DNA of 64,000 nt, from assembly GCA_028287305.1 (NCBI GenBank), contig JAQBPX010000032.1, forward strand, positions 1 through 64,000. The letters run 5' to 3'. The position numbers and the translations under genes are program-made. The notes under the pieces were generated by a model. The model was not told the origin of the DNA. It did no database searches and saw only the letters and a list, made by a program, of their open reading frames with translations. Positions 1 through 64,000 of the stretch are shown here, piece by piece (the stretch's first letter is position 1; each line of letters starts with the position of its first letter). The stretch is from Gemmatimonadota bacterium (GTDB lineage: Bacteria > Gemmatimonadota > Gemmatimonadetes > Gemmatimonadales > Gemmatimonadaceae).

Positions 1-816
1 GATCACGCGATTCCGCTCGGCCAGCACTCGCACCGCCTCGGCCACCTCGGCCAGCGACATCACGATGCTTCCGTTCAGCAGCGACTTCGCCAGCGGCCAC
101 ATCTCCTCGAGCACGCTCCCCGACCCAATGCCATCCACGAAGCTCGGCACGTAGTCGACCTTCGTGACGCCGCCCGCCGCGAGCGCGGCGGAGAAGGCAG
201 CGGACGTCTCCACCTCGCAGGCGTACACCTTCACGTCGGGCTCGAGCGCGCGAATCGCAGTCGCGATTCCACAACTCAGCCCACCGCCGCCATATGGCAC
301 CATGATCGTGTCCACATCGGGAAGGTCCTCGAGTATCTCGAGCCCGATCGTGCCATTCCCGGCCATCACGGCGGGATCGCTCACGGGATGCACGAAGAAG
401 CCATCCTGCCCGGGATAGCTGCGCGTGACCAGCACCTGCCACCATTCCGCGAACGGCACCCTGATGATCGAGCCGCCGAGGCGCGTGATCGCGGCGAGCT
501 TGGTCTCGGGCGCATGGTCGGGCACGATTACGGTGCAGGGCAGGCCGAGTCGGCGCGCGTGCCATGCGACGCCCTGCGCCATGTTGCCCGCGCTCGCCGT
601 GTAGACGCCCTTCGCGAGCTGCTCCGGCGTTGCCAGCGCGATCGCATTGCCCGCTCCGCGCAGCTTGAACGAGCCGATGGGCTGCAGGTTCTCGAGCTTG
701 AGCCAGATGTCGGCGTCATCCACGTTCAGCCGGACGAGTGGCGTGCGAAGCACCGAATCGGCAATGCGCGCCCGCGCCGCTCGAATGTCGTCGAGCGAAA
801 CGGGGTTAGTCGTCAT
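1..816 (-). CDS. PLP-dependent serine/threonine dehydratase-like enzyme (3' end outside window)
   Basis: The reading frame is open from the ATG at 816 to base 1, so the C-terminus lies outside the window. The 272 visible residues are a fold-type II PLP enzyme. SFKLRGAG near residue 49 holds the cofactor lysine (Lys51), and PYGGGGLS near residue 180 is the glycine-rich phosphate loop. The family deaminates serine, threonine or hydroxy-amino acids in the cytoplasm. The start overlaps the end of the upstream ornithine-cyclodeaminase-like gene by 11 bases, so the two are probably co-translated. That pairing recalls EutB/EutC of ectoine breakdown, SbnA/SbnB of diaminopropionate synthesis and the beta-hydroxyaspartate cycle enzymes. 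The family is clear; the substrate is unknown. Confidence 0.88.
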   Translation of the reverse strand, partial: MTTNPVSLDDIRAARARIADSVLRTPLVRLNVDDADIWLKLENLQPIGSFKLRGAGNAIALATPEQLAKGVYTASAGNMAQGVAWHARRLGLPCTVIVPDHAPETKLAAITRLGGSIIRVPFAEWWQVLVTRSYPGQDGFFVHPVSDPAVMAGNGTIGLEILEDLPDVDTIMVPYGGGGLSCGIATAIRALEPDVKVYACEVETSAAFSAALAAGGVTKVDYVPSFVDGIGSGSVLEEMWPLAKSLLNGSIVMSLAEVAEAVRVLAERNRVI

Positions 817-1810
817 CCCGCTCACCGCCCAGCTCGACGGAGGTGCCCACGCCCTGCTCGAGCGCCTTGCGATAGATGTAGCTGGCGCTCGCGAGGTCCT
901 CGATCGCAATGCCGAGCGACTTGAACAGCGTCACTTCCTCGGAACCGCGACGTCCAGCGACGCTGCCGAGCAGCAGCTCACCGATTTCGCCGACGATGTG
1001 GTCGTCGCCAATGGCGCCATCCTGCTTCGCCATCAGGAAGTCGCCCGCCTCGTTCAACGTCGACTCACGGCGGTCGACGTACAGCCTCGACCGCTGCACG
1101 GCCGACGTCGAAAGTTCACGAGCCGACGGAATGCTCGCGCCCACGGCGTTCACGTGCGCGCCGGGCGCGATCCACTCTCCTTCCAGCACCGGCTCGCGCG
1201 ACGACGTGGTGGTGCAGATGATGTCGGCGTCCAGCACGGCTTCTCGCGCCGATCCGGAGACGCTCACCGGAATGCCATGGCGCCGGCCCTCGCGATCCGC
1301 GAACTGGGTGGCGCGCTCGCCGTTCCTGCTCCACACGCGCACGCTGCCGATGTCCCTCGCCTCGACCATCGCGGCGAGGTGCGTGCGCGCCTGCACTCCC
1401 GTTCCCAGGATGGCGAGTGAGCGCGCGTCGCTGCGCGCGAGCAGTCGCGTCGCCACCCCACTCACCGCAGCGGTGCGGATCGCGGTGATCTCGGTCGCGT
1501 CCATCATGGCGAGCAGTTGACCGTGCGTCGCCTCGAAGAGCAGGACCGCTCCCTGGTGAGAATCGAACTGCGTTCCGTGATTGCCGGGGAACACGCTGAT
1601 CACCTTCACGCCCATTGCGTGGATGCTGCCCAGGTAGCTCGGCATCATCGCGAGCACGCCGACGCGTTCCGGCAGCCACATCATGGGCCTCAGCGGCAGG
1701 ATGGCCTCACCGCGCGCGAGCGCCGAGAGCGCCTCCACCATGACGTCCATGCATTCGCGCATGGGCAACAGGCGGCGCACCTCCGCCTGGTTCACGACGA
1801 GCACTTTCAT
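806..1810 (-). CDS. Ornithine cyclodeaminase / mu-crystallin family protein
   Basis: The 334 residues show the family's full length and fold. An N-terminal catalytic half carries GVKVIS (Lys69, where ornithine cyclodeaminase has its active-site lysine). A Rossmann half follows with the NAD(P)-binding motif GTGVQA near residues 136-141. Family members are cyclodeaminases, amino-acid dehydrogenases or imine/ketimine reductases, and sequence alone does not separate them. It overlaps the PLP dehydratase start by 11 bases and follows a 122-residue gene by 7 bases, so the three form one transcription unit. A dehydratase making an enamine/imine beside an imine-handling enzyme is chemically sensible; that link is inference. 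Confidence 0.88.
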   Translation of the reverse strand: MKVLVVNQAEVRRLLPMRECMDVMVEALSALARGEAILPLRPMMWLPERVGVLAMMPSYLGSIHAMGVKVISVFPGNHGTQFDSHQGAVLLFEATHGQLLAMMDATEITAIRTAAVSGVATRLLARSDARSLAILGTGVQARTHLAAMVEARDIGSVRVWSRNGERATQFADREGRRHGIPVSVSGSAREAVLDADIICTTTSSREPVLEGEWIAPGAHVNAVGASIPSARELSTSAVQRSRLYVDRRESTLNEAGDFLMAKQDGAIGDDHIVGEIGELLLGSVAGRRGSEEVTLFKSLGIAIEDLASASYIYRKALEQGVGTSVELGGERDDD

Positions 1811-1817
1811 CGCGCGA

Positions 1818-2186
1818 TCAGATGTCCATCGCCAAGTGCCACCGCTGGCCGCCCCTCTCTGCGCTCACCAGCACGCCCTCCAGCGCCTCGAGGTCGGCGA
1901 GCAGCGCCGCGTTGCCAACGTCGCCGACGGCCGAGCGGAGCGCCCTCACGGTGGCCAGCCCCTCAGTCGCCGTGAACCACTGGTCCGGCGGCGCCTCGAT
2001 TCCCAGGTCCCTGAAGATTCCGAACTCGTCGCCACCCATCGACGCGAACTGCGTCAGCGGCTTGACTCCCGCGGCGCTCGCGAGGCTCTCGAGCAGGCTG
2101 CTGGCGCGCGCGAGCGCCTTGCCGTCCACGTTGGGCGCGTTGTCGGCATGGACGCCCTCGATCACGGGAAAGTAGGCAGCACTCAT
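1818..2186 (-). CDS. Conserved hypothetical protein, 122 aa
   Basis: The frame stays open further upstream, but the ATG at 2186 has GGAG ten bases before it and gives a compact 122-residue soluble protein. I recognise no domain. It is acidic, mostly helical in appearance, with no signal peptide or membrane segment. It ends 7 bases before the ornithine-cyclodeaminase-like gene, so it is probably the first gene of that three-gene unit and may serve the same pathway. That functional link rests only on position. Confidence 0.7.
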   Translation of the reverse strand: MSAAYFPVIEGVHADNAPNVDGKALARASSLLESLASAAGVKPLTQFASMGGDEFGIFRDLGIEAPPDQWFTATEGLATVRALRSAVGDVGNAALLADLEALEGVLVSAERGGQRWHLAMDI

Positions 2187-2352
2187 TACGGGTAAGTCTC
2201 CGGTGGCCTGCGAACAGCGATGAGGGACGAAGCGCAGGGCGCGCGACACCTCACATGATAGGGACGTGTCCGGTTTTGTGCACGTCCCTTGTCGAGCCGT
2301 CGCAAGCGCATACAATCGCTCGCGAGGGGTACGTCCACAGCTTTCCAATCAT

Positions 2353-3543
2353 ATGAAGCGACTATTGCTCTGCCTCGTGGCGCTCGGCGCCTGCAATCGC
2401 CAGCCCGCTGAGACGTATGGATTCCTCGCGCTGCTGGGCCGGGACACCGTTTCCCTCGAGAGCGTGACCCGTCGCGGGAACTCGCTGGAGAGCGACGAGG
2501 TGGATCGCTTCCCGCGCGTGCGGCAGCGGCACACGGTGATCGAGCTGAATGACGACGGCAGCATTCGGCACCTCGCGATGGACATTCATTCGCCGAGCGA
2601 GCCGCCGAAGCAGCGCGACCGCCGGGTGGAGGTGACGGTGGGCGGCGATTCTGTGCACATCACCAAGCGCGACTCTGCCGGCGTCGTGAAGCGCGATTTC
2701 GCGGCGGGTGGAGGCATCTCGATGGCGCACCTGCCGCAGATGTACTCGCTCTACGAGTTGTACTTCGCGGCGGCGCTGCGTCATGGAAAGACGACCAACG
2801 TGCCGGAGGGCAAGCAGGTTCGCATGCGGCAGTTCTACATCGATCGCGAGTTCGACGCGTTCCCGCTGCACGAGGGCGCGGTGACGCCGCTCGGGGGCGG
2901 CAAGGCCGACATCCAGCATGACTGGCTCGCGGGCACGGGGCAGGCGACGGTGGACTCGGCGTTTCGCCTGCAGCATTACTCGGGCGAGCGCACCACGTAC
3001 AAGGTGGAGGTGTCGCGGCTCGGCGACGCGCCCGATGTCGCGACGGTGTACACGAGGTTCGCGGCGACTGAGGAGAAGAGTGGCGGGATGAAGCAGCTGA
3101 GCGTGCGCGACACCGCGCGGGCGACGCTGGGCGGCGCGGCACTGTCGGTGGATTACGCTCGACCGCTGGCGCGCGGCCGCACGCTGCTTGGGGGCATCGT
3201 TCCTTACGACCAGGTGTGGCGCACGGGTGCGAACGCAGCCACGCAGTTCACGACCTCGGCGGCGATCACGCTCGCGGGATTGAAGCTCGCGCCGGGCACG
3301 TACACCCTGTGGACCGTGCCGCACGCGACTGGCGTGGAGCTGGTGGTGAACCGGCAGCACGGCCAGTGGGGCACCGAGTACGATGCGGCCCAGGATCTTG
3401 GCAAAGCGCCGATGGTCGCGAGCGTGAACACTCAGCCGGTGGAGGAGTTCACGATCTCCATTCTCCCCGTGAATGCGAAAACGGGCACCCTCCAGCTGGA
3501 GTGGGGCCCGTTCAGGTGGACGGCGGGGATCACGGTGCCGTAA
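2353..3543 (+). CDS. DUF2911 domain lipoprotein
   Basis: Starting at the ATG at 2353, the product has 396 residues. The N-terminus (MKRLLLCLVALGAC) is a short lipoprotein signal with the cysteine at residue 14. The last ~140 residues match the DUF2911 pattern, including YDQVWRTGANAAT, LAPGTYTLWTVP and a C-terminal beta-rich stretch. The middle ~240 residues are an unassigned beta-rich periplasmic region. DUF2911 proteins are common in Bacteroidetes and Gemmatimonadota envelopes and have no known reaction. An upstream in-frame extension to 2266 is possible but would bury the signal peptide. The gene is divergent from the preceding operon and converges on the next gene with 14 bases between. 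Confidence 0.85.
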   Translation: MKRLLLCLVALGACNRQPAETYGFLALLGRDTVSLESVTRRGNSLESDEVDRFPRVRQRHTVIELNDDGSIRHLAMDIHSPSEPPKQRDRRVEVTVGGDSVHITKRDSAGVVKRDFAAGGGISMAHLPQMYSLYELYFAAALRHGKTTNVPEGKQVRMRQFYIDREFDAFPLHEGAVTPLGGGKADIQHDWLAGTGQATVDSAFRLQHYSGERTTYKVEVSRLGDAPDVATVYTRFAATEEKSGGMKQLSVRDTARATLGGAALSVDYARPLARGRTLLGGIVPYDQVWRTGANAATQFTTSAAITLAGLKLAPGTYTLWTVPHATGVELVVNRQHGQWGTEYDAAQDLGKAPMVASVNTQPVEEFTISILPVNAKTGTLQLEWGPFRWTAGITVP

Positions 3544-3557
3544 ACAGCCTGGCCAGA

Positions 3558-4007
3558 CTATCTCGGCGCCCGGGGAGCATTGGCAATCTCGATCCGTCGC
3601 TCGACACTCGTGGACGCGACGATGTCGCCGATGATGTCGAGTGGCAGCTCATCGAGCGCCTTGAAGCGCAGGCAGCCCTTGCCCATGTCGAGCTTCCTGC
3701 CCTTCGCCTTGTACGCCGCGGCCAGCCGCGCGAGTTGCGCCTCCGGCTTGTCGATCCCCTGCATGTAGAAGGCGTAGTTGTTCTTCTGCGCGGCCAGCGC
3801 GATGTACATCAGCGGCTGCTTGTTGTAGGTGTCCGGATGCCGCTTGAGCGGGATCTCATACGCGAGCATCCCCCAGTTCATCGACTCGACGTACCCCTTC
3901 GGCAGCTTCTTCCTGATCAGCGAGCGAACTGCCGCGATCACCTTGCGACGCTCGGCCGGAAGGCTGGCGAGGTACGCGGCGGGGGTGGTCTCCTTGCTCA
4001 CGGGCAT
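3558..4007 (-). CDS. DUF1801 family protein (copy 1)
   Basis: From the ATG at 4007, preceded by GAGG, the product has 149 residues. PAAYLASLPAERRKVIAAVR, then VESMNWGMLAYEIP, then YIALAAQKNNYAFYM form the DUF1801 / YdhG-like fold, a small cytosolic domain of unknown ligand related to frataxin-like folds. A near-cousin with the same order of motifs lies at 59339-59842, and a more distant DUF1801 protein at 25683-26099. It stands alone between a convergent lipoprotein gene and a same-strand membrane protein gene. Confidence 0.85.
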   Translation of the reverse strand: MPVSKETTPAAYLASLPAERRKVIAAVRSLIRKKLPKGYVESMNWGMLAYEIPLKRHPDTYNKQPLMYIALAAQKNNYAFYMQGIDKPEAQLARLAAAYKAKGRKLDMGKGCLRFKALDELPLDIIGDIVASTSVERRIEIANAPRAPR

Positions 4008-4065
4008 GCGATCCTCGATGGGATGACCGGAACAACATGACGCGAAAACGGCTGGGGCAACAGCC

Positions 4066-4716
4066 TCAGCTCGTGCGCCGCGGCGCACCGAGCATCCAGA
4101 GGAACGCGACCATCAGCACTGCCACCACCTTCTGCGCGATGACGTCCTGCTGCAGCCCGTGTGGCGTGTCGGGCGAGGGGCCGAGCGCGAGGAACGCGGC
4201 GTAACAGGCGAACGCCGTCGCGACCGCGGACAGCAGGAGTGCGCGTGGCCGGAGCGCGGGACCGCCCTGCCATGCGGCGGCCGCCAGCAGCGCGACTGCG
4301 ACTGGAAGCAACCGAAATCCCAGCATCGTGGCCTGGACGTGCAGGCTCATCACGGCGTTCTCCGGCGTGAATCCCACCGCCACGAACGCCACCGACGTCA
4401 GCAGGGTGACGATGCCCGACGCGCGCAGGTATGCGCGGCCACTCGGCGTTGTGGAGAGCTCGGCCCGCAAGGTGAGGAGCGCCAGGAACCCCGCGGCGAC
4501 GAGCGCGATGATGCTCGCCGCGAACAGCGCTGCGCCCAGCCGGTTGGGCTGGCCGTCATACGCGACCGTCATTCCGAGGTCGCTGAGGAAATTCCGGCTG
4601 GGCGAGTAGCGAACGGCGGAGTGATCGAGCGGATCACCGCCGGGATAGCGAACCATGGCCGCGAGCGAGAGCAGCACAGCGAACGCGGTCGTGCTCCGCA
4701 CCGCTGGACGGCGCAT
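4066..4716 (-). CDS. DUF998-like integral membrane protein
   Basis: The 216-residue product from the ATG at 4716 has about six hydrophobic segments and an early SPSRNFLSDLGMT motif typical of DUF998-type membrane proteins, whose role is unknown. A longer upstream frame exists but runs through the preceding acetyltransferase gene and has a biased, arginine-rich composition. The chosen ATG overlaps the acetyltransferase stop by one base (TGATG), a normal coupling arrangement. The two are likely co-transcribed. Confidence 0.78.
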   Translation of the reverse strand: MRRPAVRSTTAFAVLLSLAAMVRYPGGDPLDHSAVRYSPSRNFLSDLGMTVAYDGQPNRLGAALFAASIIALVAAGFLALLTLRAELSTTPSGRAYLRASGIVTLLTSVAFVAVGFTPENAVMSLHVQATMLGFRLLPVAVALLAAAAWQGGPALRPRALLLSAVATAFACYAAFLALGPSPDTPHGLQQDVIAQKVVAVLMVAFLWMLGAPRRTS

Positions 4717-5252
4717 CACTCGCGCGAGGGCAGGGGGAGCGACCACGACAGCGAGTGCGACGCATGGTCGGCTGCGACCTGCGAGAAGCCCAGCCGCCTT
4801 GCGACCGCGATGCTCGGCGCATTGCGCGAGTCGCAGTGCAGCTCGACCAGTGAGAACCGGGGAATGGTGGCGGCGTGCGCAATCACGGCCTGCGCGGCTT
4901 CGTTCACGAAGCCCTGGCCGGCCGCATCGGCACGGAGCCAATAACCGATCTCCACGCGGTCGGCGCCGGGAAGCGGCACTCGGGCGGTGGCGTCGCGTGG
5001 AAAGAGCGCCACCTCGCCAATGAGTTGTGGCGCGTCGAGCGTGAACACCGCGAAGCGCCACTCGATGTCACGCGCGAAATTGTCGGCAAATCCAGCGAGC
5101 CGTTGCTCGAGCTCCGGAATGGGAGCCGGCGTCGCCACCCGCGCGGGAATCCACGGCGCGAGGCGATCGTGATTGGCCTCGAGTATCGGGAGGAGCTCTG
5201 CGGCGTCGGTCGGCAACCACGGGCGCAGGATCAGTCGCGCGGTACGAAGCAT
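4716..5252 (-). CDS. GNAT family N-acetyltransferase (RimJ/RimL type)
   Basis: The start MLRTARLILRPW at 5252 is the usual opening strand of RimJ/RimL-like acetyltransferases and gives 178 residues. The acetyl-CoA region is seen as EIGYWLRADAAGQGFVNEA, and the C-terminal strand as VELHCDSRNAPSIAVARRLG. The family transfers acetyl groups to protein N-termini or small amines; the substrate here is not predictable. It lies 11 bases after a small membrane protein gene and overlaps the DUF998-like gene by one base. Confidence 0.87.
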   Translation of the reverse strand: MLRTARLILRPWLPTDAAELLPILEANHDRLAPWIPARVATPAPIPELEQRLAGFADNFARDIEWRFAVFTLDAPQLIGEVALFPRDATARVPLPGADRVEIGYWLRADAAGQGFVNEAAQAVIAHAATIPRFSLVELHCDSRNAPSIAVARRLGFSQVAADHASHSLSWSLPLPSRE

Positions 5253-5263
5253 GGCCCAATATG

Positions 5264-5695
5264 TCAGGCCGCCCTCCTCCACGCATCGCCCGGCGTGCGG
5301 ACGAAGTTCGCCCACACGTACGGCCACGGAATCACGAGCAGGTCCACCACCGCGCCGATCGCCATCACCTTGAAGAGCTCCGCGGCGGAGGGGGTCCAGA
5401 GTCCGCCGGCCCTGAGGGCGGGGGCCACCGTCAAGAGCCAGGTCACCTTGTAGAAGAGCTGCATGAAGATCACCGGGAGCATCTTCAGCGGATAGCGCAC
5501 GCCGAGGAGGCTCAGCGTAGAGAGCGCCGCCCAGAAGGAGAACGCGACGCCGATGACCGGCGCCACCGGCTTGGCGGGGCTGAGGAGTGCGGGCCAGACG
5601 TCCATCGCGAGGAAGGCGAAGTTCGCGAGGTACATGGCTCGCAGGATGTACCTGCGCAGCGTGGTGACGCCGTCGTGCCGTGAAATGTCCGTCAT
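5264..5695 (-). CDS. Small integral membrane protein, 143 aa
   Basis: The protein has about four hydrophobic segments, with a conserved-looking YPLKMLPVIFMQLFYKVTW stretch in the middle and WPYVWANFV near the C-terminus. I do not recognise a named domain with certainty. It is first in a same-strand run with the GNAT and DUF998-like genes (11 and -1 base spacing). Its function is unknown. Confidence 0.75.
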   Translation of the reverse strand: MTDISRHDGVTTLRRYILRAMYLANFAFLAMDVWPALLSPAKPVAPVIGVAFSFWAALSTLSLLGVRYPLKMLPVIFMQLFYKVTWLLTVAPALRAGGLWTPSAAELFKVMAIGAVVDLLVIPWPYVWANFVRTPGDAWRRAA

Positions 5696-5751
5696 TGCGG
5701 CTCCCGTGGGTTCCTATTGGATACCCATACGTTGCCGCCCCGGCGGGGGTT

Positions 5752-6144
5752 TCAGGGCCCCAGCAGGTCCCAGCGATTACCCTCGATATCGAGGAATATG
5801 GCCACCTGGCCGTAGGCTTCGCTTCGCGGAGCGCTGACGAACGTCACGCCGGCCGCGGTGAGTCGATCGTACGTCGCCGTGAAGTCATCCACGCGCAGGA
5901 AGAATCCGACGCGGCCAGCGAACTGCTCGCCGACGAGCGCTTCCTGCCGCTCACCGTCCGCTCGGGCGAGCAGCATGCCGGTGACCGCGCCCACGGGGCG
6001 CACCACCACCCATCGCTTCGGCCGTCCATCGTTCGTCAGCGATGGCACGTCCTCCACGAGCTCGAACTGCAGCACATTCACGAAGAAGTCGATCGCGCGA
6101 TCGTAATCGCGCACGACGAGCGCCACGAGGTGCAGGTGGGACAT
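5752..6144 (-). CDS. VOC (glyoxalase/bleomycin resistance) family protein
   Basis: The 130 residues contain two beta-alpha-beta-beta-beta modules: MSHLHLVALVVRDYDRAIDFF at the start, then FFLRVDDFTATYDRLTAAGV and FLDIEGNRWDLLGP in the second half. VOC proteins bind metals and act as lyases, dioxygenases or antibiotic-binding proteins. The usual His near the N-terminus (HLHLVAL) and the Glu in DIEGNRWDL are present, so metal binding is plausible. The substrate is unknown. It is one of four VOC genes in the window. Confidence 0.85.
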   Translation of the reverse strand: MSHLHLVALVVRDYDRAIDFFVNVLQFELVEDVPSLTNDGRPKRWVVVRPVGAVTGMLLARADGERQEALVGEQFAGRVGFFLRVDDFTATYDRLTAAGVTFVSAPRSEAYGQVAIFLDIEGNRWDLLGP

Positions 6145-6261
6145 CAGGGCTCCGTGAGGGGTGCATCGATGAGCGTGCGCGCATCCCGCCAGCCGTGCGC
6201 GCAGCGGCCGGTGAAGACGCGATGAGGCTTTAAAAGTCGGGCGGTCCGTTTCGCGCCCCGC

Positions 6262-8157
6262 TCACGGCACGACGGGGGGTCGAATCACGCGCATAGCGTT
6301 GCGGCGAATCCCGTGAATGGAGCCCGGACCTTCGGCTACGTACGCAACATCGCAATGCGAGACTGGGTCTTCGAGGTAGCTGCCTTTCGCGACGGGAAGT
6401 CGCCGATCGCTACGCCACTCCAGCGCTAGGTCGGAATTGAAGAACGCCGGCCGCAGCGAGTCAACCAGCGCGAACAGATGGCTGCAGCCGGGCCTCCCCG
6501 CGATCGCCTCGACATCGCCGAGCAGGCGCCACCGAATTGGTCTGCTCGCACTTGCGAAGACGCGTCCGTGCTCTCGCACTACCAGAAATCGACCCAGCGT
6601 GGCGACCTGCTCGATTCGGGTATCGTAATCATGAAGCCGCTGAAGCCCTTGTTCACTTGGCGTCGGGATCGGCTCCCAACTGACGCCGGAATCGATGGTA
6701 CGCCAGAACGCGCGATTTCCTCGGCGGAGACTCGACGCGACGTATGCCACGGTCGCCGATTCCCGGTGCATCAGCGTTACGTCCTGAAGTGTCTTTGGCA
6801 CCGGCCGCGCCCTCCACGACCTGCCTGAGTCGGAGCTTTGGTAAAACAGCTCGGACTGGTCCTCGCGGCTGCGCGCGAGTATCCAGATCGAAGACCCAAC
6901 TGCCTGCATGGCGTCGACGTCGCTTGCGCCCTCAAGAGCGACCGATGTCCAGGAGCGGCCGGCATTCTCGGTCCTATAGAGAACAGGGGCGCCGCTGGTG
7001 GGAAACCGTCCGCCGAGACCTACGAGCAGAACGTCCGGTCCGACGAAGGCCATCTGGACGCCGATCCTCAGCTCGTCTGCGAGCACCGGACCATCGTCGC
7101 CCCCCAGTACCCGCCGCCACGCGCCGCCCAGGGAATCCGTGACGAAGAGTCCTCCACTGGCGAGCCAAAGTCGCCCGTCAGGCGATACGGCTAGCTCTGG
7201 CTGCCAGCGGCTGTCTGGAACCTGGCCCTCGGGAACTGATCCAGCCTCGTCGCCAGCTCGACGACTCTCAGTCTTCGGCGCGGTCAACGCATCCACGTTC
7301 GAAGCCGAATCCGGGGGTCCAGTTCGCGTCATGACGAATTGACCACCACTACCACAACAGAATGCGTTCAGTTGCCATGTGCCACGGATCGTGTCGCCAC
7401 GAATGCGGCCACTCAGCGATAGGGATCCGTGCGACATGCGCGGTATGAAAGTGAGCAGCACGCTGTCGGCCTTCGGAATGCTCGCCTCGACCTCATGGAG
7501 CAAGTCCGGACCTCCCGCTACAATCGTGGTGCTCACGTCGTGCGCGACGGGCCCGCCGAAGAAGGGGGTGAAGTCCACGTGATGCAGGCCGCGCACGACG
7601 GAGACCAGGGAGTCGACATTGTCGCCGCGTTGAGCGGCCAGATAGCGAGACCCGAGATTCACCGCGCCCACCACCTCGCGCTGCAATCCTCCCGAAGGAG
7701 TTTTCTCCGCAGTTGCCAACCTCAGCGCGATCCGCCACGTGCCACGAAGATCGCAGCAAGGCGGAATCTCCCGCACGAGGCGAATCTCGCGATTGACGAG
7801 CTGGCCAGTTGCGCCGTGCACGACGGTCACGAGTCGTCGGTAGCCCGGACGAAGGAAGGAGAGAGTCTCCGACTCTTGAGTGAGGTCGCGAATGCACAAC
7901 CATCCCGTGGAGTCCGTCTCCTTCATGGTGAGGTTCATCTCAGCCTTTACATTCGTCACGGCCGTGCCCGTCACGGAGTCGGTCACTCTCGCCGCAATCG
8001 CCCACGCCGTCTCGATAGGGCGACACACGGGAGCAGTGGCCGTGCGTCTCGTGCAACTCGCGAGTATCGCGAGGAGTGGGAGGAATACGAAGAGTCCCCC
8101 GATGAAGAGGTCAGGCCTGCGGTGACGAGAAAGACCCGGAAGCCGGCTCACCGGCAA
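6262..8157 (-). CDS. Large lipoprotein with BNR/YCF48-like repeats
   Basis: The start is a TTG at 8157 (GAGG about nine bases upstream) or a GTG at 8151. The 631-residue product begins with a basic N-terminus, a hydrophobic stretch and LASC, a lipobox at about residue 35. Residues ~50-130 look like a carboxypeptidase-regulatory beta-sandwich (ARVTDSVTGTAVTNVKAEM). The second half has repeated sialidase-type strands, such as YRTENAGRSWTSVALEG and YQSSDSGRSWRARPVP, so a beta-propeller is likely. It is expected at the cell surface or periplasm. No catalytic residues are recognised and its role is unknown. GC-skewed codon use is normal, and no neighbour suggests a pathway. Confidence 0.78.
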   Translation of the reverse strand: MPVSRLPGLSRHRRPDLFIGGLFVFLPLLAILASCTRRTATAPVCRPIETAWAIAARVTDSVTGTAVTNVKAEMNLTMKETDSTGWLCIRDLTQESETLSFLRPGYRRLVTVVHGATGQLVNREIRLVREIPPCCDLRGTWRIALRLATAEKTPSGGLQREVVGAVNLGSRYLAAQRGDNVDSLVSVVRGLHHVDFTPFFGGPVAHDVSTTIVAGGPDLLHEVEASIPKADSVLLTFIPRMSHGSLSLSGRIRGDTIRGTWQLNAFCCGSGGQFVMTRTGPPDSASNVDALTAPKTESRRAGDEAGSVPEGQVPDSRWQPELAVSPDGRLWLASGGLFVTDSLGGAWRRVLGGDDGPVLADELRIGVQMAFVGPDVLLVGLGGRFPTSGAPVLYRTENAGRSWTSVALEGASDVDAMQAVGSSIWILARSREDQSELFYQSSDSGRSWRARPVPKTLQDVTLMHRESATVAYVASSLRRGNRAFWRTIDSGVSWEPIPTPSEQGLQRLHDYDTRIEQVATLGRFLVVREHGRVFASASRPIRWRLLGDVEAIAGRPGCSHLFALVDSLRPAFFNSDLALEWRSDRRLPVAKGSYLEDPVSHCDVAYVAEGPGSIHGIRRNAMRVIRPPVVP

Positions 8158-8170
8158 TTCCCGCGCACCC

Positions 8171-8539
8171 TCACAGCCTGCTGAACCCCGCCTTCCTCAC
8201 CATCACCGGCGGCGACATGTCGCCGAGCGCGGCGCGCACGCGCTCGTCGGGCGCACCGTACAGCGTCATCCGCTCCGGCGCGAGCACGGTGAAGAAGCGC
8301 TCCATGAAGCGCTGCCCGAACGTCGCGAGATGGATCATCGCGGCATCGGAGTCGCGGTAGCGCTCCCACAGGTGGCAGCGCCGGCCATCGTCGCCCAGGT
8401 AGTACTCGTACTCGAGCGTGCCGGGCTCATTCTGCTCGGTGGCCTCCACCATCTCGGCAATCAGCGCGTCGAAGGCGGCGCGCTGGCCGTCGATCACGGC
8501 CAGCTCAAACATCCAGGCAACGTGCGTGGCTTTCTTCAT
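8171..8539 (-). CDS. Antibiotic biosynthesis monooxygenase (ABM) domain protein
   Basis: The ATG at 8539 gives 122 residues; a TTG five codons earlier is an alternative. The ferredoxin-like ABM fold is suggested by WMFELAVIDGQRAAFDALIAE and by EPGTLEYEYYLGDDG followed by an aromatic-rich HLWERYRDSDA. Members include quinol monooxygenases and heme-degrading enzymes, but many are of unknown function. The gene starts 4 bases after the S9 peptidase stop, so it may be read through from the GntR operon, though nothing ties it to that operon functionally. Confidence 0.75.
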   Translation of the reverse strand: MKKATHVAWMFELAVIDGQRAAFDALIAEMVEATEQNEPGTLEYEYYLGDDGRRCHLWERYRDSDAAMIHLATFGQRFMERFFTVLAPERMTLYGAPDERVRAALGDMSPPVMVRKAGFSRL

Positions 8540-8543
8540 GGTA

Positions 8544-10580
8544 TCAGCGCGCAATGGGGAGTTGGTGAGCCATGTCGAATCTCAGGTTTCGTTGCATGAA
8601 AGCCTGCAGATCCGGCGACGCCGGCGCCAGACCGCCACCCAGGTGCCGGTGCGCCGCCAGCTCGATCATATAGAGGCTCGCCTCCGTTCCCAATGGCGTC
8701 GTGGGACCGTGCCCTCCCTCCGGGTCGATCAACACGCTCACCGCCTTGCCGGCCCGCCGCACCTCGCTCACATACTTCACGATGCTCGCGAGGGGCACGT
8801 GATCGTCCCGCTCGCCAGCCCAGACGTAGGCGGGCGCCTCGAGGCTGCGCACTCCTGCCAGTGGCGACTCGCGCGCCATTTTCGCGCGCCATGCAGCATC
8901 CCTGTACGGAAATCCCAGCTGCGGAAACTGCAGCGATAGCGGCGCGCCCTCCGGATGCAGCGCGTCGCTGTCATGCTCGGCCTGCCACTGCTTGATCCAC
9001 CCGTAATCAGTGGGCGGCGCGCCGGCGAACGCGAATCGAAAGCGCGCCGGATGATGCGTGATCGCCAGTAGGCTCGCATAGCCGCCAAACGACATCCCCA
9101 TTACCGCCTGCCGCGCGCGATCACCAATTCCCTCCGCGAGCAGGAAGTCCATTCCGTCGACGAGGTCCGATAGCACGCGACCATCGCCCACGTCGCCCTT
9201 CGCAGCGAGCACGTAGCTGAGCCCGTATCCGGTCGAGACCCGGAAGTTCGGGACGAACACGGCGTAACCGCGATTCACGAGCAGCTGCATGCTGCCTTCG
9301 TACTGGTCATAGGTGCGCGTCACCGGCCCACCGTGCAGCCAGGCAACCAGCGGCGCCGTGGCGGCGTCGACACCGCTCGGCAGCAGCACGTATCCATGGA
9401 GCAGCATTCCGTCGCGAGCGCGGTACGCCACGGGATGCATGGCGGCGCCGAGCGCGGGCGCGCGCGTGGTTGCGTGTTCGCGCGCGAATAGCGGTACCAG
9501 CTGCCCGCGATCCGGTCGGTAGAGGTAGTAGCGGTCGATTGCGACGTCGGCCTCCTGCGCGCGGACCAGCAACAGCGTTCCATCCCGCGACGCCGAGAGC
9601 TGCAGGTTGGCAGCGGGCAACCTGCGCTCGAGCGCGGCCACGACCGCGCGATCTGTGCTGTCATTGCCGACCCAGCGGCGTCGTCCATCATGAAACGAGA
9701 TGGCCGTCCAGTTCTCTCTCTCGGCGCTCCAGAGGATCTCGTCTGCGTCAGCCATCGCCGCCGGGTCGCGCTGAATGGTCTCCCACTTGCCGCTCCCCGA
9801 CGAAAAGCGTCGCAGTGCGAGCTTGTCTTCACCATGCTGCGAGAGCACCCACACCGCACGCTGTGCTTCGCTGAACCCCACCAGGCGGCACTCCTCGATG
9901 CCCGCGCATCGCATCAGCTCGCGCGCCTTTCCATCCTGATGTTGCCTGATCGCCGTTTCGTAGCGCGGGCCGTCCCACGCGGCTGTGTACGCCAGCTCTC
10001 CGTTCGCGTAAAGCAGCGCGCTCCGCAACGGCAGCGCAGCATCCAGCAGCAGTCGCGCGGTGCCGGCGGCATTCACCGCCAAGTAGCGATGGCGCCCGTC
10101 CACCTTCTCGTGAATCACCGCAACGCCAGGGGCTCGCGCGTCCACCATCCACAGGGACTGCGACCGCCGGCTGTCCCACTTGTAGGCGCGCCTCGCTACG
10201 AGCGTCGAGGCCTCGACCACGGCCAGCCCCTGGTCGTCAGCGAGCCACAGTCGCCGCCCATCACCCGACCATGCAGTCTGCGCTCGCTGAAGGCCCCAGG
10301 CGACTCGTTGCTGCGCGCCGGTGGCTACGTCCTGCAGGACCAGCTCCGCGCCACGCTCGCTTCGACGAAGGAACGAAACCCGGCTGCCATCTGGCGAGAG
10401 GCGCACGTCGACCAGCTCGGCTCGCGCGAGGAAGTGCTCCCGCGGCAGCATCGGTGCGCGCGGCTGCTGCGAGGCCAGTGCCTTCGCCTTCTGCAGGGCC
10501 TGTCGGGTTGCCGAGACCGGATCGAGCGAAGCCGTGGATGCGCCGAGCAGTGCGACGAGTGAAATGATGACGGACTTCAG
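8544..10580 (-). CDS. Secreted prolyl-oligopeptidase (S9) family peptidase
   Basis: Alpha/beta-hydrolase peptidase of about 678 residues. GMSFGGY (Ser about 497), GERDDHV (Asp about 592) and EGGHGP (His about 624) make the triad, and the N-terminal ~400 residues look like the S9 beta-propeller. No ATG or GTG fits the N-terminus. The best start is a CTG at 10580 that overlaps the permease stop as CTGA, has GAGGGG just upstream, and begins a good signal peptide (KSVIISLVALLGASTAS). A further 92-codon upstream frame runs through the permease gene and is discarded. Placement last in a GntR-ABC-permease operon suggests an exported peptidase working with the transporter; substrates are unknown. Confidence 0.88.
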   Translation of the reverse strand: MKSVIISLVALLGASTASLDPVSATRQALQKAKALASQQPRAPMLPREHFLARAELVDVRLSPDGSRVSFLRRSERGAELVLQDVATGAQQRVAWGLQRAQTAWSGDGRRLWLADDQGLAVVEASTLVARRAYKWDSRRSQSLWMVDARAPGVAVIHEKVDGRHRYLAVNAAGTARLLLDAALPLRSALLYANGELAYTAAWDGPRYETAIRQHQDGKARELMRCAGIEECRLVGFSEAQRAVWVLSQHGEDKLALRRFSSGSGKWETIQRDPAAMADADEILWSAERENWTAISFHDGRRRWVGNDSTDRAVVAALERRLPAANLQLSASRDGTLLLVRAQEADVAIDRYYLYRPDRGQLVPLFAREHATTRAPALGAAMHPVAYRARDGMLLHGYVLLPSGVDAATAPLVAWLHGGPVTRTYDQYEGSMQLLVNRGYAVFVPNFRVSTGYGLSYVLAAKGDVGDGRVLSDLVDGMDFLLAEGIGDRARQAVMGMSFGGYASLLAITHHPARFRFAFAGAPPTDYGWIKQWQAEHDSDALHPEGAPLSLQFPQLGFPYRDAAWRAKMARESPLAGVRSLEAPAYVWAGERDDHVPLASIVKYVSEVRRAGKAVSVLIDPEGGHGPTTPLGTEASLYMIELAAHRHLGGGLAPASPDLQAFMQRNLRFDMAHQLPIAR

Positions 10581-12391
10581 CGGCCCCTCACACGTGGCTC
10601 GAGGCAGAGCATGCTGAGGAAGGCCGGCACTCCGAGCAGTGCGCAGCTCGCGAGCCACAGGCGGCGCCGGGACGCACTGATCGTGGTGCCGCGGAGCCAG
10701 GCCCATGCGCCGCCGAACGAGGCCAGCATCAACACGAGCGCCAGGATCCGGAAGAGCGGCGCGCGGGGCAGGGGGTCGAAGCGCGGTGGTTGCGTGAGGC
10801 CCGTGTCGAGCAGGTCGGGCACGTGGGCGAGCGCGTAAAGCGACGGTGACACCCACCAGCTCGCGACGGGCACGTTGGATGTGCCCGCCGCAGAGACGTG
10901 ATAGTCGTGGATTTCATGACGCTCGGCCACCACGGTCGGCTTCCCGTCGGAGCCGATGAACACCACCTGCTGCCACGGGTCCGTGAGCGACTCGAAGCCG
11001 TCGAACTCGCGCACCTCGGAGTAGAAGAGCGACACCAGCCACCCATCGAGCAACTCGACCACGATCACTTCGACCGGCGCGGGCATCCCCGACGCAAGCG
11101 AGAGCTGCCAGTCGAGCGTTGGCGGTGCGAACGCTGAGATCGCCTCGCGATCGGGACGGTAGGCGAGCAGTCTCCTATTCGTCTCGATCATCACGTGATC
11201 GAGTGCGCGCACGGGCCGGCCGACGAACCACTCGCCTTGGGGCAGCTGGATCATCTGATGCTGGCGCTGTTGCTCCGCATCCACCGTGTACAGCATCGAG
11301 CGCGATATCCCGATCGCCGGCACCTCGTGGAAGCGCGCCTTTGAGCCCATGCCCTCGGTGCCCCACCAGCCATGCGAGGCGCCAGTGCGGGGATCGCGGC
11401 CGCGAAACTGCATGCGGTCATGACTGAACGTCCACTTGATGTTGCGCTTCTCGTCCCACCAGGGCTGCGCGAGGTTGCCCAGCTGGTTGCGAACTGGGAA
11501 CCGCGTGACGTCGGACTCGACTCCCGCCAGCTTGAGGAGTGGCAGCTGGTCGCGCCAGCCCGCGGCGCGCGGGTCCTGACTCGCCTTCAGTCCCTCGGAG
11601 ATGATGTCCGTGGCGACGCTTCGCATCGCGGCGCCGACGTCGACGTCCTTGTCGGTCGCAAGCACCGTGCGTCCGGGACCACGACCGACCAAGTCGACCA
11701 GGGCGATTCCCATCTTGCTGCCCTGGAATACGAGCAAAAAGAACGCGAGCTGGAGCGGCAGCGCGGTGAGCAGCAGCACGCCGTGACGCGCAATCGGCGC
11801 ATTCCAGTTGGCCCTGAAGCTGTGCCGCGCGACGAACAAGAGCCATGCGAGGCACGCAGTCACGGGAAGCAGAAGCCACCACACTGACGCGAGATGCAGT
11901 GAGAGCATCAACGGCGCGAGCAGAACTGCCACTGCGATCTTGCTGCGACTGGTGCACGCGTGTGCGCCGGCAAGCCAGGCCATCATCGCGAAGGCCATGA
12001 CGTGAATGAGCGTCACGTAGTGGCGAACGTCCACCACCTGCGAGGTGATGGCGTGCGTTGCGACGAGGAAGACGAGCAGCGGGGCGAAGATCGCCACGCC
12101 GAGCAGCGCGAGCGCTGAGAGTGCCAGCGCTGCAAAGATGCGAGAGGGAGCCAGCGGACGATGGATCAGCCACAGCCAGCGGCTCACCTGCCGGTAGCTG
12201 CCGACCTGCACGAGCGACAGGACGAGCCCGAGCAGCATGTACACCACGAGCATGGCGGCCTGGTCCCCGTAGGGCATCTGCGTGACGTCCATGGCCCGCG
12301 ACATCAGCAGCAGCGCCAGCGCGTGCGCTACGCCCGCGCCCAGCGCGAGCTTGCGGAGTCGCCTCCATTCCGATCGAATCAGGTCGTTCAT
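10577..12391 (-). CDS. ABC transporter permease with large extracytoplasmic domain
   Basis: The 604-residue product has about seven membrane helices in residues 15-222, then a soluble stretch of roughly 320 residues (about 225-545), then two more helices at the C-terminus. The soluble block contains WWDEKRNIKWTFSHDRMQF and later beta-rich segments, and I recognise no domain in it. The ATG at 12391 overlaps the ATPase stop as ATGA, and the gene's own stop overlaps the peptidase start as CTGA. It is thus the membrane partner of the ATPase. The layout (helices, big external domain, helices) is unlike the small YtrC/YtrD permeases usually found with YtrA-type regulators. Confidence 0.82.
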   Translation of the reverse strand: MNDLIRSEWRRLRKLALGAGVAHALALLLMSRAMDVTQMPYGDQAAMLVVYMLLGLVLSLVQVGSYRQVSRWLWLIHRPLAPSRIFAALALSALALLGVAIFAPLLVFLVATHAITSQVVDVRHYVTLIHVMAFAMMAWLAGAHACTSRSKIAVAVLLAPLMLSLHLASVWWLLLPVTACLAWLLFVARHSFRANWNAPIARHGVLLLTALPLQLAFFLLVFQGSKMGIALVDLVGRGPGRTVLATDKDVDVGAAMRSVATDIISEGLKASQDPRAAGWRDQLPLLKLAGVESDVTRFPVRNQLGNLAQPWWDEKRNIKWTFSHDRMQFRGRDPRTGASHGWWGTEGMGSKARFHEVPAIGISRSMLYTVDAEQQRQHQMIQLPQGEWFVGRPVRALDHVMIETNRRLLAYRPDREAISAFAPPTLDWQLSLASGMPAPVEVIVVELLDGWLVSLFYSEVREFDGFESLTDPWQQVVFIGSDGKPTVVAERHEIHDYHVSAAGTSNVPVASWWVSPSLYALAHVPDLLDTGLTQPPRFDPLPRAPLFRILALVLMLASFGGAWAWLRGTTISASRRRLWLASCALLGVPAFLSMLCLEPRVRGR

Positions 12392-13353
12392 GGCGCAATC
12401 TCCGCTGGCGTCGCGTGATTGCGCGCGAGGAAGGCGTTCACGGCGCGGTCGAGGTTCACGTCGCCACGGTAGTGCCGGCGCGCACCTTGCGCCTCGAGCA
12501 GCGCGCCGAAGCCCTCGTCCTGGTCGAGCACCAGGTAGTGGAACAGGCCGTCGATGCGCTGCATGTGCAGCACTCCCGGCAGCGTGCCGGCATCCGGCGG
12601 CACGAACGAGAACTCCGCGACCCACAGCGACACGCGCTCGCAGAATGCGTCGGGCGGCGACATGTGCTTGAGCTCACCGCGCTCGAGGATGATCAGGTTG
12701 TCCGCCAGTCGCTCGATCTCGTCCATCTGGTGCGAGCAGTAGATGATGGTCGTGTCGCCCTCGTCCATGGAGCCCAGCACTGCTTCCAGGAAGGCACGCT
12801 TCGCGACCACGTCGAGGCCTAGCGTGGGCTCATCGAGGATCAGGAGCTCCGGATCCTGCGCGAGCGCGATCGCCAGGTTCACGCCAGCGCGCTCTCCGCG
12901 GGACAGGTCAGCGATGCGTTGCTCGGGCAGCACGTGAAAGTGGCCGACGATGTTCTGGTAGCGCCGGCCCTCCCATCGCGGATAGAGGCGGCGCTGCATG
13001 GCCACCAGCTCGTCCACGCGTAGCCAGCCGGGGAGGCTGTGCTCCTCGTTCACGAAGCCGATGCGCGCCCGCTCGTGCTCGGTGAGCGCGGTGCAGTCGT
13101 GCCCCAGGATCGTCGCGCGCCCCGACGTCGGCGACTGGACGCCGAGCAGGATACGGAAGAGGGAGCTCTTGCCGGCGCCGTTGGCACCCACGATGGCGTG
13201 GATGCGGCCGCGCGGAATGCGAAGCGTCAGGTTGTCGAGCGCCTTTCGTCGACCGTACCGAAGCTCGAGCGCCTCGGTCTCGATCACGTACTGTGGTTCG
13301 GTGGGCGGGGCGGGGGCATCGCTGCTCGCGATGCGGATGTGGGATGCTGCCAT
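12388..13353 (-). CDS. ABC transporter ATP-binding protein
   Basis: The 321-residue ATPase has Walker A GANGAGKSS, the signature LSRGERAG (a variant of LSGGQ), Walker B LLILDEP, and the switch histidine in IIYCSHQMDE. The first ~20 residues are an unusual extension before the nucleotide-binding domain. The last ~90 residues form a C-terminal domain of unknown role. It is closest in style to the YtrB and bacitracin-type exporters' ATPases. It lies 18 bases after the GntR gene and overlaps the permease start by 4 bases. It presumably powers the permease at 10577-12391. Confidence 0.92.
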   Translation of the reverse strand: MAASHIRIASSDAPAPPTEPQYVIETEALELRYGRRKALDNLTLRIPRGRIHAIVGANGAGKSSLFRILLGVQSPTSGRATILGHDCTALTEHERARIGFVNEEHSLPGWLRVDELVAMQRRLYPRWEGRRYQNIVGHFHVLPEQRIADLSRGERAGVNLAIALAQDPELLILDEPTLGLDVVAKRAFLEAVLGSMDEGDTTIIYCSHQMDEIERLADNLIILERGELKHMSPPDAFCERVSLWVAEFSFVPPDAGTLPGVLHMQRIDGLFHYLVLDQDEGFGALLEAQGARRHYRGDVNLDRAVNAFLARNHATPAEIAP

Positions 13354-13371
13354 CGGTGTGTTCCTTCGACG

Positions 13372-13782
13372 CTATGCGGTCCGTTTGTCGAGCACGGGAG
13401 CCAGCGTGGCCTTCACCCGGTCGAGGATGTGCTTGAGGGGATAGTCCAGGCCGATGACCTCCGCGCTGAACGCCTCGAGCGCGAGGCCCAGTCGCCGGGC
13501 GCGCTCGGTGTCGGAGAGTCGCTGTCGCGGGGCAGCCACGAAGAGGCCGAGACCCTGGCACGCGTCGAGCCAGCCCTCCGAAGCGAGCTCCGAATACGCC
13601 TTCGCGACGGTCTTCGGGTTGATCGTGAGCTGCTCGGCCAGCCCCCGCACACTGGGGAGCTGGGCGCCGACCGGCAGCTTGCCGCCGGCGATCGCGATCC
13701 GGATGCCGTCGGTGATCTGGCGAGTGATCGGGCGCGGATCGGCGTGACTAACGGAGATGAAAAGCGGAACGGTCTTAGACAT
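13372..13782 (-). CDS. GntR-family transcriptional regulator, YtrA type
   Basis: The 136-residue protein has only the winged-helix DNA-binding domain (ITDGIRIAIAGGKLPVGAQL, then LPSVRGLAEQLTINPKTVAKAY) and a short ~60-residue helical tail, the hallmark of the YtrA subgroup, which regulates ABC transporter operons. It is first in the four-gene operon and is presumably autoregulatory: three TGTACC/GGTACA half-sites lie between its ATG and its promoter. In characterised YtrA systems derepression follows antibiotic or envelope stress; whether that holds here is inference. Confidence 0.92.
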   Translation of the reverse strand: MSKTVPLFISVSHADPRPITRQITDGIRIAIAGGKLPVGAQLPSVRGLAEQLTINPKTVAKAYSELASEGWLDACQGLGLFVAAPRQRLSDTERARRLGLALEAFSAEVIGLDYPLKHILDRVKATLAPVLDKRTA

Positions 13783-13785
13783 CGC

Positions 13786-13846
13786 TGTACCTAGTGTACC
13801 GTGTGTAGGGGTACAGTAGGGTATGCGGTTGTACGTGCCCTGTCAA
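13786..13846 (-). promoter_or_regulatory. Promoter and YtrA-type operator of the GntR-ABC-permease-peptidase operon
   Basis: Reading the minus strand, TTGACA (13841-13846) and TACCCT (13818-13823) are separated by exactly 17 bases. Between the -10 and the GntR start codon lie TGTACC at 13786-13791 and 13795-13800 and GGTACA at 13810-13815, forming a direct repeat plus an inverted repeat. Sites just downstream of the -10 would let a bound repressor block transcription. Confidence 0.72.
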
Positions 13847-13928
13847 GAACCGTCGGAACGCGTGACGCGAGAGGCACCCAGGTGGGTTCGACCGGTTGGC
13901 ACCGCCCTCATCCTCCAGCCGAATCATC

Positions 13929-14585
13929 ATGCCGAGAATCGCCGCCTCCTGGATCCTCATTGCACCCGCACTCCTGCTCGGCGCCAGCCGGCCGAGCGCC
14001 GCGCCGGAGAAGGTCCAGCTGGTGATCGGGACCCTTCACGCCGCCGCGCTCACCACTTCGCGCGCGGCCGGCGACTCGAGCGACGCGCCCTTCTTCGTGG
14101 TCTCGGTCGTGGGCGCGCATGCCAGCGCCTCGAGCGTCTTGCCCGCAAGCGGGCAGCTGCGCATCCACGAGAACGAGGCGCTCGGCGCTCGCCCGGTCAC
14201 GGAGCTGAGCCTCGCCAGCGGCGACAGCGTGACGGTGGTCATCTCGGTGCTGGAGGACGACAAGGCGAGCGTGTCCGATGACGCACGCGTCGCGGCGAAG
14301 TCCGCGGGTGCCGGCCGCGCGACGGTTTCGGGCGCGAGCGAGATGACGCGGCTGGTTTCGCCGCTGGTCAAGCAGGGCGCTCACTGGATCGGCTCCGCCA
14401 CGCTGCTGATCACGAACGAGGGCGGTGCGACCTACTGGCGCCGCCTCGATTGCCTCGAGTCGTGCAGCGTGCTCACGGGCCCCTCGGCTGCCGCACTGCC
14501 GCTCGCGAAGGGCGTGATCGGGGTGGTGGAGCTTTCAGGGAACGGCGGCACCTACCACATGCAGCTGCAGGCGACGCGGGGGTAG
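13929..14585 (+). CDS. Secreted beta-rich protein, 218 aa, unknown function
   Basis: The ATG at 13929 begins a clean signal peptide (MPRIAASWILIAPALLLGAS, cleavage near SAAPEK). A TTG 11 codons upstream is an alternative. The mature part is serine/alanine-rich and alternates like a beta-sandwich, with an AHWIGSATLLITNEGGATYW strand and one cysteine pair (DCLESC). No catalytic motif or known domain is recognised. It is divergent from the GntR operon, about 146 bases from that regulator's start, and converges on the next gene. Confidence 0.68.
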   Translation: MPRIAASWILIAPALLLGASRPSAAPEKVQLVIGTLHAAALTTSRAAGDSSDAPFFVVSVVGAHASASSVLPASGQLRIHENEALGARPVTELSLASGDSVTVVISVLEDDKASVSDDARVAAKSAGAGRATVSGASEMTRLVSPLVKQGAHWIGSATLLITNEGGATYWRRLDCLESCSVLTGPSAAALPLAKGVIGVVELSGNGGTYHMQLQATRG

Positions 14586-14605
14586 GCCGCGCCGCCCCTT
14601 CCGCG

Positions 14606-15112
14606 CTAGTGCTTCGGCGCGACCGGTACGGGCGCCACGACGCCGCTGAACATGTCGACCACGTAGCGCCACTTTCCGTCGGCGCCCTTCCGCAGCACCT
14701 CCGCGTACTTCACCGTCTGCGCGCTGCCGGCCATCTTGAAGCTCGCCGTGCCCACCATGTAGGCGAGGTCCCCAACGCCGTACGCGGTCGTGGTGTTGAG
14801 CACCATGTCGGTGGCGCCGCCGGAGATGAGCGCGGCGATGTCAGGATGTCCCGCGGTGCCCTCGAGGATCGGCGAGTCGGGAGGCATCACCTTCGCATCG
14901 GACGCGTACACGGCGAACACCGCGGTGGTGTCCTTCGCGTTGATCCCCGCGGCAAACGCTGCGTCCACGGCCCTTACCGCCTCGAGCTCGGTCGCCGAGA
15001 GGGCCACCGGCGCACCCGACATGCTGTTCGTTGCGGACGAATCAGCCTTGGGAGCGCATGCGGCCGCGAGTGCCGCGAGCACGCTGAGGCCGAGCAGGGA
15101 AGTGAATCGCAT
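14606..15112 (-). CDS. SnoaL/DUF4440-like (NTF2-fold) lipoprotein
   Basis: The ATG at 15112 (GGAG six bases upstream) gives 168 residues. The N-terminus has a lipoprotein signal ending LAAAC (Cys at about 19). The rest has the NTF2-like pattern: AVDAAFAAGINAKDTTAVFAV, YASDAKVMPPDSPILEG and ADGKWRYVVDMFS. Such domains are often ketosteroid-isomerase-like binding pockets of unknown ligand, here anchored in the periplasm. It stands alone between a convergent secreted-protein gene and a methyltransferase-like gene. Confidence 0.82.
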   Translation of the reverse strand: MRFTSLLGLSVLAALAAACAPKADSSATNSMSGAPVALSATELEAVRAVDAAFAAGINAKDTTAVFAVYASDAKVMPPDSPILEGTAGHPDIAALISGGATDMVLNTTTAYGVGDLAYMVGTASFKMAGSAQTVKYAEVLRKGADGKWRYVVDMFSGVVAPVPVAPKH

Positions 15113-15183
15113 GAGGAGCTCCAGTTCGAGGATGGACCATCGATCCAGCAACCAGAAGCTAACCCGTCGAGCTCGCCTGGTAA

Positions 15184-15852
15184 CTACCGGGGCAGCGCCA
15201 CATAGAGCGTGTGCATCGGGCCCGCCGTGTCATGGGCCCTCACTCGCTCTGAACTGACAGAGAGACCCGCCCCGCGCAGCGCGCTCGCGAACTTCGGGTC
15301 ATCACCCACCGACCAGTACACGATCGAGCCTGCCGGTCGCAGCGCCGCCACGGTGTCGGCGACCCCGCGCGCCGAGTACAGCGACGAGTTCTCCGACATG
15401 AGCATTCCATCGGGGCCGTTGTCGGTGTCGAGCATGATCGCGTCGAATGCGCCGGGGCTCGATCGCAGCACGTTTGTCACGTCGTCGCGCACCACCTTCA
15501 CGCGTGGGTCCTGCATCGCTGCCGCCGACAGGTCAAAGCGGGGGTCGGCATTCCACTCGATCACCTCGGCCAGCAGCTCCGCCACCATCACCTCGGCATC
15601 GGGGCGCAGTTCGAGCAGCGCGGCGCGCAGCGTGAAGCCGAGCCCGAGCCCGCCAATCAGCACGCGCGCTCCCGGTGTTTCGCGGAGCGGCGCACACGCC
15701 ACCTGGGCCAGCCGATCCTCAGAGAGGTGGCGGCGACTCGACATCAGCTCGACGCCATCGGCCTGGATCAGGTATGCCCCGTCGCGGCGATGCAGGGTGA
15801 GCAGGGTACCATTCGGCGTGCGCGCCTCGCCGAGTCGTTCGAGTCGCTTCAT
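15184..15852 (-). CDS. Spermidine synthase-like methyltransferase-fold protein
   Basis: The 222-residue protein shows the Rossmann motif VLIGGLGLGFT near residue 65, an acidic-loop motif EVMVAELLAEVIEW, and FDAIMLDTDNGP, as in spermidine synthase-like proteins. The family includes aminopropyltransferases and uncharacterised methyltransferases, and I cannot choose between them. The N-terminal ~60 residues form the small beta domain seen in spermidine synthases. It lies 12 bases after the kinase gene on the same strand and may be co-transcribed with it. Confidence 0.82.
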   Translation of the reverse strand: MKRLERLGEARTPNGTLLTLHRRDGAYLIQADGVELMSSRRHLSEDRLAQVACAPLRETPGARVLIGGLGLGFTLRAALLELRPDAEVMVAELLAEVIEWNADPRFDLSAAAMQDPRVKVVRDDVTNVLRSSPGAFDAIMLDTDNGPDGMLMSENSSLYSARGVADTVAALRPAGSIVYWSVGDDPKFASALRGAGLSVSSERVRAHDTAGPMHTLYVALPR

Positions 15853-15864
15853 GAATGCAGCGAG

Positions 15865-18021
15865 TTACGCCAGGTTCATGCGCCGCAGCAGCGCGCTGTA
15901 GCGCGGGTCGGCGCGGAACGCCTGGAACAGCGGGATGCTGTCGAAGGACGAGACGTACAGGTCGCGCTGCTCGCAGGCGGCGTGAAGCGCCTCGAACATC
16001 GCGTCCAGCTCGCCGGCGGCAGCATGGTAGGCGGCCTCGCCGAGACCGGGAAGCTGCCCCGCTGGACGATCGCTGGCGAGAAGGCGCGCGCCAGCGCGGT
16101 CTCCGTCGAGATGCAGCGCAGCGGCAAGGGATCCGCGCCCGCGTCGTTCCCATGGCGCCTGCTCCACGTACCGCCGGAAGCTCGCTACGGCGTCATGCGT
16201 GGCGCCGGACGCGAGCTGCGCGAACGCCGTTGCGAACAGCACCAGGTGCGATCCTGCATCGACGATGCTCGCCTCACGCGCCGCCTCGAGCGCTTCGCGA
16301 TGCCTGCCCGCGGCGTGAAGGCACCACACCACGCCAAAGTGGAAGAGCGGGGAGAGCGGATCCATCCGCAGTGCCATCTGGCTCTGCTCGACTGCCTCCG
16401 CTGTCCGCCCGGCAGGCACCAGGAAATAGACGGCGTGGGTAAACCGCGCTCGCGGCGAAACGTGCTCGCCCGCGAGAGCTTTCTGGAAGCTGCGTGAGGC
16501 GGTCGTCCAGTCGAAGTCGAATACCCCCGCCATCACGGCCAACACCATGTGCGAGTCGCTGTCGTTCGGGTCGATCGCGAGTGCCTTCTCCGCGGCCTGC
16601 CTGGCAAGGAGCTTCATCTCCTCCAGCGGCCGCACGCCCATCAGCGCCAGCACATAGTGACAGAGCGCGAGGCCGCTGTATGCCTGCGCGTAGGAAGGAT
16701 CGATCGCGAGGGCGCGATCGAACTGCTCCTTCGCCCGGTCTACGCTGTCGGGCGTGTTGCGAGCGCGGTAGTGCACTCCCTTGAGCCAGTGCTCCCACGC
16801 CTCCACGCTCACCGCTTGCTGGCGCGGCGCGAGCCGCACCCTGAGCGCATCCGCGATCGCCTGCCCGATCTCGTCCTGGATGGCGAAGACGTCGGTCATG
16901 TCGCCGTCGAATCGCTCCGACCAGAGTTGCGCGCCGTCCGACGCCTGCACGAGTTGCGCGGTCACTCGAATGCGATTGCCCGACCGGCGCACGCTTCCCT
17001 CGAGCACGTGGCGCACGCGCAGCGCGGCGGCGATCGTCGTGATGTCCTGCTCCCTGCCGCGAAATGCGAACGACGAGGTTCGCGCGATCACCTTCAACCC
17101 GTCGGTCCGCGCGAGCAGGTTGAGGATGTCCTCCGCCAGTCCATCGCTGAAATACTCGTTTTCCTTGTCGGCGCTGAGGTTTGCGAAGGGCAGCACCGCG
17201 ATCGACGAGGCCTCCGCCGGCGACTGGCGGCTCGCGAGCACGCTGCTGCATCGCTCGAGCGCTTCCCTCACCTCGCCCATTGTCTGGAAGCGGTCCACAG
17301 TCGCCTTGCGCATGCAGCGCTCGACCAGCTGGCGCACATCGTCGGGCGCCTGGACCGGTGACGGTTCATCGTAGAGCACCGCGGCCAGCGTCTCCACTAC
17401 CGAGCCCGCGTCGAACGCGCGGCGCCCGCTCAGCACCTCGTACATCACCACCCCGAACGAGAACACATCGGAGCGCGAGTCCACTTCCTCGCCCTTCGCT
17501 TGTTCCGGCGACATGTATGGCACGGTGCCCATGATCATGCCGGCCTTCGTGAGCGGCATCGCCTCGGTCGCGTCGTCCTGCGTGGGCACGCTGCGCACCT
17601 TCGCCAGCCCGAAGTCCAGCAGCTTCACTCCTGCCGACGAGAGCAGCACGTTCGCCGGCTTGAGGTCGCGATGCGTGGTGCCCTTCACGTGTGCCGCCTC
17701 GAGCGCGCTGGCCAGCTGCGCGCAGTACTTCAGCGCCGTCTCGAGGGGCAGCGGTCCCTTGAGCTCCGCACCCTCCACGTACTCCATCACCAGGTAGTCC
17801 GGCCCTACGTCGTACAGCGTGCAGATGTGTGGATGGTTCAGCGCCGCGACCGCACGAGCCTCGCGCGCAAACCGGTCGCTGAACGCTTCCGACGACGTCT
17901 TGATCGCAACGATCCGATCGAGCCTGGTATCGCGCGCCTTCCAGACGTCCCCCATTCCGCCGGACCCCAGGCGGGAGAGAATCTCATAGGGGCCGAGCGC
18001 CTGCCCAGCGCGAAGTTTCAT
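15865..18021 (-). CDS. Ser/Thr protein kinase with FlgO-like and TPR domains
   Basis: The 718-residue product begins with a complete eukaryote-type kinase: glycine loop GSGGMG, Lys41 in VAIK, THRDLKPAN (catalytic Asp119), DFG at 136-138 and the activation-loop SPEQ. Residues ~270-400 (SIAVLPFANLSADKENEYFS to VRRSGNRIRVTAQLV) are the FlgO/adenylate-cyclase-associated domain. The rest, to ~700, is a row of TPR-like helices. There is no transmembrane helix, so it is probably cytoplasmic and signals through protein contacts. This architecture is common in Gemmatimonadota, Acidobacteria and myxobacteria. No phosphatase or obvious substrate lies nearby. Confidence 0.93.
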   Translation of the reverse strand: MKLRAGQALGPYEILSRLGSGGMGDVWKARDTRLDRIVAIKTSSEAFSDRFAREARAVAALNHPHICTLYDVGPDYLVMEYVEGAELKGPLPLETALKYCAQLASALEAAHVKGTTHRDLKPANVLLSSAGVKLLDFGLAKVRSVPTQDDATEAMPLTKAGMIMGTVPYMSPEQAKGEEVDSRSDVFSFGVVMYEVLSGRRAFDAGSVVETLAAVLYDEPSPVQAPDDVRQLVERCMRKATVDRFQTMGEVREALERCSSVLASRQSPAEASSIAVLPFANLSADKENEYFSDGLAEDILNLLARTDGLKVIARTSSFAFRGREQDITTIAAALRVRHVLEGSVRRSGNRIRVTAQLVQASDGAQLWSERFDGDMTDVFAIQDEIGQAIADALRVRLAPRQQAVSVEAWEHWLKGVHYRARNTPDSVDRAKEQFDRALAIDPSYAQAYSGLALCHYVLALMGVRPLEEMKLLARQAAEKALAIDPNDSDSHMVLAVMAGVFDFDWTTASRSFQKALAGEHVSPRARFTHAVYFLVPAGRTAEAVEQSQMALRMDPLSPLFHFGVVWCLHAAGRHREALEAAREASIVDAGSHLVLFATAFAQLASGATHDAVASFRRYVEQAPWERRGRGSLAAALHLDGDRAGARLLASDRPAGQLPGLGEAAYHAAAGELDAMFEALHAACEQRDLYVSSFDSIPLFQAFRADPRYSALLRRMNLA

Positions 18022-18061
18022 GTGCGAACGAGGGGGATCGAGCGAGAGGGCGACGCACGCG

Positions 18062-18811
18062 CTATTCCTGCTGCCGGAGGATAATAGCGGAGTCGGCTGC
18101 CTGCTGCCTCCACTTCCCGGAGTCCACGCCCTTCACGATCAGCCAGAGCGTGAGGGCCAGCTCAGCCAGCGCGGCCGGCATGATGAAGGCGAAGTACTTC
18201 GTGGCGAACGGTGGCCAGAAGAAGCTCAGCCACACCGTGCCGGCCACCATCATCAGCACGCCGAGGGCCCGCGGCAGGAAGGTGGACCGGTAGATCAGGT
18301 AGCCCGTGCAGAGCCCGAAGAAGGCGAAGCAGATCAGGGCGACGCCGTACCCCTGTGAGTACAGCCGCAGGAACAGGTACGAGACAGCCTGCAGCTGGGC
18401 GACCGTGAAGACGCCGAGGAACTTCGCGCGGCCGAGCAGCACCAGCGGCGCGAGCTGGAACGAGGTGGCGAACCCCTGGATGGCGCATCCCAGCGCGCCG
18501 AACAACAGGGCGACGAGCGCCACGTTCCGGTCGACTGGCTTGAACAGGCGATAGAACAGCGCAACGACCACCACGTAGGTCGCGACCACCAGGATGTCGC
18601 CGCCGAACGCCAGCAGGTATGCCGACTGGTGCGCCTGGATGTTCACTGCCGTGGCGACTGCGTCACCCGCGACGACCAGTCCGCGGCGGGCGAACGTACC
18701 GAGTCCCCCCACCACCATCATGAGGGCGTAGAACGTGCCGGCCACGCGGGCCGTCGCATGCGGAGATGCTTGCGGAGATGCTTGAGGGGATGCTTGAATG
18801 GTTGTGTTCAT
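18062..18811 (-). CDS. DUF4386 family integral membrane protein
   Basis: The 249-residue protein has about six membrane segments with the DUF4386 pattern: RVAGTFYALMMVVGGLGTF, then LLFGALGCAIQGFAT, then FFGLCTGYLIYRSTFLPR and VLMMVAGTVWLSFF. Its function is unknown. The N-terminus holds a tandem QASP repeat encoded by a 12-base DNA repeat, so its length may vary between strains. The gene is divergent from the AraC-type regulator (77 bases apart), which makes it a natural candidate target of that regulator. Confidence 0.87.
   Translation of the reverse strand: MNTTIQASPQASPQASPHATARVAGTFYALMMVVGGLGTFARRGLVVAGDAVATAVNIQAHQSAYLLAFGGDILVVATYVVVVALFYRLFKPVDRNVALVALLFGALGCAIQGFATSFQLAPLVLLGRAKFLGVFTVAQLQAVSYLFLRLYSQGYGVALICFAFFGLCTGYLIYRSTFLPRALGVLMMVAGTVWLSFFWPPFATKYFAFIMPAALAELALTLWLIVKGVDSGKWRQQAADSAIILRQQE
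18760..18795 (-). repeat. 12-base in-frame tandem repeat in the DUF4386 gene start
   Basis: Three copies of a 12-base unit (GCGGAGATGCTT on the plus strand, the third copy with two changes) sit head to tail. On the coding strand each encodes Gln-Ala-Ser-Pro, giving QASPQASPQASP near residues 6-17. Slippage would change the protein by four residues without a frameshift. Confidence 0.85.
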
Positions 18812-18888
18812 GCGCTACCCTACGGCATCCTGAAACGGACGGACATGACGCGCCGTACCAACAACATGGCATTTGGTTGCGAGGGAGC

Positions 18889-19962
18889 GTGAAGGCAACG
18901 CGCGAGCTGACGATCGCGGCGACCGCCACGAGGGCACTGATGGAGCTGGCGATATCGAAGGGAGCCAGTCGCTCCGCCCTGCTGGCACGATCTCGCATCG
19001 AGCGCGCACTGCTGGAGGACGTCGACGCACGCATCCCATTCAGCAGCTACGTGGCGCTCATGAAGTCCGCACAGGAGCTGTGCAACGATCCCGCGCTCGC
19101 CCTTCACTTCGGTGAGGCGGTGGGCCCGGACGAGATCTCGCTCGGGAACTCGGTCGGCGGCGTGAGCAACCTCCAGGAGGCGCTCACCCAGGGCAATCGC
19201 TACGCGCCGCTCGCTGTGGAGGTGGAAGTGGACGGACCCGGCGAACGATTCCAGGTTCGCATGATCGACGGTGCGCCCTGGTTCGTGGATGCCCGCCGGA
19301 ATCCCAACGACTTCCCCGAGCTCACGGAGTCGGCCTTCGCCCGCATGACGTGCACCAGTCGCGCGCACCTCGGCGGCCGCACGGCGTACACGTGCGTGCA
19401 CTTCACGCACGCCGACCCCGGCTATCGCGCCGAGTACGAGCGGATATTCGCGGTGCCGGTCGTCTTCGGCAGTGACCGCAACGCGTTGAAGCTCGACGAA
19501 ACAGTCATGGCCACCTTCCAGTATCCCACGCCGCCACGCAACGTGACGCGCGTGGTGCGCGACCATGCCGACGCGCTGCTCCAGAAGCTGGAGCGTGCCG
19601 AGTCGACAAGGGACCGCGTCGAGAAGCTACTGGCCCCGCTGCTGGGCTCCGGCGACGTGCAGATAACGATGGTCGCCGCTGCGCTCTGCTGCAGTCGCCA
19701 GTCGCTGTTTCGGAAGTTGAAGGTCGAGGGCGTGACGTTCGAGCAGCTGCTCGATGAGCTCCGCCACAAGGAGGCGATCCGCCACCTTGGCGAACGTGGC
19801 GCCTCGGTGAAGGAGGCCGCTCGCCTGGTGGGCTACTCGGATCCCGCGTCGTTCTCTCGCGCGTTCAAGCGCTGGACAGGATCGAGTCCCCGGGGTTACG
19901 CGGCGAAGCTGGCGCGCACATCCATGGAAGTGCCGAGCAGCTCGAGCACTCCGGCCGGGTAG
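18889..19962 (+). CDS. AraC-family regulator with arabinose-binding-like (PF12625) N-domain
   Basis: The chosen GTG at 18889 follows GAGGGA and yields 357 residues; the frame extends upstream to 18766 but that part overlaps the divergent gene. The N-terminal two thirds resemble the PF12625 sensor domain of OruR-type regulators (ALALHFGEAVGPDEISLGN). The C-terminus has two helix-turn-helix motifs: ITMVAAALCCSRQSLFRKLK, and SVKEAARLVGYSDPASFSRA followed by FKRWTGSSPRGY. The end overlaps the convergent Nudix gene by 67 bases. The likely target is the divergent DUF4386 gene, though the ligand is unknown. Confidence 0.88.
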   Translation: MKATRELTIAATATRALMELAISKGASRSALLARSRIERALLEDVDARIPFSSYVALMKSAQELCNDPALALHFGEAVGPDEISLGNSVGGVSNLQEALTQGNRYAPLAVEVEVDGPGERFQVRMIDGAPWFVDARRNPNDFPELTESAFARMTCTSRAHLGGRTAYTCVHFTHADPGYRAEYERIFAVPVVFGSDRNALKLDETVMATFQYPTPPRNVTRVVRDHADALLQKLERAESTRDRVEKLLAPLLGSGDVQITMVAAALCCSRQSLFRKLKVEGVTFEQLLDELRHKEAIRHLGERGASVKEAARLVGYSDPASFSRAFKRWTGSSPRGYAAKLARTSMEVPSSSSTPAG

Positions 19963-20363
19963 ACCGGCGTCGAGCGGGCTCGCAGCTCGTCGATCGAGAC
20001 CCACACGGCGTCGTGCGTGTTGCCGTCGGTGTCCACCGACTGGAACTCGTCTCGCGCGAGGGCGCGCGCGTCCACGATCCGGACGGAGAAGAGGAAGACC
20101 ACCTCGTGCCCCGCCTCCCCGCGGTAGGTGAAGCGGTTCTCCAGCACGCCGAGCAGCTCCAGCTGCTCGAGGGCGAGGCCCAGTTCCTCCTGCCACTCGC
20201 GCACCACGGCGTCCGACGCGAGCTCGCCGAACTCCACGCCTCCACCGATCACGCGATAGAAGCGCTCAGCCTTCATGGGGTCGTATCCCCGCTCGAGGAG
20301 GATCCGGTCGCCGTGCCGGCAAATCGCGCCTGCCACGATGCGGATGGAGTTGGCCATGACCAT
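19896..20363 (-). CDS. Nudix hydrolase
   Basis: The Nudix box is intact: G-x5-E-x7-REWQEELGL inside GGVEFGELASDAVVREWQEE. The family cleaves nucleoside diphosphate-linked compounds using Mg2+; the substrate cannot be read from sequence. The 155-residue frame begins MVMANS, so the true start is the ATG at 20363 or 20357. A TATAAA box (20366-20371) lies so close that a message from it would begin at about the second ATG, suggesting a leaderless transcript. The 3' end overlaps the AraC gene tail-to-tail by 67 bases. Confidence 0.93.
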   Translation of the reverse strand: MVMANSIRIVAGAICRHGDRILLERGYDPMKAERFYRVIGGGVEFGELASDAVVREWQEELGLALEQLELLGVLENRFTYRGEAGHEVVFLFSVRIVDARALARDEFQSVDTDGNTHDAVWVSIDELRARSTPVYPAGVLELLGTSMDVRASFAA

Positions 20364-20381
20364 ACTTTATATCACAGAGTA
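20363..20381. promoter_or_regulatory. 19-base dyad at the Nudix/YCII divergent promoter
   Basis: TACTTTATATCACAGAGTA is an imperfect inverted repeat (TACTTT / AGAGTA arms). It matches the perfect dyad at 23763-23781, read on the opposite strand, at 17 of 19 positions. It overlaps the Nudix gene's -10 region and start codon, so a bound protein should affect that gene. It may also affect the YCII-ECF42 pair, whose first ATG is 130 bases downstream. Confidence 0.6.
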
Positions 20382-20511
20382 CTTTCTTGCAATAGCTGCC
20401 CTCTTCGTAGATTGCCAGACCCCCTGAAAAGGGATGTAGAGAATTCCCGGTCGGCTCCGACTTCCCTGCAGAGGCGCCAGTTCCGGCGTCCGCAACCAGG
20501 AGAAACACGTC

Positions 20512-20907
20512 ATGAAGTACATGCTGATGATGAACACCCCGCGCGGCACCGGCGACTACGCGGTGGGCAAGTGGAGCCGCGAGGATTTCCAGGCCCACAT
20601 CGCCTTCATGCACGCCTTCAACAAGGAGCTGACCGACGCCGGCGAACTCGTGGACGCGCAGGGACTGGCCATGCCCGGCGAGGCGAAGCTGGTGCGCGCG
20701 TCGAAGTCCGGTGGCGCGCCCGTGACGGATGGCGTGTTCCCCGAAACCAAGGAGTTCCTGGCGGGCTTCTGGATCATCGACGTCGAATCGGCCGATCGCG
20801 CGTACGAAGTCGCTGCGCGCGCATCCACCGCGCCCGGACCGGTTGGCGCACCGATGTACATGTCCATCGAGGTGCGGCAGGTCATGAGCGGACCGCCCAC
20901 CGACTGA
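20512..20907 (+). CDS. YCII-related (DGPF) domain protein
   Basis: The 131-residue product starts MKYMLMMNTPRGTGDY after a clear AGGAG and has the YCII fold, with FPETKEFLAGFWIIDVESADRAYEVAARA as the diagnostic half. Such proteins are small dimers with a conserved His/Asp pocket; some are dehalogenase- or lactone-isomerase-like. The stop overlaps the ECF sigma factor start as TGATG. The DGPF-ECF42 pairing is well established, and the protein is thought to be part of, or a target of, that regulon. Confidence 0.92.
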   Translation: MKYMLMMNTPRGTGDYAVGKWSREDFQAHIAFMHAFNKELTDAGELVDAQGLAMPGEAKLVRASKSGGAPVTDGVFPETKEFLAGFWIIDVESADRAYEVAARASTAPGPVGAPMYMSIEVRQVMSGPPTD

Positions 20908-22163
20908 TGTCCGAAGGCCACGAGATCCCACACCTGCTGCGCGACCTCGCGCCGCAGGTGCTGGGCGCCGTGTCCCGAAGGCACGACGACTTCGCCGCCG
21001 CGGAGGATGCCGTGCAGGACGCCCTGATCGCCGCGTCCACGCAATGGCCCGTGGAAGGCATTCCGGCGAACCCGCGCGGGTGGCTCTATCACGTCGCCAT
21101 GCGCCGCATCACCGACCATCTCCGCAGCGAGCTTGCCCGCCGCCGCCGGGAAGAGGCGGTGGGTGGCGAGCTGTGGGCCGAGTGGGCATTCGTGCCCCCG
21201 CCCGATGGCGACGTGAACGTGGAACGGGACGACACCCTCCTCCTGCTCTTCATGTGCTGCCATCCCGCGCTCTCCACGTCGTCGGCGATCGCGCTCACGC
21301 TGCGCGCGGTGGGAGGCCTGACCACCGCGGAGATCGCGAACGCGTTCCTGGTTCCCGAGGCGACCATGGCGCAGCGGATCAGTCGCGCGAAGCAGGCGAT
21401 CAAGGCGTCGGGCGCGTCGTTCATCATGCCTGACGCGGCGGGCCAGGAAGCGCGGCTCGGCGCGGTGCTGCACGTCCTCTACCTGGTGTTCAACGAGGGC
21501 TACACGAGCAGCGTCGGCCCGGATCTCAACCGCACGGACCTCTCCAGCGAGGCGATCCGGCTGGCGCGCGCGATTCACGCCGCGCGCCCCGGTGATCGCG
21601 AGGTCACGGGACTGCTCGCACTCATGCTGCTCACCGACGCGCGGCGCGCGGCGAGGACGGGCGCCGGCGGCGAGCTCATTCCCCTCGACGAGCAGGACCG
21701 CAGCCGCTGGAATCGCGAGCTCATCGAGGAAGGATCGGCGCTCGTCGCGCGCGCGCTCACCAGCTCACGCCGTCCCGGGCCATACCAGCTGCAGGCGGCG
21801 ATCGCTGCGCTTCACGACGAGGCGGAGAGCACCGCCACGACGGACTGGTCGGAGATACGCGCGTTCTACGAGTTGCTGATGTCCACGAGCGACAACCCAA
21901 TGGCTTCCCTCAGCCACGCGATCGCCACCGCGATGGTGGATGGTCCGCAGGCCGGACTTGCACTCCTGGCCGAGCTGGAGCGAGACACACGCGTCGCGAA
22001 GCATTACCGGCTCCACGCCGTGCGCGCGCACTTCCTCGAGATGGCCGGCGACGCGCGTGGCGCGAGGGCCAGCTACCTGCAGGCAGGGGAGGGAACTACG
22101 AGTCTTCCCGAGCGGAACTACCTGTTCGCGAAGGCTGCGCGCCTTCGCGAATCGGCTGGGTAG
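20907..22163 (+). CDS. ECF42-type RNA polymerase sigma factor with C-terminal extension
   Basis: The 418-residue protein has a sigma-70 region 2 (DFAAAEDAVQDALIAA, then NPRGWLYHVAMRRITDHLR) and region 4 (GLTTAEIANAFLVPEATMAQ, RISRAKQAI). It then has a ~230-residue helical C-terminus with a YLVFNEGYTSS motif and TPR-like helices, as in group ECF42. No anti-sigma factor is nearby; in this group the C-terminal extension is proposed to control activity. The start ATG overlaps the YCII stop by one base. The 3' end overlaps the convergent membrane-protein gene by 68 bases. Confidence 0.94.
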   Translation: MSEGHEIPHLLRDLAPQVLGAVSRRHDDFAAAEDAVQDALIAASTQWPVEGIPANPRGWLYHVAMRRITDHLRSELARRRREEAVGGELWAEWAFVPPPDGDVNVERDDTLLLLFMCCHPALSTSSAIALTLRAVGGLTTAEIANAFLVPEATMAQRISRAKQAIKASGASFIMPDAAGQEARLGAVLHVLYLVFNEGYTSSVGPDLNRTDLSSEAIRLARAIHAARPGDREVTGLLALMLLTDARRAARTGAGGELIPLDEQDRSRWNRELIEEGSALVARALTSSRRPGPYQLQAAIAALHDEAESTATTDWSEIRAFYELLMSTSDNPMASLSHAIATAMVDGPQAGLALLAELERDTRVAKHYRLHAVRAHFLEMAGDARGARASYLQAGEGTTSLPERNYLFAKAARLRESAG

Positions 22164-22632
22164 CGAGCGGGTCGCCCTCGCCGAGCGACGGTACACTCTC
22201 GCGCTCGCGAATCGACTTGCCCGCCCTGCGCGCAACCAGTAGCGTCGCCGTGGCGGCCGCCGCTCCCATGAGGATGAGGATCACCAGGTTGGCGATCGCA
22301 TCCGACGGCGACCAGCGACTGAACGCGTTGAGGGCGAGCAGCAGGAAGACGAGCAGTCCCCCGCCCGCGCCCATCGCCGCGAATCGGGCGAGTGACAGGC
22401 GCTCGAACCGGCTGTCCCCCGCGGTGAGCGCGAGCACGCCCGAGAACGCCGCACCCACCGGGAACGCGATCACCGCGGTCCTCGCCGCGAGGCCGAGCAG
22501 CTCGCCGAGGGAGTTGCCGCTCGTGAGCATCCAGGCCGACACCGCGACCAGCCCACTCACCACCCCCACTCCGGCGGCGAAGGTCAGGCCCGTGACGATC
22601 AACCCGCGTGCGACCTTCATCCAGCGAGGCAT
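22096..22632 (-). CDS. Four-helix membrane protein, paralogue of 52006-52437
   Basis: The 178-residue product has about four membrane helices and a hydrophilic C-terminal tail of ~40 residues. The central motif RFERLSLARFAAMGAGGGLL matches SFDRMSLARFAGWGAVGGLL in the protein at 52006-52437, so the two are paralogues. The tail overlaps the end of the sigma-factor gene in the opposite direction. GGAG seven bases before the ATG at 22632 supports the start. The function is unknown. Confidence 0.78.
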   Translation of the reverse strand: MPRWMKVARGLIVTGLTFAAGVGVVSGLVAVSAWMLTSGNSLGELLGLAARTAVIAFPVGAAFSGVLALTAGDSRFERLSLARFAAMGAGGGLLVFLLLALNAFSRWSPSDAIANLVILILMGAAAATATLLVARRAGKSIRERESVPSLGEGDPLATQPIREGAQPSRTGSSAREDS

Positions 22633-22650
22633 GATGACTCCATTGGGGGT

Positions 22651-23511
22651 TTACGCGGGCACATGCACGCGCTCCTTGATGTGCTTGAGGTTCGCCACGA
22701 TGGTGAACGTCATGATCACGAGCAGCGACCACGAGCTCCACTTCCCCACATGCACGGACGTCCAGGCGCCGAGCTGGTCCGGATAGCGCCAGACTCCGAA
22801 GAACGTGCTGATGTTCTCCGCGAGCCAGACGAAGAATCCGATGAGCAGGAACGACGCGAGGAGTGGCATGGTGCAGTCGCGGTCTCGCGGGCGAAACACC
22901 ACCGTCGTGCGAGCGTAGAGGCCGAGCACCACCGCGCTGAGGTACCAGCGCAGGTCGGGCATGAAGTGATGCGTGAAGAAGTTCGCATAGATCGCGATCG
23001 CCACCGTGGCAGCCATCCAGTACGGGGGGTGATGCCGGATGCGCAGGTCGAACAACCGCCACGACTGGATGATGTAGCTCCCGACCGCTGCGTACATGAA
23101 TCCCGAGAAGAGCGGGACGCCGTGCACCTTGGTCCACGCGAAGTCCGGGTAGCTCCACGAGTGTACGGCGCTCGACGTCTTGAAGAGCTCCAGCACGAAG
23201 CCGAGCAGGTGGAAGATCGTGATGGCCTTGAGTTCGTCCACGGTTTCCACCCTGGCCCACAGCATTCCCCCCTGGATCGCCAGCGCGATGAGGAGCAACA
23301 GGTCGTAGCGCGGCATCCCGAGCATGCCCGCTCGCGGCACCCCGAACACCGCGAGGAAGAACAGTCCGGCGAACAGGCACGCGCGCGCGTTCTTCAGGCC
23401 GAACCACAGGAACTCCCGAAGCGCCGAGCCCATGGAGGGCCGATGCAGCCTCAACGCGATGAGCGCCGCACTGAGCTCGAAGGCCAATAGGCGAACTCGG
23501 GCTCGGAACAC
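22651..23511 (-). CDS. DUF817 family integral membrane protein
   Basis: The 286-residue protein has seven or eight hydrophobic segments and DUF817 landmarks: LREFLWFGLKNARACLFAG, then FKTSSAVHSWSYPDFAW, then FTHHFMPDLRWYL and FGVWRYPDQLG. The family has no known role. The GTG at 23511 overlaps the DUF2164 gene by 61 bases; an ATG at 23433, 18 bases after that gene, would drop 26 residues and is a real alternative. DUF2164 and DUF817 appear to be one transcription unit. Confidence 0.85.
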   Translation of the reverse strand: MFRARVRLLAFELSAALIALRLHRPSMGSALREFLWFGLKNARACLFAGLFFLAVFGVPRAGMLGMPRYDLLLLIALAIQGGMLWARVETVDELKAITIFHLLGFVLELFKTSSAVHSWSYPDFAWTKVHGVPLFSGFMYAAVGSYIIQSWRLFDLRIRHHPPYWMAATVAIAIYANFFTHHFMPDLRWYLSAVVLGLYARTTVVFRPRDRDCTMPLLASFLLIGFFVWLAENISTFFGVWRYPDQLGAWTSVHVGKWSSWSLLVIMTFTIVANLKHIKERVHVPA

Positions 23512-23723
23512 GCCCCATCCAGGTCGGCGACCCGGTCCCGCAGGTATACCTGCGCATCGCCGATCGCTGCGTTGTAGATGGTGGGCGCGATCTCCTTGAG
23601 GATAAAGTCGAGCATCAACCCGGCCTTCAGCTCACCCACTTCCTGCTCGAGCTCCTCGGACAGGTAGCGCCTGAGCGACGCGATCGACTGTGTCCTCGCG
23701 ATGTCGGAGATGGCGATGGTCAT
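23451..23723 (-). CDS. DUF2164 family protein
   Basis: From the ATG at 23723 the product has 90 residues. SIASLRRYLSEELEQEVGEL, LKAGLMLDFILKEIAPTIYN, DAQVYLRDRVADLDGACSEP and EFAYW fit DUF2164, a short helical domain of unknown function. The family typically ends near EPEFxYW; here a short arginine-rich tail follows and overlaps the DUF817 start. The gene is transcribed away from the kinase gene at 23816 through a shared regulatory region carrying a perfect 19-base dyad. Confidence 0.85.
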   Translation of the reverse strand: MTIAISDIARTQSIASLRRYLSEELEQEVGELKAGLMLDFILKEIAPTIYNAAIGDAQVYLRDRVADLDGACSEPEFAYWPSSSVRRSSR

Positions 23724-23739
23724 GGATGCGTTTCGGAGG

Positions 23740-23781
23740 TTGCAGGGAGCATGAGGGCGAGGTACTTTGTGATACAAAGTA
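23740..23781. promoter_or_regulatory. Divergent promoter region with perfect 19-base dyad
   Basis: TACTTTGTGATACAAAGTA at 23763-23781 is a perfect dyad with 8-base arms and a 3-base spacer. On the plus strand TTGCAG (23740-23745) and TACTTT (23763-23768) are 17 bases apart, fitting a kinase promoter. On the minus strand TTGAAC and the same arm TACTTT are about 18 bases apart, fitting DUF2164. Thus each arm may serve as a -10 box for one direction. Confidence 0.55.
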
Positions 23782-23815
23782 ACACGGTATCGGGCGCAAG
23801 TTCAAATCCCACGCG

Positions 23816-25726
23816 ATGTCGCATCCCTCCGCTGAGTTCCTCGACCTGCAGGCCGCCCTCGCCGGCGAGTACTCGCTGCAGCGAGAGCTCGGCCGGGGCG
23901 GCATGGGCGTGGTGTACCTCGCGCGCGACGTGCAGCTGGACCGCGACGTCGCCATCAAGGTGCTTCCACCCCAGCTCGCGCTGACCTCGGCCGCACGCGA
24001 GCGCTTCGTGCGCGAGGCGCGCACCGCCGCCGGACTCTCGCATCCGCACATCGTGCCCATCCATCGAGTGGGCGAGGCGCGCGGCTTCGTGTTCTTCGTC
24101 ATGAGCTACGTGGAGGGCGAGACGCTCGGCGAGCGCCTCCGCACGCGCGGTCCCCTGCCGCCTGCCGACGCGACCCGCGTGATGCGCGAGGTGGCATGGG
24201 CGCTGGCGTATGCGCATGGGCGCGGCATCGTCCATCGCGACGTGAAGCCCGACAACATCCTGCTCGAGGCGTCGTCGGGGCGCGCGCTCGTGACCGACTT
24301 CGGGATCGCGCACGGTGGTGAGGAGCTCGCGTCGGACACCGAGCCGGGCAAGATCATGGGCACCGCGCACTACATGAGCCCCGAGCAGGCCGCGAGCGAG
24401 CCGGTGGATGGGCGCAGCGACATCTATGCGCTGGGGGTCGTCGGCTACGTCGCGGTCAGCGGGCGCCTGCCGTTCGAGTCCAACAACCTGCACGCGCTCA
24501 TGGTGCGACAGGCGACCGAGGCGCCGCCCAGCGTGATGCGCGCCGCACCCGGCTTGCCACCCGCGCTCGGCGCCGCGATCGACCGCTGCCTGGCGCGCGA
24601 TCCCGCCCTGCGGTTTGCGGATGGTGAAGCGCTCGCCGAGGCGCTGGCGCCGGCGGTGGATGCGCGGCCGCCACTGCCGCCCACGCTCCGCGCCTGGCTC
24701 GGATCCTCGAATCCTGCGACGCCGCTCTACATCGGCGCCTCCGGCCTGTTCTCCGTGATGACGGCCGGCAACATTGCCAACACCATCGACAATGGAAACC
24801 TCTGGACCTTCAACCAGAAGTTGAGCATCGCAATCCTGGGGACGCTGACGGTGCTCCCGTGGTTGCCCATCGTCGGCTTCCACATGAACCAGGCGAGACG
24901 GCTGTTTCGCTCGGGGCATACACTCGCCGACCTGCGCTCGGCGCTGGACGTGGGCGCGCGAGAGCGAGCCGAGGGAGAGGCCATCACGGTGGTGGACGGA
25001 GAGTCGCGGGGAAGGCGGCTGATGCGAGCGGGCTTCTTCGGCGCCGGAAGCTGGGGCGCGGTGACGATGGTGCTCGCGCTGACGAACGTGATTCGCGAAA
25101 ACGTGATGGGACCATGGCCGTTCGTGTTGCCGCTGGTGAGCACCGTGGTGCTGGGCGCGACCTGCAACGTCCTCGAGATCCCGCTGGTGCCGGATGTCAT
25201 CCGAAAGCGCTTCGGGCTGGGCCTGCGCGAAACGCTGTGGCGGAGCCGGCTGGGAGGGTGGATTGCGCGTCGCCTTGGGGCGCCCGAGCGGTCCACGCTG
25301 GCGGGGTCGTCGGCGTTTCGCGCTACCGAGGCCGCGCTCGGAGTCGCCGCGTCGGAGCTCTACGCGGCGCTCCCGAAGGCATATCGCGAGCAGCTGTCCG
25401 ACCTGCCGGGCATCGTCGCCGCGTTCGAGGCGCGAGCTGCAGGCGCGCGCGCCGAGATGGACGTCGTCGCTGCACTCGCGCCGTCGGCCTCGCTCGACGC
25501 GCAGGGACTCGCCGCGCGCCGGAACGCGGCGGCGGTGCACCTCGGTGAGAGCGTGGCGGCGCTGGAGGGAATCCGGCTCGACCTGCTGCGCCTGCACGCC
25601 AATGCGAGTGACCTGGCGCCGCTCACCACGCTGCTGGATGCGGCACGGCTGCTCGGCGACGATGTGGGACGACTGGCCGATGCTATGTCTTCGCTGCCTT
25701 CTTCTTCGGCTTCTTCGCCCCATTGA
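23816..25726 (+). CDS. Ser/Thr protein kinase with C-terminal membrane and helical region
   Basis: The 636-residue product carries a full kinase domain: GRGGMG loop, Lys48 in VAIK, IVHRDVKPDN (catalytic Asp142), DFG 161-163 and MSPEQ. Residues ~300-445 contain about four hydrophobic segments. The last ~190 residues are a charged, helical, probably coiled region ending in a serine-rich tail. So the kinase is likely membrane-anchored with cytoplasmic domains at both ends. The gene shares a divergent promoter with DUF2164. Its 3' end overlaps the DUF1801 gene by 44 bases in the opposite direction. The signal it senses is unknown. Confidence 0.93.
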   Translation: MSHPSAEFLDLQAALAGEYSLQRELGRGGMGVVYLARDVQLDRDVAIKVLPPQLALTSAARERFVREARTAAGLSHPHIVPIHRVGEARGFVFFVMSYVEGETLGERLRTRGPLPPADATRVMREVAWALAYAHGRGIVHRDVKPDNILLEASSGRALVTDFGIAHGGEELASDTEPGKIMGTAHYMSPEQAASEPVDGRSDIYALGVVGYVAVSGRLPFESNNLHALMVRQATEAPPSVMRAAPGLPPALGAAIDRCLARDPALRFADGEALAEALAPAVDARPPLPPTLRAWLGSSNPATPLYIGASGLFSVMTAGNIANTIDNGNLWTFNQKLSIAILGTLTVLPWLPIVGFHMNQARRLFRSGHTLADLRSALDVGARERAEGEAITVVDGESRGRRLMRAGFFGAGSWGAVTMVLALTNVIRENVMGPWPFVLPLVSTVVLGATCNVLEIPLVPDVIRKRFGLGLRETLWRSRLGGWIARRLGAPERSTLAGSSAFRATEAALGVAASELYAALPKAYREQLSDLPGIVAAFEARAAGARAEMDVVAALAPSASLDAQGLAARRNAAAVHLGESVAALEGIRLDLLRLHANASDLAPLTTLLDAARLLGDDVGRLADAMSSLPSSSASSPH

Positions 25727-26099
25727 GCGCGATGGCCCGGCGCACCAGCGCCTTGAAGGCCGTGGCGTCCACCTTCTCACCTTCGGCGATGTCGATCGCG
25801 CGGCGGGTGTTGCCCTCCAGGCTGGAGTTGAAGAGGCCCGCGGGATCCTCGAGCGACGCACCCTTCGCGAAGGTGAGCTTCACCACCTTCTTGTAGGACT
25901 CGCCGGTGCAGATGATGCCGTCGTGCGACCACACCGGGGTGCCCATCCACTTCCACTCCTCCAGCACGTCGGGATCCGCCTGCCTGATGAGCTTGCGCAT
26001 CCGGGCGAGCGTCTCGCCGCGCCAGTCGTCCAGCTCCGCGATCCTGCCGTCGATGAGCTTCGATGCCGCCTTGCCGTCGGTCTTCGCTGCCTTCTTCAT
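25683..26099 (-). CDS. DUF1801 family protein (copy 2) in an ArsR-SRPBCC operon
   Basis: The ATG at 26099 gives 138 residues with a lysine-rich C-terminus (KKPKKKAAKT). DDWRGETLARMRKLIRQADP, then VLEEWKWMGTPVWSHDGIIC and then YKKVVKLTFAKGASL mark DUF1801. The start overlaps the SRPBCC stop as ATGA, making it the third gene of an ArsR-SRPBCC-DUF1801 operon. The combination is frequent in soil bacteria, with no defined pathway. Its end overlaps the kinase gene by 44 bases, tail to tail. Confidence 0.87.
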   Translation of the reverse strand: MKKAAKTDGKAASKLIDGRIAELDDWRGETLARMRKLIRQADPDVLEEWKWMGTPVWSHDGIICTGESYKKVVKLTFAKGASLEDPAGLFNSSLEGNTRRAIDIAEGEKVDATAFKALVRRAIALNGAKKPKKKAAKT

Positions 26100-26662
26100 G
26101 CGCTGGGTTCTCCGGTCGGCGTCCAGGACTTCGGCTCGATTCCGAACTGCGCCCCGTACTCGCTGTTGAGCCGCTTCCACTCGAACTTCATCGCCTCACC
26201 ACCCACGATGCGGCCGAGGGGATCTCCTCCCACCAGGTGGTCGAGCACGTCCAGGCAAATGTGCCAGCCTGCCGCGCCCATCGCGATGTAGTTGCGATCG
26301 ATGTTGTGCCAGAGCGTGAGGCGCGTCCCGGCCGCGGTCGGCGCGAGCTCCCACCGCATTTCGTTGCCGCCCCAGGTGTACTCCAGGAGCTTCGGCGCAT
26401 CGGCGCGCTTCACGATCGAGTCGGACACTTGCGTCACCGGCGCGCCGACCGTGGAGAGCTTCAGGGGGCCCGGCGAGTCGAGGTCCCGGTCGGCATCGAA
26501 TGGCGCCCACTCGTGAAGCTGGTCGCGCTCGGTAAGCGCTCGCCAGACTTTCGACGGCGGGTGATGGAGCTCGCGAACGAGGACCAGCGTCCACTTCTCC
26601 CCGTCCTTCAGGACCTCGGCGCCCTGGGCGGTGCCCGGTGAATATGCGTCTCGGCTGCTCAT
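26096..26662 (-). CDS. SRPBCC / AHSA1-family protein
   Basis: The 188-residue product has the START/AHSA1 layout: VRELHHPPSKVWRALTERDQ, then HEWAPFDADRDL, then LLEYTWGGNEMRWELAPTAA and TRLTLWHNID. These proteins make a hydrophobic pocket for lipids or aromatic ligands. The start (ATG at 26662) overlaps the ArsR stop as ATGA, and its stop overlaps the DUF1801 start as ATGA, so all three are translated as a coupled unit. An upstream in-frame extension through the ArsR gene is not used. Confidence 0.9.
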   Translation of the reverse strand: MSSRDAYSPGTAQGAEVLKDGEKWTLVLVRELHHPPSKVWRALTERDQLHEWAPFDADRDLDSPGPLKLSTVGAPVTQVSDSIVKRADAPKLLEYTWGGNEMRWELAPTAAGTRLTLWHNIDRNYIAMGAAGWHICLDVLDHLVGGDPLGRIVGGEAMKFEWKRLNSEYGAQFGIEPKSWTPTGEPSA

Positions 26663-26994
26663 TTCTTTTTCCCCTTCTTGCGGGTGGGTGCATCCATGCG
26701 GTCGAGGTGACGCTCGAGCGCGTCGACATGCCCGGACCAGAGGCGACGGAAGGGAGCCAGCCAGGCCTCGACCTCCATCAGTGGCTCGGTCCTGATGCGA
26801 TAGACGCGGCGCTGGGCGTCGACGCGCGCCTCCACGAAGCCCGCGTCCCGCAGCACCCTGAGGTGCTTGGAGACGGAAGGCTGCGGCATGCGCAGCCGCT
26901 GCTCGATCTCGCTCACGGAGCGCTCCGACTGCGCGAGCAGCGAGAGGATGGCGCGGCGATTGGGCTCGGCGAGGGTGGAGAAGGCGGATTCCAT
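26659..26994 (-). CDS. ArsR-family transcriptional regulator (non-metal type)
   Basis: The 111-residue winged-helix protein (STLAEPNRRAILSLLAQSER, then SVSEIEQRLRMPQPSVSKHL, then RDAGFVEARVDAQRRVYRI) lacks the ELCV(C/G)D metal-binding motif, so it is not an arsenic sensor of the classical kind. It heads the SRPBCC-DUF1801 operon. A palindrome covers its own promoter, suggesting autorepression. The ATG at 26994 lies only six bases from the -10 box, so the message is probably leaderless; no ribosome-binding site is visible. Confidence 0.92.
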   Translation of the reverse strand: MESAFSTLAEPNRRAILSLLAQSERSVSEIEQRLRMPQPSVSKHLRVLRDAGFVEARVDAQRRVYRIRTEPLMEVEAWLAPFRRLWSGHVDALERHLDRMDAPTRKKGKKK

Positions 26995-27000
26995 GGACTG

Positions 27001-27030
27001 TATATACCACAAACGGTATATGTCTGTCAA
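27001..27030 (-). promoter_or_regulatory. Promoter and palindromic operator of the first ArsR operon
   Basis: On the minus strand TTGACA (27025-27030) is followed after 18 bases by TATATA (27001-27006). The inverted repeat ATATACC-N6-GGTATAT (27002-27021) spans the spacer and overlaps the -10, a classical repressor position. Six bases separate the -10 from the ATG. Confidence 0.75.
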
Positions 27031-27104
27031 GCCATGCTCAGATTGCGCGGGCGCGACCGCTTGCGTCACATTCGGTATCGAACATTCATCTCTGGAGGAC
27101 GCCG

Positions 27105-27689
27105 ATGTCGCGCGCCTTGTTCGAGTCCAGAAGCACCACGATGCGCTGGCAGCGGGCAACGCGCCTCGGTTGCGTGCTGGTCGGGTGCCTCGCGCTGTCG
27201 AGCGGGTGCCGCGCGAAGGAAGCGGCCAGGGCGCCGACTGCCGAGCGCGTGAGTTCCGGGGGCAGTGCCGCCCCGGTAGACAGCGCGCTCACGGTGTACG
27301 TCGAATGGCAGCGCGACTGGATGCTGCTTTCCAATCGCCACAAGGCGGAGATCGACGCTGCGACACCGGCCATCGTTGCGCGCAATGCGCCCGTCGACGC
27401 CGGCAAGCTGGAGCGGGATCCCGCGTTCACGGCACTGCTGGACCGACAGCGAGAGGAGATGCGCGCGCTCATGGCGCGCGCGCCGGGCGGCACGTCCGTA
27501 GAGGCACTTGGGGCGGCCCTGGCAGGCATTGGCAGCGGCGTGCTCACCGACCAGGGGCTTCGCTACGTTCCCGGCCGCAACGAGGCGGCGCTCGCGTCAG
27601 CGCGCGCGAAGTATGGTGATGAACTCGTGAACCGGGTGCTCGCGCGTGAGCAGTGGATCGTCACCACGCTGGCGAGCGCGGCCCCGTGA
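27105..27689 (+). CDS. Lipoprotein of unknown function, 194 aa
   Basis: GGAGG upstream of the ATG at 27105 sets the start. After a short basic N-terminus comes a hydrophobic stretch ending LALSSGC, a lipobox with the cysteine near residue 35. The mature region is helical and charged (VEWQRDWMLLSNRHKAEID, REEMRALMARAPGG) with no recognised domain. It is divergent from the ArsR operon and converges, with 3 bases between, on a GNAT gene. Confidence 0.75.
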   Translation: MSRALFESRSTTMRWQRATRLGCVLVGCLALSSGCRAKEAARAPTAERVSSGGSAAPVDSALTVYVEWQRDWMLLSNRHKAEIDAATPAIVARNAPVDAGKLERDPAFTALLDRQREEMRALMARAPGGTSVEALGAALAGIGSGVLTDQGLRYVPGRNEAALASARAKYGDELVNRVLAREQWIVTTLASAAP

Positions 27690-27692
27690 AGG

Positions 27693-28211
27693 CTATTCCC
27701 GCGGGTAGCGATAGACAGTGGACGGCGCGCCGAAGAACTCGACCGTCTCGCTCGCGACCGCCCCGAGTGACGTGGCCACGCGAATCGATGGCGCGTTCGC
27801 GGGGCGAATGATGCTCGTGATCTCCGAGCGGCGCAGCGTTTCGCGCGCGTAGTGCAGTGCGGCCGCCGCTCCCTCGCGAGCGTAGCCCTTTCCCCACGCC
27901 CACGGACCAAGCGTGTAGGCGATCTCGAAGGCGGGAAAGCCCTCGGGATTCAGGCACCCGATGCGGCCGAGGAACTGGCCGGTCGAGCGCTCCTCCACTG
28001 CCCAGAGTCCGTAACCGCGCAGCACCCAGTGCCCGGCGAACATCGCGAGCTGTCGCCACGCTTCCACACGGCTGAGCGGCCGGCCGTCCATCAGGTGAAG
28101 CGCGACGTCGGGGTGCGCCATCATCTCTGCATAGCGCTCGAAATCTTCGGGCTTGAACCCGCGCAGGAGGAGCCGGTCGGTGGTGAGTTGCGGGACGTCG
28201 AGCACGGTCAC
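27693..28211 (-). CDS. GNAT family N-acetyltransferase
   Basis: The 172-residue product begins LTTDRLLLRGFKPEDFERYA after a short leader. It has the GNAT core GRIGCLNPEGFPAFEIAY, then GKGYAREGAAAALHYA and then IRPANAPSIRVATSLG, typical of the RimJ/RimL branch. The GTG start at 28211 overlaps the upstream GyrI-like stop as GTGA, so they are coupled. The acceptor substrate is unknown. Confidence 0.9.
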   Translation of the reverse strand: MTVLDVPQLTTDRLLLRGFKPEDFERYAEMMAHPDVALHLMDGRPLSRVEAWRQLAMFAGHWVLRGYGLWAVEERSTGQFLGRIGCLNPEGFPAFEIAYTLGPWAWGKGYAREGAAAALHYARETLRRSEITSIIRPANAPSIRVATSLGAVASETVEFFGAPSTVYRYPRE

Positions 28212-28681
28212 GCGGTCGATGCGGGCTTCAACAGGTAGTACACGTCGGTGCGGAGCAGGGAGGGGTCATCATTCCAGTGGCCGTACACCTCCCAGCTCGG
28301 GCCCGCGATCTCGCGACCATGTGCCTTGCACCACTCGTGGATGGCGGCGTTCGCGCGGGACAGTCCCCCATATTCGCCATGATGCGTGGTCATTGCCGCG
28401 GCGCCGCTCGGCGTCTCCAGTGGCAACACCGCGCCCGCGGCCTCGAACGGGGCGCTGACGCCCACGCAGAAGTCGACCTCGATCTCCTCGGCGGTCGCCC
28501 TGCGGTAGATGAAGATGTTCTGTCCGTCGAGCTGCACCGCTCCCGCGCGGGCTGCTGCGTACACCTGGTCCAGGTGTCGCCCGAATTCCTGGGCGACGCG
28601 ACCGCGCGGCACCACTGCACGGACGCCAGCCACGGCCCGTGGCGTGGCCATGACCGCTCGCACTTCATGCGTCACTGACAT
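28208..28681 (-). CDS. GyrI-like small-molecule-binding domain protein
   Basis: The 157-residue protein has the tandem two-layer pattern of GyrI / AraC effector-binding domains: ATPRAVAGVRAVVPRGRVAQ, IFIYRRATAEEIEVDFCVGV, TTHHGEYGGLSRANAAIHEW and DVYYLLKP. It has no DNA-binding domain, so it is a stand-alone binder. Relatives bind drugs, cyclopropanoid compounds or DNA gyrase, and some hydrolyse toxic esters. It lies 6 bases after the DHFR-like gene and is coupled to the GNAT gene (GTGA). Confidence 0.85.
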   Translation of the reverse strand: MSVTHEVRAVMATPRAVAGVRAVVPRGRVAQEFGRHLDQVYAAARAGAVQLDGQNIFIYRRATAEEIEVDFCVGVSAPFEAAGAVLPLETPSGAAAMTTHHGEYGGLSRANAAIHEWCKAHGREIAGPSWEVYGHWNDDPSLLRTDVYYLLKPASTA

Positions 28682-28687
28682 GACCCG

Positions 28688-29278
28688 CTACCTCCGAATC
28701 TCGTAACGAAGCTCGACCATCCCGCTCCTGTATGCCTTCGACTCTGCCAGGTGCAGCGCGACGTCGCGGTCGAGCGAGCCGAAGAACCGGATCCCCTCGC
28801 CGATCAGCACGGGCAGGATCGAATATCGCACCTCGTCCACCAGTCCGTGGCGCAGGCACTCGGCCACGAGCTCCGCACCGCCCACGACCCAGATGGACGG
28901 GAAGGACGGCCGCAGTCGCTCGTTCACGAACTGTGCAAGGTCACCGGAATGAAACTCGACCGTGTCACGCGTGCGCGCCAGCTCGCGATTCGTGAGGACG
29001 AAGGTGGGCTTGTCGCCATAGGCCCATCCCAGTCCCCTGGACTGGAAGGCCAGTGCGGTCTCGTACGTACGCGAGCCCATGACGTAGCAATCGATGGTGC
29101 CGAGGAATTCCTCGATGAACGCCGGGTCCATGGTTGCGCCGTCCACGAATTCGTCGGCGGTCTCCATCCAGTCGACGCTGCCGTCATTGCGCGTGATGAA
29201 GCCGTCGAGGCTCGCGGCCATGTGGATCGTGACTCGGGACGCGGCGCTCGACGCCTGGTGAATGGCGCGGGTCAGCAC
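28688..29278 (-). CDS. Dihydrofolate reductase-like (RibD C-terminal) family protein (copy 1)
   Basis: The 196-residue frame starts with a GTG at 29278. VTIHMAASLDGFITRNDGSV is the family's opening, YVMGSRTYE the cofactor-loop region, IWVVGGAELVAECL the NADPH-binding glycine loop and DEVRYSILPVLIGEGIRFF the C-terminal strand. These stand-alone relatives of RibD and DHFR are probable NADPH reductases, and few have a known substrate. Its start codon shares one base with the upstream gene's stop, and it is followed by GyrI-like and GNAT genes. Confidence 0.9.
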   Translation of the reverse strand: MLTRAIHQASSAASRVTIHMAASLDGFITRNDGSVDWMETADEFVDGATMDPAFIEEFLGTIDCYVMGSRTYETALAFQSRGLGWAYGDKPTFVLTNRELARTRDTVEFHSGDLAQFVNERLRPSFPSIWVVGGAELVAECLRHGLVDEVRYSILPVLIGEGIRFFGSLDRDVALHLAESKAYRSGMVELRYEIRR

Positions 29279-30075
29279 TAGCGGTAGTCCGGAGGCAATT
29301 CACACTTGCTGTAGTCCTGCCCTTCAATGCCAAACCACTCAACGAACACCGAGCCGCGCGGACACGGCGCGTGCGCGAGCGCCCGATGGACTTTTGCCAG
29401 GATGAATTCGTCAATCGAGGTCATTTGCGATGCTCGCAGCATGCGTCTCGACCAGGCGTCGTTGGCGGAAGCGAGGGCAATGATCGCCGCATTGCGTGCG
29501 TACCCGGATCGTGAGGGACCAAGCTGTCTCTGAATAAGGGCACGCGCCTTACTCGAGCCACCAACGTACGGCGCCAGTGAGATTATTGCATTGTAGGAAG
29601 CGTTGTAATCCCCGCCGGGCGCCAGCCCCGGCAGCTGTTCCGTTGCCACGCGCAGCAGGAGAGCGAAGTATTTCGCGTCGCCGCTCCAGCTCAGCATCAA
29701 AAGCGCTTTCGCTCTCTCCGCTTCCGACGCTTTCGCGCGCCCACTCACCACATGTTCATAGAAGTTCAGTGATGATGGGTCGTCGCGAAGCCGCCGCCGC
29801 ACCGCGTTCGGAAGCGCCGTATGCCCGCAATCGGGCCGCAACGAGGCAGCGAGCCACCTGTCTGGGATCGACGCGCGCAGCTCTCCCGTCCAGAGAGTAT
29901 CGCCTCGCGAAGGGCAGCCATGAACGCTGTCGCTCACGGTCCGCGCGGAGTCAACGGACTGGCGCACCTGCGGAGAAAGAGGTGGGTCGTTTGTCAGGTC
30001 GTAACGAAAGCGAGGTGTCTGAGCCGGAAGTGCGACTACCGGCACAACCACCAGGAAAAGCAGGAGACGTTGCAT
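29278..30075 (-). CDS. Secreted protein, probable HEAT-like repeats, 265 aa
   Basis: The ATG at 30075 begins a strong signal peptide (MQRLLLFLVVVPVVALPAQ). The mature part is helical with repeat-like segments (KALLMLSWSGDAKYFALLLR, YARNAAIIALASANDAWSRR), suggestive of HEAT/armadillo-type helices. It has a few cysteines near both ends (HGCPSRG, DCGHTAL, KCELPP) that could form disulfides. No named family is recognised. Its stop codon overlaps the DHFR-like gene's start by one base. Confidence 0.75.
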   Translation of the reverse strand: MQRLLLFLVVVPVVALPAQTPRFRYDLTNDPPLSPQVRQSVDSARTVSDSVHGCPSRGDTLWTGELRASIPDRWLAASLRPDCGHTALPNAVRRRLRDDPSSLNFYEHVVSGRAKASEAERAKALLMLSWSGDAKYFALLLRVATEQLPGLAPGGDYNASYNAIISLAPYVGGSSKARALIQRQLGPSRSGYARNAAIIALASANDAWSRRMLRASQMTSIDEFILAKVHRALAHAPCPRGSVFVEWFGIEGQDYSKCELPPDYR

Positions 30076-30249
30076 GGCACGGCCTGGAGCGAAAGTGTCA
30101 CTCAGCACGATTTACCTACTGGTACGCCCGGCGCGTACGCTCGCAAAGACGCTTGACAGGCGACGAACTGTGTAGAATATGCACAAATGAACGCCGGATG
30201 CGACGCTGTCTCACGGCGCAGGCTGTACTGCGAATTCCAGGGGTGCGAA

Positions 30250-30687
30250 ATGTCGTCCAGTTCCTCGATCGATGGCTCGCTGGACACCTCGGTGTCAGGA
30301 ACTCCGCGGGTCATGCTGCGCGTCGAAGCCTTCGCGGTCCTCGCCGCGGGTATCGTTGCCTACCGCGCGCTGGGCGGATCGTGGCCGCTCTTCGCCGCGC
30401 TATTCCTGGCTCCGGACCTGAGCATGGCCGGGTATGTCCGGGGCCCGCGAACCGGCGCCGCGGCCTACAACGCTGTGCACAGCTACACGGCACCCGCGGT
30501 GCTCGCCGGACTCATGGCGCTCGGCGCCGTGCCGGCACACTGGGGGCTGTGCGTCATCTGGGTGAGCCACATCGGCTTCGATCGCGCGCTCGGCTATGGC
30601 CTCAAGTTCCCGAGTGCCTTTCGCTATACGCATCTCGGCCAGCTGGGCGGCGAGCGGTCGAAGGTGCAGCAGCCATCTCCAGCCTAA
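30250..30687 (+). CDS. DUF4260 family membrane protein
   Basis: The 145-residue product from the ATG at 30250 has about four hydrophobic segments and DUF4260 hallmarks: LFLAPDLSMAGY, YNAVHSYTAPAVLAG, then IGFDRALGYGLKFPSAF and THLG. An ATG at 30187 would add 21 residues. An extended -10 (TGTAGAAT, 30171-30178) sits about eight bases before it, so a leaderless longer form is possible. TTGACA is at 30153-30158 but only 14 bases away. The end overlaps the convergent lipoprotein gene by 4 bases. The function is unknown. Confidence 0.83.
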   Translation: MSSSSSIDGSLDTSVSGTPRVMLRVEAFAVLAAGIVAYRALGGSWPLFAALFLAPDLSMAGYVRGPRTGAAAYNAVHSYTAPAVLAGLMALGAVPAHWGLCVIWVSHIGFDRALGYGLKFPSAFRYTHLGQLGGERSKVQQPSPA

Positions 30688-31193
30688 CCGCAACCCTCGA
30701 CGTATTCCACCGGCGGAACACGGCCGGCGCGATAGCGCACCACGCGATGCCCGTCGGTCTCGAAGACGATCCGGTACAGGCTGTCCCCGGATTCCGCCGG
30801 CGTGAAAGTGAGATTGTGGCCGTCGGTGTACTTGTGCGGCGAGGACGCGAGGTTGCGCGGATAGAGCTGCCGGATGCGCTCCTCGGAATCTCCCACTCGC
30901 GCGCCCTCCACGGTGGCCACGCTTCCGCTGTCCACGTCGATGCGCGCCACGGTGCCGTTCTCCACCATCACTCGAGCGCCGGGCGGCAGCCTGCCCACCG
31001 TGATGTAGCGACAGCCTGCCCAGTCGCTATCGGCCGTAGCGGATGGTGCTCCGGGCAGCGCCGACTCCATTTCCGCGCGAGTCATCCCCATGTGGACGGG
31101 ACCGAGGGCTCGCGGAGTCACCACCCAGCTCGCGTCAGGTGACGATCGGCTGCAGGCGCAGGCGAGGACCACCAGCAGGATCAGCCGTGCCAC
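30684..31193 (-). CDS. Small lipoprotein, 169 aa, unknown function
   Basis: The GTG at 31193 gives MARLILLVVLACACS, a short lipoprotein signal with the lipobox cysteine at about residue 14. The rest has a conserved-looking repeat: LGPVHMGMTRAEMESALPGA, then ARVGDSEERIRQLYP, as seen in other small periplasmic proteins that respond to a calcium or peptide ligand; I do not assign one. It overlaps the PhnB-like gene by 13 bases on the same strand, so they are co-transcribed. Confidence 0.72.
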   Translation of the reverse strand: MARLILLVVLACACSRSSPDASWVVTPRALGPVHMGMTRAEMESALPGAPSATADSDWAGCRYITVGRLPPGARVMVENGTVARIDVDSGSVATVEGARVGDSEERIRQLYPRNLASSPHKYTDGHNLTFTPAESGDSLYRIVFETDGHRVVRYRAGRVPPVEYVEGCG

Positions 31194-31666
31194 GCCGCCT
31201 CGATGGCTGCGATGTCGATGTTCTTCATCTCCATCATGGCGTCGAATGCGCGCTTCGCCGCAATGGGATCCGGGTCGGTGATCGCTCGCGTCAGCACAAC
31301 GGGCGTTATCTGCCAGAACATTCCCCACCTGTCCTTGCACCAGCCGCACTGGCTTTCCTCGCCGCCATTGCCGACGATCGCGTTCCAGTAACGATCCGTC
31401 TCCTGCTGGTCGGCGGTCGCGACCTGGAACGAGAAGGCCATGTTGTGCCGGATGCCGGGCCCGCCATTGAGGCCGAGGCAGGGAATGCCCAGTACCGTGA
31501 AGTCCACGGTGAGCACGTCGCCCCTCTTGCCCGCCGGATAGTCACCGGGCGCGAGGTGCACCGCGTTGACCGACGAATCCGGAAATGTGGCGGCGTAGAA
31601 TCGCGCTGCCTCCTCCGCGTCGCGGTCGTACCAGAGGCAGATCGTGTTCTTCGCTGGGTCGGTCAT
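31181..31666 (-). CDS. PhnB-like VOC protein (3-demethylubiquinone methyltransferase-like domain)
   Basis: From the ATG at 31666 the product has 161 residues with ICLWYDRDAEEAARFYAATF, FTVLGIPCLGLNGGPG, SQCGWCKDRWGMFWQITP and a C-terminal MMEMKNIDIAAIEAAWHG. This is the PhnB / 3-dmu-9 family of VOC proteins, whose role is undefined despite the name. It differs from the glyoxalase-type VOC genes at 5752, 33567 and 60984. It overlaps the downstream lipoprotein gene by 13 bases. Confidence 0.9.
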   Translation of the reverse strand: MTDPAKNTICLWYDRDAEEAARFYAATFPDSSVNAVHLAPGDYPAGKRGDVLTVDFTVLGIPCLGLNGGPGIRHNMAFSFQVATADQQETDRYWNAIVGNGGEESQCGWCKDRWGMFWQITPVVLTRAITDPDPIAAKRAFDAMMEMKNIDIAAIEAAWHG

Positions 31667-31883
31667 GTCACGGCTCCGGGTGAAGGAAGGGCGCGCGGAA
31701 TGTGAACATTGCATGAGCGCCGCACCAGAGACCTCGGTGCCGCAACGCTCCACGCAGTGCGGCAAGCGAGGCCAACTGTTTGACAGCGTGCCGCCCGACG
31801 CGGAGCTTGTCACACTCATGCAGTCCAGAGGCGAGAACGAAGACGTCCTCGTCCCACTAGCGTGTTCACCCCAGGGAGAAGCA

Positions 31884-33212
31884 ATGCAATTCACCCCGTC
31901 GTATCGCTGCATTCGAAGTTACCGCTGCGGCATTCGTGCCGCACTGTTGATCACCGCGGCGAGCTCCCTGGCGCCAGCCACAGTGGTTGCCGCTGGCCTG
32001 CCGGGCGTAGCCCGGCGCGCCCCGGCGCCGGACCTCGAACTGAAGAAGACGGTGGTGTCCGTGGCTCCGGACGGAACGATCACGTTCGCCATCAACATCA
32101 AGAACATCGGTAACGCCACGGCAACGGGTCCGACGACGCTCACGGAGACGCTTTCTCCCGGATATCCGGCCGGCACGACGTTCACCGGCACGTCGGGCGC
32201 GGGCGCCCTGGCATGCCCCTCATTTCCTGCCGCCTCCCCCATGACGTGCACGCTGGCCGCGAATGGCGGCAGCCTGGGCGCGGGACAGGGCTGGGCCGGA
32301 TGGACCATCAAGGTGAAGGTGCCGCCGTCAGGCGGGACGGTGACCAACTGCGCGAAGATCACCATGCCCTCGCAGGTCGTGGACGCCAATCCAGCCAACA
32401 ACCAGAGTTGCGTCACGGTCACCGTGCCGGGCTCCGGCGGTCCTGACCTGCAGCTGAAGAAGACGGTCGTGTCGGTGAGCGCCACCGGCATCGTCACCTA
32501 CGCGATCAACGTCAAGAACATCGGGAACGCGACGGCCAGTGGCCCGATGACCGTCACCGAAGCGCTGACGCCAGGCTTTCCCGCCGGGTCGGTGTTCAGC
32601 GGCATCTCCGGCGCCGGCACGTTGTCGTGCCCCAGCTTCCCCGCGGCCTCACCGATCACGTGCACGCTGCCGGCCAATGGCGGCAGCCTCGGTGCCGGAC
32701 AGGCGTGGAGCGGCTGGACGATCTCGGTGAAGGTGCCGCCGGCAGGTGGCTCGCTCGAGAACTGCGCCACCGTCTCGGTGGGTGTGGGAACCGCAGCGGA
32801 CGTCAACCTCGGCAACAACAAGGACTGCGTGAAGGTCATGGTGCCGGCGAGTGGATTCTCCTGTCCCACGACTCCCGCAGGGGTGGTGACGCAGGTCGCC
32901 ACGGCTGCCAGTCCGGGCAAGTGCTGGATGCCTGTTGGTACCAGCACCAAGACATACGCGCAGGTGAACTCGTACTGCTCGAGCCTCGGTGCCGGCTGGC
33001 GCATGGCGACGAAGACGGAGCTGCTGTCCCTCTACGCCTCCGGCCTGATGAACAACCCCAACTGGACCGGACTGAACCTCGACTGGATCGTCTCGTCCGA
33101 CGCTGGCGCACCTGGTACGCACGTGGCCGTGAACATTCATCCGCCGGGCGGCACCACCACCCCAGCCGTGGACACCACGCCGTTTGCCTACACCTGCGTG
33201 CACACGATCTGA
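31884..33212 (+). CDS. Secreted surface protein with two DUF11 repeats and a lectin-like C-domain
   Basis: The ATG at 31884 (GGGAGAA upstream) starts a 442-residue protein with a signal peptide. Two near-identical ~130-residue DUF11 modules follow: PDLELKKTVVSVAPDGTI and PDLQLKKTVVSVSATGIV, each ending in an NCA..N-NN-V motif. The last ~110 residues (GKCWMPVGTSTKTYAQVNSY, RMATKTELLSLYASG, FAYTCVHTI) resemble the C-type-lectin/adhesin domains that cap invasin-like proteins. The modular layout and signal peptide suggest a cell-surface adhesin or matrix protein. A strong stem-loop follows the stop. Confidence 0.85.
   Translation: MQFTPSYRCIRSYRCGIRAALLITAASSLAPATVVAAGLPGVARRAPAPDLELKKTVVSVAPDGTITFAINIKNIGNATATGPTTLTETLSPGYPAGTTFTGTSGAGALACPSFPAASPMTCTLAANGGSLGAGQGWAGWTIKVKVPPSGGTVTNCAKITMPSQVVDANPANNQSCVTVTVPGSGGPDLQLKKTVVSVSATGIVTYAINVKNIGNATASGPMTVTEALTPGFPAGSVFSGISGAGTLSCPSFPAASPITCTLPANGGSLGAGQAWSGWTISVKVPPAGGSLENCATVSVGVGTAADVNLGNNKDCVKVMVPASGFSCPTTPAGVVTQVATAASPGKCWMPVGTSTKTYAQVNSYCSSLGAGWRMATKTELLSLYASGLMNNPNWTGLNLDWIVSSDAGAPGTHVAVNIHPPGGTTTPAVDTTPFAYTCVHTI
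32034..32830 (+). repeat. Internal ~410-base duplication (DUF11 modules)
   Basis: The DNA coding for module one (from about 32034) and module two (from about 32446) aligns codon by codon, including NIKNIGNATATGP against NVKNIGNATASGP and GSLGAGQGWAGWTI against GSLGAGQAWSGWTI. This is an in-gene duplication that could recombine. Confidence 0.8.
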
Positions 33213-33217
33213 ATACG

Positions 33218-33252
33218 AGCCGGCCACCGTGGAACCTTCACGGTGGCCGGCT
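33218..33252 (+). terminator. Stem-loop after the DUF11 gene
   Basis: AGCCGGCCACCGTG (33218-33231) pairs perfectly with CACGGTGGCCGGCT (33239-33252) across a 7-base loop, six bases after the stop codon. The 14-pair GC-rich stem has no clear run of T after it, so it is a terminator or a 3'-end stabiliser. Confidence 0.65.
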
Positions 33253-33566
33253 TGGTGCAGGTGCACGTCTTCAGTTCACCTTGCCGTACCAGTCAGGGTG
33301 CCGGCTCGGGTGTCTCGACGGTGATTGAAGCCGGCGATGATCGAAGAACGCCTGACACGATAATCGTGTCCGTCAACCGACCAGCTCTCGCGTGGGCCGC
33401 GACTCGTGCTTCGGGAAGAAAAGTCGGTCACCGTTCCTTCCACGGTCGTGAAGCGATGAGTGCGAAGAGCGTCGACCAGTCGCTGGTGGTTCGATCGCGC
33501 GTTTCCGTATGAGATGGTGCATCCGGGCCTCCTTGCAAGAGTGGCACGGCAACGATGGAGCAGGCC
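33253..33566. other. Gene-free stretch between DUF11 and VOC genes
   Basis: About 314 bases without a convincing gene. Short open frames on both strands show no family resemblance and no ribosome-binding site. Apart from the stem-loop at its left edge I see no repeat, promoter or RNA structure. Confidence 0.5.
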
Positions 33567-33971
33567 TCAGGCATCCTTGTTCTTGTCGTCCCACGCCATC
33601 GGCTGCCAGAGCTCGACCTTGTTTCCCTCGGGGTCCACGATCCAGGCAAACTTGCCATTCTCGGCGGAGTCGGGACCCTGGATGACTTCGACGCCGCCCG
33701 CGCGCAGCTGCTCCAGCATCTCGTCGAGGTTGTCGACCCGGTAGTTGATCATGAACGACGAATTGCTCGGGCTGAACCACTTGCTGTCCTTGCCCGCGAC
33801 CGTCCATACGGTGAGGCCGTTGTCGTTGGCCGTATCGCCGGGCCATCGGAGGATCGCACCGCCCCAGTCTTCCAGCGGCATTCCAAGGTGCTTCTGGTAC
33901 CACGCGGCCAGCGCCTTGTTGTCGCTCGTGCTCTTGAAGAATACGCCGCCGATTCCCGTAACCTTTGCCAT
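33567..33971 (-). CDS. VOC (glyoxalase-like) family protein
   Basis: The ATG at 33971 gives 134 residues with VTGIGGVFFKSTSDNKALAA, WYQKHLGMPLEDWGGA, INYRVDNLDEMLEQLRAGG and FAWIVDPEGNKVELWQP, a full two-module VOC domain. The last motif supplies the metal-binding Glu. The usual N-terminal histidine is replaced (GIGGVFF), so metal binding may be incomplete. It follows a small membrane-protein gene by 38 bases. Confidence 0.88.
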   Translation of the reverse strand: MAKVTGIGGVFFKSTSDNKALAAWYQKHLGMPLEDWGGAILRWPGDTANDNGLTVWTVAGKDSKWFSPSNSSFMINYRVDNLDEMLEQLRAGGVEVIQGPDSAENGKFAWIVDPEGNKVELWQPMAWDDKNKDA

Positions 33972-34009
33972 CGGGTTGCTCCCATTGTTCGGCGCGCGTG
34001 CGCCCCAGT

Positions 34010-34570
34010 TCACCTCGGCCACAGCCAGCCGAACGTCGCGGCGGTGACCAGCGCGAAGATAACTCCGTCGAGCGAGTACGTAACGGTGAATCGCGTACCC
34101 TTGCCCCACCAGATCCAGTTTTGCCAGTGCGCGACCACGTAACAGCAGAACGCCACGGTGCCGCTCAGGCGGAAGATCTCCGCGAAGGGCGTGCCGGCCG
34201 GACGAGTGCTGCCCGTGACGTAGGCAACGAGTACCGCGACAAGGATCGTGTACACGAACCACAGGCCGAACATCCTGCCCATGTTCATGTCGCCGTTCGG
34301 CAGGATCGTCATGCTGCCCACGGCGCCCTGCCGCATCTTCTCCTCGAACGCCGGCGACTTCATCTCGTTCACGTCATTCGAGAAGGGGAAGCGATAGTCG
34401 CCCGGCGGCGCGTTCAGCGTGCGCAGCGTCTCCATGACCTTCGCCTCGTCCGGGACCATCGCCATGTCGCTCTTGTGCCAGCCGAGCAGGGCGTGAATGA
34501 GGGTGAGGGCGATGAAGATGAACACCGCGGAAACGATGATGGGCATCCACAGTGCGGCGATTCCAACCAT
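34010..34570 (-). CDS. Membrane protein, 186 aa, unknown family
   Basis: A strong GGAGG precedes the ATG at 34570. The protein has one N-terminal helix (MPIIVSAVFIFIALTLIHAL), a ~65-residue soluble stretch (PDEAKVMETLRTLNAPPGDY, FEEKMRQGAVGSM), and then about three helices to the end. It is conserved-looking but I cannot name a family. It lies between a small membrane-protein gene upstream (73 bases) and the VOC gene downstream. Confidence 0.75.
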   Translation of the reverse strand: MVGIAALWMPIIVSAVFIFIALTLIHALLGWHKSDMAMVPDEAKVMETLRTLNAPPGDYRFPFSNDVNEMKSPAFEEKMRQGAVGSMTILPNGDMNMGRMFGLWFVYTILVAVLVAYVTGSTRPAGTPFAEIFRLSGTVAFCCYVVAHWQNWIWWGKGTRFTVTYSLDGVIFALVTAATFGWLWPR

Positions 34571-34643
34571 GACTGCCTCCAGGAGGGATGGGGAAGCATG
34601 GCACCTGCGACCGCAAACCTCCATGAGGCAAGTGGGTCGCCGG

Positions 34644-34931
34644 TCAGCCCTCGCGATTCGAAAGCCAGCGTCCGAACGCCCTCGCCAGGAGTCCCGCGAT
34701 GCCGACCATGGCACCGTAGATGGCGGCGATGAGCGCAAAGGGAGCGAGGTCGCTGAACTCGATGCCCTGCGTCGCCCATGCTGCGCCAAAAAGCGCGATC
34801 GGCAGGCCCGCGCCGATCGCGCTGCAGAGCACAATGTGCCATCGGGGGCGCCCTGGGCGGCGAAGGGCAATGGCGTACCCGACGAAGGGGCCGGCACCAA
34901 CGCACAGGAGCGTCACGCTCTCTATCGCCAT
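34644..34931 (-). CDS. Small three-helix membrane protein, 95 aa
   Basis: The product (start ATG 34931) has three hydrophobic segments: MAIESVTLLCVGAGPFVGYA, WHIVLCSAIGAGLPIALFGA and LAPFALIAAIYGAMVGIAGL. A short basic tail ends SNREG. I recognise no family. It follows the EthD gene by 3 bases and is probably part of the same transcript. Confidence 0.68.
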   Translation of the reverse strand: MAIESVTLLCVGAGPFVGYAIALRRPGRPRWHIVLCSAIGAGLPIALFGAAWATQGIEFSDLAPFALIAAIYGAMVGIAGLLARAFGRWLSNREG

Positions 34932-34934
34932 TCG

Positions 34935-35249
34935 CTAAACCTCGCTCTCCTCGAACAGGTACATCTGCAGGTCGTCATTGTCAGGCGCGAGGATGCGCCG
35001 GTCGGCTGCGCACGCCTGGCCTTCCGGCGTCGCGAATGCCTGGCGAAGGCTTGCGAGGTCATCGAAGTAGAGCGTCCCGATCAGGTACGGCTCTGGGTCA
35101 CCCGCGGGCGTGAGAATCGGCCGCTGGCTGACCTCATACTTCCGCAGGCCGGGCAGCTTCTTCGCGAGCGGAACGTGCACCTCGTAGTAATGCGCGTCGA
35201 ACGCCTCGGGATCCTTCGGCGTTCGATAGATGACGACCATGCGGGCCAC
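34935..35249 (-). CDS. EthD-family protein
   Basis: The 104-residue product starts with GTG at 35249 and reads MARMVVIYRTPKDPEAFDAH, then YYEVHVPLAKKLPGLRKYEV, as in EthD, a ferredoxin-like-fold domain linked to ether breakdown and some polyketide tailoring. The conserved His in YEVHVPLA is present. It stands alone upstream of small membrane-protein genes, so no pathway can be assigned. Confidence 0.88.
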   Translation of the reverse strand: MARMVVIYRTPKDPEAFDAHYYEVHVPLAKKLPGLRKYEVSQRPILTPAGDPEPYLIGTLYFDDLASLRQAFATPEGQACAADRRILAPDNDDLQMYLFEESEV

Positions 35250-35322
35250 GCGATCTCCTTATTGACTGGTGTGAAAGTAGTGCGACGATCGATTAGCTGA
35301 GCCTTGAGCAACCAGCCCGCAC

Positions 35323-35874
35323 CTACCCCCTCGGCACATACCGCATCGCCACCGCTCCTGAACCGTACTCGATCCGGTCCACGAGCTTCAGGTCGACCAG
35401 CTTCGACAGCCCCGCGAACAGCGTCGGACCATGGCCGACGATCCGGGGATGCACCACGAACTCGTACTCGTCGATCAGCCCCAGCTCAGCCAGCGCCAGC
35501 GGCAGGGTCAGGCCGCCGGTGAACAGCCCCTCGCCTGGCTCCTCCTTCAGCTTCTGAACCTCGTCACCCAGGTCGCCTCGCACGAGCTCCGCATTCCAGT
35601 CGACGCGGTCCAGCGTGCTGGACACAACGTACTTCTTCTTCGCGTCGATCGTGCGGGCGAACGGTTCCATCCATTCCGGCCTCGATCCCGGTGGCGCCGG
35701 ATGCCGCCAGCCAGCCTCCATCATCTGGTATGTCACCCGGCCGAAGAGCAGGGCATCGGCGCGCCGGATGCTCTCGGCCGCGCGCCGGTGCAGCTCCTCG
35801 TCCGGGATCATCGCCCGATGATCGCAGCAACCGTCGAGCGTGACGTTGATGGAATAGCGAAGTGGTCGGGTCAC
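35323..35874 (-). CDS. Dihydrofolate reductase-like family protein (copy 2)
   Basis: The GTG at 35874 gives 183 residues: LRYSINVTLDGCCDHRAMIP, ADALLFGRVTYQMMEAGW, GLFTGGLTLPLALAELGLID and EYEFVVHPRIVGHGPTLFA. This is the RibD C-terminal / DHFR-like fold, with TGG as the cofactor loop. The start overlaps the stop of the next DHFR-like gene as GTGA, so two paralogues are coupled. They might act as a heterodimer, since the family forms dimers, but that is inference. Confidence 0.9.
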   Translation of the reverse strand: MTRPLRYSINVTLDGCCDHRAMIPDEELHRRAAESIRRADALLFGRVTYQMMEAGWRHPAPPGSRPEWMEPFARTIDAKKKYVVSSTLDRVDWNAELVRGDLGDEVQKLKEEPGEGLFTGGLTLPLALAELGLIDEYEFVVHPRIVGHGPTLFAGLSKLVDLKLVDRIEYGSGAVAMRYVPRG

Positions 35875-36473
35875 GGCTGCGTCCTCCGCACCGGATACCG
35901 CAGGTGCGTGACGCCGACGCCCTGAATCACCGCCGGGTTGCCGAGGACCGACGGCGTGCCGGCGAGACGATCGAACAACCGCACGCCGGAGCCGAGCAGC
36001 ACCGATGCGACATCGATGCTCATCTCGTCGAGGAGGCCGGCGTTGAGCAGCTGCTGGATGGTGTCGGCGCCGTGCACCCCGACTGACTTGTCGCCCGCCG
36101 CCGCCTTCGCCTGCTTCACGGCGCTCTCGAGGCCGTCGGTCACGAAGTGAACCGTCGAGCCGGGGCGCGGCCAGCCATCGGGAACAGAGTGCGTCACCAC
36201 GAACGCAGGACCCCACGCATGATTTCCCCCCCAGCCTTCGGCGACCTCGAAGGTTCGCCGCCCGGTGAGCACCGCCCCGAGCTCGAACCAGAGTGCGCGC
36301 AGGTGCTCGGCGCTCGGTTCGGACACCCTGAAGGTCATGGGGTCCGACCCTCCCGTGTCGAACTGGACGTCGCCCGAGTTCATGTACCAGTCGAACACGA
36401 CGCCGACGCCATCGTGGTCGTCGGCGACGTATCCGTCGAGTGACATGGTCATGATCGCTACCAGCTTCGACAT
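35871..36473 (-). CDS. Dihydrofolate reductase-like family protein (copy 3)
   Basis: The 200-residue product starts at the ATG at 36473: MSKLVAIMTMSLDGYVADDH, TGRRTFEVAEGWGG, VHGADTIQQLLNAGLLDEMS and IDVASVLLGSGVRLFDRL. It is a RibD C-terminal-type reductase fold. It is coupled to copy 2 by GTGA and divergent from the LuxR-type regulator gene (83 bases between), which may control it. Confidence 0.9.
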   Translation of the reverse strand: MSKLVAIMTMSLDGYVADDHDGVGVVFDWYMNSGDVQFDTGGSDPMTFRVSEPSAEHLRALWFELGAVLTGRRTFEVAEGWGGNHAWGPAFVVTHSVPDGWPRPGSTVHFVTDGLESAVKQAKAAAGDKSVGVHGADTIQQLLNAGLLDEMSIDVASVLLGSGVRLFDRLAGTPSVLGNPAVIQGVGVTHLRYPVRRTQP

Positions 36474-36556
36474 GGTCGTCGTCGGTTCGAGTGGTCAGTG
36501 CGGAGCGCCGCGCTACAAATCTGGCGACGACTGCAAGCGTTCGTATATTGGCGCCG

Positions 36557-37369
36557 ATGACCGCCACTACAATCCTCGGAGGCGCGCCCAGGATGCTCGA
36601 CGCCGGGCTCCAGGATCGCGTGCACACGCTCTGGGACGAGCTGGCCGCGTTCGAGGCTTCGCAGGGTGAGGAGGCGCTGCTCCACCTGTTGCGCACCGTC
36701 GCCGGGATGGTGCGCGCCGAGAACGCCTACTGGTTCGGTGCCGTCCGTCTTGCGGACGCCGATCACGATCCGCTGCTCGGATGGCGGCCCGGCGGCATTC
36801 GATACCTGGCACCGCTGCCGGACGACACGAGCTTCACCCGCGAGCGCCTGAAGTCCATCGAGCGCGGCGCGGTCGACGAGTCCACGGTTGCGCAGGCGCG
36901 GCTGGCGGGAACCTACCGCGCGAACCGCCTCTGCGACCTCGTCCCGGCCGACTGGTTCGAGAGCGCGACCTACCAGGGCTACCTGGGACGCGGCGTGCAC
37001 GACTCCCTTTCCGTGGGAGCGCCCGTCACCCCGATGGTCGAGTCATACTATGGATTCCTCCGGATGCGGGCGGACGATCCATTCACGCAAGCCGACCGCG
37101 ACGTCGCCCTCTACGCGATGCGCGGGCTCACCTGGTTTCATCGTCAGGTGCTCCTGTCGCACGGACTGCTCGTGGCCCGGGCGCCGTTGACGCCGCTCGA
37201 GCGTCGCGTGCTCGCGCTCCTGCTCACCGATCAGTCGGAGAAGGGGATAGCGACCGCGCTCGAGGTGTCGCCGTCCAGCCTTCATACGTACGTGCGCGAC
37301 CTCGCGCGGAAGTTCGGCGTGAGCGGTCGGAAGGGACTCGTCGGCCTCTGGCTGGGCCGCCAGCGCTGA
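36557..37369 (+). CDS. LuxR-type transcriptional regulator
   Basis: The ATG at 36557 gives 270 residues. The N-terminal ~200 form an unassigned sensor-like domain (ALLHLLRTVAGMVRAENAYW, SYYGFLRMRADDPFTQADRD). The C-terminus has the LuxR helix-turn-helix: LTPLERRVLALLLTDQSEKG, IATALEVSPSSLHTYVRDLA and RKFGVSGRKGLV. TATATT (36544-36549) lies seven bases before the ATG, so the transcript may be leaderless. A hairpin covers the stop. The divergent partners are the coupled DHFR-like genes, plausible targets. Confidence 0.88.
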   Translation: MTATTILGGAPRMLDAGLQDRVHTLWDELAAFEASQGEEALLHLLRTVAGMVRAENAYWFGAVRLADADHDPLLGWRPGGIRYLAPLPDDTSFTRERLKSIERGAVDESTVAQARLAGTYRANRLCDLVPADWFESATYQGYLGRGVHDSLSVGAPVTPMVESYYGFLRMRADDPFTQADRDVALYAMRGLTWFHRQVLLSHGLLVARAPLTPLERRVLALLLTDQSEKGIATALEVSPSSLHTYVRDLARKFGVSGRKGLVGLWLGRQR

Positions 37370-37380
37370 CCGCTGGCGGC
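37356..37380 (+). terminator. Hairpin over the LuxR gene stop codon
   Basis: GCCGCCAGCG (37356-37365) pairs perfectly with CGCTGGCGGC (37371-37380) around a 5-base loop that contains most of the TGA stop. No T-run follows, so it may be a terminator helped by another factor, or a 3'-end structure. Confidence 0.5.
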
Positions 37381-37510
37381 ACCCTCCCTGATTGTGGAGG
37401 ATGTGCTCGCTTCGCGTAAACATTATGATCGCCGCTTCGTTGCCGCCGGCCCGCTGAGGCCGATGGCACTCCCATATGGAATGGGCCCATCCCGAGGAGA
37501 GGAACAGGCG

Positions 37511-39262
37511 ATGAACAATCGATCGGCGCGACGCAGCGCAGCGGTGCTGGCGATCCTGGCGGCCGGAATGCTTGGATGTGAGTCGGCTCCCACCACCCCG
37601 ACGCGGATGGCCACCTCGTCCGCCTCGCCCAGTCTCGACCTCATCTCACAGACCTACACGAGCGGCAGCCAGGTCATGACATGGGACGCGATCCCTGAGC
37701 CCAACCAGCCGCCGAACTTCGCCGCGGCGTACTGCACCAACACCCCGCATGTCGGCCGCGATGCCAACTGGCAGAACCCCCATAACGCCTTCGTGATCGG
37801 CGGTCATCCCTGGGCCAACGACTTCTTCGCCGCGCCCTGGATCAACGCCTGGAGCAACCTCTCATCGTCCGGGTCCGGCAACCATGTGTCGCCGTACTAC
37901 AACTGGACCCGCTACCAGACGCAGGTGTCCGGCAACGGCACGTTCGTCATCAAGCTGCTGGCCGACAACTGCTCCTGGGTCTACCTCGACGGCACGCTGG
38001 TCGGCGTGCAGGCGGATGACCACAGCCATGTGTCGCAGGGGTTCGGCCTCACGCTGAACGGCACGCACACGCTCGAGTTCATCATCTTCGACGGAGGCGG
38101 CGCAGCCGGCGGCAAGTTCAGCCTGTCGACGACCTCCAACCCGCCACCGCCGCTGAACGATGACCTCGACAACGACGGTCACGCCAACGCGCAGGACGCC
38201 TTCCCCCTCGATCCAACCGAGTGGGTCGATACCGACCACGATGGCGTCGGGGACAACAAGGACAAGTTCCCCACCGATCCGGCCGAGTCGGTGGACACCG
38301 ACGGTGATGGCGTGGGCGACAACAGCGACGCCTACCCGAACGACCCCACGCGAACGGTGGCAGACAACACGCCCCCGGTGATCACGTCGAGCGTGGTCGG
38401 CACCGTGGGCGCGAACGGCTGGTACACCTCCAGCGTCGGGCTCTCGTGGACGGTGGTGGACAACGAGTCCCCGGCGACGAAGTCGGGATGCGACGCCATG
38501 ACGCTCACGTCCAACCAGTCCGAAACGAGCTACACCTGCTCGGCGACATCCCAGGGAGGAATGGCCTCCGGCAGCGCGAGCGTCAGGATCGACCAGTCGC
38601 GGCCCACGGTCACGGGCGCAGTGACGTCCGGAACGCTGGGCAACAACGGCTGGTACGTGAGCGACGTCGGCATCACATGGACTGTGTCGGCCGCTGGACC
38701 GTCCGGCCAGGTCATGTCCCCCGCGTGCAGCAACACGGCGCTCTCGGCAGACTCGCCGAACAGCACGTTCACGTGCTCGGCGACGAGCGGAGCGGGGCTG
38801 TCGTCCGCTCCTGCATCGCTGTCGGTGAAGCGCGACGCCACGAAGCCGGTGGTGACATACGCCGTGTCGAACGGTGGCAGCTACACCGTGGACCAGGTGG
38901 TGAGCGTGACCTGCTCGGCCAGCGACAACCTGTCGGGCGTGCAGTCGTCCACCTGCGCGAACGTGTCGGGCGATGCCTACACCTTCGCGCTGGGCACCAC
39001 GACCTACTCGGCGACCGCCGTCGACAAGGCGGGGAACTCCAGCCTCACGGCGACCACCAGCATCAACGTGACGGCGACGACAGGTAGCGTGTGCGCCCTC
39101 GTCGAGCGATGGGTATCGAACAAGGGCGTGGCGAACTCGCTCTGCGTGAAGCTCTCGAAGTCGAACTACGAGCCATTCCGCAATGAGGTGCAGGCGCAGA
39201 GCGGCAAGTGGATCGCGGCTGACCGGGCTGCGATCCTGCTTGGGCTGGTGAAGGGCCTGTAG
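37511..39262 (+). CDS. Large lipoprotein with thrombospondin type-3 calcium repeats
   Basis: The start is the ATG at 37511, and a lipobox follows (LAAGMLGC, Cys at 23). Residues ~40-205 form an unassigned beta-rich domain with YCTNTPHVGRDANW. Residues ~215-275 hold three calcium-type acidic repeats (DDLDNDGHANAQDAFPLDP, DTDHDGVGDNKDKFP, DTDGDGVGDNSDAYP). The remainder is Ig-like strands with paired cysteines. The protein should be anchored to an outer membrane or surface and bind calcium. A C-terminal ~65-residue helical segment (CALVERWVSNKGVANSLCVK) occurs in other secreted proteins. The function is unknown. Confidence 0.85.
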   Translation: MNNRSARRSAAVLAILAAGMLGCESAPTTPTRMATSSASPSLDLISQTYTSGSQVMTWDAIPEPNQPPNFAAAYCTNTPHVGRDANWQNPHNAFVIGGHPWANDFFAAPWINAWSNLSSSGSGNHVSPYYNWTRYQTQVSGNGTFVIKLLADNCSWVYLDGTLVGVQADDHSHVSQGFGLTLNGTHTLEFIIFDGGGAAGGKFSLSTTSNPPPPLNDDLDNDGHANAQDAFPLDPTEWVDTDHDGVGDNKDKFPTDPAESVDTDGDGVGDNSDAYPNDPTRTVADNTPPVITSSVVGTVGANGWYTSSVGLSWTVVDNESPATKSGCDAMTLTSNQSETSYTCSATSQGGMASGSASVRIDQSRPTVTGAVTSGTLGNNGWYVSDVGITWTVSAAGPSGQVMSPACSNTALSADSPNSTFTCSATSGAGLSSAPASLSVKRDATKPVVTYAVSNGGSYTVDQVVSVTCSASDNLSGVQSSTCANVSGDAYTFALGTTTYSATAVDKAGNSSLTATTSINVTATTGSVCALVERWVSNKGVANSLCVKLSKSNYEPFRNEVQAQSGKWIAADRAAILLGLVKGL

Positions 39263-39290
39263 CCATCGAGCGTGGCAGTGGCAGGAAGGA

Positions 39291-39323
39291 AGGAGCGGCG
39301 CCCCGGTCGGGCGCCGCTCCTTT
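39291..39323 (+). terminator. Rho-independent terminator of the TSP3 lipoprotein gene
   Basis: A 13-pair stem (AGGAGCGGCGCCC at 39291-39303 with GGGCGCCGCTCCT at 39309-39321) closes a 5-base loop and is followed by TTTCG. It is the clearest conventional terminator on the plus strand here besides the one at 56811. Confidence 0.85.
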
Positions 39324-39399
39324 CGCGTTGCAGGCTGGCCTCGCTCACGATTGAGCCATACATTAGCGCGCGACGATCCCTCCCCCCGCGCCGGGCCTG

Positions 39400-42300
39400 A
39401 TGACCGACCTCCGCACCCGCGTCCAGCAGTCGCTTTCCGGCAGCTATACCATCGAGCGCGAGCTCGGCGGCGGGGGCATGTCGAAGGTCTTCGTCGCCGA
39501 CGAGCACCAGCTGGGCCGCAAGGTGGTGGTGAAGGTGCTCTCGCCCGAGCTCGCGGCGGCGATGTCGATCACGCGCTTCGAGCGCGAGATTCGCGTGGCC
39601 GCGTCGCTGCAGCAGGCGAACATCGTCCCCGTGTTTTCGGCCGGCGAGCTCGATGGCCTGCCGTACTACACGATGCCGTTCGTCGAGGGCGAGAGCCTTC
39701 GGGCACGCCTTGCGCTCGGGCCCCTCTCGATCGCCGAGTGCACGAGCATCATGCGCGACGTCTCGCGAGCGCTGGCGTACGCGCACGCGCACGGCGTGGT
39801 GCACAGGGACATCAAGCCCGATAACGTGCTCCTCTCCGGGCACACCGCGGTCGTCACCGACTTCGGCATCGCCAAGGCGATCGCCGCCGCCGCCGCCGGA
39901 CCGGCAGGCGTGACGCTCACGCAGCTGGGCACCGCGGTGGGCACGCCGGCGTACATGGCCCCCGAGCAGGCGGCGGGCGATCCGGACACCGATCACCGCG
40001 CGGACATCTACGCCTTTGGCTGCATGGCCTACGAGATGCTCGGCGGCCACGCGCCCTTCCATGGGCGCCCGGCACACAAGCTCCTCGCGGCGCACATGAG
40101 TGAGGCGCCGCGCCCGATCGCCGAGCTGCGGCCCGATTGTCCTGCCGCGCTGTCGTCGCTCGTCATGCAGTGCCTGGCCAAGGATCCCTCGGCGCGGCCG
40201 GCGAATGCGACCGACCTGCTGCAGCGACTCGACGCGATCGCATCGCCGTCATCGGCGCACGCGGCGATGCCAGGTATCCTGCTCGGCGGGCGCGGCATGC
40301 TTCAACGGGCGCTGCTGACGTATGCGATCGCATTCGTGGGCGTGGCGGTAGTTGCGCGCGCTGCCATCATCGCGGTGGGGCTCCCCGACTGGGTGTTTCC
40401 GGGGGCGCTGATCATGATGGCGCTCGGCCTCCCGGTGATCCTGTTCACGGCATACGCGCAATACGTGGCGCACCGCACGGCCACCGCCACGCCCACGTTC
40501 ACCCCGGGGGGGACGCCGTCGTTGGTTCCGGTGCAGGGAACCATGGCGACGCTCGCAATGCGCGCAAGCCCGCATGTGTCGTGGAGGCGCACCACGCGCG
40601 GCGGCTTCATCGCCGCATCCGTATTCATCGTGCTCGTTGCGGGCTTTATGATCCTGCGCGCGCTCGGGATCGGGCCCGCAGGCTCGCTGCTCGCCGCGGG
40701 CAAGCTGTCCTCGAGCGACAAGGTGCTCGTGGCTGCCTTCGACGCGCCTGCCGCGGATTCGTCGCTTGGCACCACGCTCGCCGAGGCGGTGCGGACGAAT
40801 CTCGCGCAGAGCAGCGTGGTGCGCACGGTGCAGGTGAGCGCCATCGTCGCGGCCCTCGAGCAGATGCACCGCGCCGACACCACCCGGGTGGACTACGCCG
40901 TAGGTCGCGAGATCGCACAGCGTCTCGGCGCGAAGGCGGTCGTGGCCGGAAGCGTGGTGCGCGCCGGCACGGGGTACATCGTGACCGCCCGGCTCGTGTC
41001 GTCGGAGTCGGGCGACGAGCTGGCGTCGTATCACGAGTCCGCGAGGGATGCCGGCGACCTGATCCCGGCGGTCGATCGCCTGACCAAGGCACTGCGCGGA
41101 AAGATTGGTGAGTCACTCAAGGCGGTGCGAGAGGCGCCCCGGCTCGACCAGGTATCCACCGGCTCGCTAGGGGCGCTCAAGAGCTACGCAGCCGGCCTTC
41201 GTGCCAACGACATCCAGGGTGATTACGCCGGCGCCGCGCAACTCTTCAAGGAGGCCATCCGGCAGGACAGCGCCTTCGCGAGCGCGTATGTGCAGCTTGC
41301 GTACTCGCTGCAGTCGATTGGAAGTGCGGCGAAGCTGGCTGAGGCCAATGCGGCGCTCACGACCGCGTTCAAGCTGCGCGACCGGCTGCCGGAGCGGGAG
41401 CGCTACAACGTGGAAGGCGCGTACTACGTGAGCGCCGAGCCAGATCGCACGAAGGCGATTCCTGCCTTCCGCCGTGCGGTGGAACTCGATTCGACCAATT
41501 ACGACGCCGCCAATTCGCTGGCCGCCATGCTCTCGGACACCCGGGATCATGCGGGCGCCGAGAAGATGTTCCGGCTGGCACTCGTGGGCGAACCGGCGAA
41601 TGGCACGATCCTGACGAACCTCGCAAACGAGCTCACGCTCGTGGGCCGGCATGCCGCGTTCGATTCGGTGATGGCGGTACTGGCCAGCGGTCATGTGCCG
41701 TTTCCGACCGTGGGATTCACCTTCTTCGAGCTCTGGAATCGGCGCGACTACGACGGTGCCGAGCGCCTTGCGCACGTCCAGGCAGACACCGCCTCGCCGC
41801 GCGCCGTGGTCGGGGCGCAGGAAGCACTGGTCAACCTTGCTGTGCTTCGTGGGCGGTTGCATGAGGCAGAACGCGGATACGTCCAGGTCATCGACGCGAA
41901 GGCGCGAGTGCGCGGCGACACGGTGGACGCATACGACCGCGTATTCTTCAATTCCCTCCTTGACGGTGAGCTTCGAGGAAATGTCGCTCGCGGCCTGGCG
42001 GAACTCGATGAGACCGCCCGAGCGCATCCGGTCGCGGGCGTGCCTGTGGCGAGCGATCAAAGCCTGAGCCTGGCGAGCGCGTATGCGCGCCTTGGGGCGG
42101 CCGCCAAGGCCCGACAGGTTCTCGTGGCGCACGAGGCCAAGCTCGACGCAATGGGCCGGAGACAGCAGGCGGTGCAACTCGCGCGAATCAAGGGCTGGAT
42201 CGCGCTGGCCGAGGGGAAGGTCGACACGGCTGTCACCTGGTTCCGTCGCAGTGACGCCGAGGTGGACGGGTTGCCGACAGCCAACTGCACCATCTGCATG

Positions 42301-42594
42301 CCGCTCAACCTGGGTATCGCCTTCGACCGCGGCAACCAACGTGATTCTGCGCGCAAGTACCTTGCTCAGTATGTCGAGATGACCGGGGGAGGCCGCATCC
42401 AGTTCGACCGCTTCTATCTCGCGCCGTCACTGTTTCGGCTCGGGGAACTGAGCGAAGCCGCGGGCGACGTGAAGGGAGCGACGGAGTACTACGGTCGGTT
42501 CGTCGACTTGTGGGTGCACGCCGATCCCGAGTTGCAGCCGAGAGTGGCTGAAGCGCGGAAGCGGATCGAGCGGTTGAATCGTGGGCGGCGGTAG
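39400..42594 (+). CDS. Ser/Thr protein kinase with membrane helices, FlgO-like domain and TPRs (1064 aa)
   Basis: The kinase domain is complete: GGGGMS loop, Lys45 in VVVK, VVHRDIKPDN (catalytic Asp137), DFG 154-156 and MAPEQ. Around residues 300-360 lie two hydrophobic helices and at ~410-430 a third, so the kinase faces the cytoplasm and the rest may lie outside or inside depending on topology. Residues ~440-570 resemble the FlgO-like domain (VLVAAFDAPAADSSLGTTLA, VVAGSVVRAGTGYIVTARLV). The last ~500 residues are TPR-like helices. The architecture is typical of Gemmatimonadota kinases. No neighbour is an evident substrate. Confidence 0.93.
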   Translation: MTDLRTRVQQSLSGSYTIERELGGGGMSKVFVADEHQLGRKVVVKVLSPELAAAMSITRFEREIRVAASLQQANIVPVFSAGELDGLPYYTMPFVEGESLRARLALGPLSIAECTSIMRDVSRALAYAHAHGVVHRDIKPDNVLLSGHTAVVTDFGIAKAIAAAAAGPAGVTLTQLGTAVGTPAYMAPEQAAGDPDTDHRADIYAFGCMAYEMLGGHAPFHGRPAHKLLAAHMSEAPRPIAELRPDCPAALSSLVMQCLAKDPSARPANATDLLQRLDAIASPSSAHAAMPGILLGGRGMLQRALLTYAIAFVGVAVVARAAIIAVGLPDWVFPGALIMMALGLPVILFTAYAQYVAHRTATATPTFTPGGTPSLVPVQGTMATLAMRASPHVSWRRTTRGGFIAASVFIVLVAGFMILRALGIGPAGSLLAAGKLSSSDKVLVAAFDAPAADSSLGTTLAEAVRTNLAQSSVVRTVQVSAIVAALEQMHRADTTRVDYAVGREIAQRLGAKAVVAGSVVRAGTGYIVTARLVSSESGDELASYHESARDAGDLIPAVDRLTKALRGKIGESLKAVREAPRLDQVSTGSLGALKSYAAGLRANDIQGDYAGAAQLFKEAIRQDSAFASAYVQLAYSLQSIGSAAKLAEANAALTTAFKLRDRLPERERYNVEGAYYVSAEPDRTKAIPAFRRAVELDSTNYDAANSLAAMLSDTRDHAGAEKMFRLALVGEPANGTILTNLANELTLVGRHAAFDSVMAVLASGHVPFPTVGFTFFELWNRRDYDGAERLAHVQADTASPRAVVGAQEALVNLAVLRGRLHEAERGYVQVIDAKARVRGDTVDAYDRVFFNSLLDGELRGNVARGLAELDETARAHPVAGVPVASDQSLSLASAYARLGAAAKARQVLVAHEAKLDAMGRRQQAVQLARIKGWIALAEGKVDTAVTWFRRSDAEVDGLPTANCTICMPLNLGIAFDRGNQRDSARKYLAQYVEMTGGGRIQFDRFYLAPSLFRLGELSEAAGDVKGATEYYGRFVDLWVHADPELQPRVAEARKRIERLNRGRR

Positions 42595-42615
42595 TCGCCG
42601 GTCACGCCGCTCACG

Positions 42616-43629
42616 CTAAGGGAGCACGAATCGCGCGAACGACTCCGCGTCGATGTTCGCCCCGCACACCACGATCCCGACCGTCTTCCCGTCCAGCCGC
42701 TCCCGCAGCGGATACATGAGCGCGGCGAGCGCCGCCGCGCCGGCGGGCTCCGTCACCAGCTTGGCCGACCGGTAGAGCAGGCGCATGCCGTCGCGGATCT
42801 GCTCGTCGCTCACCAGCACCACTTCGTCGACGAACCGCTGGTTCAGCGCGAGTGAATAGGGCTCCGTGCGCGGAGCACCGAGTGAATCGGCAATCGTGCG
42901 CACCTTGTCGAGCTCCTGCGTGGTGCCCGCCTGGAAGCTGCGATACATCGTATCGGCGCCCTCGGGCTCCACCACGTACACGCTCGTGTTCGGGCTCGCC
43001 AGCTTCACGGCGCACGCAACCCCACCGGTAAGTCCGCCGCCACCAGCGGCGACGATCACCGCGTCTAGCTGCACGCCGCGCTCCTGCACCTGGTCCACGA
43101 ACTCGAGGCCCACGGTGGCGGTGCCGAGCGCGGTCCTCGGACCTTCGTACGGATGCACGAACGTCCGGCCCTCGGCGGCTTCCACCTCGCGCACGCGCGC
43201 GAACGCCTCCGTCACGTTGTCCACCAGCTCTATCTCGGCTCCGAGCTCACGGCAGAGCTGGACGCGAAACGCATTTGCGGTGCGCGGCATCACGACCTTG
43301 GCGGTGGTGCCGAGCGTTCGCGAGCAGTAGGCGAGCGCGATAGCGTGGTTGCCAGCCGATACGCCGGTCACGCCCCGCGCGAGAGCCTCGGCCGAGAGGT
43401 CGAGCATGACGGAGAATGCACCGCGCGGCTTGAAGCTCCCGGTGCGCTGGAAGAGCTCCTCCTTCATCCACACCGCGGTGGCCTTGCCCGTGGCTCGGCC
43501 CACCGCGTCATCGGAGAGCGCGCGCACCGGCGTGGTGAGCACCAGGTCACCGAGCCGTTCGCGATTTGCGCGGATGGCGTCGAGCGTGGGGAAGGTGCCC
43601 GGCGTCACGCTCGCATCGGAGGCGCCCAT
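42616..43629 (-). CDS. Threonine/serine dehydratase-like PLP enzyme (complete)
   Basis: The 337-residue fold-type II PLP enzyme has SFKPRGAFSVML (cofactor Lys near 67), VSAGNHAIALAYC for substrate binding, and the glycine loop AAGGGGLTGG. It lacks the C-terminal ACT-like regulatory domain of biosynthetic IlvA, so it resembles catabolic TdcB-type or serine racemase-type enzymes. It starts immediately after the DHFR-like stop with no spacing and ends a run with TauE/SafE. A second, cut-off relative begins the window at 1-816. Confidence 0.9.
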   Translation of the reverse strand: MGASDASVTPGTFPTLDAIRANRERLGDLVLTTPVRALSDDAVGRATGKATAVWMKEELFQRTGSFKPRGAFSVMLDLSAEALARGVTGVSAGNHAIALAYCSRTLGTTAKVVMPRTANAFRVQLCRELGAEIELVDNVTEAFARVREVEAAEGRTFVHPYEGPRTALGTATVGLEFVDQVQERGVQLDAVIVAAGGGGLTGGVACAVKLASPNTSVYVVEPEGADTMYRSFQAGTTQELDKVRTIADSLGAPRTEPYSLALNQRFVDEVVLVSDEQIRDGMRLLYRSAKLVTEPAGAAALAALMYPLRERLDGKTVGIVVCGANIDAESFARFVLP

Positions 43630-44274
43630 CTACCGCTTCCGGATGAAGAGGTGCAGCGCGCGCTCTCCCTGCACCTGGCGATCGACGCCGTACCCGAGCT
43701 CACGCAGGTCGAGTCCGTGGAAGATGTGCTCACCCTTGCCGAGCAGCACCGGACTCAGTGCCAGATGCAGCTCGTCGACCAGCTGCGCCTGCAGGTACTG
43801 CCGAACCGTGGACACGCCACCGCCGATCCGAATCTGCTTGTCCCCCGCGGCGTCGCGCGCCTGCTCGAGCGCGGCGTGAATGCCGCCGGTCACGAAGCGG
43901 AACTCCGTTCCGCCGGCCATCTGGATCGGGTCACGCGCGTGATGCGTGAGCACGAATGTCGGGACGTGATACGGAGGGTCGTCACCCCACCAGCCCTTCC
44001 AGTTCTCGTCTGGCCACGGCCCACGAATGGGGCCGAACATGTTGCGGCCCATGATCCACGCGCCGTTGCCGGTCGCTCCCGCCTGCGCGACGTCATTGTC
44101 GACGCCGGTCTCGCCCTCGCCCCCGCCGTGCATGCTCTGGAATGCGTGAGTGGGGAAGAACCATCCCATCATGTCCATGGCCTTCACGCCAAGGGGGTTC
44201 TCCAGGCTCTGGTCGGCTCCAGCGCCGTATCCATCGAGCGAAATGCCGAAGCACGATACGCGAACTTCTGCCAT
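43630..44274 (-). CDS. Dihydrofolate reductase-like family protein (copy 4)
   Basis: The 214-residue protein reads VSCFGISLDGYGAGADQSLE, AWIMGRNMFGPIRGPW, RIGGGVSTVRQYLQAQLVDE and LHLALSPVLLGKGEHIFHGL. It is the RibD C-terminal fold with an insertion near residues 30-60 (a histidine- and glycine-rich loop, FQSMHGGGEGETG). It is preceded by TauE/SafE with 2 bases between and directly followed by the dehydratase, so it sits inside that operon. Confidence 0.9.
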   Translation of the reverse strand: MAEVRVSCFGISLDGYGAGADQSLENPLGVKAMDMMGWFFPTHAFQSMHGGGEGETGVDNDVAQAGATGNGAWIMGRNMFGPIRGPWPDENWKGWWGDDPPYHVPTFVLTHHARDPIQMAGGTEFRFVTGGIHAALEQARDAAGDKQIRIGGGVSTVRQYLQAQLVDELHLALSPVLLGKGEHIFHGLDLRELGYGVDRQVQGERALHLFIRKR

Positions 44275-44276
44275 GT

Positions 44277-45203
44277 CTAGGTCTCAGTGGCCACTGGGGG
44301 CGTTACGATCACGACGGGCGATGCGCCCGGGCGAGCGGCAGATCGAAGCATCATCCCCGCCGCGTACGTCACCACCCCGACTACGGCCCAGCGCAGCACG
44401 AGCAGGGGAAGCGACTTGACCAGGAACGCGGCGACGAGGACCGCCGGAATGCCGGCGAGCGTGAGTGCGATGGCGGGTCGGGGGCTGTACCGCGCCTTGC
44501 GGATGAAGGTCATGCTCCCGACCATTGCCACCACGGCGCTCGCTCCCATGATCACCGGGAACGCGGCGTGCGGGTCGAGGCCGAGCATGGTGAGGAGGAT
44601 CAGGCAGGGCGCGAAGTTGCCGATGCCGATCATCAGCAGCCCGCCGAAGACGAATGCGCCCGTGGAGGCGATCACGAGGCGTGTGGTGGGCAGGCCGATT
44701 GCCGTGCCGCCGCTGGGGAACACGCCGAGCGTGCTCATGGTCATGAAAGTCGCCGCGAGCAGGAGCCCGATGCCCATGCCGACCTGGATCGGCCTGCGTG
44801 GCAGCGACGTGACCACGCGCGCGCCGAGCCATCCACCGAGCACCGTCGCGACCATGACGCACATGAGGAGCGTGGCGTCGGCGTTCACGATCGTGAGGAA
44901 GATCAGCCCCTGCGCCGCGGCGGGCAGGGAGAGTCCCACGAGGATGGTGCCCGGCAGGTTCTCGTCGGGCACGATGCCGAAGGTCTTGAGGAGGGTCGTG
45001 GTAGTCGCGAACGAGCCGATGCCCAATGTGTCGAAGAAGGCGACGACGAAGCCGATCCCGAGCTCGAGGGCGCTCGGACGGAGGGTGCCGTCGCCACTCG
45101 TGGAACGCGCGCGACGGACGCTGAGCGCCCAGAGCAGCGCAAACACGAGCGCGGTCAACGCGATCAGCGTAAGCAGTGCGTTGCGAATGCCGAGGTGTGG
45201 CAT
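44277..45203 (-). CDS. TauE/SafE family membrane permease
   Basis: An AGGAGG nine bases before the ATG at 45203 favours this start over a GTG seven codons upstream; the product has 308 residues. It has about eight membrane helices, with ELGIGFVVAFFDTLGIGSFA, LGGWLGARVVTSLP and FVFGGLLMIGIGNFAPCLIL. The family moves sulfite, sulfoacetate or other organic anions across the inner membrane. The gene follows the TPR-secretin gene by 27 bases and precedes DHFR-like and dehydratase genes, all on one strand. Confidence 0.9.
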   Translation of the reverse strand: MPHLGIRNALLTLIALTALVFALLWALSVRRARSTSGDGTLRPSALELGIGFVVAFFDTLGIGSFATTTTLLKTFGIVPDENLPGTILVGLSLPAAAQGLIFLTIVNADATLLMCVMVATVLGGWLGARVVTSLPRRPIQVGMGIGLLLAATFMTMSTLGVFPSGGTAIGLPTTRLVIASTGAFVFGGLLMIGIGNFAPCLILLTMLGLDPHAAFPVIMGASAVVAMVGSMTFIRKARYSPRPAIALTLAGIPAVLVAAFLVKSLPLLVLRWAVVGVVTYAAGMMLRSAARPGASPVVIVTPPVATET

Positions 45204-45230
45204 TGAGGTGCTCCTCCTGTTCACGTACGC

Positions 45231-47060
45231 CTAGAAGTACAGCAGGCCTCGGAGCTGGTTGCCGATGCGGCGCGCAAACTCGTCACGAGACTGCCGTTGC
45301 GCGGCGACGACGTCCTCCCGCGAGAGCAGCTTCCGGAAGGTGTTGGTCGGGAGCGTCCGCGTGAGCTGGCGCAGGATGGTGATGCGCGCGTCGAGCTCGG
45401 GGAAGTACTCCTTGAGCTGCGTGAGGCCCGTGGTCTCGATGCTCCCCTCGCCGGGCTTCGATGTCGATTGCGTCTGGCCCACGCGCCGCGGCGTGAGCAC
45501 CATCAGCACCGAGGTCTCGAACAGCTGCTCCGACTTGCCCGAGAAGAGGTATTGCAGGAGGGGGATTTCCTGCAACACCGGCACGCCCGCCTTGATCGAG
45601 CGCGACTCGTGCTCGGACAACCCGCTGAGGATCACCGTCTGGTCGAAGTCCGCTACGACCGCCGTGGTCACGCGCTGGATGGTCTGCCGCACGGGCGTGT
45701 TGGAGCCCGGCACGAAGTTGGTGGCCACGAAGCTGCGCGAGGCGCTGACCGACAGCAGCACGGTGTTGTCGTCGATGAAGGTGGGCGTGATGGCGATCTC
45801 CGTCCCGATGCTCTTGTCGATCAGGGTTCCCGGTGCGAATCCGCCCGCGGAGCTCACCGGAATGGAGAGCTGCTCGCCCACGAAGTAGTTCGCCGGCTGG
45901 CCATCGAGCGCAACGAGCAGGGGACGCGCGAGCACGTCGGAGCGGTCGTAGCCGGTGTTCGCGATGTCCAGCGAGTAGAGCACTTCCGGAATCTTCAGCG
46001 AGCGCAGGATCGTCGAGCTCACGGACTGCGAGGTCACCCCATCGTTCCCCTCGGCGCGAGTGATGGCGCGGTCGTTGGAGGCGGCGAAGTTCGCCTTGAG
46101 GCCCGTGAGCAGGTTGACGCCGCGGTTCTCCGACTGGATCTCCTGCGTGCGGATCAGCATCAGGTCGACCTGCACCATGCGCGCCCTCGCGCCCGCGGGA
46201 AGCTGCGGCAGCGGTTGCATCATGGTGGACTTGGCCTCGGTCTCCCCGCTCGTGAGGAAGGGCGAGCGCGTGGCGGCTGGAAATCCCGACATGCTGTCGA
46301 TGACGGCGCCCGGCAGGCGCGCGGCAACGGCTCCCGGGGTGGCAGCACTCACCCGGGACATCCGCGATTGCTCCGCGCGCCAGTCGCCCAGTCGCTGGCG
46401 CAGCTCGGCCACAGCGCCGGCGTCGCCGGCGACGCTCGCAAACTGCTCGCTCCACTGCGTGGCCTGCGCGCTGTCACCGGCCGCCGCCGCGATCATCGCG
46501 GCATTGTGCAGGAGCCCGGCGTCGTGGGGCGACGCCACCAGCGCGCGCTCCACCACCGCCTGCGCTTCCGCGAACATGGCGCTGAGGTACAGCGCGCGAG
46601 CGAGCTCGCCGAGGATTGCGGGCTCACGACGATTGAGGACGGCTGCGCGCGAGAGGTGCTCGATGCTCGCCGCGTAGCGTCCGGCCGCGATCTCGAGGAC
46701 GCCGAGGCGGTAGGCGGCCAGCCAGCTGCGCTCGTCGAAGAGGAGTGCCTGCTGGTAGCCGACCTGCGCGAGCTCACGCTTGGGGATGTCGCCGTCGAGC
46801 GCATCGGCCTCGAAGGTGGCGGCCAGTGCGAGGTGCGCCCTGGCATTGCGTGGGTCGTACTTGAGGACTTGCCGGAAATCGCGGCGCGCGTCGTCCACCT
46901 TGCCGAGTTGCAGCGCGCTCACGCCGTGCCGAAGCAGGTCGTCCTGCGGTGCCGGGGACGCTTCCGTGCCCACCGGCCGACCGGACCCGGCGCGACTGCA
47001 GGCAGCGAGCGACAGCGCGGCAGCGAGCGCGACCGGATGGATCGAGAGTCTGGAATTCAT
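45231..47060 (-). CDS. TPR-secretin lipoprotein (orphan GspD/PilQ-like channel domain)
   Basis: 609 residues. LAAALSLAAC is a lipobox (Cys about 21). Residues ~40-210 are TPRs. From about residue 290 the secretin channel domain follows: MVQVDLMLIRTQEIQSENRG, LARPLLVALDGQPANYFVGE, GTEIAITPTFIDDNTVLLSV, VVADFDQTVILSGLSEHESR, and the hallmark PVLQEIPLLQYLFSG near 490-505. Secretins form outer-membrane pores for type II/III secretion, pili or phage. The usual N0/N1 ring domains are absent, replaced by TPRs, and no secretion ATPase, pilin or inner-membrane platform gene is near. It lies between a membrane-anchored AraC gene and TauE/SafE, with a barrel-like protein gene further upstream. Confidence 0.88.
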   Translation of the reverse strand: MNSRLSIHPVALAAALSLAACSRAGSGRPVGTEASPAPQDDLLRHGVSALQLGKVDDARRDFRQVLKYDPRNARAHLALAATFEADALDGDIPKRELAQVGYQQALLFDERSWLAAYRLGVLEIAAGRYAASIEHLSRAAVLNRREPAILGELARALYLSAMFAEAQAVVERALVASPHDAGLLHNAAMIAAAAGDSAQATQWSEQFASVAGDAGAVAELRQRLGDWRAEQSRMSRVSAATPGAVAARLPGAVIDSMSGFPAATRSPFLTSGETEAKSTMMQPLPQLPAGARARMVQVDLMLIRTQEIQSENRGVNLLTGLKANFAASNDRAITRAEGNDGVTSQSVSSTILRSLKIPEVLYSLDIANTGYDRSDVLARPLLVALDGQPANYFVGEQLSIPVSSAGGFAPGTLIDKSIGTEIAITPTFIDDNTVLLSVSASRSFVATNFVPGSNTPVRQTIQRVTTAVVADFDQTVILSGLSEHESRSIKAGVPVLQEIPLLQYLFSGKSEQLFETSVLMVLTPRRVGQTQSTSKPGEGSIETTGLTQLKEYFPELDARITILRQLTRTLPTNTFRKLLSREDVVAAQRQSRDEFARRIGNQLRGLLYF

Positions 47061-47127
47061 TTATGACGCAATGTTGGACCGCGGAGGGTGGCGTCGCAAG
47101 CAGCGCGGGCAGGCAAGTGAAGAAGTT

Positions 47128-48303
47128 CTAGGCCCCGATCGCCTGGCGGAACGCCGACGGTGTCTGGCTCGTGTGCTTCTTGAATGCCTGGTTGAACGTC
47201 GACTTGCTCGCGAAGCCCGCGTCGAGTGCGAGCGCCAGCACCTTGAGCCGCGAGGCGTCGCCACCGGCAATCCGGCGCTGGACCTCGCGCACCCGGTAGC
47301 CGTTCACGAAGTCGTGGAAGGTCTGGCCGACCTGTGCGTTGAGGACCTCGGAAAGCTTGTGCGGCGTGGTGTCGAGGCGCGATGAAAGGTCGGCGAGCGT
47401 GAGCTCGCTGTCCTTCCACGGCTCCCCCGTATCCATGATGTGAAGCAGCGCGGCCTGGAGCCGCGCGGCTTCGACACCGCTCATTCCTGAACGACCGTAG
47501 CGGGGAGGCTCGACGTCGGGTGTCGTATCGACCTCCACGGCACGCGGCGCCGCTCGCATTACGGGGAATTCAGACGTGACGTATCTGAAGACCTCCGGCT
47601 GCCTGAGCCCCATGTAGCCGATCGCATACACGAGCAGCGCGATGGCGAGCGAGACGTGTTCTTCCCGGATGTGCACCGGGGCGTTCGACACGAGCACGCC
47701 GGCCGCCAGGATCCAGATGGCCATGGCGGAAGCGGACAGCCATCCCAGCCAGGCGAGGTTGACGCTGCCGAGGTTGGAGTAGCTGTCCAGGATGTGCTGG
47801 CGGTGACGTCGCAGGAAGAGCAGCGTGGCGACGGAATAGCCGAGCCCCGACGCGTACTTCGTGAGGTCGAAGATCGCGATGTGCGCGGGCTCGCCGTGTG
47901 ACGTCCATGCGTCGAGTACGGCGAGCTTCTCCGGGCCACTCAACAGGATGTAGGGAAGGGCGACGAGCAGTGCGATCGCCGGGAGGACGAAGTGCGCGAG
48001 ATCGCTGCTGCGAAAGCGCCACGAACGATCGCCGGCTGCGCGCGCGTACAGGAACACGAATGGGCCGAACAGCCACGTGACTGGGTACGAGATGCCGAAG
48101 AAGTACGGGTACGCGCGAAAGAGTGGCGTCGAGTAGTAGACCGTCGAGGCCAGGTACAGCGTGCACGCGGCCACGAGCCCTGACAGGAGGCGGTTGGCAG
48201 TCCGGTTTCTTCGCTGCACGAAGAGCACACCGGCGAGCAGCACGCCGTGCAGGGCGCCGAGTGCGCTTGCGAGCTGGATCCAGTCGAGGGTGAGGCTCGC
48301 CAT
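47128..48303 (-). CDS. Membrane-anchored AraC-family regulator
   Basis: The 391-residue protein has about seven hydrophobic helices in residues 1-235, then a linker. The AraC DNA-binding domain follows: SELTLADLSSRLDTTPHKLS, then FHDFVNGYRVREVQRRIAGG, then VLALALDAGFASKSTFNQAF and KKHTSQTPSAFRQ. It presumably senses an envelope or extracellular signal and acts on nearby DNA. The ATG at 48303 sits inside the 3' arm of an 11-base-pair hairpin in the message, so translation may be controlled by structure. Neighbours are the barrel-like protein (upstream) and the secretin lipoprotein (downstream). Confidence 0.9.
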   Translation of the reverse strand: MASLTLDWIQLASALGALHGVLLAGVLFVQRRNRTANRLLSGLVAACTLYLASTVYYSTPLFRAYPYFFGISYPVTWLFGPFVFLYARAAGDRSWRFRSSDLAHFVLPAIALLVALPYILLSGPEKLAVLDAWTSHGEPAHIAIFDLTKYASGLGYSVATLLFLRRHRQHILDSYSNLGSVNLAWLGWLSASAMAIWILAAGVLVSNAPVHIREEHVSLAIALLVYAIGYMGLRQPEVFRYVTSEFPVMRAAPRAVEVDTTPDVEPPRYGRSGMSGVEAARLQAALLHIMDTGEPWKDSELTLADLSSRLDTTPHKLSEVLNAQVGQTFHDFVNGYRVREVQRRIAGGDASRLKVLALALDAGFASKSTFNQAFKKHTSQTPSAFRQAIGA

Positions 48304-48326
48304 GCCCGGAAGATACCGGGCATGGC
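48299..48326 (-). promoter_or_regulatory. Hairpin that covers the start codon of the AraC gene
   Basis: On the coding strand GCCATGCCCGG pairs with CCGGGCATGGC around a 6-base loop (TATCTT). The gene's ATG is in the second arm; the first arm carries another, out-of-frame ATG 20 bases upstream. The same element begins 26 bases after the barrel gene's stop, so it may also end that transcript. Confidence 0.6.
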
Positions 48327-48351
48327 GACCCCGGCCAGATCACGTCCCAGG

Positions 48352-49170
48352 CTACCGCCCGAAGCCCACCTTCAGCGAAATCGAGTTCACGCGCGCGGCA
48401 TTGTACTCGGCCGCAATCCGGGCGCCCGACAGGCGGAGCTCGACGCCCGCCATGGCCTGCGCACCCAGGGCGTGCTCGTCGTGAAGGTCGACAAGGGCAG
48501 ACTTCTCGTGGGAGCTCGAGATGTAGCTGGACACGCCAGCATACGGCGAGAGCACTGCCCAACGCGTGACGACGATCTGCCGGCTCGCCACCACGTCGGC
48601 GCCAAAGACCGTGAGCCCGAGGTCGGCCGGTCCGTACATCGACACTGCGCTTCCGCGAGCGGACGCGTTCCACTTTCCATCAGCACTCCGGGCGAAGTTG
48701 TGCTGGAGCTGCATGCCGGCGAACCCGTAGTTCGCGCCGGGGTTCTTGGTGAAGTACAGCCCGAGGTCGGTGCGGTCACTCAGGCCCGCGCGGAGCGTGA
48801 GGCCCGGGAACTTGAGCCCTTCGCCCTCGAACAGCCAGTGCGCCGAATCGGGGTGGACGAAGGTGTTGTTCCATGCGCCGTCATGGTCGTCGATGCCCGT
48901 GTCGTACTGCAGCACGGAGAGCTCGAACTTCCCTCGGCCCATCGGCTTGGCGCTGATGAGTGGGCGGAAGTAGGCGACGAGACCTCCCTCGCGCGTAAAC
49001 TGGCGCCACTCCGATTGCGTGAGGGAGGCATCGAGCTGGAAGGAGCATTCCTTCCAGCGCGGATTGATGTGGAGGTGCGGGTGATCGGTGGACTGCGCGG
49101 CGAGTGTGGTGCCGACCGGGGCGTTGATGATGGCGGCGGCCGCGATTGTGAACAGAAGTTTGCGAGTCAT
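48352..49170 (-). CDS. Probable outer-membrane beta-barrel protein, 272 aa
   Basis: The protein starts with a signal peptide (MTRKLLFTIAAAAIINAPVG, cleavage near LAAQS). Alternating aromatic strands follow (GLVAYFRPLISAKPMGRGKF, DRTDLGLYFTKNPGANYGF, VSPYAGVSSYISSSHEKS, IAAEYNAARVNSISLKVGFG), ending in GFGR, an aromatic-rich barrel-like end. No named porin family is recognised. It heads the same-strand run AraC, TPR-secretin, TauE/SafE. Its leader contains a 10-base inverted repeat and, further up, a perfect palindrome. Confidence 0.75.
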   Translation of the reverse strand: MTRKLLFTIAAAAIINAPVGTTLAAQSTDHPHLHINPRWKECSFQLDASLTQSEWRQFTREGGLVAYFRPLISAKPMGRGKFELSVLQYDTGIDDHDGAWNNTFVHPDSAHWLFEGEGLKFPGLTLRAGLSDRTDLGLYFTKNPGANYGFAGMQLQHNFARSADGKWNASARGSAVSMYGPADLGLTVFGADVVASRQIVVTRWAVLSPYAGVSSYISSSHEKSALVDLHDEHALGAQAMAGVELRLSGARIAAEYNAARVNSISLKVGFGR

Positions 49171-49184
49171 GGGTCGATCCAGGT

Positions 49185-49292
49185 CGAGTATGGAAGGGCG
49201 CTCCGGATCCGGGCCAGCAGGATCGCGGTGAGGAACGCCTCCATACTCGGCGTATCGGACGTCGAAGTCGTCCGGTCCGATCGGATCGGACC
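49185..49292. promoter_or_regulatory. Inverted repeats upstream of the barrel gene
   Basis: CGAGTATGGA (49185-49194) and TCCATACTCG (49240-49249) form a perfect 10-base inverted repeat with 45 bases between, just ahead of the barrel gene start at 49170. GGTCCGATCGGATCGGACC (49274-49292) is a perfect 19-base palindrome, a likely protein site or terminator for the upstream MBL gene that ends at 49326. Confidence 0.5.
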
Positions 49293-49325
49293 ACTACATC
49301 ATCGGTTCCTGCCCTGGTTGGGGCG

Positions 49326-50225
49326 TCATTTCGGCCAGACGGTGAACCGCGGCAGTCGCGTTCGGGTGAACCGGCCGCGCATCGCCTGGACGGCCGAGTC
49401 GAGCGTCACCAGCTCGGCGCGCGACAGCTCGAGCCGGTCCTCGTCCGGCTGGTCCTGGGTGCCCACCGGATAGTCGGTGAAGGGCGTGCGCGCCTGCTCG
49501 ATGTGCGTGCCGAGGATGGCCGACACGGGTCGCGTCGCGGTGAATGCCACGAGGCGCGCGGTGCTGGTCGCGAAGGCGGCGGTGTCACGCACGTACAGCC
49601 GGCCGGGATAGAAGGTGTCGCCCGTGAGCAGCACCGCGGTCGCGCGATCGTAGAAGGCGAGGCCGGCAGGCTCGTGCCCGGGGATGGCGATGACGTCGAG
49701 GACGCGGTCGCCGAGGTCGAGGGACACGATGTCGGCGGGCCAGGCGCGGAAGCCAAAGAACTCGCGTACTGATGCCGTGTCTTTCTCCACGAGCGTCACG
49801 CCGGTCCGGTTGCGGAACTGGGCGTCGCCGGCCACGTGATCGCCGTGCCCATGGCTGTGCGCCACCACGAGCTCACGCGGGGCCCCGCCGTGACTGGCGC
49901 GCCAGGCGCCGAGAATGCTGTCGACCGGCTCCGCCACGGCGATTCCACCGGCGCCGGTGTCGAGCAGCAGCGCGCGCGTCTTCCCGATGAGCAGGTAGAG
50001 AAACGGCTTCTCGTAGTTCGTGCACGCCGGCTGCCGCAGGATGAAGAAGCCGGGGCGGTACTCGTGGATCCGGAAGGCCGGTCGCCCGTTGCAGGTCGGC
50101 CCGCCGGCGTACCACGTGGTCGGCATGCGTCCGGCGTGCTGCGCGATGGTCTTGCTGCAGGCGGTGAGCGCGAGGCAGACTGCGATCGGTGCGAGTGACT
50201 GGGTGAGGCCGCGCAGCATCCTCAC
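49326..50225 (-). CDS. Metallo-beta-lactamase-fold lipoprotein hydrolase
   Basis: The 299-residue product has a lipoprotein signal (VCLALTAC). Its MBL core includes HSHGHGDHVAG (the HxHxDH-type zinc motif), IPGHEPAGLAFY and LLTGDTFYPGRL, all expected metal ligands. The fold includes lactonases, glyoxalase II and beta-lactamase-like enzymes; the substrate is unknown. The GTG at 50225 overlaps the upstream gene's stop as GTGA; an ATG two codons later is an alternative. It is third in a coupled DUF2200, SHOCT-like, MBL run and should work in the periplasm. Confidence 0.9.
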   Translation of the reverse strand: MRMLRGLTQSLAPIAVCLALTACSKTIAQHAGRMPTTWYAGGPTCNGRPAFRIHEYRPGFFILRQPACTNYEKPFLYLLIGKTRALLLDTGAGGIAVAEPVDSILGAWRASHGGAPRELVVAHSHGHGDHVAGDAQFRNRTGVTLVEKDTASVREFFGFRAWPADIVSLDLGDRVLDVIAIPGHEPAGLAFYDRATAVLLTGDTFYPGRLYVRDTAAFATSTARLVAFTATRPVSAILGTHIEQARTPFTDYPVGTQDQPDEDRLELSRAELVTLDSAVQAMRGRFTRTRLPRFTVWPK

Positions 50226-50929
50226 GAGTCCTCACCGGTCAGCGGGTGATCGGCGCGGTCGGAGAGCAGTTTCACCGTCTGTTCGGCAATGGCTTCCATC
50301 TGCCGCTCGCGCTCTCGGGCCCACCGCGGGAGGCGGATGAGGTTGGCCGCGAACGAAGCGACGGCCATCCCGCCGAACAGGGCGAGCACCGCCAGCGCCT
50401 TCTCAGGCTTGCCGGCGGACGCGACCACCGCGCTCACGAGGAGCGACATTCCGCCGGTCGCGATGCCGAGCATGTTGAGGGCGATGCCATCGTCCTTCAA
50501 CGTGCTGAGGCGGAGCTGTTCCCCATGCGCGGTAGGCTCCACGGAGATGTGCAGGTTGCCGTGCGACCAGTCGCGAAGCCCGCCGGTGGTCGTCGTGCGC
50601 CCCTGCGTGGCAAATGTGGTCCTGAACTGGGAGATGAGTTGCTCCCACTCGCGATCGGTCGGCGCGCGGGGAAGGTCGACCACTCGCGACACTCCGACGG
50701 GCATGCCCAGCGAACGGCGCACGGGGGCCGAGGTGCCGCGCGCGTTGAGCAGCTCGGCGGCCTGCGCGACGCGAGCGGGCTCGATACCCGCCTCCTGTCC
50801 GATGCGCTGCAGTTCAGCAAGGGTCATCCCGCCGGATTCGGCGCGGAGCGACTTATCGCGCGTGCCGCCGGTAGTCGCCAGGCTGAAGATTTCGCGCACT
50901 TCGTCGTCCTCGTAGCGGCGGTCGGTCAT
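50222..50929 (-). CDS. Membrane protein with SHOCT-like N-terminus, 235 aa
   Basis: The N-terminal [17 protein letters not shown] and [20 protein letters not shown] stretches resemble the short SHOCT-like or DUF1707-like helical motifs found at protein ends. A ~90-residue soluble beta domain follows, then two membrane helices near residues 150-200 and a charged tail. I assign no function. Its ATG at 50929 overlaps the DUF2200 stop as ATGA, and its stop overlaps the MBL gene start as GTGA. Confidence 0.8.
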
Positions 50930-51291
50930 GGCTGTCGAGGGGTCTTCCGCAGGATCTTCTCCATCGGCCTGCCCTTGGCCAGTTCATCCACGAGCTTGTC
51001 CAGGTACCGGATGTTGCGCATCAGCGGGTCCTCGATGTCCTCGATCCGCACCCCGCAGATCACGCCCGTGATCTTCACGACATCGGGATGCATCGCCGGT
51101 GCGTCATTGAAGAACGTCTCGAAATCCATCTTCTTCTCGATGAGCTCGGCCAGTGCACCCGGAGTGTAACCGGTAAGCCACGAGATGACCTGGTGCAACT
51201 CCTCCACGGTGCGTCCCTTGACCTCGACCTTCTTCACGTAGTGGGGATAGACGCTCGCGAATGGCATCGTGAAGATCTTGTGTCTCGCCAT
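50926..51291 (-). CDS. DUF2200 family protein
   Basis: The 121-residue protein reads [60 protein letters not shown] and [20 protein letters not shown], the DUF2200 signature over its whole length. No function is known for the family. It precedes a membrane protein and an MBL-fold lipoprotein in a coupled run and follows a 120-residue gene by 11 bases. Confidence 0.92.
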
Positions 51292-51302
51292 GCGTACGTC
51301 TC

Positions 51303-51665
51303 CTAACGCCCGATCCCAATCGCCGAGCGCAGAGTCGCCACCACATGATCCGGACTCGCCACCTCGATGACGAGCCGCTGGTAGTGCTCATGCGCGAGCT
51401 CGATCACCACCGTATTCTCGGGATCGTGCACGTCGTAGAAGACGAAGCCGTCGTGCTGGTAGAAGCTGCCGGCAGTAAGCAATCCGGGAATCTGCGTGCC
51501 CGGCAGGCGCAAGCCGTGCCACCATCCGCGGGCGGGCTCGGGATCGGCGCGCACGGAGGTAATGTGCGCGAGGGGAATTTCCAGGCGGCTCTTGAGCGCC
51601 CAGAGCTTGTCCCAGCCCTCGACCTCGAAATGCACCCGATCGCCTTCGACTACGACGTCCACCAT
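51303..51665 (-). CDS. Small beta-rich protein, 120 aa, probable PH-like fold
   Basis: The 120 residues form alternating strands with [60 protein letters not shown] and a terminal helix, resembling bacterial PH-like domains. No signal peptide or membrane segment is present. It lies 12 bases after a 104-residue gene. The function is unknown and the fold call is tentative. Confidence 0.75.
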
Positions 51666-51677
51666 TTCAGTCTCCGC

Positions 51678-51992
51678 TCAAGAGCTCTCGGCCAGGTAAA
51701 GAGACGTGATCTCCGTCCGCAGCTCGTCTGGAGTTCCGTCCCAGGTAGTTCGATCGGTGATCTCGAAGTCGCGTCCCAACTCGTCGCGAACAGCTTCACG
51801 CGCATGTCGAAACCATTGAAGGTACGACCATTCTCGCGGCTTCGGAGTCGCGAAAGCTCCATGCTCGGCTTCCCATTGGACTTCAGCGGCAGCTCGATAG
51901 ACGTACTGAAAGATGTCTTCCGCTTGTCCTGGCCGGATCAGGAGCCGACCTCCTGCGTCGATCGAGATGGCGGCGATTTCGAGTTTGCGCAT
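51678..51992 (-). CDS. Hypothetical protein, 104 aa
   Basis: The ATG at 51992 starts MRKLEIAAISIDAGGRLLIR, then EDIFQYVYRAAAEVQWEAEH, and WSYLQWFRHAREAVRDELGR. It looks like a small soluble alpha-beta protein; the same style of protein is seen in integron cassettes and isolated loci, but I cannot name a family. Base composition is slightly less GC-rich than its neighbours. It lies 13 bases after the paralogous membrane-protein gene. Confidence 0.7.
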   Translation of the reverse strand: MRKLEIAAISIDAGGRLLIRPGQAEDIFQYVYRAAAEVQWEAEHGAFATPKPREWSYLQWFRHAREAVRDELGRDFEITDRTTWDGTPDELRTEITSLYLAESS

Positions 51993-52005
51993 CACGGAGG
52001 AATAC

Positions 52006-52437
52006 TCACTCCGTCGTGACATCCGTGCCACCACCGGAAGCCAGTCGCGCATCCGCCCGCCGTGCCAGCGCGAGTGACGCCGACGCGCACGCTGCCGACG
52101 CCAGCGCGAAGGTGGGCGCGATCAGCAGCACGTCGCCCCACCTCAGCGACAGCACCCTTGCCCAGGCGGCCGCGAGCAGGAGTCCGCCCACGGCGCCCCA
52201 TCCCGCGAACCGCGCCAGCGACATCCGGTCGAAGCTGCGACGTCCCTCGGCCAGCACCAGGATCATCGAGAAGGTGACGCCGGCAACGAACCCGAACGCG
52301 CCCAGCACCAGGGGAATCGGGACGTCGGTGTTCACGCCAAGCAGCCAGCGAGGCACGCCGCCGGCGATACCGAGCATCACGGCCCAGGCCACGCCGAGAC
52401 CCACTGCGCCGCGAATCCTTCCGAGCCATGCTGGCAT
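52006..52437 (-). CDS. Four-helix membrane protein, paralogue of 22096-22632
   Basis: The ATG at 52437 gives 143 residues with about four hydrophobic segments. SFDRMSLARFAGWGAVGGLL corresponds to RFERLSLARFAAMGAGGGLL in the protein at 22096-22632, in the same position of the fold. The longer tail of that paralogue is absent here. It follows the Tat-exported protein by 11 bases. The function is unknown. Confidence 0.8.
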   Translation of the reverse strand: MPAWLGRIRGAVGLGVAWAVMLGIAGGVPRWLLGVNTDVPIPLVLGAFGFVAGVTFSMILVLAEGRRSFDRMSLARFAGWGAVGGLLLAAAWARVLSLRWGDVLLIAPTFALASAACASASLALARRADARLASGGGTDVTTE

Positions 52438-52448
52438 GCTGCCCTCCG

Positions 52449-53132
52449 CTACATGCGAATGTACGCGCAGCCGGCGTTCTGTGAGCGGGCGAGCCCGAAG
52501 ATGCCCGACGGCACCGCGTACGCCCCCTGGATCAGCCCCTTGCGCAGGTCGGCGTGGACGTCGTCGGCAGAGCGGCCGGCCTTCGCCGCCAGGCGCCGGG
52601 AGAGGTTCGTCATGGCGAAGTCGCAGACCAGCACGATCGCGCCGCGCTCGACCAGGTCGGCGATCGAGGGCAGCGTGATCCCGGGTGCCGGGCTCGGGGC
52701 CCGGTGCCAGAACGGGTTGCGCGTCGCGGGCTGCTGCGTCGCAGGATCCTTCGTGCTGTACTCGGCGCCGAGCGAGTAGCGCTCCCACAGCTTGTCGCTG
52801 AGCGCGGCGCCGATCGCCTGCGTCCGGATGTTGAGAACCGCGCGCGCGTCGTAATTGCCAGCTCGATACGCGCTCCGGCAGTTGTCGAGGTACCGCTCTG
52901 CGATCTCGACCACGATCGGGTCCGCCGGGTCGCCGAGGCTGGGCCAGTCGAACACGGCGCGGTCGGTCGCCTTGCGCAGGGTGTCGAGCCAGCGAAGGTC
53001 CCAGTCGCCGCTCTCGGCGATCGACGAGCCGATTGAAGCGGGAACGACGGCTGCGAGTGCGACCGTCGAAGCCAGTCGCCCGGCATCGGTGAGGAACGTG
53101 CGGCGTGACGGTAGCTCGGTTTCGCTGCTCAT
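52449..53132 (-). CDS. Tat-exported protein, 227 aa, unknown function
   Basis: The N-terminus has a twin-arginine motif (SRRTFL) followed by a hydrophobic stretch (STVALAAVVPASIGSS), so the folded protein is exported by Tat. The mature part contains VFDWPSLGDPADPIVVEIAE, ERYLDNCRSAYRAGNYDARA and VERGAIVLVCDFAMTNLSRR. No cofactor motif is recognised. The ATG at 53132 overlaps the preceding stop as ATGA, coupling it to the 112-residue gene, which may be its partner. Confidence 0.8.
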   Translation of the reverse strand: MSSETELPSRRTFLTDAGRLASTVALAAVVPASIGSSIAESGDWDLRWLDTLRKATDRAVFDWPSLGDPADPIVVEIAERYLDNCRSAYRAGNYDARAVLNIRTQAIGAALSDKLWERYSLGAEYSTKDPATQQPATRNPFWHRAPSPAPGITLPSIADLVERGAIVLVCDFAMTNLSRRLAAKAGRSADDVHADLRKGLIQGAYAVPSGIFGLARSQNAGCAYIRM

Positions 53133-53467
53133 TGCCCGGAGTAGTGCTGGATGAGGGATTCGGCCGCAGGCTCCCACGCGCTTCGCGGGGGCGCCGACCC
53201 GTCGAGATGATCCGAATACTGCTGCAGGCAGTCCGCGATGTCACGGCGGAGAGTTGCCAGGTTGTGATGGTGATCGACGCAGGCCGCGATGAGCATTGCG
53301 AGCGCGGCTGCCACCTCCGAGGCGGGGACGTCGCTGGCGGCGCGCCAGCCGATGTCGTCCAGTGCGACGGCCAGGCGGCGTTCGGCCTCCGACGGTTCGT
53401 CCCCGGCAAGTGACGTTCCCCGGTCGGCCAGAAAGCGCGAAACCAGCCCGGACATCGACGCGTCCAT
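53129..53467 (-). CDS. Hypothetical protein coupled to the Tat-exported protein, 112 aa
   Basis: A 112-residue helical protein (RRLAVALDDIGWRAASDVPA, VAAALAMLIAACVDHHHNLA, IADCLQQYSDHLDG). It has no signal peptide and no domain I recognise. Its ATG shares one base with the SnoaL-like gene's stop (TAATG) and its stop overlaps the Tat-exported gene as ATGA, so all three are translated together. It could be a cytoplasmic chaperone for the Tat substrate; that is inference from position. Confidence 0.72.
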   Translation of the reverse strand: MDASMSGLVSRFLADRGTSLAGDEPSEAERRLAVALDDIGWRAASDVPASEVAAALAMLIAACVDHHHNLATLRRDIADCLQQYSDHLDGSAPPRSAWEPAAESLIQHYSGQ

Positions 53468-53835
53468 TACCGGTACTCATTGTCGTTGAGGACGATCACC
53501 CAGGCGCGTCGCTCGGCGATCTTGCCGTCGCGCATGACGAAGACCTCCGCCATCGACATCCGCATCTCGCCACCGGCCGCGCGCTTCGCGGTGCCAGTGA
53601 GTTCCGCCATGACGACGTCGCCCTGCTCGATCATCCGCACCACTTCGAGCTCGGGCGGGTCGATGAAATCGGGTGCGCCGTCGATCGCGCGGTCGTAGGC
53701 CTGCTTTCCGGCGAGCTGGAAGGCGCCGAAGACCGTCCACTTGATGTCGTCCGTGAGGCAGGACAGGATTTGCGCGTGGTCGTTGCGGCGGAATCCGTCG
53801 AGGTATGCGTTGACGGTTTCGATGTTGTTCGACAT
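53467..53835 (-). CDS. SnoaL-like NTF2-fold protein
   Basis: The ATG at 53835 gives 122 residues: NIETVNAYLDGFRRNDHAQI, CLTDDIKWTVFGAFQLAGKQ, PELEVVRMIEQGDVVMAELT and EVFVMRDGKIAERRAWVIV, a complete SnoaL-like domain. Such proteins are ketosteroid-isomerase-like; the substrate is unknown. It overlaps the 112-residue gene by one base and follows a DUF6933-like gene by 53 bases. Confidence 0.88.
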   Translation of the reverse strand: MSNNIETVNAYLDGFRRNDHAQILSCLTDDIKWTVFGAFQLAGKQAYDRAIDGAPDFIDPPELEVVRMIEQGDVVMAELTGTAKRAAGGEMRMSMAEVFVMRDGKIAERRAWVIVLNDNEYR

Positions 53836-53888
53836 GGGTTGCGCTCGAGTATTCGGGGATGCCAGCAGCGAAGGATGGGCGATGTGGG

Positions 53889-54404
53889 CTAGCCGGCGCC
53901 CCACCGGGCGAGCAGGAGCCGAGTCGCGTCGCGAGAGGGAAAGACCACGCCCCCGAACGGACGGCCGGCATGACAGGGGGTCGCCGCGAGGCGCGCCTCT
54001 ACGAAGGGCAGCGTGCTGTCATCCCACCCGCCAATTTCCAGGTGGAAGGGAAGCACCTTGGCGAAGTCCACCATGATGCCGACCACGGAGCGATCCTTCG
54101 TTGGCGCCACCAGGACCTGGGACATCGCGGCCACTTCGGCGTTCGCAACGGAAGGGTGGATGTCGAGTCGCCGCAGTCGCGCGCGTAGAATCTCTGGCAG
54201 TCGGGCAGCCAGGCTGCGGACATCGCGCGCCGGAAGCACGATCGGCAGCAGGGCATTGGCACTGACCAGGAGAAGGAGCGGGCGACGATCGACAATGAGT
54301 CGATTGACGTACCAATCGCCAAGCGCCGTCTCGGACTGCGCGGTAACGGAAGCCGTCACCGGCAGCGCACCGGCAAGTTTCTGGGTACGACGAAGGACGA
54401 CCAT
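53889..54404 (-). CDS. DUF6933-like protein, 171 aa
   Basis: The 171-residue protein reads VVLRRTQKLAGALPV, TALGDWYVNRLIVDRRPLLL, LVSANALLPIVLPARDVRSL and VVGIMVDFAKVLPFHLEIG. The opening (a Thr-x-Lys-Leu strand, then LGDWYxN, then an N-A-L-L-P strand) fits the DUF6933 family, of unknown function and found in small operons. I hold the family name as likely, not certain. It is first in a run toward the SnoaL-like gene. Confidence 0.75.
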   Translation of the reverse strand: MVVLRRTQKLAGALPVTASVTAQSETALGDWYVNRLIVDRRPLLLLVSANALLPIVLPARDVRSLAARLPEILRARLRRLDIHPSVANAEVAAMSQVLVAPTKDRSVVGIMVDFAKVLPFHLEIGGWDDSTLPFVEARLAATPCHAGRPFGGVVFPSRDATRLLLARWGAG

Positions 54405-54476
54405 GACTGTGCGCGTCCTCCGAAAGTGCCGCTTGGGTGGAGTGCTACAGGCCGGGCGTTCGCAGCGTCCGGGACG

Positions 54477-54695
54477 TCAGCGTGAGCGATCGCCGGCCGG
54501 CTTCGTCCGCAGGCGGACGCGCCGGCTGGCCGCGATGACCATCGCGATTCCGGCGACGAAGGTGATGCCGCCGTAGAGCGCCCACTTCGTCTGCCCGGTC
54601 ATGAAGCTGCCTGGCAGGACGTTGACTCCCTGGAGAAACCAGACGCCTCCGATGAGCAGGCACAGTACGCCAACGACGTAGAGCGTGATTCGCAT
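54477..54695 (-). CDS. Small two-helix membrane protein, 72 aa
   Basis: GAGGAG before the ATG at 54695 fixes the start. The 72 residues are MRITLYVVGVLCLLIGGVWF with a following LQGVNVLPGSFMTGQTKWAL, then a second helix (YGGITFVAGIAMVIAASRR) and a basic tail. The VLPGSFMxGxxxW stretch between the helices is a common small-protein motif of unknown role. It lies between an ABC-F gene upstream and the DUF6933-like gene. Confidence 0.75.
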   Translation of the reverse strand: MRITLYVVGVLCLLIGGVWFLQGVNVLPGSFMTGQTKWALYGGITFVAGIAMVIAASRRVRLRTKPAGDRSR

Positions 54696-54724
54696 CGTAT
54701 CTCCTCGGAAGGGCCTGCCCAATA

Positions 54725-56335
54725 CTACCCTCGCGCCGCGACCACCGCTTCCCACTCCGTGAACGGCCCGTCGAAGTCTACCAGTCGTGTGCCCTCGAAC
54801 GCCCAGACGCGCGTCGCGACCTCGCGCAGGAATGCGCGATCGTGGCTCACCAGCAGCACGGTCCCCTCGTAATCCGACAGGGCGTCCTCGAGCACCTCGA
54901 TGTTCTCGACGTCCAAGTGGTTGGTCGGCTCATCGAGCACCAGCAGGTTGGCGCGCGTGAGCGAGATGAGCGCGAGTGCCACGCGGGCGCGCTCGCCACC
55001 ACTCAGTGAGCGGATCTCGCGAAAGACTTCCTCGCCGGTGAACCCGAATGCGCCCAGGTGGTTCTGCACCTGGCCACGATTCCAGAGCGGGCGCTGGCCG
55101 TTGATCGCATCAGACAGGGACTGGTTGAGCGGGAGGTCGGCCAGGTCCTGCCGGAACCACGCGGCGGTGATCGAGCCGCCGATTCGCGTGCCGCCGCTCG
55201 CGGGCGGACGATCGCCGAGCAGGGTGGAGATGAACGACGTCTTGCCGGCGCCGTTCGGGCCGACGAGCGCGACGAAGTCGTTGCGTCGCAGCACGGCCGT
55301 GAATCCGTCCACCAGCACGCGGCCCGGCACCTCCACGCGGAGGTTGTCGACCGCGACCACCTGGTCGCCACCGCGCTCGGCGATGTCCAGTTGCAGCGTC
55401 ATCGCCGCCGGATCGCCCGGCGGCGGGGCGAGGCGCGGCAGTCGCTCGAGCCGCTTGCGCTTGCCCTTTGCCTGGAAGGAGTTCACCCCCGCGATGTTCC
55501 GCATGATGTAGTCCTGCTCCTTCTTCACGTACGCGCGCTGCTTCTCCAGCTCGCGCTCGCGCGTGAGGCGCCGCTCGGCGCGCTGCGGCACGAACTGGCT
55601 GTAGTTGCCCTTGTAGCTCTCGCTCGTGCCGGCTTCCACGTGCAGGATGTTCGTGCAGATCGCGTCGAGGAACGCGCGGTCGTGCGAGACCACGATCACC
55701 GACTCATTGGCTTCCTTGAGCCATTCCTGGAGCCAGGTGGTGGTGTCGAGGTCGAGGTGGTTGGTGGGTTCGTCGAGCAGGAGAAGGTCGGCGGGCGCGA
55801 TCAGTTGCGCGGCCAGCCCCACGCGCCCGCGCTCGCCGCCGGAGAGCGACGACACGAGTCGCGTCTTCGACTCCTCGGCATCGAAGCCGAGGCCCTGAAG
55901 CACGGCGTCGACGCGAGCGTGGTAGACGTAGCCGCCCATGTCGGCGAAGCGCTCTTGGTCATGCCCGAAGCGCTCGAGGAACTGGTCGGTGACATTCTCG
56001 CCCATGGCGCCGAGCTCGAGGGCCTGCTCGGCGATGCGCTGTTCGAGCGCCATGACCTCGCGCCAGGCCGCCGCGCCGGCCTCCCACACCGTGGTGGCAC
56101 CCTCGAAGGCGCGATGCTGGTCGAGCAGGGCATGCCGAAGTCCCGGCTTGCGGGCGACGCTACCCACCGTGGGCACGAGGTCGCCGGTGATCACGTTGAA
56201 GATCGACGTCTTGCCGACGCCGTTGCGCCCGATGATGCCCCACCGTTCGCCCTCGGCGACGGTGAAGGTGATGTTCTTGAAGAGCTCGTCGGCACCGAAG
56301 GAGATGCCGACGTTGGAGACGGAGAGGATAGTCAC
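54725..56335 (-). CDS. ABC-F family ATPase (Uup/EttA-like)
   Basis: The 536-residue soluble protein has two ATPase domains: Walker A GRNGVGKTS and GPNGAGKTS, signatures LSGGERGR and LSGGERAR, and LLLLDEPTNHLD twice. Between them a charged linker (ERELEKQRAYVKKEQDYIM) is the ABC-F interdomain helix pair that enters the ribosome. There is no membrane domain. ABC-F proteins act on stalled or antibiotic-bound ribosomes or in translation initiation. The GTG at 56335 starts it. No other translation gene is adjacent. Confidence 0.95.
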   Translation of the reverse strand: MTILSVSNVGISFGADELFKNITFTVAEGERWGIIGRNGVGKTSIFNVITGDLVPTVGSVARKPGLRHALLDQHRAFEGATTVWEAGAAAWREVMALEQRIAEQALELGAMGENVTDQFLERFGHDQERFADMGGYVYHARVDAVLQGLGFDAEESKTRLVSSLSGGERGRVGLAAQLIAPADLLLLDEPTNHLDLDTTTWLQEWLKEANESVIVVSHDRAFLDAICTNILHVEAGTSESYKGNYSQFVPQRAERRLTRERELEKQRAYVKKEQDYIMRNIAGVNSFQAKGKRKRLERLPRLAPPPGDPAAMTLQLDIAERGGDQVVAVDNLRVEVPGRVLVDGFTAVLRRNDFVALVGPNGAGKTSFISTLLGDRPPASGGTRIGGSITAAWFRQDLADLPLNQSLSDAINGQRPLWNRGQVQNHLGAFGFTGEEVFREIRSLSGGERARVALALISLTRANLLVLDEPTNHLDVENIEVLEDALSDYEGTVLLVSHDRAFLREVATRVWAFEGTRLVDFDGPFTEWEAVVAARG

Positions 56336-56407
56336 GGTGAGGGAAAGCTAAACGCCTCGCTGAAAACCCTGCTAGCTAAATGCGCTGAGCCGACAGCAGC
56401 TTGCACA

Positions 56408-56788
56408 ATGAAAATCATCCAGATGCTTGCCGGTGCGGCGTTCATGACGTCGTCACTCGTGTCGCCAGTCGCCGGTGTGGCCCAGCACCCCAAGGCCGAG
56501 ATCCGCAACCTCCTCCCATCCATGGGCACGGTCACCGTTTCGTACATGGCCTGCCGGCCCGATGTCTTCCGGGTGGGTGCCGGTCGCCAGGATTCGAAGG
56601 GCCTGCACGCGGCGATCAATCATGCACCGAGCCGCCGCGGCCTGTGCATGATCACGCGCGTGCACGTCCAGCTCGACCGGGGGCCGGCGGTGACAGACTT
56701 CACGTCATCGTCAGGCAGCCGGGCGAGCGTCTTCATCGTCGGGTCGAGAAATGGCACGCCCAGCGTGAACGCAATGGGTGAGAGGTGA
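56408..56788 (+). CDS. Secreted protein, 126 aa, unknown function
   Basis: The ATG at 56408 begins MKIIQMLAGAAFMTSSLVSP with a cleavage region near AQHPKAE, a normal signal peptide. The mature ~100 residues hold VTVSYMACRPDVFRVGAGRQ and ASVFIVGSRNGTPSVNAMGE, with two cysteines. No family is recognised. The frame is open upstream through the ABC-F gene, but the composition there is that of an antisense shadow. A strong terminator follows. Confidence 0.65.
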   Translation: MKIIQMLAGAAFMTSSLVSPVAGVAQHPKAEIRNLLPSMGTVTVSYMACRPDVFRVGAGRQDSKGLHAAINHAPSRRGLCMITRVHVQLDRGPAVTDFTSSSGSRASVFIVGSRNGTPSVNAMGER

Positions 56789-56810
56789 ACGAGCGAGCCT
56801 GAGGTCGAGG

Positions 56811-56846
56811 CTGATCCCCGCCACGATCGTGGCGGGGATCAGTTTT
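56811..56846 (+). terminator. Perfect palindromic rho-independent terminator
   Basis: CTGATCCCCGCCACGA pairs with TCGTGGCGGGGATCAG (56811-56842), then TTTT. The 32-base palindrome can fold with a small loop and is the strongest hairpin in the window. It closes the 126-residue gene and protects the ArsR gene from read-through. Confidence 0.9.
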
Positions 56847-56858
56847 GATCGCGATGAT

Positions 56859-56896
56859 ACTTAGGTATTGACCTTAGTGTTGCCCGATGCTACTCT
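56859..56896 (+). promoter_or_regulatory. Promoter and operator of the second ArsR operon
   Basis: TTGACC (56868-56873) and TACTCT (56891-56896) are 17 bases apart. ACTTAGGTATTGACCTTAGT (56859-56878) is a near-palindrome (AGGT-N4-ACCT core) that covers the -35. Six bases after the -10 comes the ATG at 56903, suggesting a leaderless message. Confidence 0.72.
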
Positions 56897-56902
56897 GCTT
56901 TC

Positions 56903-57244
56903 ATGGTCCACGCCGCAGTCGCCGATGACGTCTTTCACGCCCTGTCCAACCCGACGCGGCGCAAGGTCCTGGAGCTGCTGTCGGCGGGACCCGCCACCGT
57001 CAGCGACCTGGCGGAGCCGTTCGACATGAAGCTCCCCTCGTTCGTGCAGCATCTCTCGCTGCTCGAGCAGGCGCGGCTGGTGAAGTCGAGGAAGCGCGGG
57101 CGCGTGCGGACGTACGAGCTCGCGCCCGAGCGCTTCAAGGTGGCCGAGGACTGGCTGGCCGCGCGTCGCCGGGAATGGGAAGCCCGGCTCGACCGGTTCG
57201 ATGACTACGTCAAACAACTCAAGGAAAAGGAAGCCGAATCATGA
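56903..57244 (+). CDS. ArsR-family transcriptional regulator (second copy)
   Basis: The 113-residue winged-helix protein (ALSNPTRRKVLELLSAGPAT, VSDLAEPFDMKLPSFVQHLS, KSRKRGRVRTYELAPERFKV) lacks metal-binding cysteines. It is followed, with ATGA overlap, by an SRPBCC gene, the same pair as at 26096-26994. A dyad overlies its promoter. It differs enough from the first ArsR (about a third of residues shared) to be an old duplicate or separate import. Confidence 0.93.
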   Translation: MVHAAVADDVFHALSNPTRRKVLELLSAGPATVSDLAEPFDMKLPSFVQHLSLLEQARLVKSRKRGRVRTYELAPERFKVAEDWLAARRREWEARLDRFDDYVKQLKEKEAES

Positions 57245-57729
57245 GCAAGCACCCCGCACTCGACCCGAAGCTCGACTTCGCCATCGAGCGGTTCATCGAC
57301 GCGCCCACGCGCCTCGTCTGGGAAGCACTGACGAAGCCCGAGCACCTGAAGGAGTGGTACATGCCGCGGGAGTGGGGGCGCGTCGCGCGCGCCGCGATCG
57401 ACCTGCGTCCCGGCGGGATCATCAGCATCGACATCGCCGTGGGCGATGGCCGCGAAGTGCCGAATGTCGGGTGCGTGCTGGAGGTCGTGCCGCAGGAGCG
57501 ACTCGTCTGGACCTCGATGTTGTTCCCCGACTATCGCCCGGCGGTGTTCGACGACATCCCGATCACGGCGATCATGACGATGGAGGCCGAGGGCACCGGC
57601 ACGCGCTACGTGTTCACGGCGCTGCACCGGGACGAGGCGGACTTCGTGAAGAACAAGGAGTCGGGGTTCTACCAGGGCACCGAGATCGCCGTGGACCAGT
57701 TCGTGGCGCACGTGATCGGGATGAAGTAG
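57241..57729 (+). CDS. SRPBCC / AHSA1-family protein
   Basis: The 162-residue protein (FAIERFIDAPTRLVWEALTK, EHLKEWYMPREWG, VGCVLEVVPQERLVWTSMLF, RYVFTALHRDEADFVKNKES) is a START/AHSA1-type domain. The ATGA overlap with the ArsR stop shows translational coupling. In such pairs the SRPBCC protein may bind the inducer. It converges on the acyl-CoA synthetase gene. Confidence 0.92.
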   Translation: MSKHPALDPKLDFAIERFIDAPTRLVWEALTKPEHLKEWYMPREWGRVARAAIDLRPGGIISIDIAVGDGREVPNVGCVLEVVPQERLVWTSMLFPDYRPAVFDDIPITAIMTMEAEGTGTRYVFTALHRDEADFVKNKESGFYQGTEIAVDQFVAHVIGMK

Positions 57730-57747
57730 TGCCGTGCGGGGCGGGCG

Positions 57748-59319
57748 CTATTGGCTCGTGATTGCCGCCCGCCCACCGCGCAGCACGTACTTCTGGATCT
57801 TCCCCGTGGCCGTCTTCGGCAACTCCGCCAGGACGGTCACTCCCTTCGGCACCTTGAACCCGGCCAGGCGACCGCGCGCGAACTCGCGCAGCTCCTCCTC
57901 GGTGAGTGACGCGCCGGGCTTGAGCACCACAAAGGCATGCGGTGCCTCGCCCCACTTCTCGTGCGGCATTCCCACCACCGCCACCTCGTGCACCGCAGGG
58001 TGACGGAGGAGGACCCCCTCCACCTCGATCGAGGAAATGTTCTCGCCGCCGCTGATGATGACGTCCTTCATCCGGTCGCGAATCTCGAGATAGCCGTCCG
58101 GATGCACCACGGCGGCATCGCCCGAGTGAAACCATCCGCCCTGGAACGCCCGCGCCGTCGCTTCCGGGTCGCGAAAGTAGCCCTCCATCACCACGTTGCC
58201 ACGCACCACGATCTCGCCGACGGTGGCACCATCCCTTGGCACGTCACCCAGCTGCTCGTCGACGACTCGCAGCTGTCCCGATGCAATGAGCTCCACGCCT
58301 TGCCGCGCCTTCACCTTGGCGCGCTCGCCGAGTGAGAGGGCATCGTGTTCCGCGCGTGGCTCGCATACGCTGATCAGCGGCGAGGTCTCCGTGAGCCCGT
58401 AGACCTGGAGGACGTTCCAGCCCAGGACGTCCTCGACGCGCTCGATCGTGTGTGCCGCCGGTGGTGCGCCGGCGGTGAGCACGCGCACGCCCCGCGGCGC
58501 GTGCAGTCGCAGCTCGTCGGGTGCACTCGCGATCATGATGAGCACCGTCGGCGCGGCGCAGAGCATCGTGATGCGTTCGGCCTGAAGCAGCCGGTAGATG
58601 TTCGGCGCGTCCACCCTCCTCACGCAGACGTGCGTGCCGCCCGCCGCCGTCACGATCCAGACGAACGTCCACCCGTTCGCATGGAACATCGGGAGCGTCC
58701 AGAGATATCGGTCGGCGCAGGTCATGGGGCTGTGGAGCAGCGTGCCGATCGCGTTCATCCACGCATTCCGGTGCGTGATCATCACGCCCTTCGGCTTCGC
58801 GGTCGTGCCGCTCGTGTAGTTGATCGTGAGCAACGCTCCCTCGTCGATCTCCTCGCGGTTGAAGTCGGGCGTCGCCGTCGCCAGCAGTTGCTCGTAGTCG
58901 AGCCATCCCTCCCGGCCGCCCTCGAGCGCGACGAAGTGCTCGACCGCTGACATCTCGTGCCGCACCGTGTCCACGAGGTCCAGGAACTCCGAGTGCACGC
59001 AGAGCACCCGGCTCCCGGAGTGGTTGACCATGTAGACCCAATCGCTCGGCAGGAGGCGAAAGTTGAGCGGTACGACCACGGCGCCGACCTGCGGAACGCC
59101 GTAGAAGGCTTCGAGGTGCGCATGTGTATTCGGCGCGACGTAGGCGATGCGGTCGCCGGGAGCGACGCCGAGCGTCTGCAGCGCACTCGACCAGCGGTCG
59201 CAGCGCTCGAAGAACTCCGAGTAGGTCCAACGCTGGTCGCCGTCGACCACGGCCTCGCGGTCACCGTAGAGCGACCGGGCGCGGCGGGCGAACTCCAGGG
59301 GTGTGAGTGCGGTCTGCAT
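57748..59319 (-). CDS. AMP-forming acyl-CoA synthetase
   Basis: The 523-residue enzyme has the ANL motifs in order: YTSGTTAKPKGV near residue 170 (phosphate loop), VYGLTETSPL (A5), a GWFHSGDAAV stretch, DRMKDVIISGGENISSIEVE, and PKTATGKIQKYVLR with the catalytic Lys near the C-terminus. It activates a carboxylic acid, probably a medium or long-chain fatty acid, to the acyl-CoA. It lies on the minus strand between a convergent SRPBCC gene and a DUF1801 gene (19 bases), with no other lipid genes near. Confidence 0.94.
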   Translation of the reverse strand: MQTALTPLEFARRARSLYGDREAVVDGDQRWTYSEFFERCDRWSSALQTLGVAPGDRIAYVAPNTHAHLEAFYGVPQVGAVVVPLNFRLLPSDWVYMVNHSGSRVLCVHSEFLDLVDTVRHEMSAVEHFVALEGGREGWLDYEQLLATATPDFNREEIDEGALLTINYTSGTTAKPKGVMITHRNAWMNAIGTLLHSPMTCADRYLWTLPMFHANGWTFVWIVTAAGGTHVCVRRVDAPNIYRLLQAERITMLCAAPTVLIMIASAPDELRLHAPRGVRVLTAGAPPAAHTIERVEDVLGWNVLQVYGLTETSPLISVCEPRAEHDALSLGERAKVKARQGVELIASGQLRVVDEQLGDVPRDGATVGEIVVRGNVVMEGYFRDPEATARAFQGGWFHSGDAAVVHPDGYLEIRDRMKDVIISGGENISSIEVEGVLLRHPAVHEVAVVGMPHEKWGEAPHAFVVLKPGASLTEEELREFARGRLAGFKVPKGVTVLAELPKTATGKIQKYVLRGGRAAITSQ

Positions 59320-59338
59320 GGTTTGTCTCCGCCGTGCG

Positions 59339-59842
59339 CTACGCGAGCCCCTTCACGCGCTTGTAGTAGGCGAGGTATTCCTGCGGTGTCGACATTGCGA
59401 TCACTCTCGCCACGGAAACGAGCTCGAGGTCCTCGAGCTGCCTGAAACGCAGGCAGCACAGTCCCATGTCGAGCCGCTTTCCCGCCTTCCGGAACGCGTC
59501 TGCGAGCAGCGTTTCGGGGAAGGGCATTGTGTACTTGCCGCTCGAGCTGTCGTGCACGCCCATCAGGTAGAGCGAGTTGTAGTTCTTCTGCGCTCCGAGG
59601 CCCACGTAGCAGAGTGGCTGGCCGTTGTGCGTGTCGGAGAACTGCTCGAGCGGGATCCCCCAGTTGATCACGCCCCAGCCCATGTACTCCGCGTATCCCT
59701 TGCGGATGTTCTTGAGGACGAAGTCGCGGGCAGTCTCGATCACGCTTCGCTTTTCGGGGGCGAGCGAGGCCAGGTAGGCCGCGACGGTGGTTGGGCGAGC
59801 GGCCGTCGGCTTCGCTCGCGATGCTTTCGCGGCCATGGGCAT
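59339..59842 (-). CDS. DUF1801 family protein (copy 3)
   Basis: GAGGAGG before the ATG at 59842 fixes the start; the product has 167 residues with a basic N-terminus. TTVAAYLASLAPEKRSVIET, YMGWGVINWGIPLEQF and CYVGLGAQKNYNSLYLMGVH parallel the protein at 3558-4007 in motif order. The function is unknown. It precedes the acyl-CoA synthetase gene by 19 bases on the same strand and may be co-transcribed. Confidence 0.88.
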   Translation of the reverse strand: MPMAAKASRAKPTAARPTTVAAYLASLAPEKRSVIETARDFVLKNIRKGYAEYMGWGVINWGIPLEQFSDTHNGQPLCYVGLGAQKNYNSLYLMGVHDSSSGKYTMPFPETLLADAFRKAGKRLDMGLCCLRFRQLEDLELVSVARVIAMSTPQEYLAYYKRVKGLA

Positions 59843-59976
59843 GTTCCTCCTCGGCAGGCGGACTGCACTGTTCCGAACGGATTCAATGTGGGGCGGCCAT
59901 TCGGGTTGCGCGAGCCTTGTAGCGAGTCGTTCGGATGTTTGCACGTGGGCACATCGCACGTGCGAGCCCGGACGAG

Positions 59977-60633
59977 TCACTCGTGCCTAGGGCCCGAGTC
60001 GAAGATCGCGGTCTCCTGGCCCACTTCCACTTCACCGTACCTCAGGTTGCCCGCACGCTCGTACACGTGAAGTACGGCGCCAGTCGTGTTCGACTGTGTA
60101 TCGACAAGCCGGAGACCGCGCGGTTGCGTGCCAGCTCCGAAGAGGCGCTTGCCGGTACCGAGGACAACCGGGAATTGCCAGATACGCAGGGTGTCGACGA
60201 GGTCGTGCGCGAGGAGGGTCTGGAGAAGGTCGCAGCTTCCATGGACCTGAATCTCGCCCCCTTCCTGCGCCTTGAGCTCGGCGACCGCTGTTGCAACGTC
60301 GCCCTCTAGCAGGTGCGAATTGTTCCACGCGAGCGAGTCGACCGTTCGTGACGCGACGAACTTCGGCCGGGAGTTGAGCGCTGTCGCAATCTGGTCGCTC
60401 GGATCGGTGGAGTTCGGCCAGGAACCAGCGAAGATTTCGTATGTCCTGCGCCCGAGCAGGTAGGCGCCCGCGTGCGTGGTCCACTCCGTCATGATCTCGA
60501 GGAACTTCTCGTCGAAGTAGGGGACCAGCCAGCCACCGTGCTCGAAGCCACCGTCGCGGTCCTCGTCGGGGCCGCCAGGGGCCTGCATGACACCATCCAA
60601 TGTCGTGAACGTGCCCGCCACCAGCTTTCTCAT
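59977..60633 (-). CDS. Dihydrofolate reductase-like family protein (copy 5)
   Basis: The ATG at 60633 gives 218 residues: MRKLVAGTFTTLDGVMQAPG, GAYLLGRRTYEIFAGSWP, IQVHGSCDLLQTLLAHDLVD and TLRIWQFPVVLGTGKRLFGA. It is the RibD C-terminal fold with the LDG opening and a HGSxDLxQTL cofactor loop, like the annotated deaminase/reductase YyaP-type proteins. It is alone on its strand. Confidence 0.92.
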   Translation of the reverse strand: MRKLVAGTFTTLDGVMQAPGGPDEDRDGGFEHGGWLVPYFDEKFLEIMTEWTTHAGAYLLGRRTYEIFAGSWPNSTDPSDQIATALNSRPKFVASRTVDSLAWNNSHLLEGDVATAVAELKAQEGGEIQVHGSCDLLQTLLAHDLVDTLRIWQFPVVLGTGKRLFGAGTQPRGLRLVDTQSNTTGAVLHVYERAGNLRYGEVEVGQETAIFDSGPRHE

Positions 60634-60740
60634 CGCATCTTCCCCGTTGTGGAACGGTGCTTCGCTCGATCGCCCCCAGCATACGTCAGTTCCGGCGTCG
60701 TCAAGCCGATGTCGAGGGATCGGAAACGTCGGGACTGACG

Positions 60741-60983
60741 CTATCCTCGGCCTCGGTCCAGATGGAGCGCGACCGCGATGGCCCAGGTGACGCGAGAGGG
60801 ACGCCTGAGTGCGATGACCAACCCGACTGCCACCGCCATCACGCCATACCAATGGAGCAGCAGGTAGGCAGTTTGTCCATCGGGAGGTGGAACTGGCAGG
60901 CCGAGCGCTATGAACAGCGCGATGGCGGCGAAGAGGGCCTCCGCCCAGCGGGCGCGTCGCATAAGTCTTTGGGCTTCCGTCAC
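60741..60983 (-). CDS. Small membrane protein, 80 aa
   Basis: The GTG at 60983 abuts the VOC gene's stop with no gap; an ATG at 60962 is an alternative that drops seven residues. The protein has two hydrophobic segments (ALFAAIALFIALGLPVPPPD and LLHWYGVMAVAVGLVIAL) and a short tail. I recognise no family. It is likely to be translated with the VOC gene. Confidence 0.65.
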   Translation of the reverse strand: MTEAQRLMRRARWAEALFAAIALFIALGLPVPPPDGQTAYLLLHWYGVMAVAVGLVIALRRPSRVTWAIAVALHLDRGRG

Positions 60984-61430
60984 TCAGCCACCCGCCCTGA
61001 TCTCCTCAGCCAGCCCGATGAGGATTCCCTCGGGACCGCGGATGTAGCAGAGACGATACGACTGCTCGTACTGAACCACTTCGCCCACGAGCTGCGCGCC
61101 GAGCTTGCGGAGCCGGGCGAGCGTGTCGTCGATGTCGACAACCGTGAACATGACGCGCAGGTAGCCGAGCGTGTTCACCGGGGCGTTGCGGTGATCGGCG
61201 ACGACGGGCGGGGTGAGGAATCGAGAGAGCTCGAGGCGACTGTGGCCGTCGGGCGTAACGAGCATGGCGATCTCGACGTGCTGGTTGCCCAAACCGGTGA
61301 CGCGTCCGGCCCACTCGCCCTCGATCATGGCGCGCCCCTCGAGCCTCAGGCCAAGCTCGACGAAGAACGGGATGGCGGCGTCGAGGGATTTCACCACGAT
61401 GCCGACGTTGTCCATTCGCTTGATGGTCAT
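60984..61430 (-). CDS. VOC (glyoxalase-like) family protein
   Basis: The 148-residue protein reads MTIKRMDNVGIVVKSLDAAI, FFVELGLRLEGRAMIEGEWA, MFTVVDIDDTLARLRKLGAQ and CYIRGPEGILIGLAEEI. It is a two-module VOC domain with the terminal Glu of the EGI-I-LAEE strand. Its N-terminal metal position is Asn (DNVG), a variation seen in lactoylglutathione-lyase-like proteins. The substrate is unknown. Confidence 0.9.
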   Translation of the reverse strand: MTIKRMDNVGIVVKSLDAAIPFFVELGLRLEGRAMIEGEWAGRVTGLGNQHVEIAMLVTPDGHSRLELSRFLTPPVVADHRNAPVNTLGYLRVMFTVVDIDDTLARLRKLGAQLVGEVVQYEQSYRLCYIRGPEGILIGLAEEIRAGG

Positions 61431-61449
61431 GTCATCTCCAGTAGCGTGA

Positions 61450-62655
61450 TCACGCGCCCGGACATCCGGCGTGCACGCCCGATCGGACGGCGGGAATCAC
61501 GTGCTCGCGCAGGAGGCGCGTGCCGAGGGTGTTGCCGGTCGTGAAGTCATTGTAGCGGCCGGAGAGGATGGTGACGACCATGTCGAGGCCGGGTAGCACG
61601 AAGATGCGCTGCTGTCCGTTGCCCACGGCGGTGCGCGCCTCGATGAGGCCCCGCGATGTGGGGTAGCACGAGTACCACCAGAAGAACGAGTAGCCGAAGG
61701 AGCCGTCGGCTGGGGTGCCTGCGGACCGATCCCGCCCCGCTGCGGCCGCGAAGGGGAATTGTCGACGGGTGGACTGCGCGACCCAATCTGCCGGCAGCAC
61801 CTGCCGACCATTCCATCGGCCGCCGTGCAGGTACAGTGACCCGAACTTCGCGAGGTCACGCGCTCTCAACCTGAGCCCGGAGGCCGCGCTCGGCATGCCG
61901 GCGAGGTCGCCGACCCACTCGACCGTGTCGATCCCCAGCGGCGCGAACAGCCTGGCGCGGGCGTACTGCTGGAACGGCATCTTCACCGCGCGCTGGACGA
62001 CGGCGGCCATCACCTGGACGAGTCCACCGTTGTAGTTGAATTGCGCACCGGGCTGGAAGGTGAACGGCCGCGACAACACGTATCGAAGCGGCTGGGAGTC
62101 GCGCGTCATGCCGATCTCGTCGTTCTTCGGGTCGGAGTAGGGAACGCTCTCGTCCCACTGGAGGCCCGACGTCATCCCCAGTACGTGGCGCAGCGTGAGG
62201 CGTCGTCGATCTGGCGTGTTCAACTCTGGGTATTCCGGGAACCAGTCCATCACGGGCTGGTCGAGGGACTTGATCGCGCCGTCGGCGAGGGCGAGGCCCA
62301 CGAGCGCGCTGATCACGCTCTTGGTCACGGAGCGCACGTCGTGCAGGGAATCGCGCGCCATGGAGACGCGCCCGCGCGGAGTGCCCCAGCGTTCATCGAA
62401 ACCGTCGAAGTACTCCTCGTAGATGAGGCGGCCGGAGCGCTCGATGAGGATCGCGTGCACGCCGAGCTCGGGCCATGCGCGAACGGACGCGGTGAGGGCG
62501 GCAAGGCGGCTCGCGTCGACACCCATGGACTGGGGCGTGGCGGTGGTCCAGCCGTCAGTCGCGCTTGGGAATGCAGGCGCCGTGAGCGGACCCTGAGCAA
62601 GGCCACGGCTCGGGATCAGGACGACGAAGGCGAGTGCGTGCAGGTACGTGCGCAT
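61450..62655 (-). CDS. Beta-lactamase-family serine hydrolase
   Basis: The ATG at 62655 gives 401 residues with a signal peptide (LHALAFVVLIPSRGLAQ). The class C / penicillin-binding-protein-like core has SVTK (Ser109, Lys112), YNGG with Tyr near 208, and SGLQWDES and ADWVAQSTRR stretches. The family includes esterases, D-aminopeptidases and peptidoglycan-active enzymes, not necessarily resistance enzymes. It should act in the periplasm. It lies 19 bases before the VOC gene. Confidence 0.92.
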   Translation of the reverse strand: MRTYLHALAFVVLIPSRGLAQGPLTAPAFPSATDGWTTATPQSMGVDASRLAALTASVRAWPELGVHAILIERSGRLIYEEYFDGFDERWGTPRGRVSMARDSLHDVRSVTKSVISALVGLALADGAIKSLDQPVMDWFPEYPELNTPDRRRLTLRHVLGMTSGLQWDESVPYSDPKNDEIGMTRDSQPLRYVLSRPFTFQPGAQFNYNGGLVQVMAAVVQRAVKMPFQQYARARLFAPLGIDTVEWVGDLAGMPSAASGLRLRARDLAKFGSLYLHGGRWNGRQVLPADWVAQSTRRQFPFAAAAGRDRSAGTPADGSFGYSFFWWYSCYPTSRGLIEARTAVGNGQQRIFVLPGLDMVVTILSGRYNDFTTGNTLGTRLLREHVIPAVRSGVHAGCPGA

Positions 62656-62689
62656 CGTGCGGCGATGATTGCGGTGGAGGGATGGATCC

Positions 62690-63223
62690 TCAGACAGCCC
62701 CACGGAGGAGCGTGCGATAAAGCAGCGTGCAATCATAGCCTGCGAGGGAGTAGACCGAGAGTGTGTCGGCTACTCCGGATGGTGGAGACGGGAGGGCGAG
62801 CACCTCCGCGGTCGAGTTCTCCAACTGGGAAGGCGCGAGTCTCACCGCGGTCAGGTGCGGCGTGAACGAGAACGGCGTCGGCAGGTAGCGAAGTCCAGAG
62901 TGAGCCAGCACCTGATGGAGGTGCCGCCACGGCGCGGGATCGGTGGGCGGGTAGTAGAAGACGCCCGATCCCTCGAACGTGGTCATGGCGTCGAATGACA
63001 CGGGAAGGGGCGCCGTGAGTTCGGCCAGCCGCTCGACGGCGGCGAGGGCCTCGCCGGGCACGGTGTCAGGCGCGAAGACGCCGACCCCTGACGAGCCCAC
63101 GAGGGTGATCTCGACGGGCAGGGGCGCGAGCCGCGGGGAGAAGCGCTCGCGCATCCCGCGCACGAACGTGCCCACCGCGCCCGGCATGTCCACCACCACG
63201 TACGTCGGCCTGGTGAAGTCCAC
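62690..63223 (-). CDS. 2H phosphoesterase / 2'-5' RNA ligase-like protein, first catalytic His replaced
   Basis: The GTG at 63223 gives 177 residues. FTPHLTAVRL contains the second HxT motif. The matching first motif, expected as H-x-T near residue 40, reads VEITLVGS, so its histidine is glutamate. The fold (two similar halves, VVVDMPGAVGTFVRGMRERF and LPVSFDAMTTFEGSGVFYYP) is otherwise preserved. The protein may thus be a binding rather than catalytic 2H member, or use another residue. It follows a 194-residue gene by 17 bases. Confidence 0.78.
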   Translation of the reverse strand: MDFTRPTYVVVDMPGAVGTFVRGMRERFSPRLAPLPVEITLVGSSGVGVFAPDTVPGEALAAVERLAELTAPLPVSFDAMTTFEGSGVFYYPPTDPAPWRHLHQVLAHSGLRYLPTPFSFTPHLTAVRLAPSQLENSTAEVLALPSPPSGVADTLSVYSLAGYDCTLLYRTLLRGAV

Positions 63224-63240
63224 GGCGAGATCGACTCCAA

Positions 63241-63825
63241 CTACACCCTGAGGGAATGGACCACCGACAGTTGTTGCGCCTGCGCCGTGCGAAGCAGGGC
63301 GAGCATGCTGCGCAGGTACGTGAAGAGGTAGTCCGCTCCCTCACCATCGTCGCCGCCGACCTGACGGTCGAAGGCCGGGTTCGCGCTCACGTAGTCGCGG
63401 GCCAGCGCCGCTTCGACTTCTCCGTCACCGAAGATACCGCCGTCATCGGCGAAGTAGACACGGATTGGGTCGGCTGCAAGGTTCGACAGCAGCTGGTCGA
63501 GCTGCTCGGCTGCGGCATCGACGGCTGCCGAGTCGAGCACCGTCACCGCCGTGAGGCCGAGCTCAGTTTCGAACCTGTACTGTCCACTGTCCTCCAGAAA
63601 CTGGAGCGCCGTGCCCGCCGGGAACGAGCGCAGGAGGCCTTGCGTGGTGTAGATCGCCCAGCCACTCCGCGTAGTTCCGCCGAGGTGATGCAGCCCGTCC
63701 ACCCTCGAGCCTGCACGTCCCCCTGCCTCGAGCTTGAGGGCGTCGAACTCTTCGAGCGACGCCAGCGTCGACGGCAGTTCGTGCGAGGCTACCGTAAAGG
63801 TGCGCGTGAGGTAGGCGTGTGACAT
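63241..63825 (-). CDS. Hypothetical protein, 194 aa, partner of the 2H gene
   Basis: The ATG at 63825 gives 194 residues; no clear ribosome-binding site precedes it. HLGGTTRSGWAIYTTQGLLR, LQFLEDSGQYRFETELGLTA and VEAALARDYVSANPAFDR are the main features of a soluble alpha-beta protein. I cannot name a family. It stands 17 bases before the 2H-like gene, so they are probably co-transcribed. Confidence 0.72.
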   Translation of the reverse strand: MSHAYLTRTFTVASHELPSTLASLEEFDALKLEAGGRAGSRVDGLHHLGGTTRSGWAIYTTQGLLRSFPAGTALQFLEDSGQYRFETELGLTAVTVLDSAAVDAAAEQLDQLLSNLAADPIRVYFADDGGIFGDGEVEAALARDYVSANPAFDRQVGGDDGEGADYLFTYLRSMLALLRTAQAQQLSVVHSLRV

Positions 63826-64000
63826 GATCAGGATGTGGTGTTGAAAATCGGACGCCAGCGAGCTGCACCTACGCTTCAGTTCCATCCGGAATGCGCACCA
63901 CGAGCCATGACCGTGCGTATCTCCTGCACCAGGCATGCCCGCCGCGAGTGGTGCTCTGTGATAGCATGACTTCGTTGGGTTTCCCCGGAAGCGCTTGTTG

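Follow-up and report, generated by a model that had tools for sequence, protein, structure and literature searches.

A 64,000-nucleotide stretch of a Gemmatimonadota contig (hereafter the window) encodes a lipoprotein that combines tetratricopeptide repeats (TPRs) with a secretin core, and the question raised by this locus is what such a protein does and with which partners. Secretins are usually seen as the outer parts of large machines, dependent on docking rings in the inner membrane and on a pilotin that is a protein of its own, and it is through periplasmic N-domains that other secretins dock to inner-membrane machines. A sequence-only reading of the window had instead proposed that this secretin works together with three neighbouring genes. 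Our results point to a rare outer-membrane channel protein in which, as it appears, a pilotin-like domain and the channel are fused.

Domain organization of the TPR-secretin

The TPR-secretin gene, defined by its ORF, Pfam matches and full-length relatives, spans 45,231-47,060 and encodes 609 aa; all window features described here lie on the minus strand. The protein begins with a signal peptide (46,998-47,060) carrying the lipobox LAAC with acceptor Cys21, which is invariant in all 17 family members, and Ser at position +2. As the lipobox is on the secretin itself, the protein can be classed as a liposecretin, with lipidation predicted from sequence. The liposecretin HxcQ has been described as self-piloted via its lipid anchor, but it differs in belonging to a type II system.

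The signal peptide is followed by a TPR domain of five TPRs and a capping helix (residues 38-237; 46,350-46,949), seen both in Pfam TPR matches and in the predicted model. A variable linker (residues 238-292; 46,185-46,349) occupies the place where N0-N3 domains would be expected; it has no N-domain match, is unconserved in the family alignment and has pLDDT <50. The secretin core (residues 293-526; 45,483-46,184) contains the family motif GVNLLTGL and is modelled with low confidence, and a C-terminal tail delimited by the family alignment (residues 527-609; 45,234-45,482), a candidate S-domain, ends in LLYF. Pfam Secretin (PF00263) matches residues 372-525 with E=1.1e-26 and 93.9 bits against a cut-off of 27.5, which bears out the secretin pore domain previously recognized in the C-terminal half. 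The suggestion that TPRs stand in place of the N0/N1 ring domains also holds, since several TPR families match and a Pfam scan found no N0, STN or Secretin_N domain at E≤0.5. By comparison, the same genome searches yielded 8 other secretins, and in each of these one or more N-type domains match at E≤0.1.

Membership of a type II, type IV pilus (T4P) or type III secretion system (T3SS) was rejected, as the family-model scores are far under their cut-offs. The window protein scores 63 bits with the GspD type II model (TIGR02517; equivalog cut-off 351), 58.3 bits with the PilQ model (TIGR02515; subfamily cut-off 284), and 33.5 bits with the Amuc_1098 family model (NF042912; equivalog cut-off 750). 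It also has no N-domain match, in contrast to the N0/AMIN domains of PilQ secretins, and no pil genes occur among the scanned genes near it.

Genomic surroundings and the four-gene proposal

No secretion ATPase, platform or pilin family was found in the 29 predicted genes scanned between 34,010 and 62,655, a set that covers the surroundings from 34 kb onwards except for several small ORFs, and to this extent the earlier statement that such genes are missing near the secretin is correct. The genome has 10 T2SSE matches, nine of them over the cut-off and none on the contig of the TPR-secretin, and its pilMNOP-like genes are found on another contig beside their own PilQ-like secretin. No type II or T4P locus was thus found around the TPR-secretin, in line with the sequence-only reading.

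The proposed unit consisted of a barrel protein, an envelope-sensing AraC regulator, the secretin channel and a TauE/SafE permease acting together. The AraC-type gene (47,128-48,303), characterized by Pfam, hydrophobicity and neighbour conservation, does encode an AraC-type HTH (E=5.4e-16, residues 306-387), preceded by hydrophobic stretches in the N-terminal half (4 peaks above 1.6). The barrel nature of the 272-aa exported protein (48,352-49,170), known from its sequence and relatives and barrel-like by eye, did not find support: the start is signal-peptide-like, DUF6588 matches only under the cut-off, and a single-sequence model reached pLDDT 30. The TauE/SafE permease is real (ORF, relatives and a Pfam match with E=3.7e-14), but its gene lies at 44,277-45,224, outside the segment 45,231-49,170 to which it had been assigned, and is the first of a closely spaced run that also includes RibD_C and PALP genes.

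The four genes being on the same strand in this one genome, with gaps of 48, 67 and 6 bases, favours the proposed unit. However, the barrel-like and AraC genes are adjacent in three relatives (L102, L103 and L104; 53-65% identity), all without the TPR-secretin and with TauE homologues on other contigs, and each of the two genes was found without the other in two more genomes. Likewise, blastp clustering placed none of the three window neighbours in the stretches fetched for the 16 other TPR-secretin loci, several of which, at contig ends, have little flank on one side. The sequence-only reading had put forward a search for the four genes occurring together as the check and unconserved neighbours as the refuting result, and unconserved neighbours are what we found. 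The proposed unit is therefore already largely refuted and we regard it as extremely unlikely. The AraC regulator probably belongs with the barrel-like gene and not with the secretin, the permease is probably functionally unrelated to it, and the same probably applies to the window neighbours as a whole. Promoter and terminator scans gave no informative signal, and tRNA and Rfam scans gave no matches.

A small family and its resemblance to pilotin-secretin pairs

Searches of a sample of genomes from each larger group, with the best 3-4 candidates per genome scored, found a full-length TPR-secretin in 1 of 395 genomes of Gemmatimonadota, to which the window belongs, and 15 copies in 13 of 294 genomes of the phylum of an Elusimicrobia MAG. 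With one further copy on an Asticcacaulis plasmid the family has 17 members in all; the scan of genome contigs for relatives used short patterns that would miss many. PF00263 matches all 17 members, which share a lipobox Cys, TPRs, a bare secretin and a C-terminal tail, and no N-domains were seen across the family. Compared with 48 other secretins they form a single clade (support 100/99). In the openly licensed literature, outside which subscription journals mostly fall, we found nothing on this family. The window gene is a stray family member, a lone and probably acquired gene. This transfer is argued from distribution alone because the base composition of the gene is like that of its flanks, showing no contrast and no signal of recent transfer. 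A phage origin was considered and discarded, as a pattern scan of viral contigs gave 57 matches with no relative among them.

In the predicted model of the window protein the TPR part alone is confident, with ten-residue blocks in 41-230 at mean pLDDT 66-88. The secretin half has pLDDT <50 nearly throughout, and for this reason no oligomer or docking is seen in the model. A lipobox together with a superhelix of five or six TPRs, by which TPR-pilotins are recognized, is present in the window protein, with the superhelix predicted at residues 38-237. In fold comparison the TPR part matches PilW (Z 17.9, rmsd 3.2 over 189 residues) and PilF (Z 17.0; 189-191 residues for the two), but the PilW value is tied with generic TPRs, and designed TPRs, YrrB, MamA and O-GlcNAc transferase score equal to or above the pilotins by sequence or fold. 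At E≤0.001, the NCBIfam PilW model matches 17/17 members and the Tgl model 11/17, all below the model cut-offs (45.7 bits against 154 and 25.3 bits against 225, respectively, for the window protein). The predicted TPR fold thus fits pilotins, but no better than it fits generic TPRs, and a specific pilotin ancestry is unsupported.

TPRs combined with a secretin already have a published precedent in Amuc_1098, the PilQ of Akkermansia muciniphila, whose N-terminal TPRs were likened to pilotins by its authors and precede a C-terminal secretin domain in the same polypeptide (PMC4960237). However, Amuc_1098 has 907 aa and is filed as a type IV pilus secretin, and NF042912 covers only residues 455-523 of the window protein. 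The Tad system likewise combines a secretin core, RcpA, with a five-TPR lipoprotein, TadD, but as two proteins. According to PMC10499894, TadD has 11 helices in five TPRs, and the last four RcpA residues bind TadD and are essential for secretin formation. RcpA is further described there as having a VirB9-like N-domain and a Leu-Ser-Asp tail. The helix count of TadD equals that of the window domain, but the RcpA tail differs from the aromatic end (LLYF) of the window protein; the Asticcacaulis member ends in LILP. A TPR lipoprotein also aids secretin assembly in PilQ systems, where Tgl, PilF and PilW are modelled holding the unfolded secretin lip, but these pilotins are separate and PilQ retains AMIN and N domains (PMC10653833). 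In rhizobia, the TPR lipoprotein Y4yS is described as affecting the level of the secretin RhcC2 (PMC4311626), but the two are separate proteins inside a complete T3SS.

Possible functions of the TPR-secretin

We consider it reasonably probable that this protein is a self-piloting outer-membrane secretin, in which a lipid-anchored TPR pilotin of the TadD/PilF kind and a bare secretin are naturally fused. The lipoprotein would be delivered by the Lol pathway to the outer membrane and sit in its inner leaflet. There the TPR domain would play in cis the role that TadD, PilF or Tgl have in trans; it might clasp the C-terminal tail or the unfolded lip, either of its own subunit or of an adjacent one, up to the insertion of a ring of some 12-16 subunits. 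Such a ring would form a gated outer-membrane channel that lacks the ring domains for docking an inner-membrane platform and acts on substrates that have already reached the periplasm. In the window, the gene would be a lone one, probably acquired, and the barrel-AraC pair next to it would be independent. If real, a pilotin-secretin fusion without docking domains offers a compact system for studying the role of pilotins and for learning if a secretin can function on its own.

The protein might instead be a TPR scaffold lipoprotein whose secretin-like half no longer has a pore function. Its Pfam Secretin score of 94 bits is below the 136-175 bits of the 8 other secretins scanned, and the secretin half could not be modelled, but secretin motifs such as ARP, T..LxGL and GVPxLxxIP show no or almost no variation among the 17 members. 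Solved GspD, RcpA and PilQ also match the family profile over the secretin core (RcpA came third when the secretin part was used for the profile search), making a non-channel role quite unlikely. Somewhat more credible, but still unlikely, is that the protein gives the pilus or type II-like machinery of the genome another port in the outer membrane, with the TPRs docking inner-membrane parts instead of N0. TPRs can act as adaptors, and the genome has both the pilMNOPQ-like run and the T2SSE-type ATPases; however, the pil-like genes are already adjoined by their own secretin, the genes scanned around the TPR-secretin include none for secretion, and the Elusimicrobia gene is coupled to an exported giant and not to machine genes.

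This coupling also bears on what would pass through the channel of a self-piloting secretin. At all 10 main-clade loci, the start of the TPR-secretin gene shares 4 bases with the gene for a giant exported protein (~2,600 aa) that carries a ricin-type lectin domain, and a trypsin-like protease gene follows at 9 of these. Among the 294 genomes, both giant and secretin genes are present in 11 of the 12 giant-bearing and 11 of the 13 TPR-secretin-bearing genomes, a link that comes mainly from one clade of fairly close relatives. The giant, as the co-translated protein, is likely the substrate of the channel in Elusimicrobia, and more generally the channel may export dedicated cargo. The window genome has no giant homologue at E≤1e-5 and no cargo was identified in the window, which would suit a channel through which polymers or small molecules leak or are taken up, and HofQ-type secretins, going by the NCBIfam model name, take up DNA. 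Nevertheless, the strict coupling to the giant in the main clade makes such a role very unlikely.

A more far-reaching but considerably less probable possibility is that the TPR-secretin forms the outer-membrane half of a previously undescribed minimal export pathway. Here, N-domains, ATPase, platform and pseudopilus would all be dispensed with: a lone self-piloting pilotin-secretin fusion would export the lectin-tailed giant post-Sec, the nearby protease would trim or release it, and the copy in the window would be an exporter transplanted to serve another cargo. If true, two-partner secretion would have an analogue built on a secretin, and the Elusimicrobia loci suggest an export route, open to testing, by which a very large lectin protein would be secreted or placed on the surface.

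A family of bare TPR-secretin lipoproteins

The TPR-secretin lipoprotein of the window is encoded by an ORF of 609 residues on the minus strand (45231-47060), and its lipobox, LAAC, has Cys21 as the acceptor and Ser at +2. Pfam places a secretin domain at residues 372-525 (E=1.1e-26) and also finds TPRs, and there is no match to N0, STN or Secretin_N at E<=0.5. In the control, 8/8 other secretins from the same genome searches had one or more of the N-terminal domains AMIN, N0, STN, Secretin_N and T2SS-T3SS_pil_N at E<=0.1. Together, these results confirm the sequence-only reading of TPRs and a secretin domain with N0/N1 missing.

A search with the window protein in 298 genomes of its phylum, taken to be Gemmatimonadota, gave a match at E<=1e-20 in the window's genome only. 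The three-row profile A1 matched 18 of 395 genomes of this phylum at E<=1e-20, full-length in the window's genome only and in the secretin part in the remaining 17. Full-length relatives were found in an Elusimicrobia MAG, in 13 of 294 genomes from the same phylum as that MAG (MAG counted; 15 copies), and on a plasmid of Asticcacaulis sp. AND118. Secretin and TPR matches are present in 17/17 members, which share 47 invariant columns including the lipobox Cys. No N-terminal domain was found for the 17 members among the 25 listed of 28 Pfam families, or in the seven members listed singly. A tree was built from 65 secretin-domain sequences; in it the members split from 48 other secretins (drawn from 51 candidate loci after short-domain or duplicate sequences were dropped) with branch support of 100/99, and the inner placements, the window's included, are uncertain because of long end branches.

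Giant exported proteins and possible cargo

In the Elusimicrobia, the gene of a giant protein overlaps the TPR-secretin start by 4 bases in 10/10 main-clade loci (L003/L089 and L075-L083), nine of them as given by the gene caller, a simple codon-usage script and not annotation. At L003, where the caller set the TPR-secretin start further in, the overlap was derived from the ORF at 1953-9839 and a TPR-secretin start that we chose at 9836. The L003 giant is an exported protein of 2,628 aa with a ricin-type beta-trefoil lectin domain. The giants (L003:1953-9839 and L075-L083) form an uncharacterised Elusimicrobia family; they are exported, span about 2,600 aa and contain repeated segments, and their ricin-type lectin domain indicates a sugar-binding fold only. 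A trypsin-like protease gene comes next in 9/10 loci, one of them clipped by the contig end, and at the tenth the contig ends. A Pfam check covered three of these proteases, one of which has PDZ domains.

Among the 294 genomes, the giant is found in 12, the TPR-secretin in 13 and both in 11 (Fisher p=3e-17, uncorrected for shared ancestry). In the sole giant-only genome, G597, the giant is split on contig ends and its neighbour is out of view. In G568 the giant is only distantly related (28% identity over part, E=1.7e-49) and is divergently transcribed. G564 and G573 have a TPR-secretin without a giant; both belong to a second clade, which has other neighbours, including Cys-rich exported proteins. 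Related proteins of this kind, encoded divergently from adjoining second-clade TPR-secretins (L087:9068-10675 and L088:301-1875), are possible other cargo. Three exported proteins without Pfam match, which flank the Asticcacaulis TPR-secretin on both sides (L034:6632-7282, 8981-10372 and 10413-12044), are also possible cargo. No giant homologue was found in the window's genome.

Akkermansia Amuc_1098 has been described as a TPR and secretin protein in a predicted type IV pilus setting, with TPRs likened to pilotins (PMC4960237), and the TPR-secretin fusion as such is therefore not new. In the literature searched, we found no account of the present family, of a bare architecture of this kind or of the link with a giant exported protein.

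A putative built-in pilotin

The structure model of the window protein, built from a two-row alignment, is confident in the TPR part only (residues 38-237), with ten helices in five TPRs and a capping helix; the same helix count is reported in a section on the pilotin TadD (PMC10499894). Since the secretin half of the model is without confidence, it is from the secretin domain alone that we infer that the protein would form a channel. The TPR part matches the folds of PilW (Z 17.9) and PilF (Z 17.0) over 189-191 residues. However, equal or higher scores are reached by designed TPRs, YrrB, MamA and O-GlcNAc transferase, and this similarity is therefore no proof of descent.

For the secretin of the Tad system, the final four residues are described as binding the TPR groove and as essential for assembly (PMC10499894). 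The C-terminal tail is conserved in the TPR-secretin family and ends mostly in aromatic residues (FLWY, FFWY, FLYY, LLYF), and the Asticcacaulis member ends in LILP. The TPR domain is probably a built-in pilotin, acting on its own chain or a neighbouring one. As such a pilotin would make the channel self-piloting, it would resemble HxcQ, which is described as self-piloting in passages citing the original work, and it would have none of the domains through which other secretins attach to inner-membrane machines.

Genomic surroundings of the window gene

An AraC-type gene (47128-48303) and the gene of a 272-aa exported protein (48352-49170) lie on the 5' side of the TPR-secretin; its 3' neighbour, TauE/SafE (44277-45224), is the first of a series of closely spaced genes that includes RibD_C and PALP. 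The TPR-secretin and the AraC, 272-aa and TauE genes had been proposed as one possible system. In a survey of 59 genomes (the window's and relatives), homologues were found in eight for AraC (E<=1e-12) and six for the 272-aa protein (E<=1e-5), the window's genome counted in both, and in 21 for TauE. In G005, G028 and G015, the AraC and 272-aa-type genes lie side by side (53-65% identity; reversed in G015) without a TPR-secretin, as the search gave secretin-domain matches only, and TauE homologues are on other contigs. This speaks strongly against the four genes as one unit. AraC occurs without its partner in G025 and G027, and the 272-aa-type gene in G010 and G014. The 272-aa protein belongs to a conserved family, for which a barrel is no more than a candidate fold. 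L102-L104 represent a conserved two-gene module of this exported protein and a membrane AraC regulator, with the order flipped in one genome. The contig of L106 (G027:C333) contains a mirror-image duplication, likely an assembly artefact, which doubles the AraC matches of G027.

Secretion ATPase, platform and pilin families had no match in the 29 predicted genes scanned at 34,010-62,655 (a few small ORFs excepted), and the earlier claim that they are missing nearby holds for these genes. Genome-wide there are 10 T2SSE matches, nine over the cut-off, all on other contigs. The one other secretin of this genome closes a run of pil-like genes which, by gene order, size and sequence, we read as pilM, N, O, P and Q with pilin-like genes upstream. 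Several RibD_C-type (dihydrofolate-reductase-like) genes occur in the window (28688-29278, 35323-35811, 35871-36473, 43630-44274 and 59977-60633), 4/5 identified by Pfam and that at 28688-29278 by eye only.
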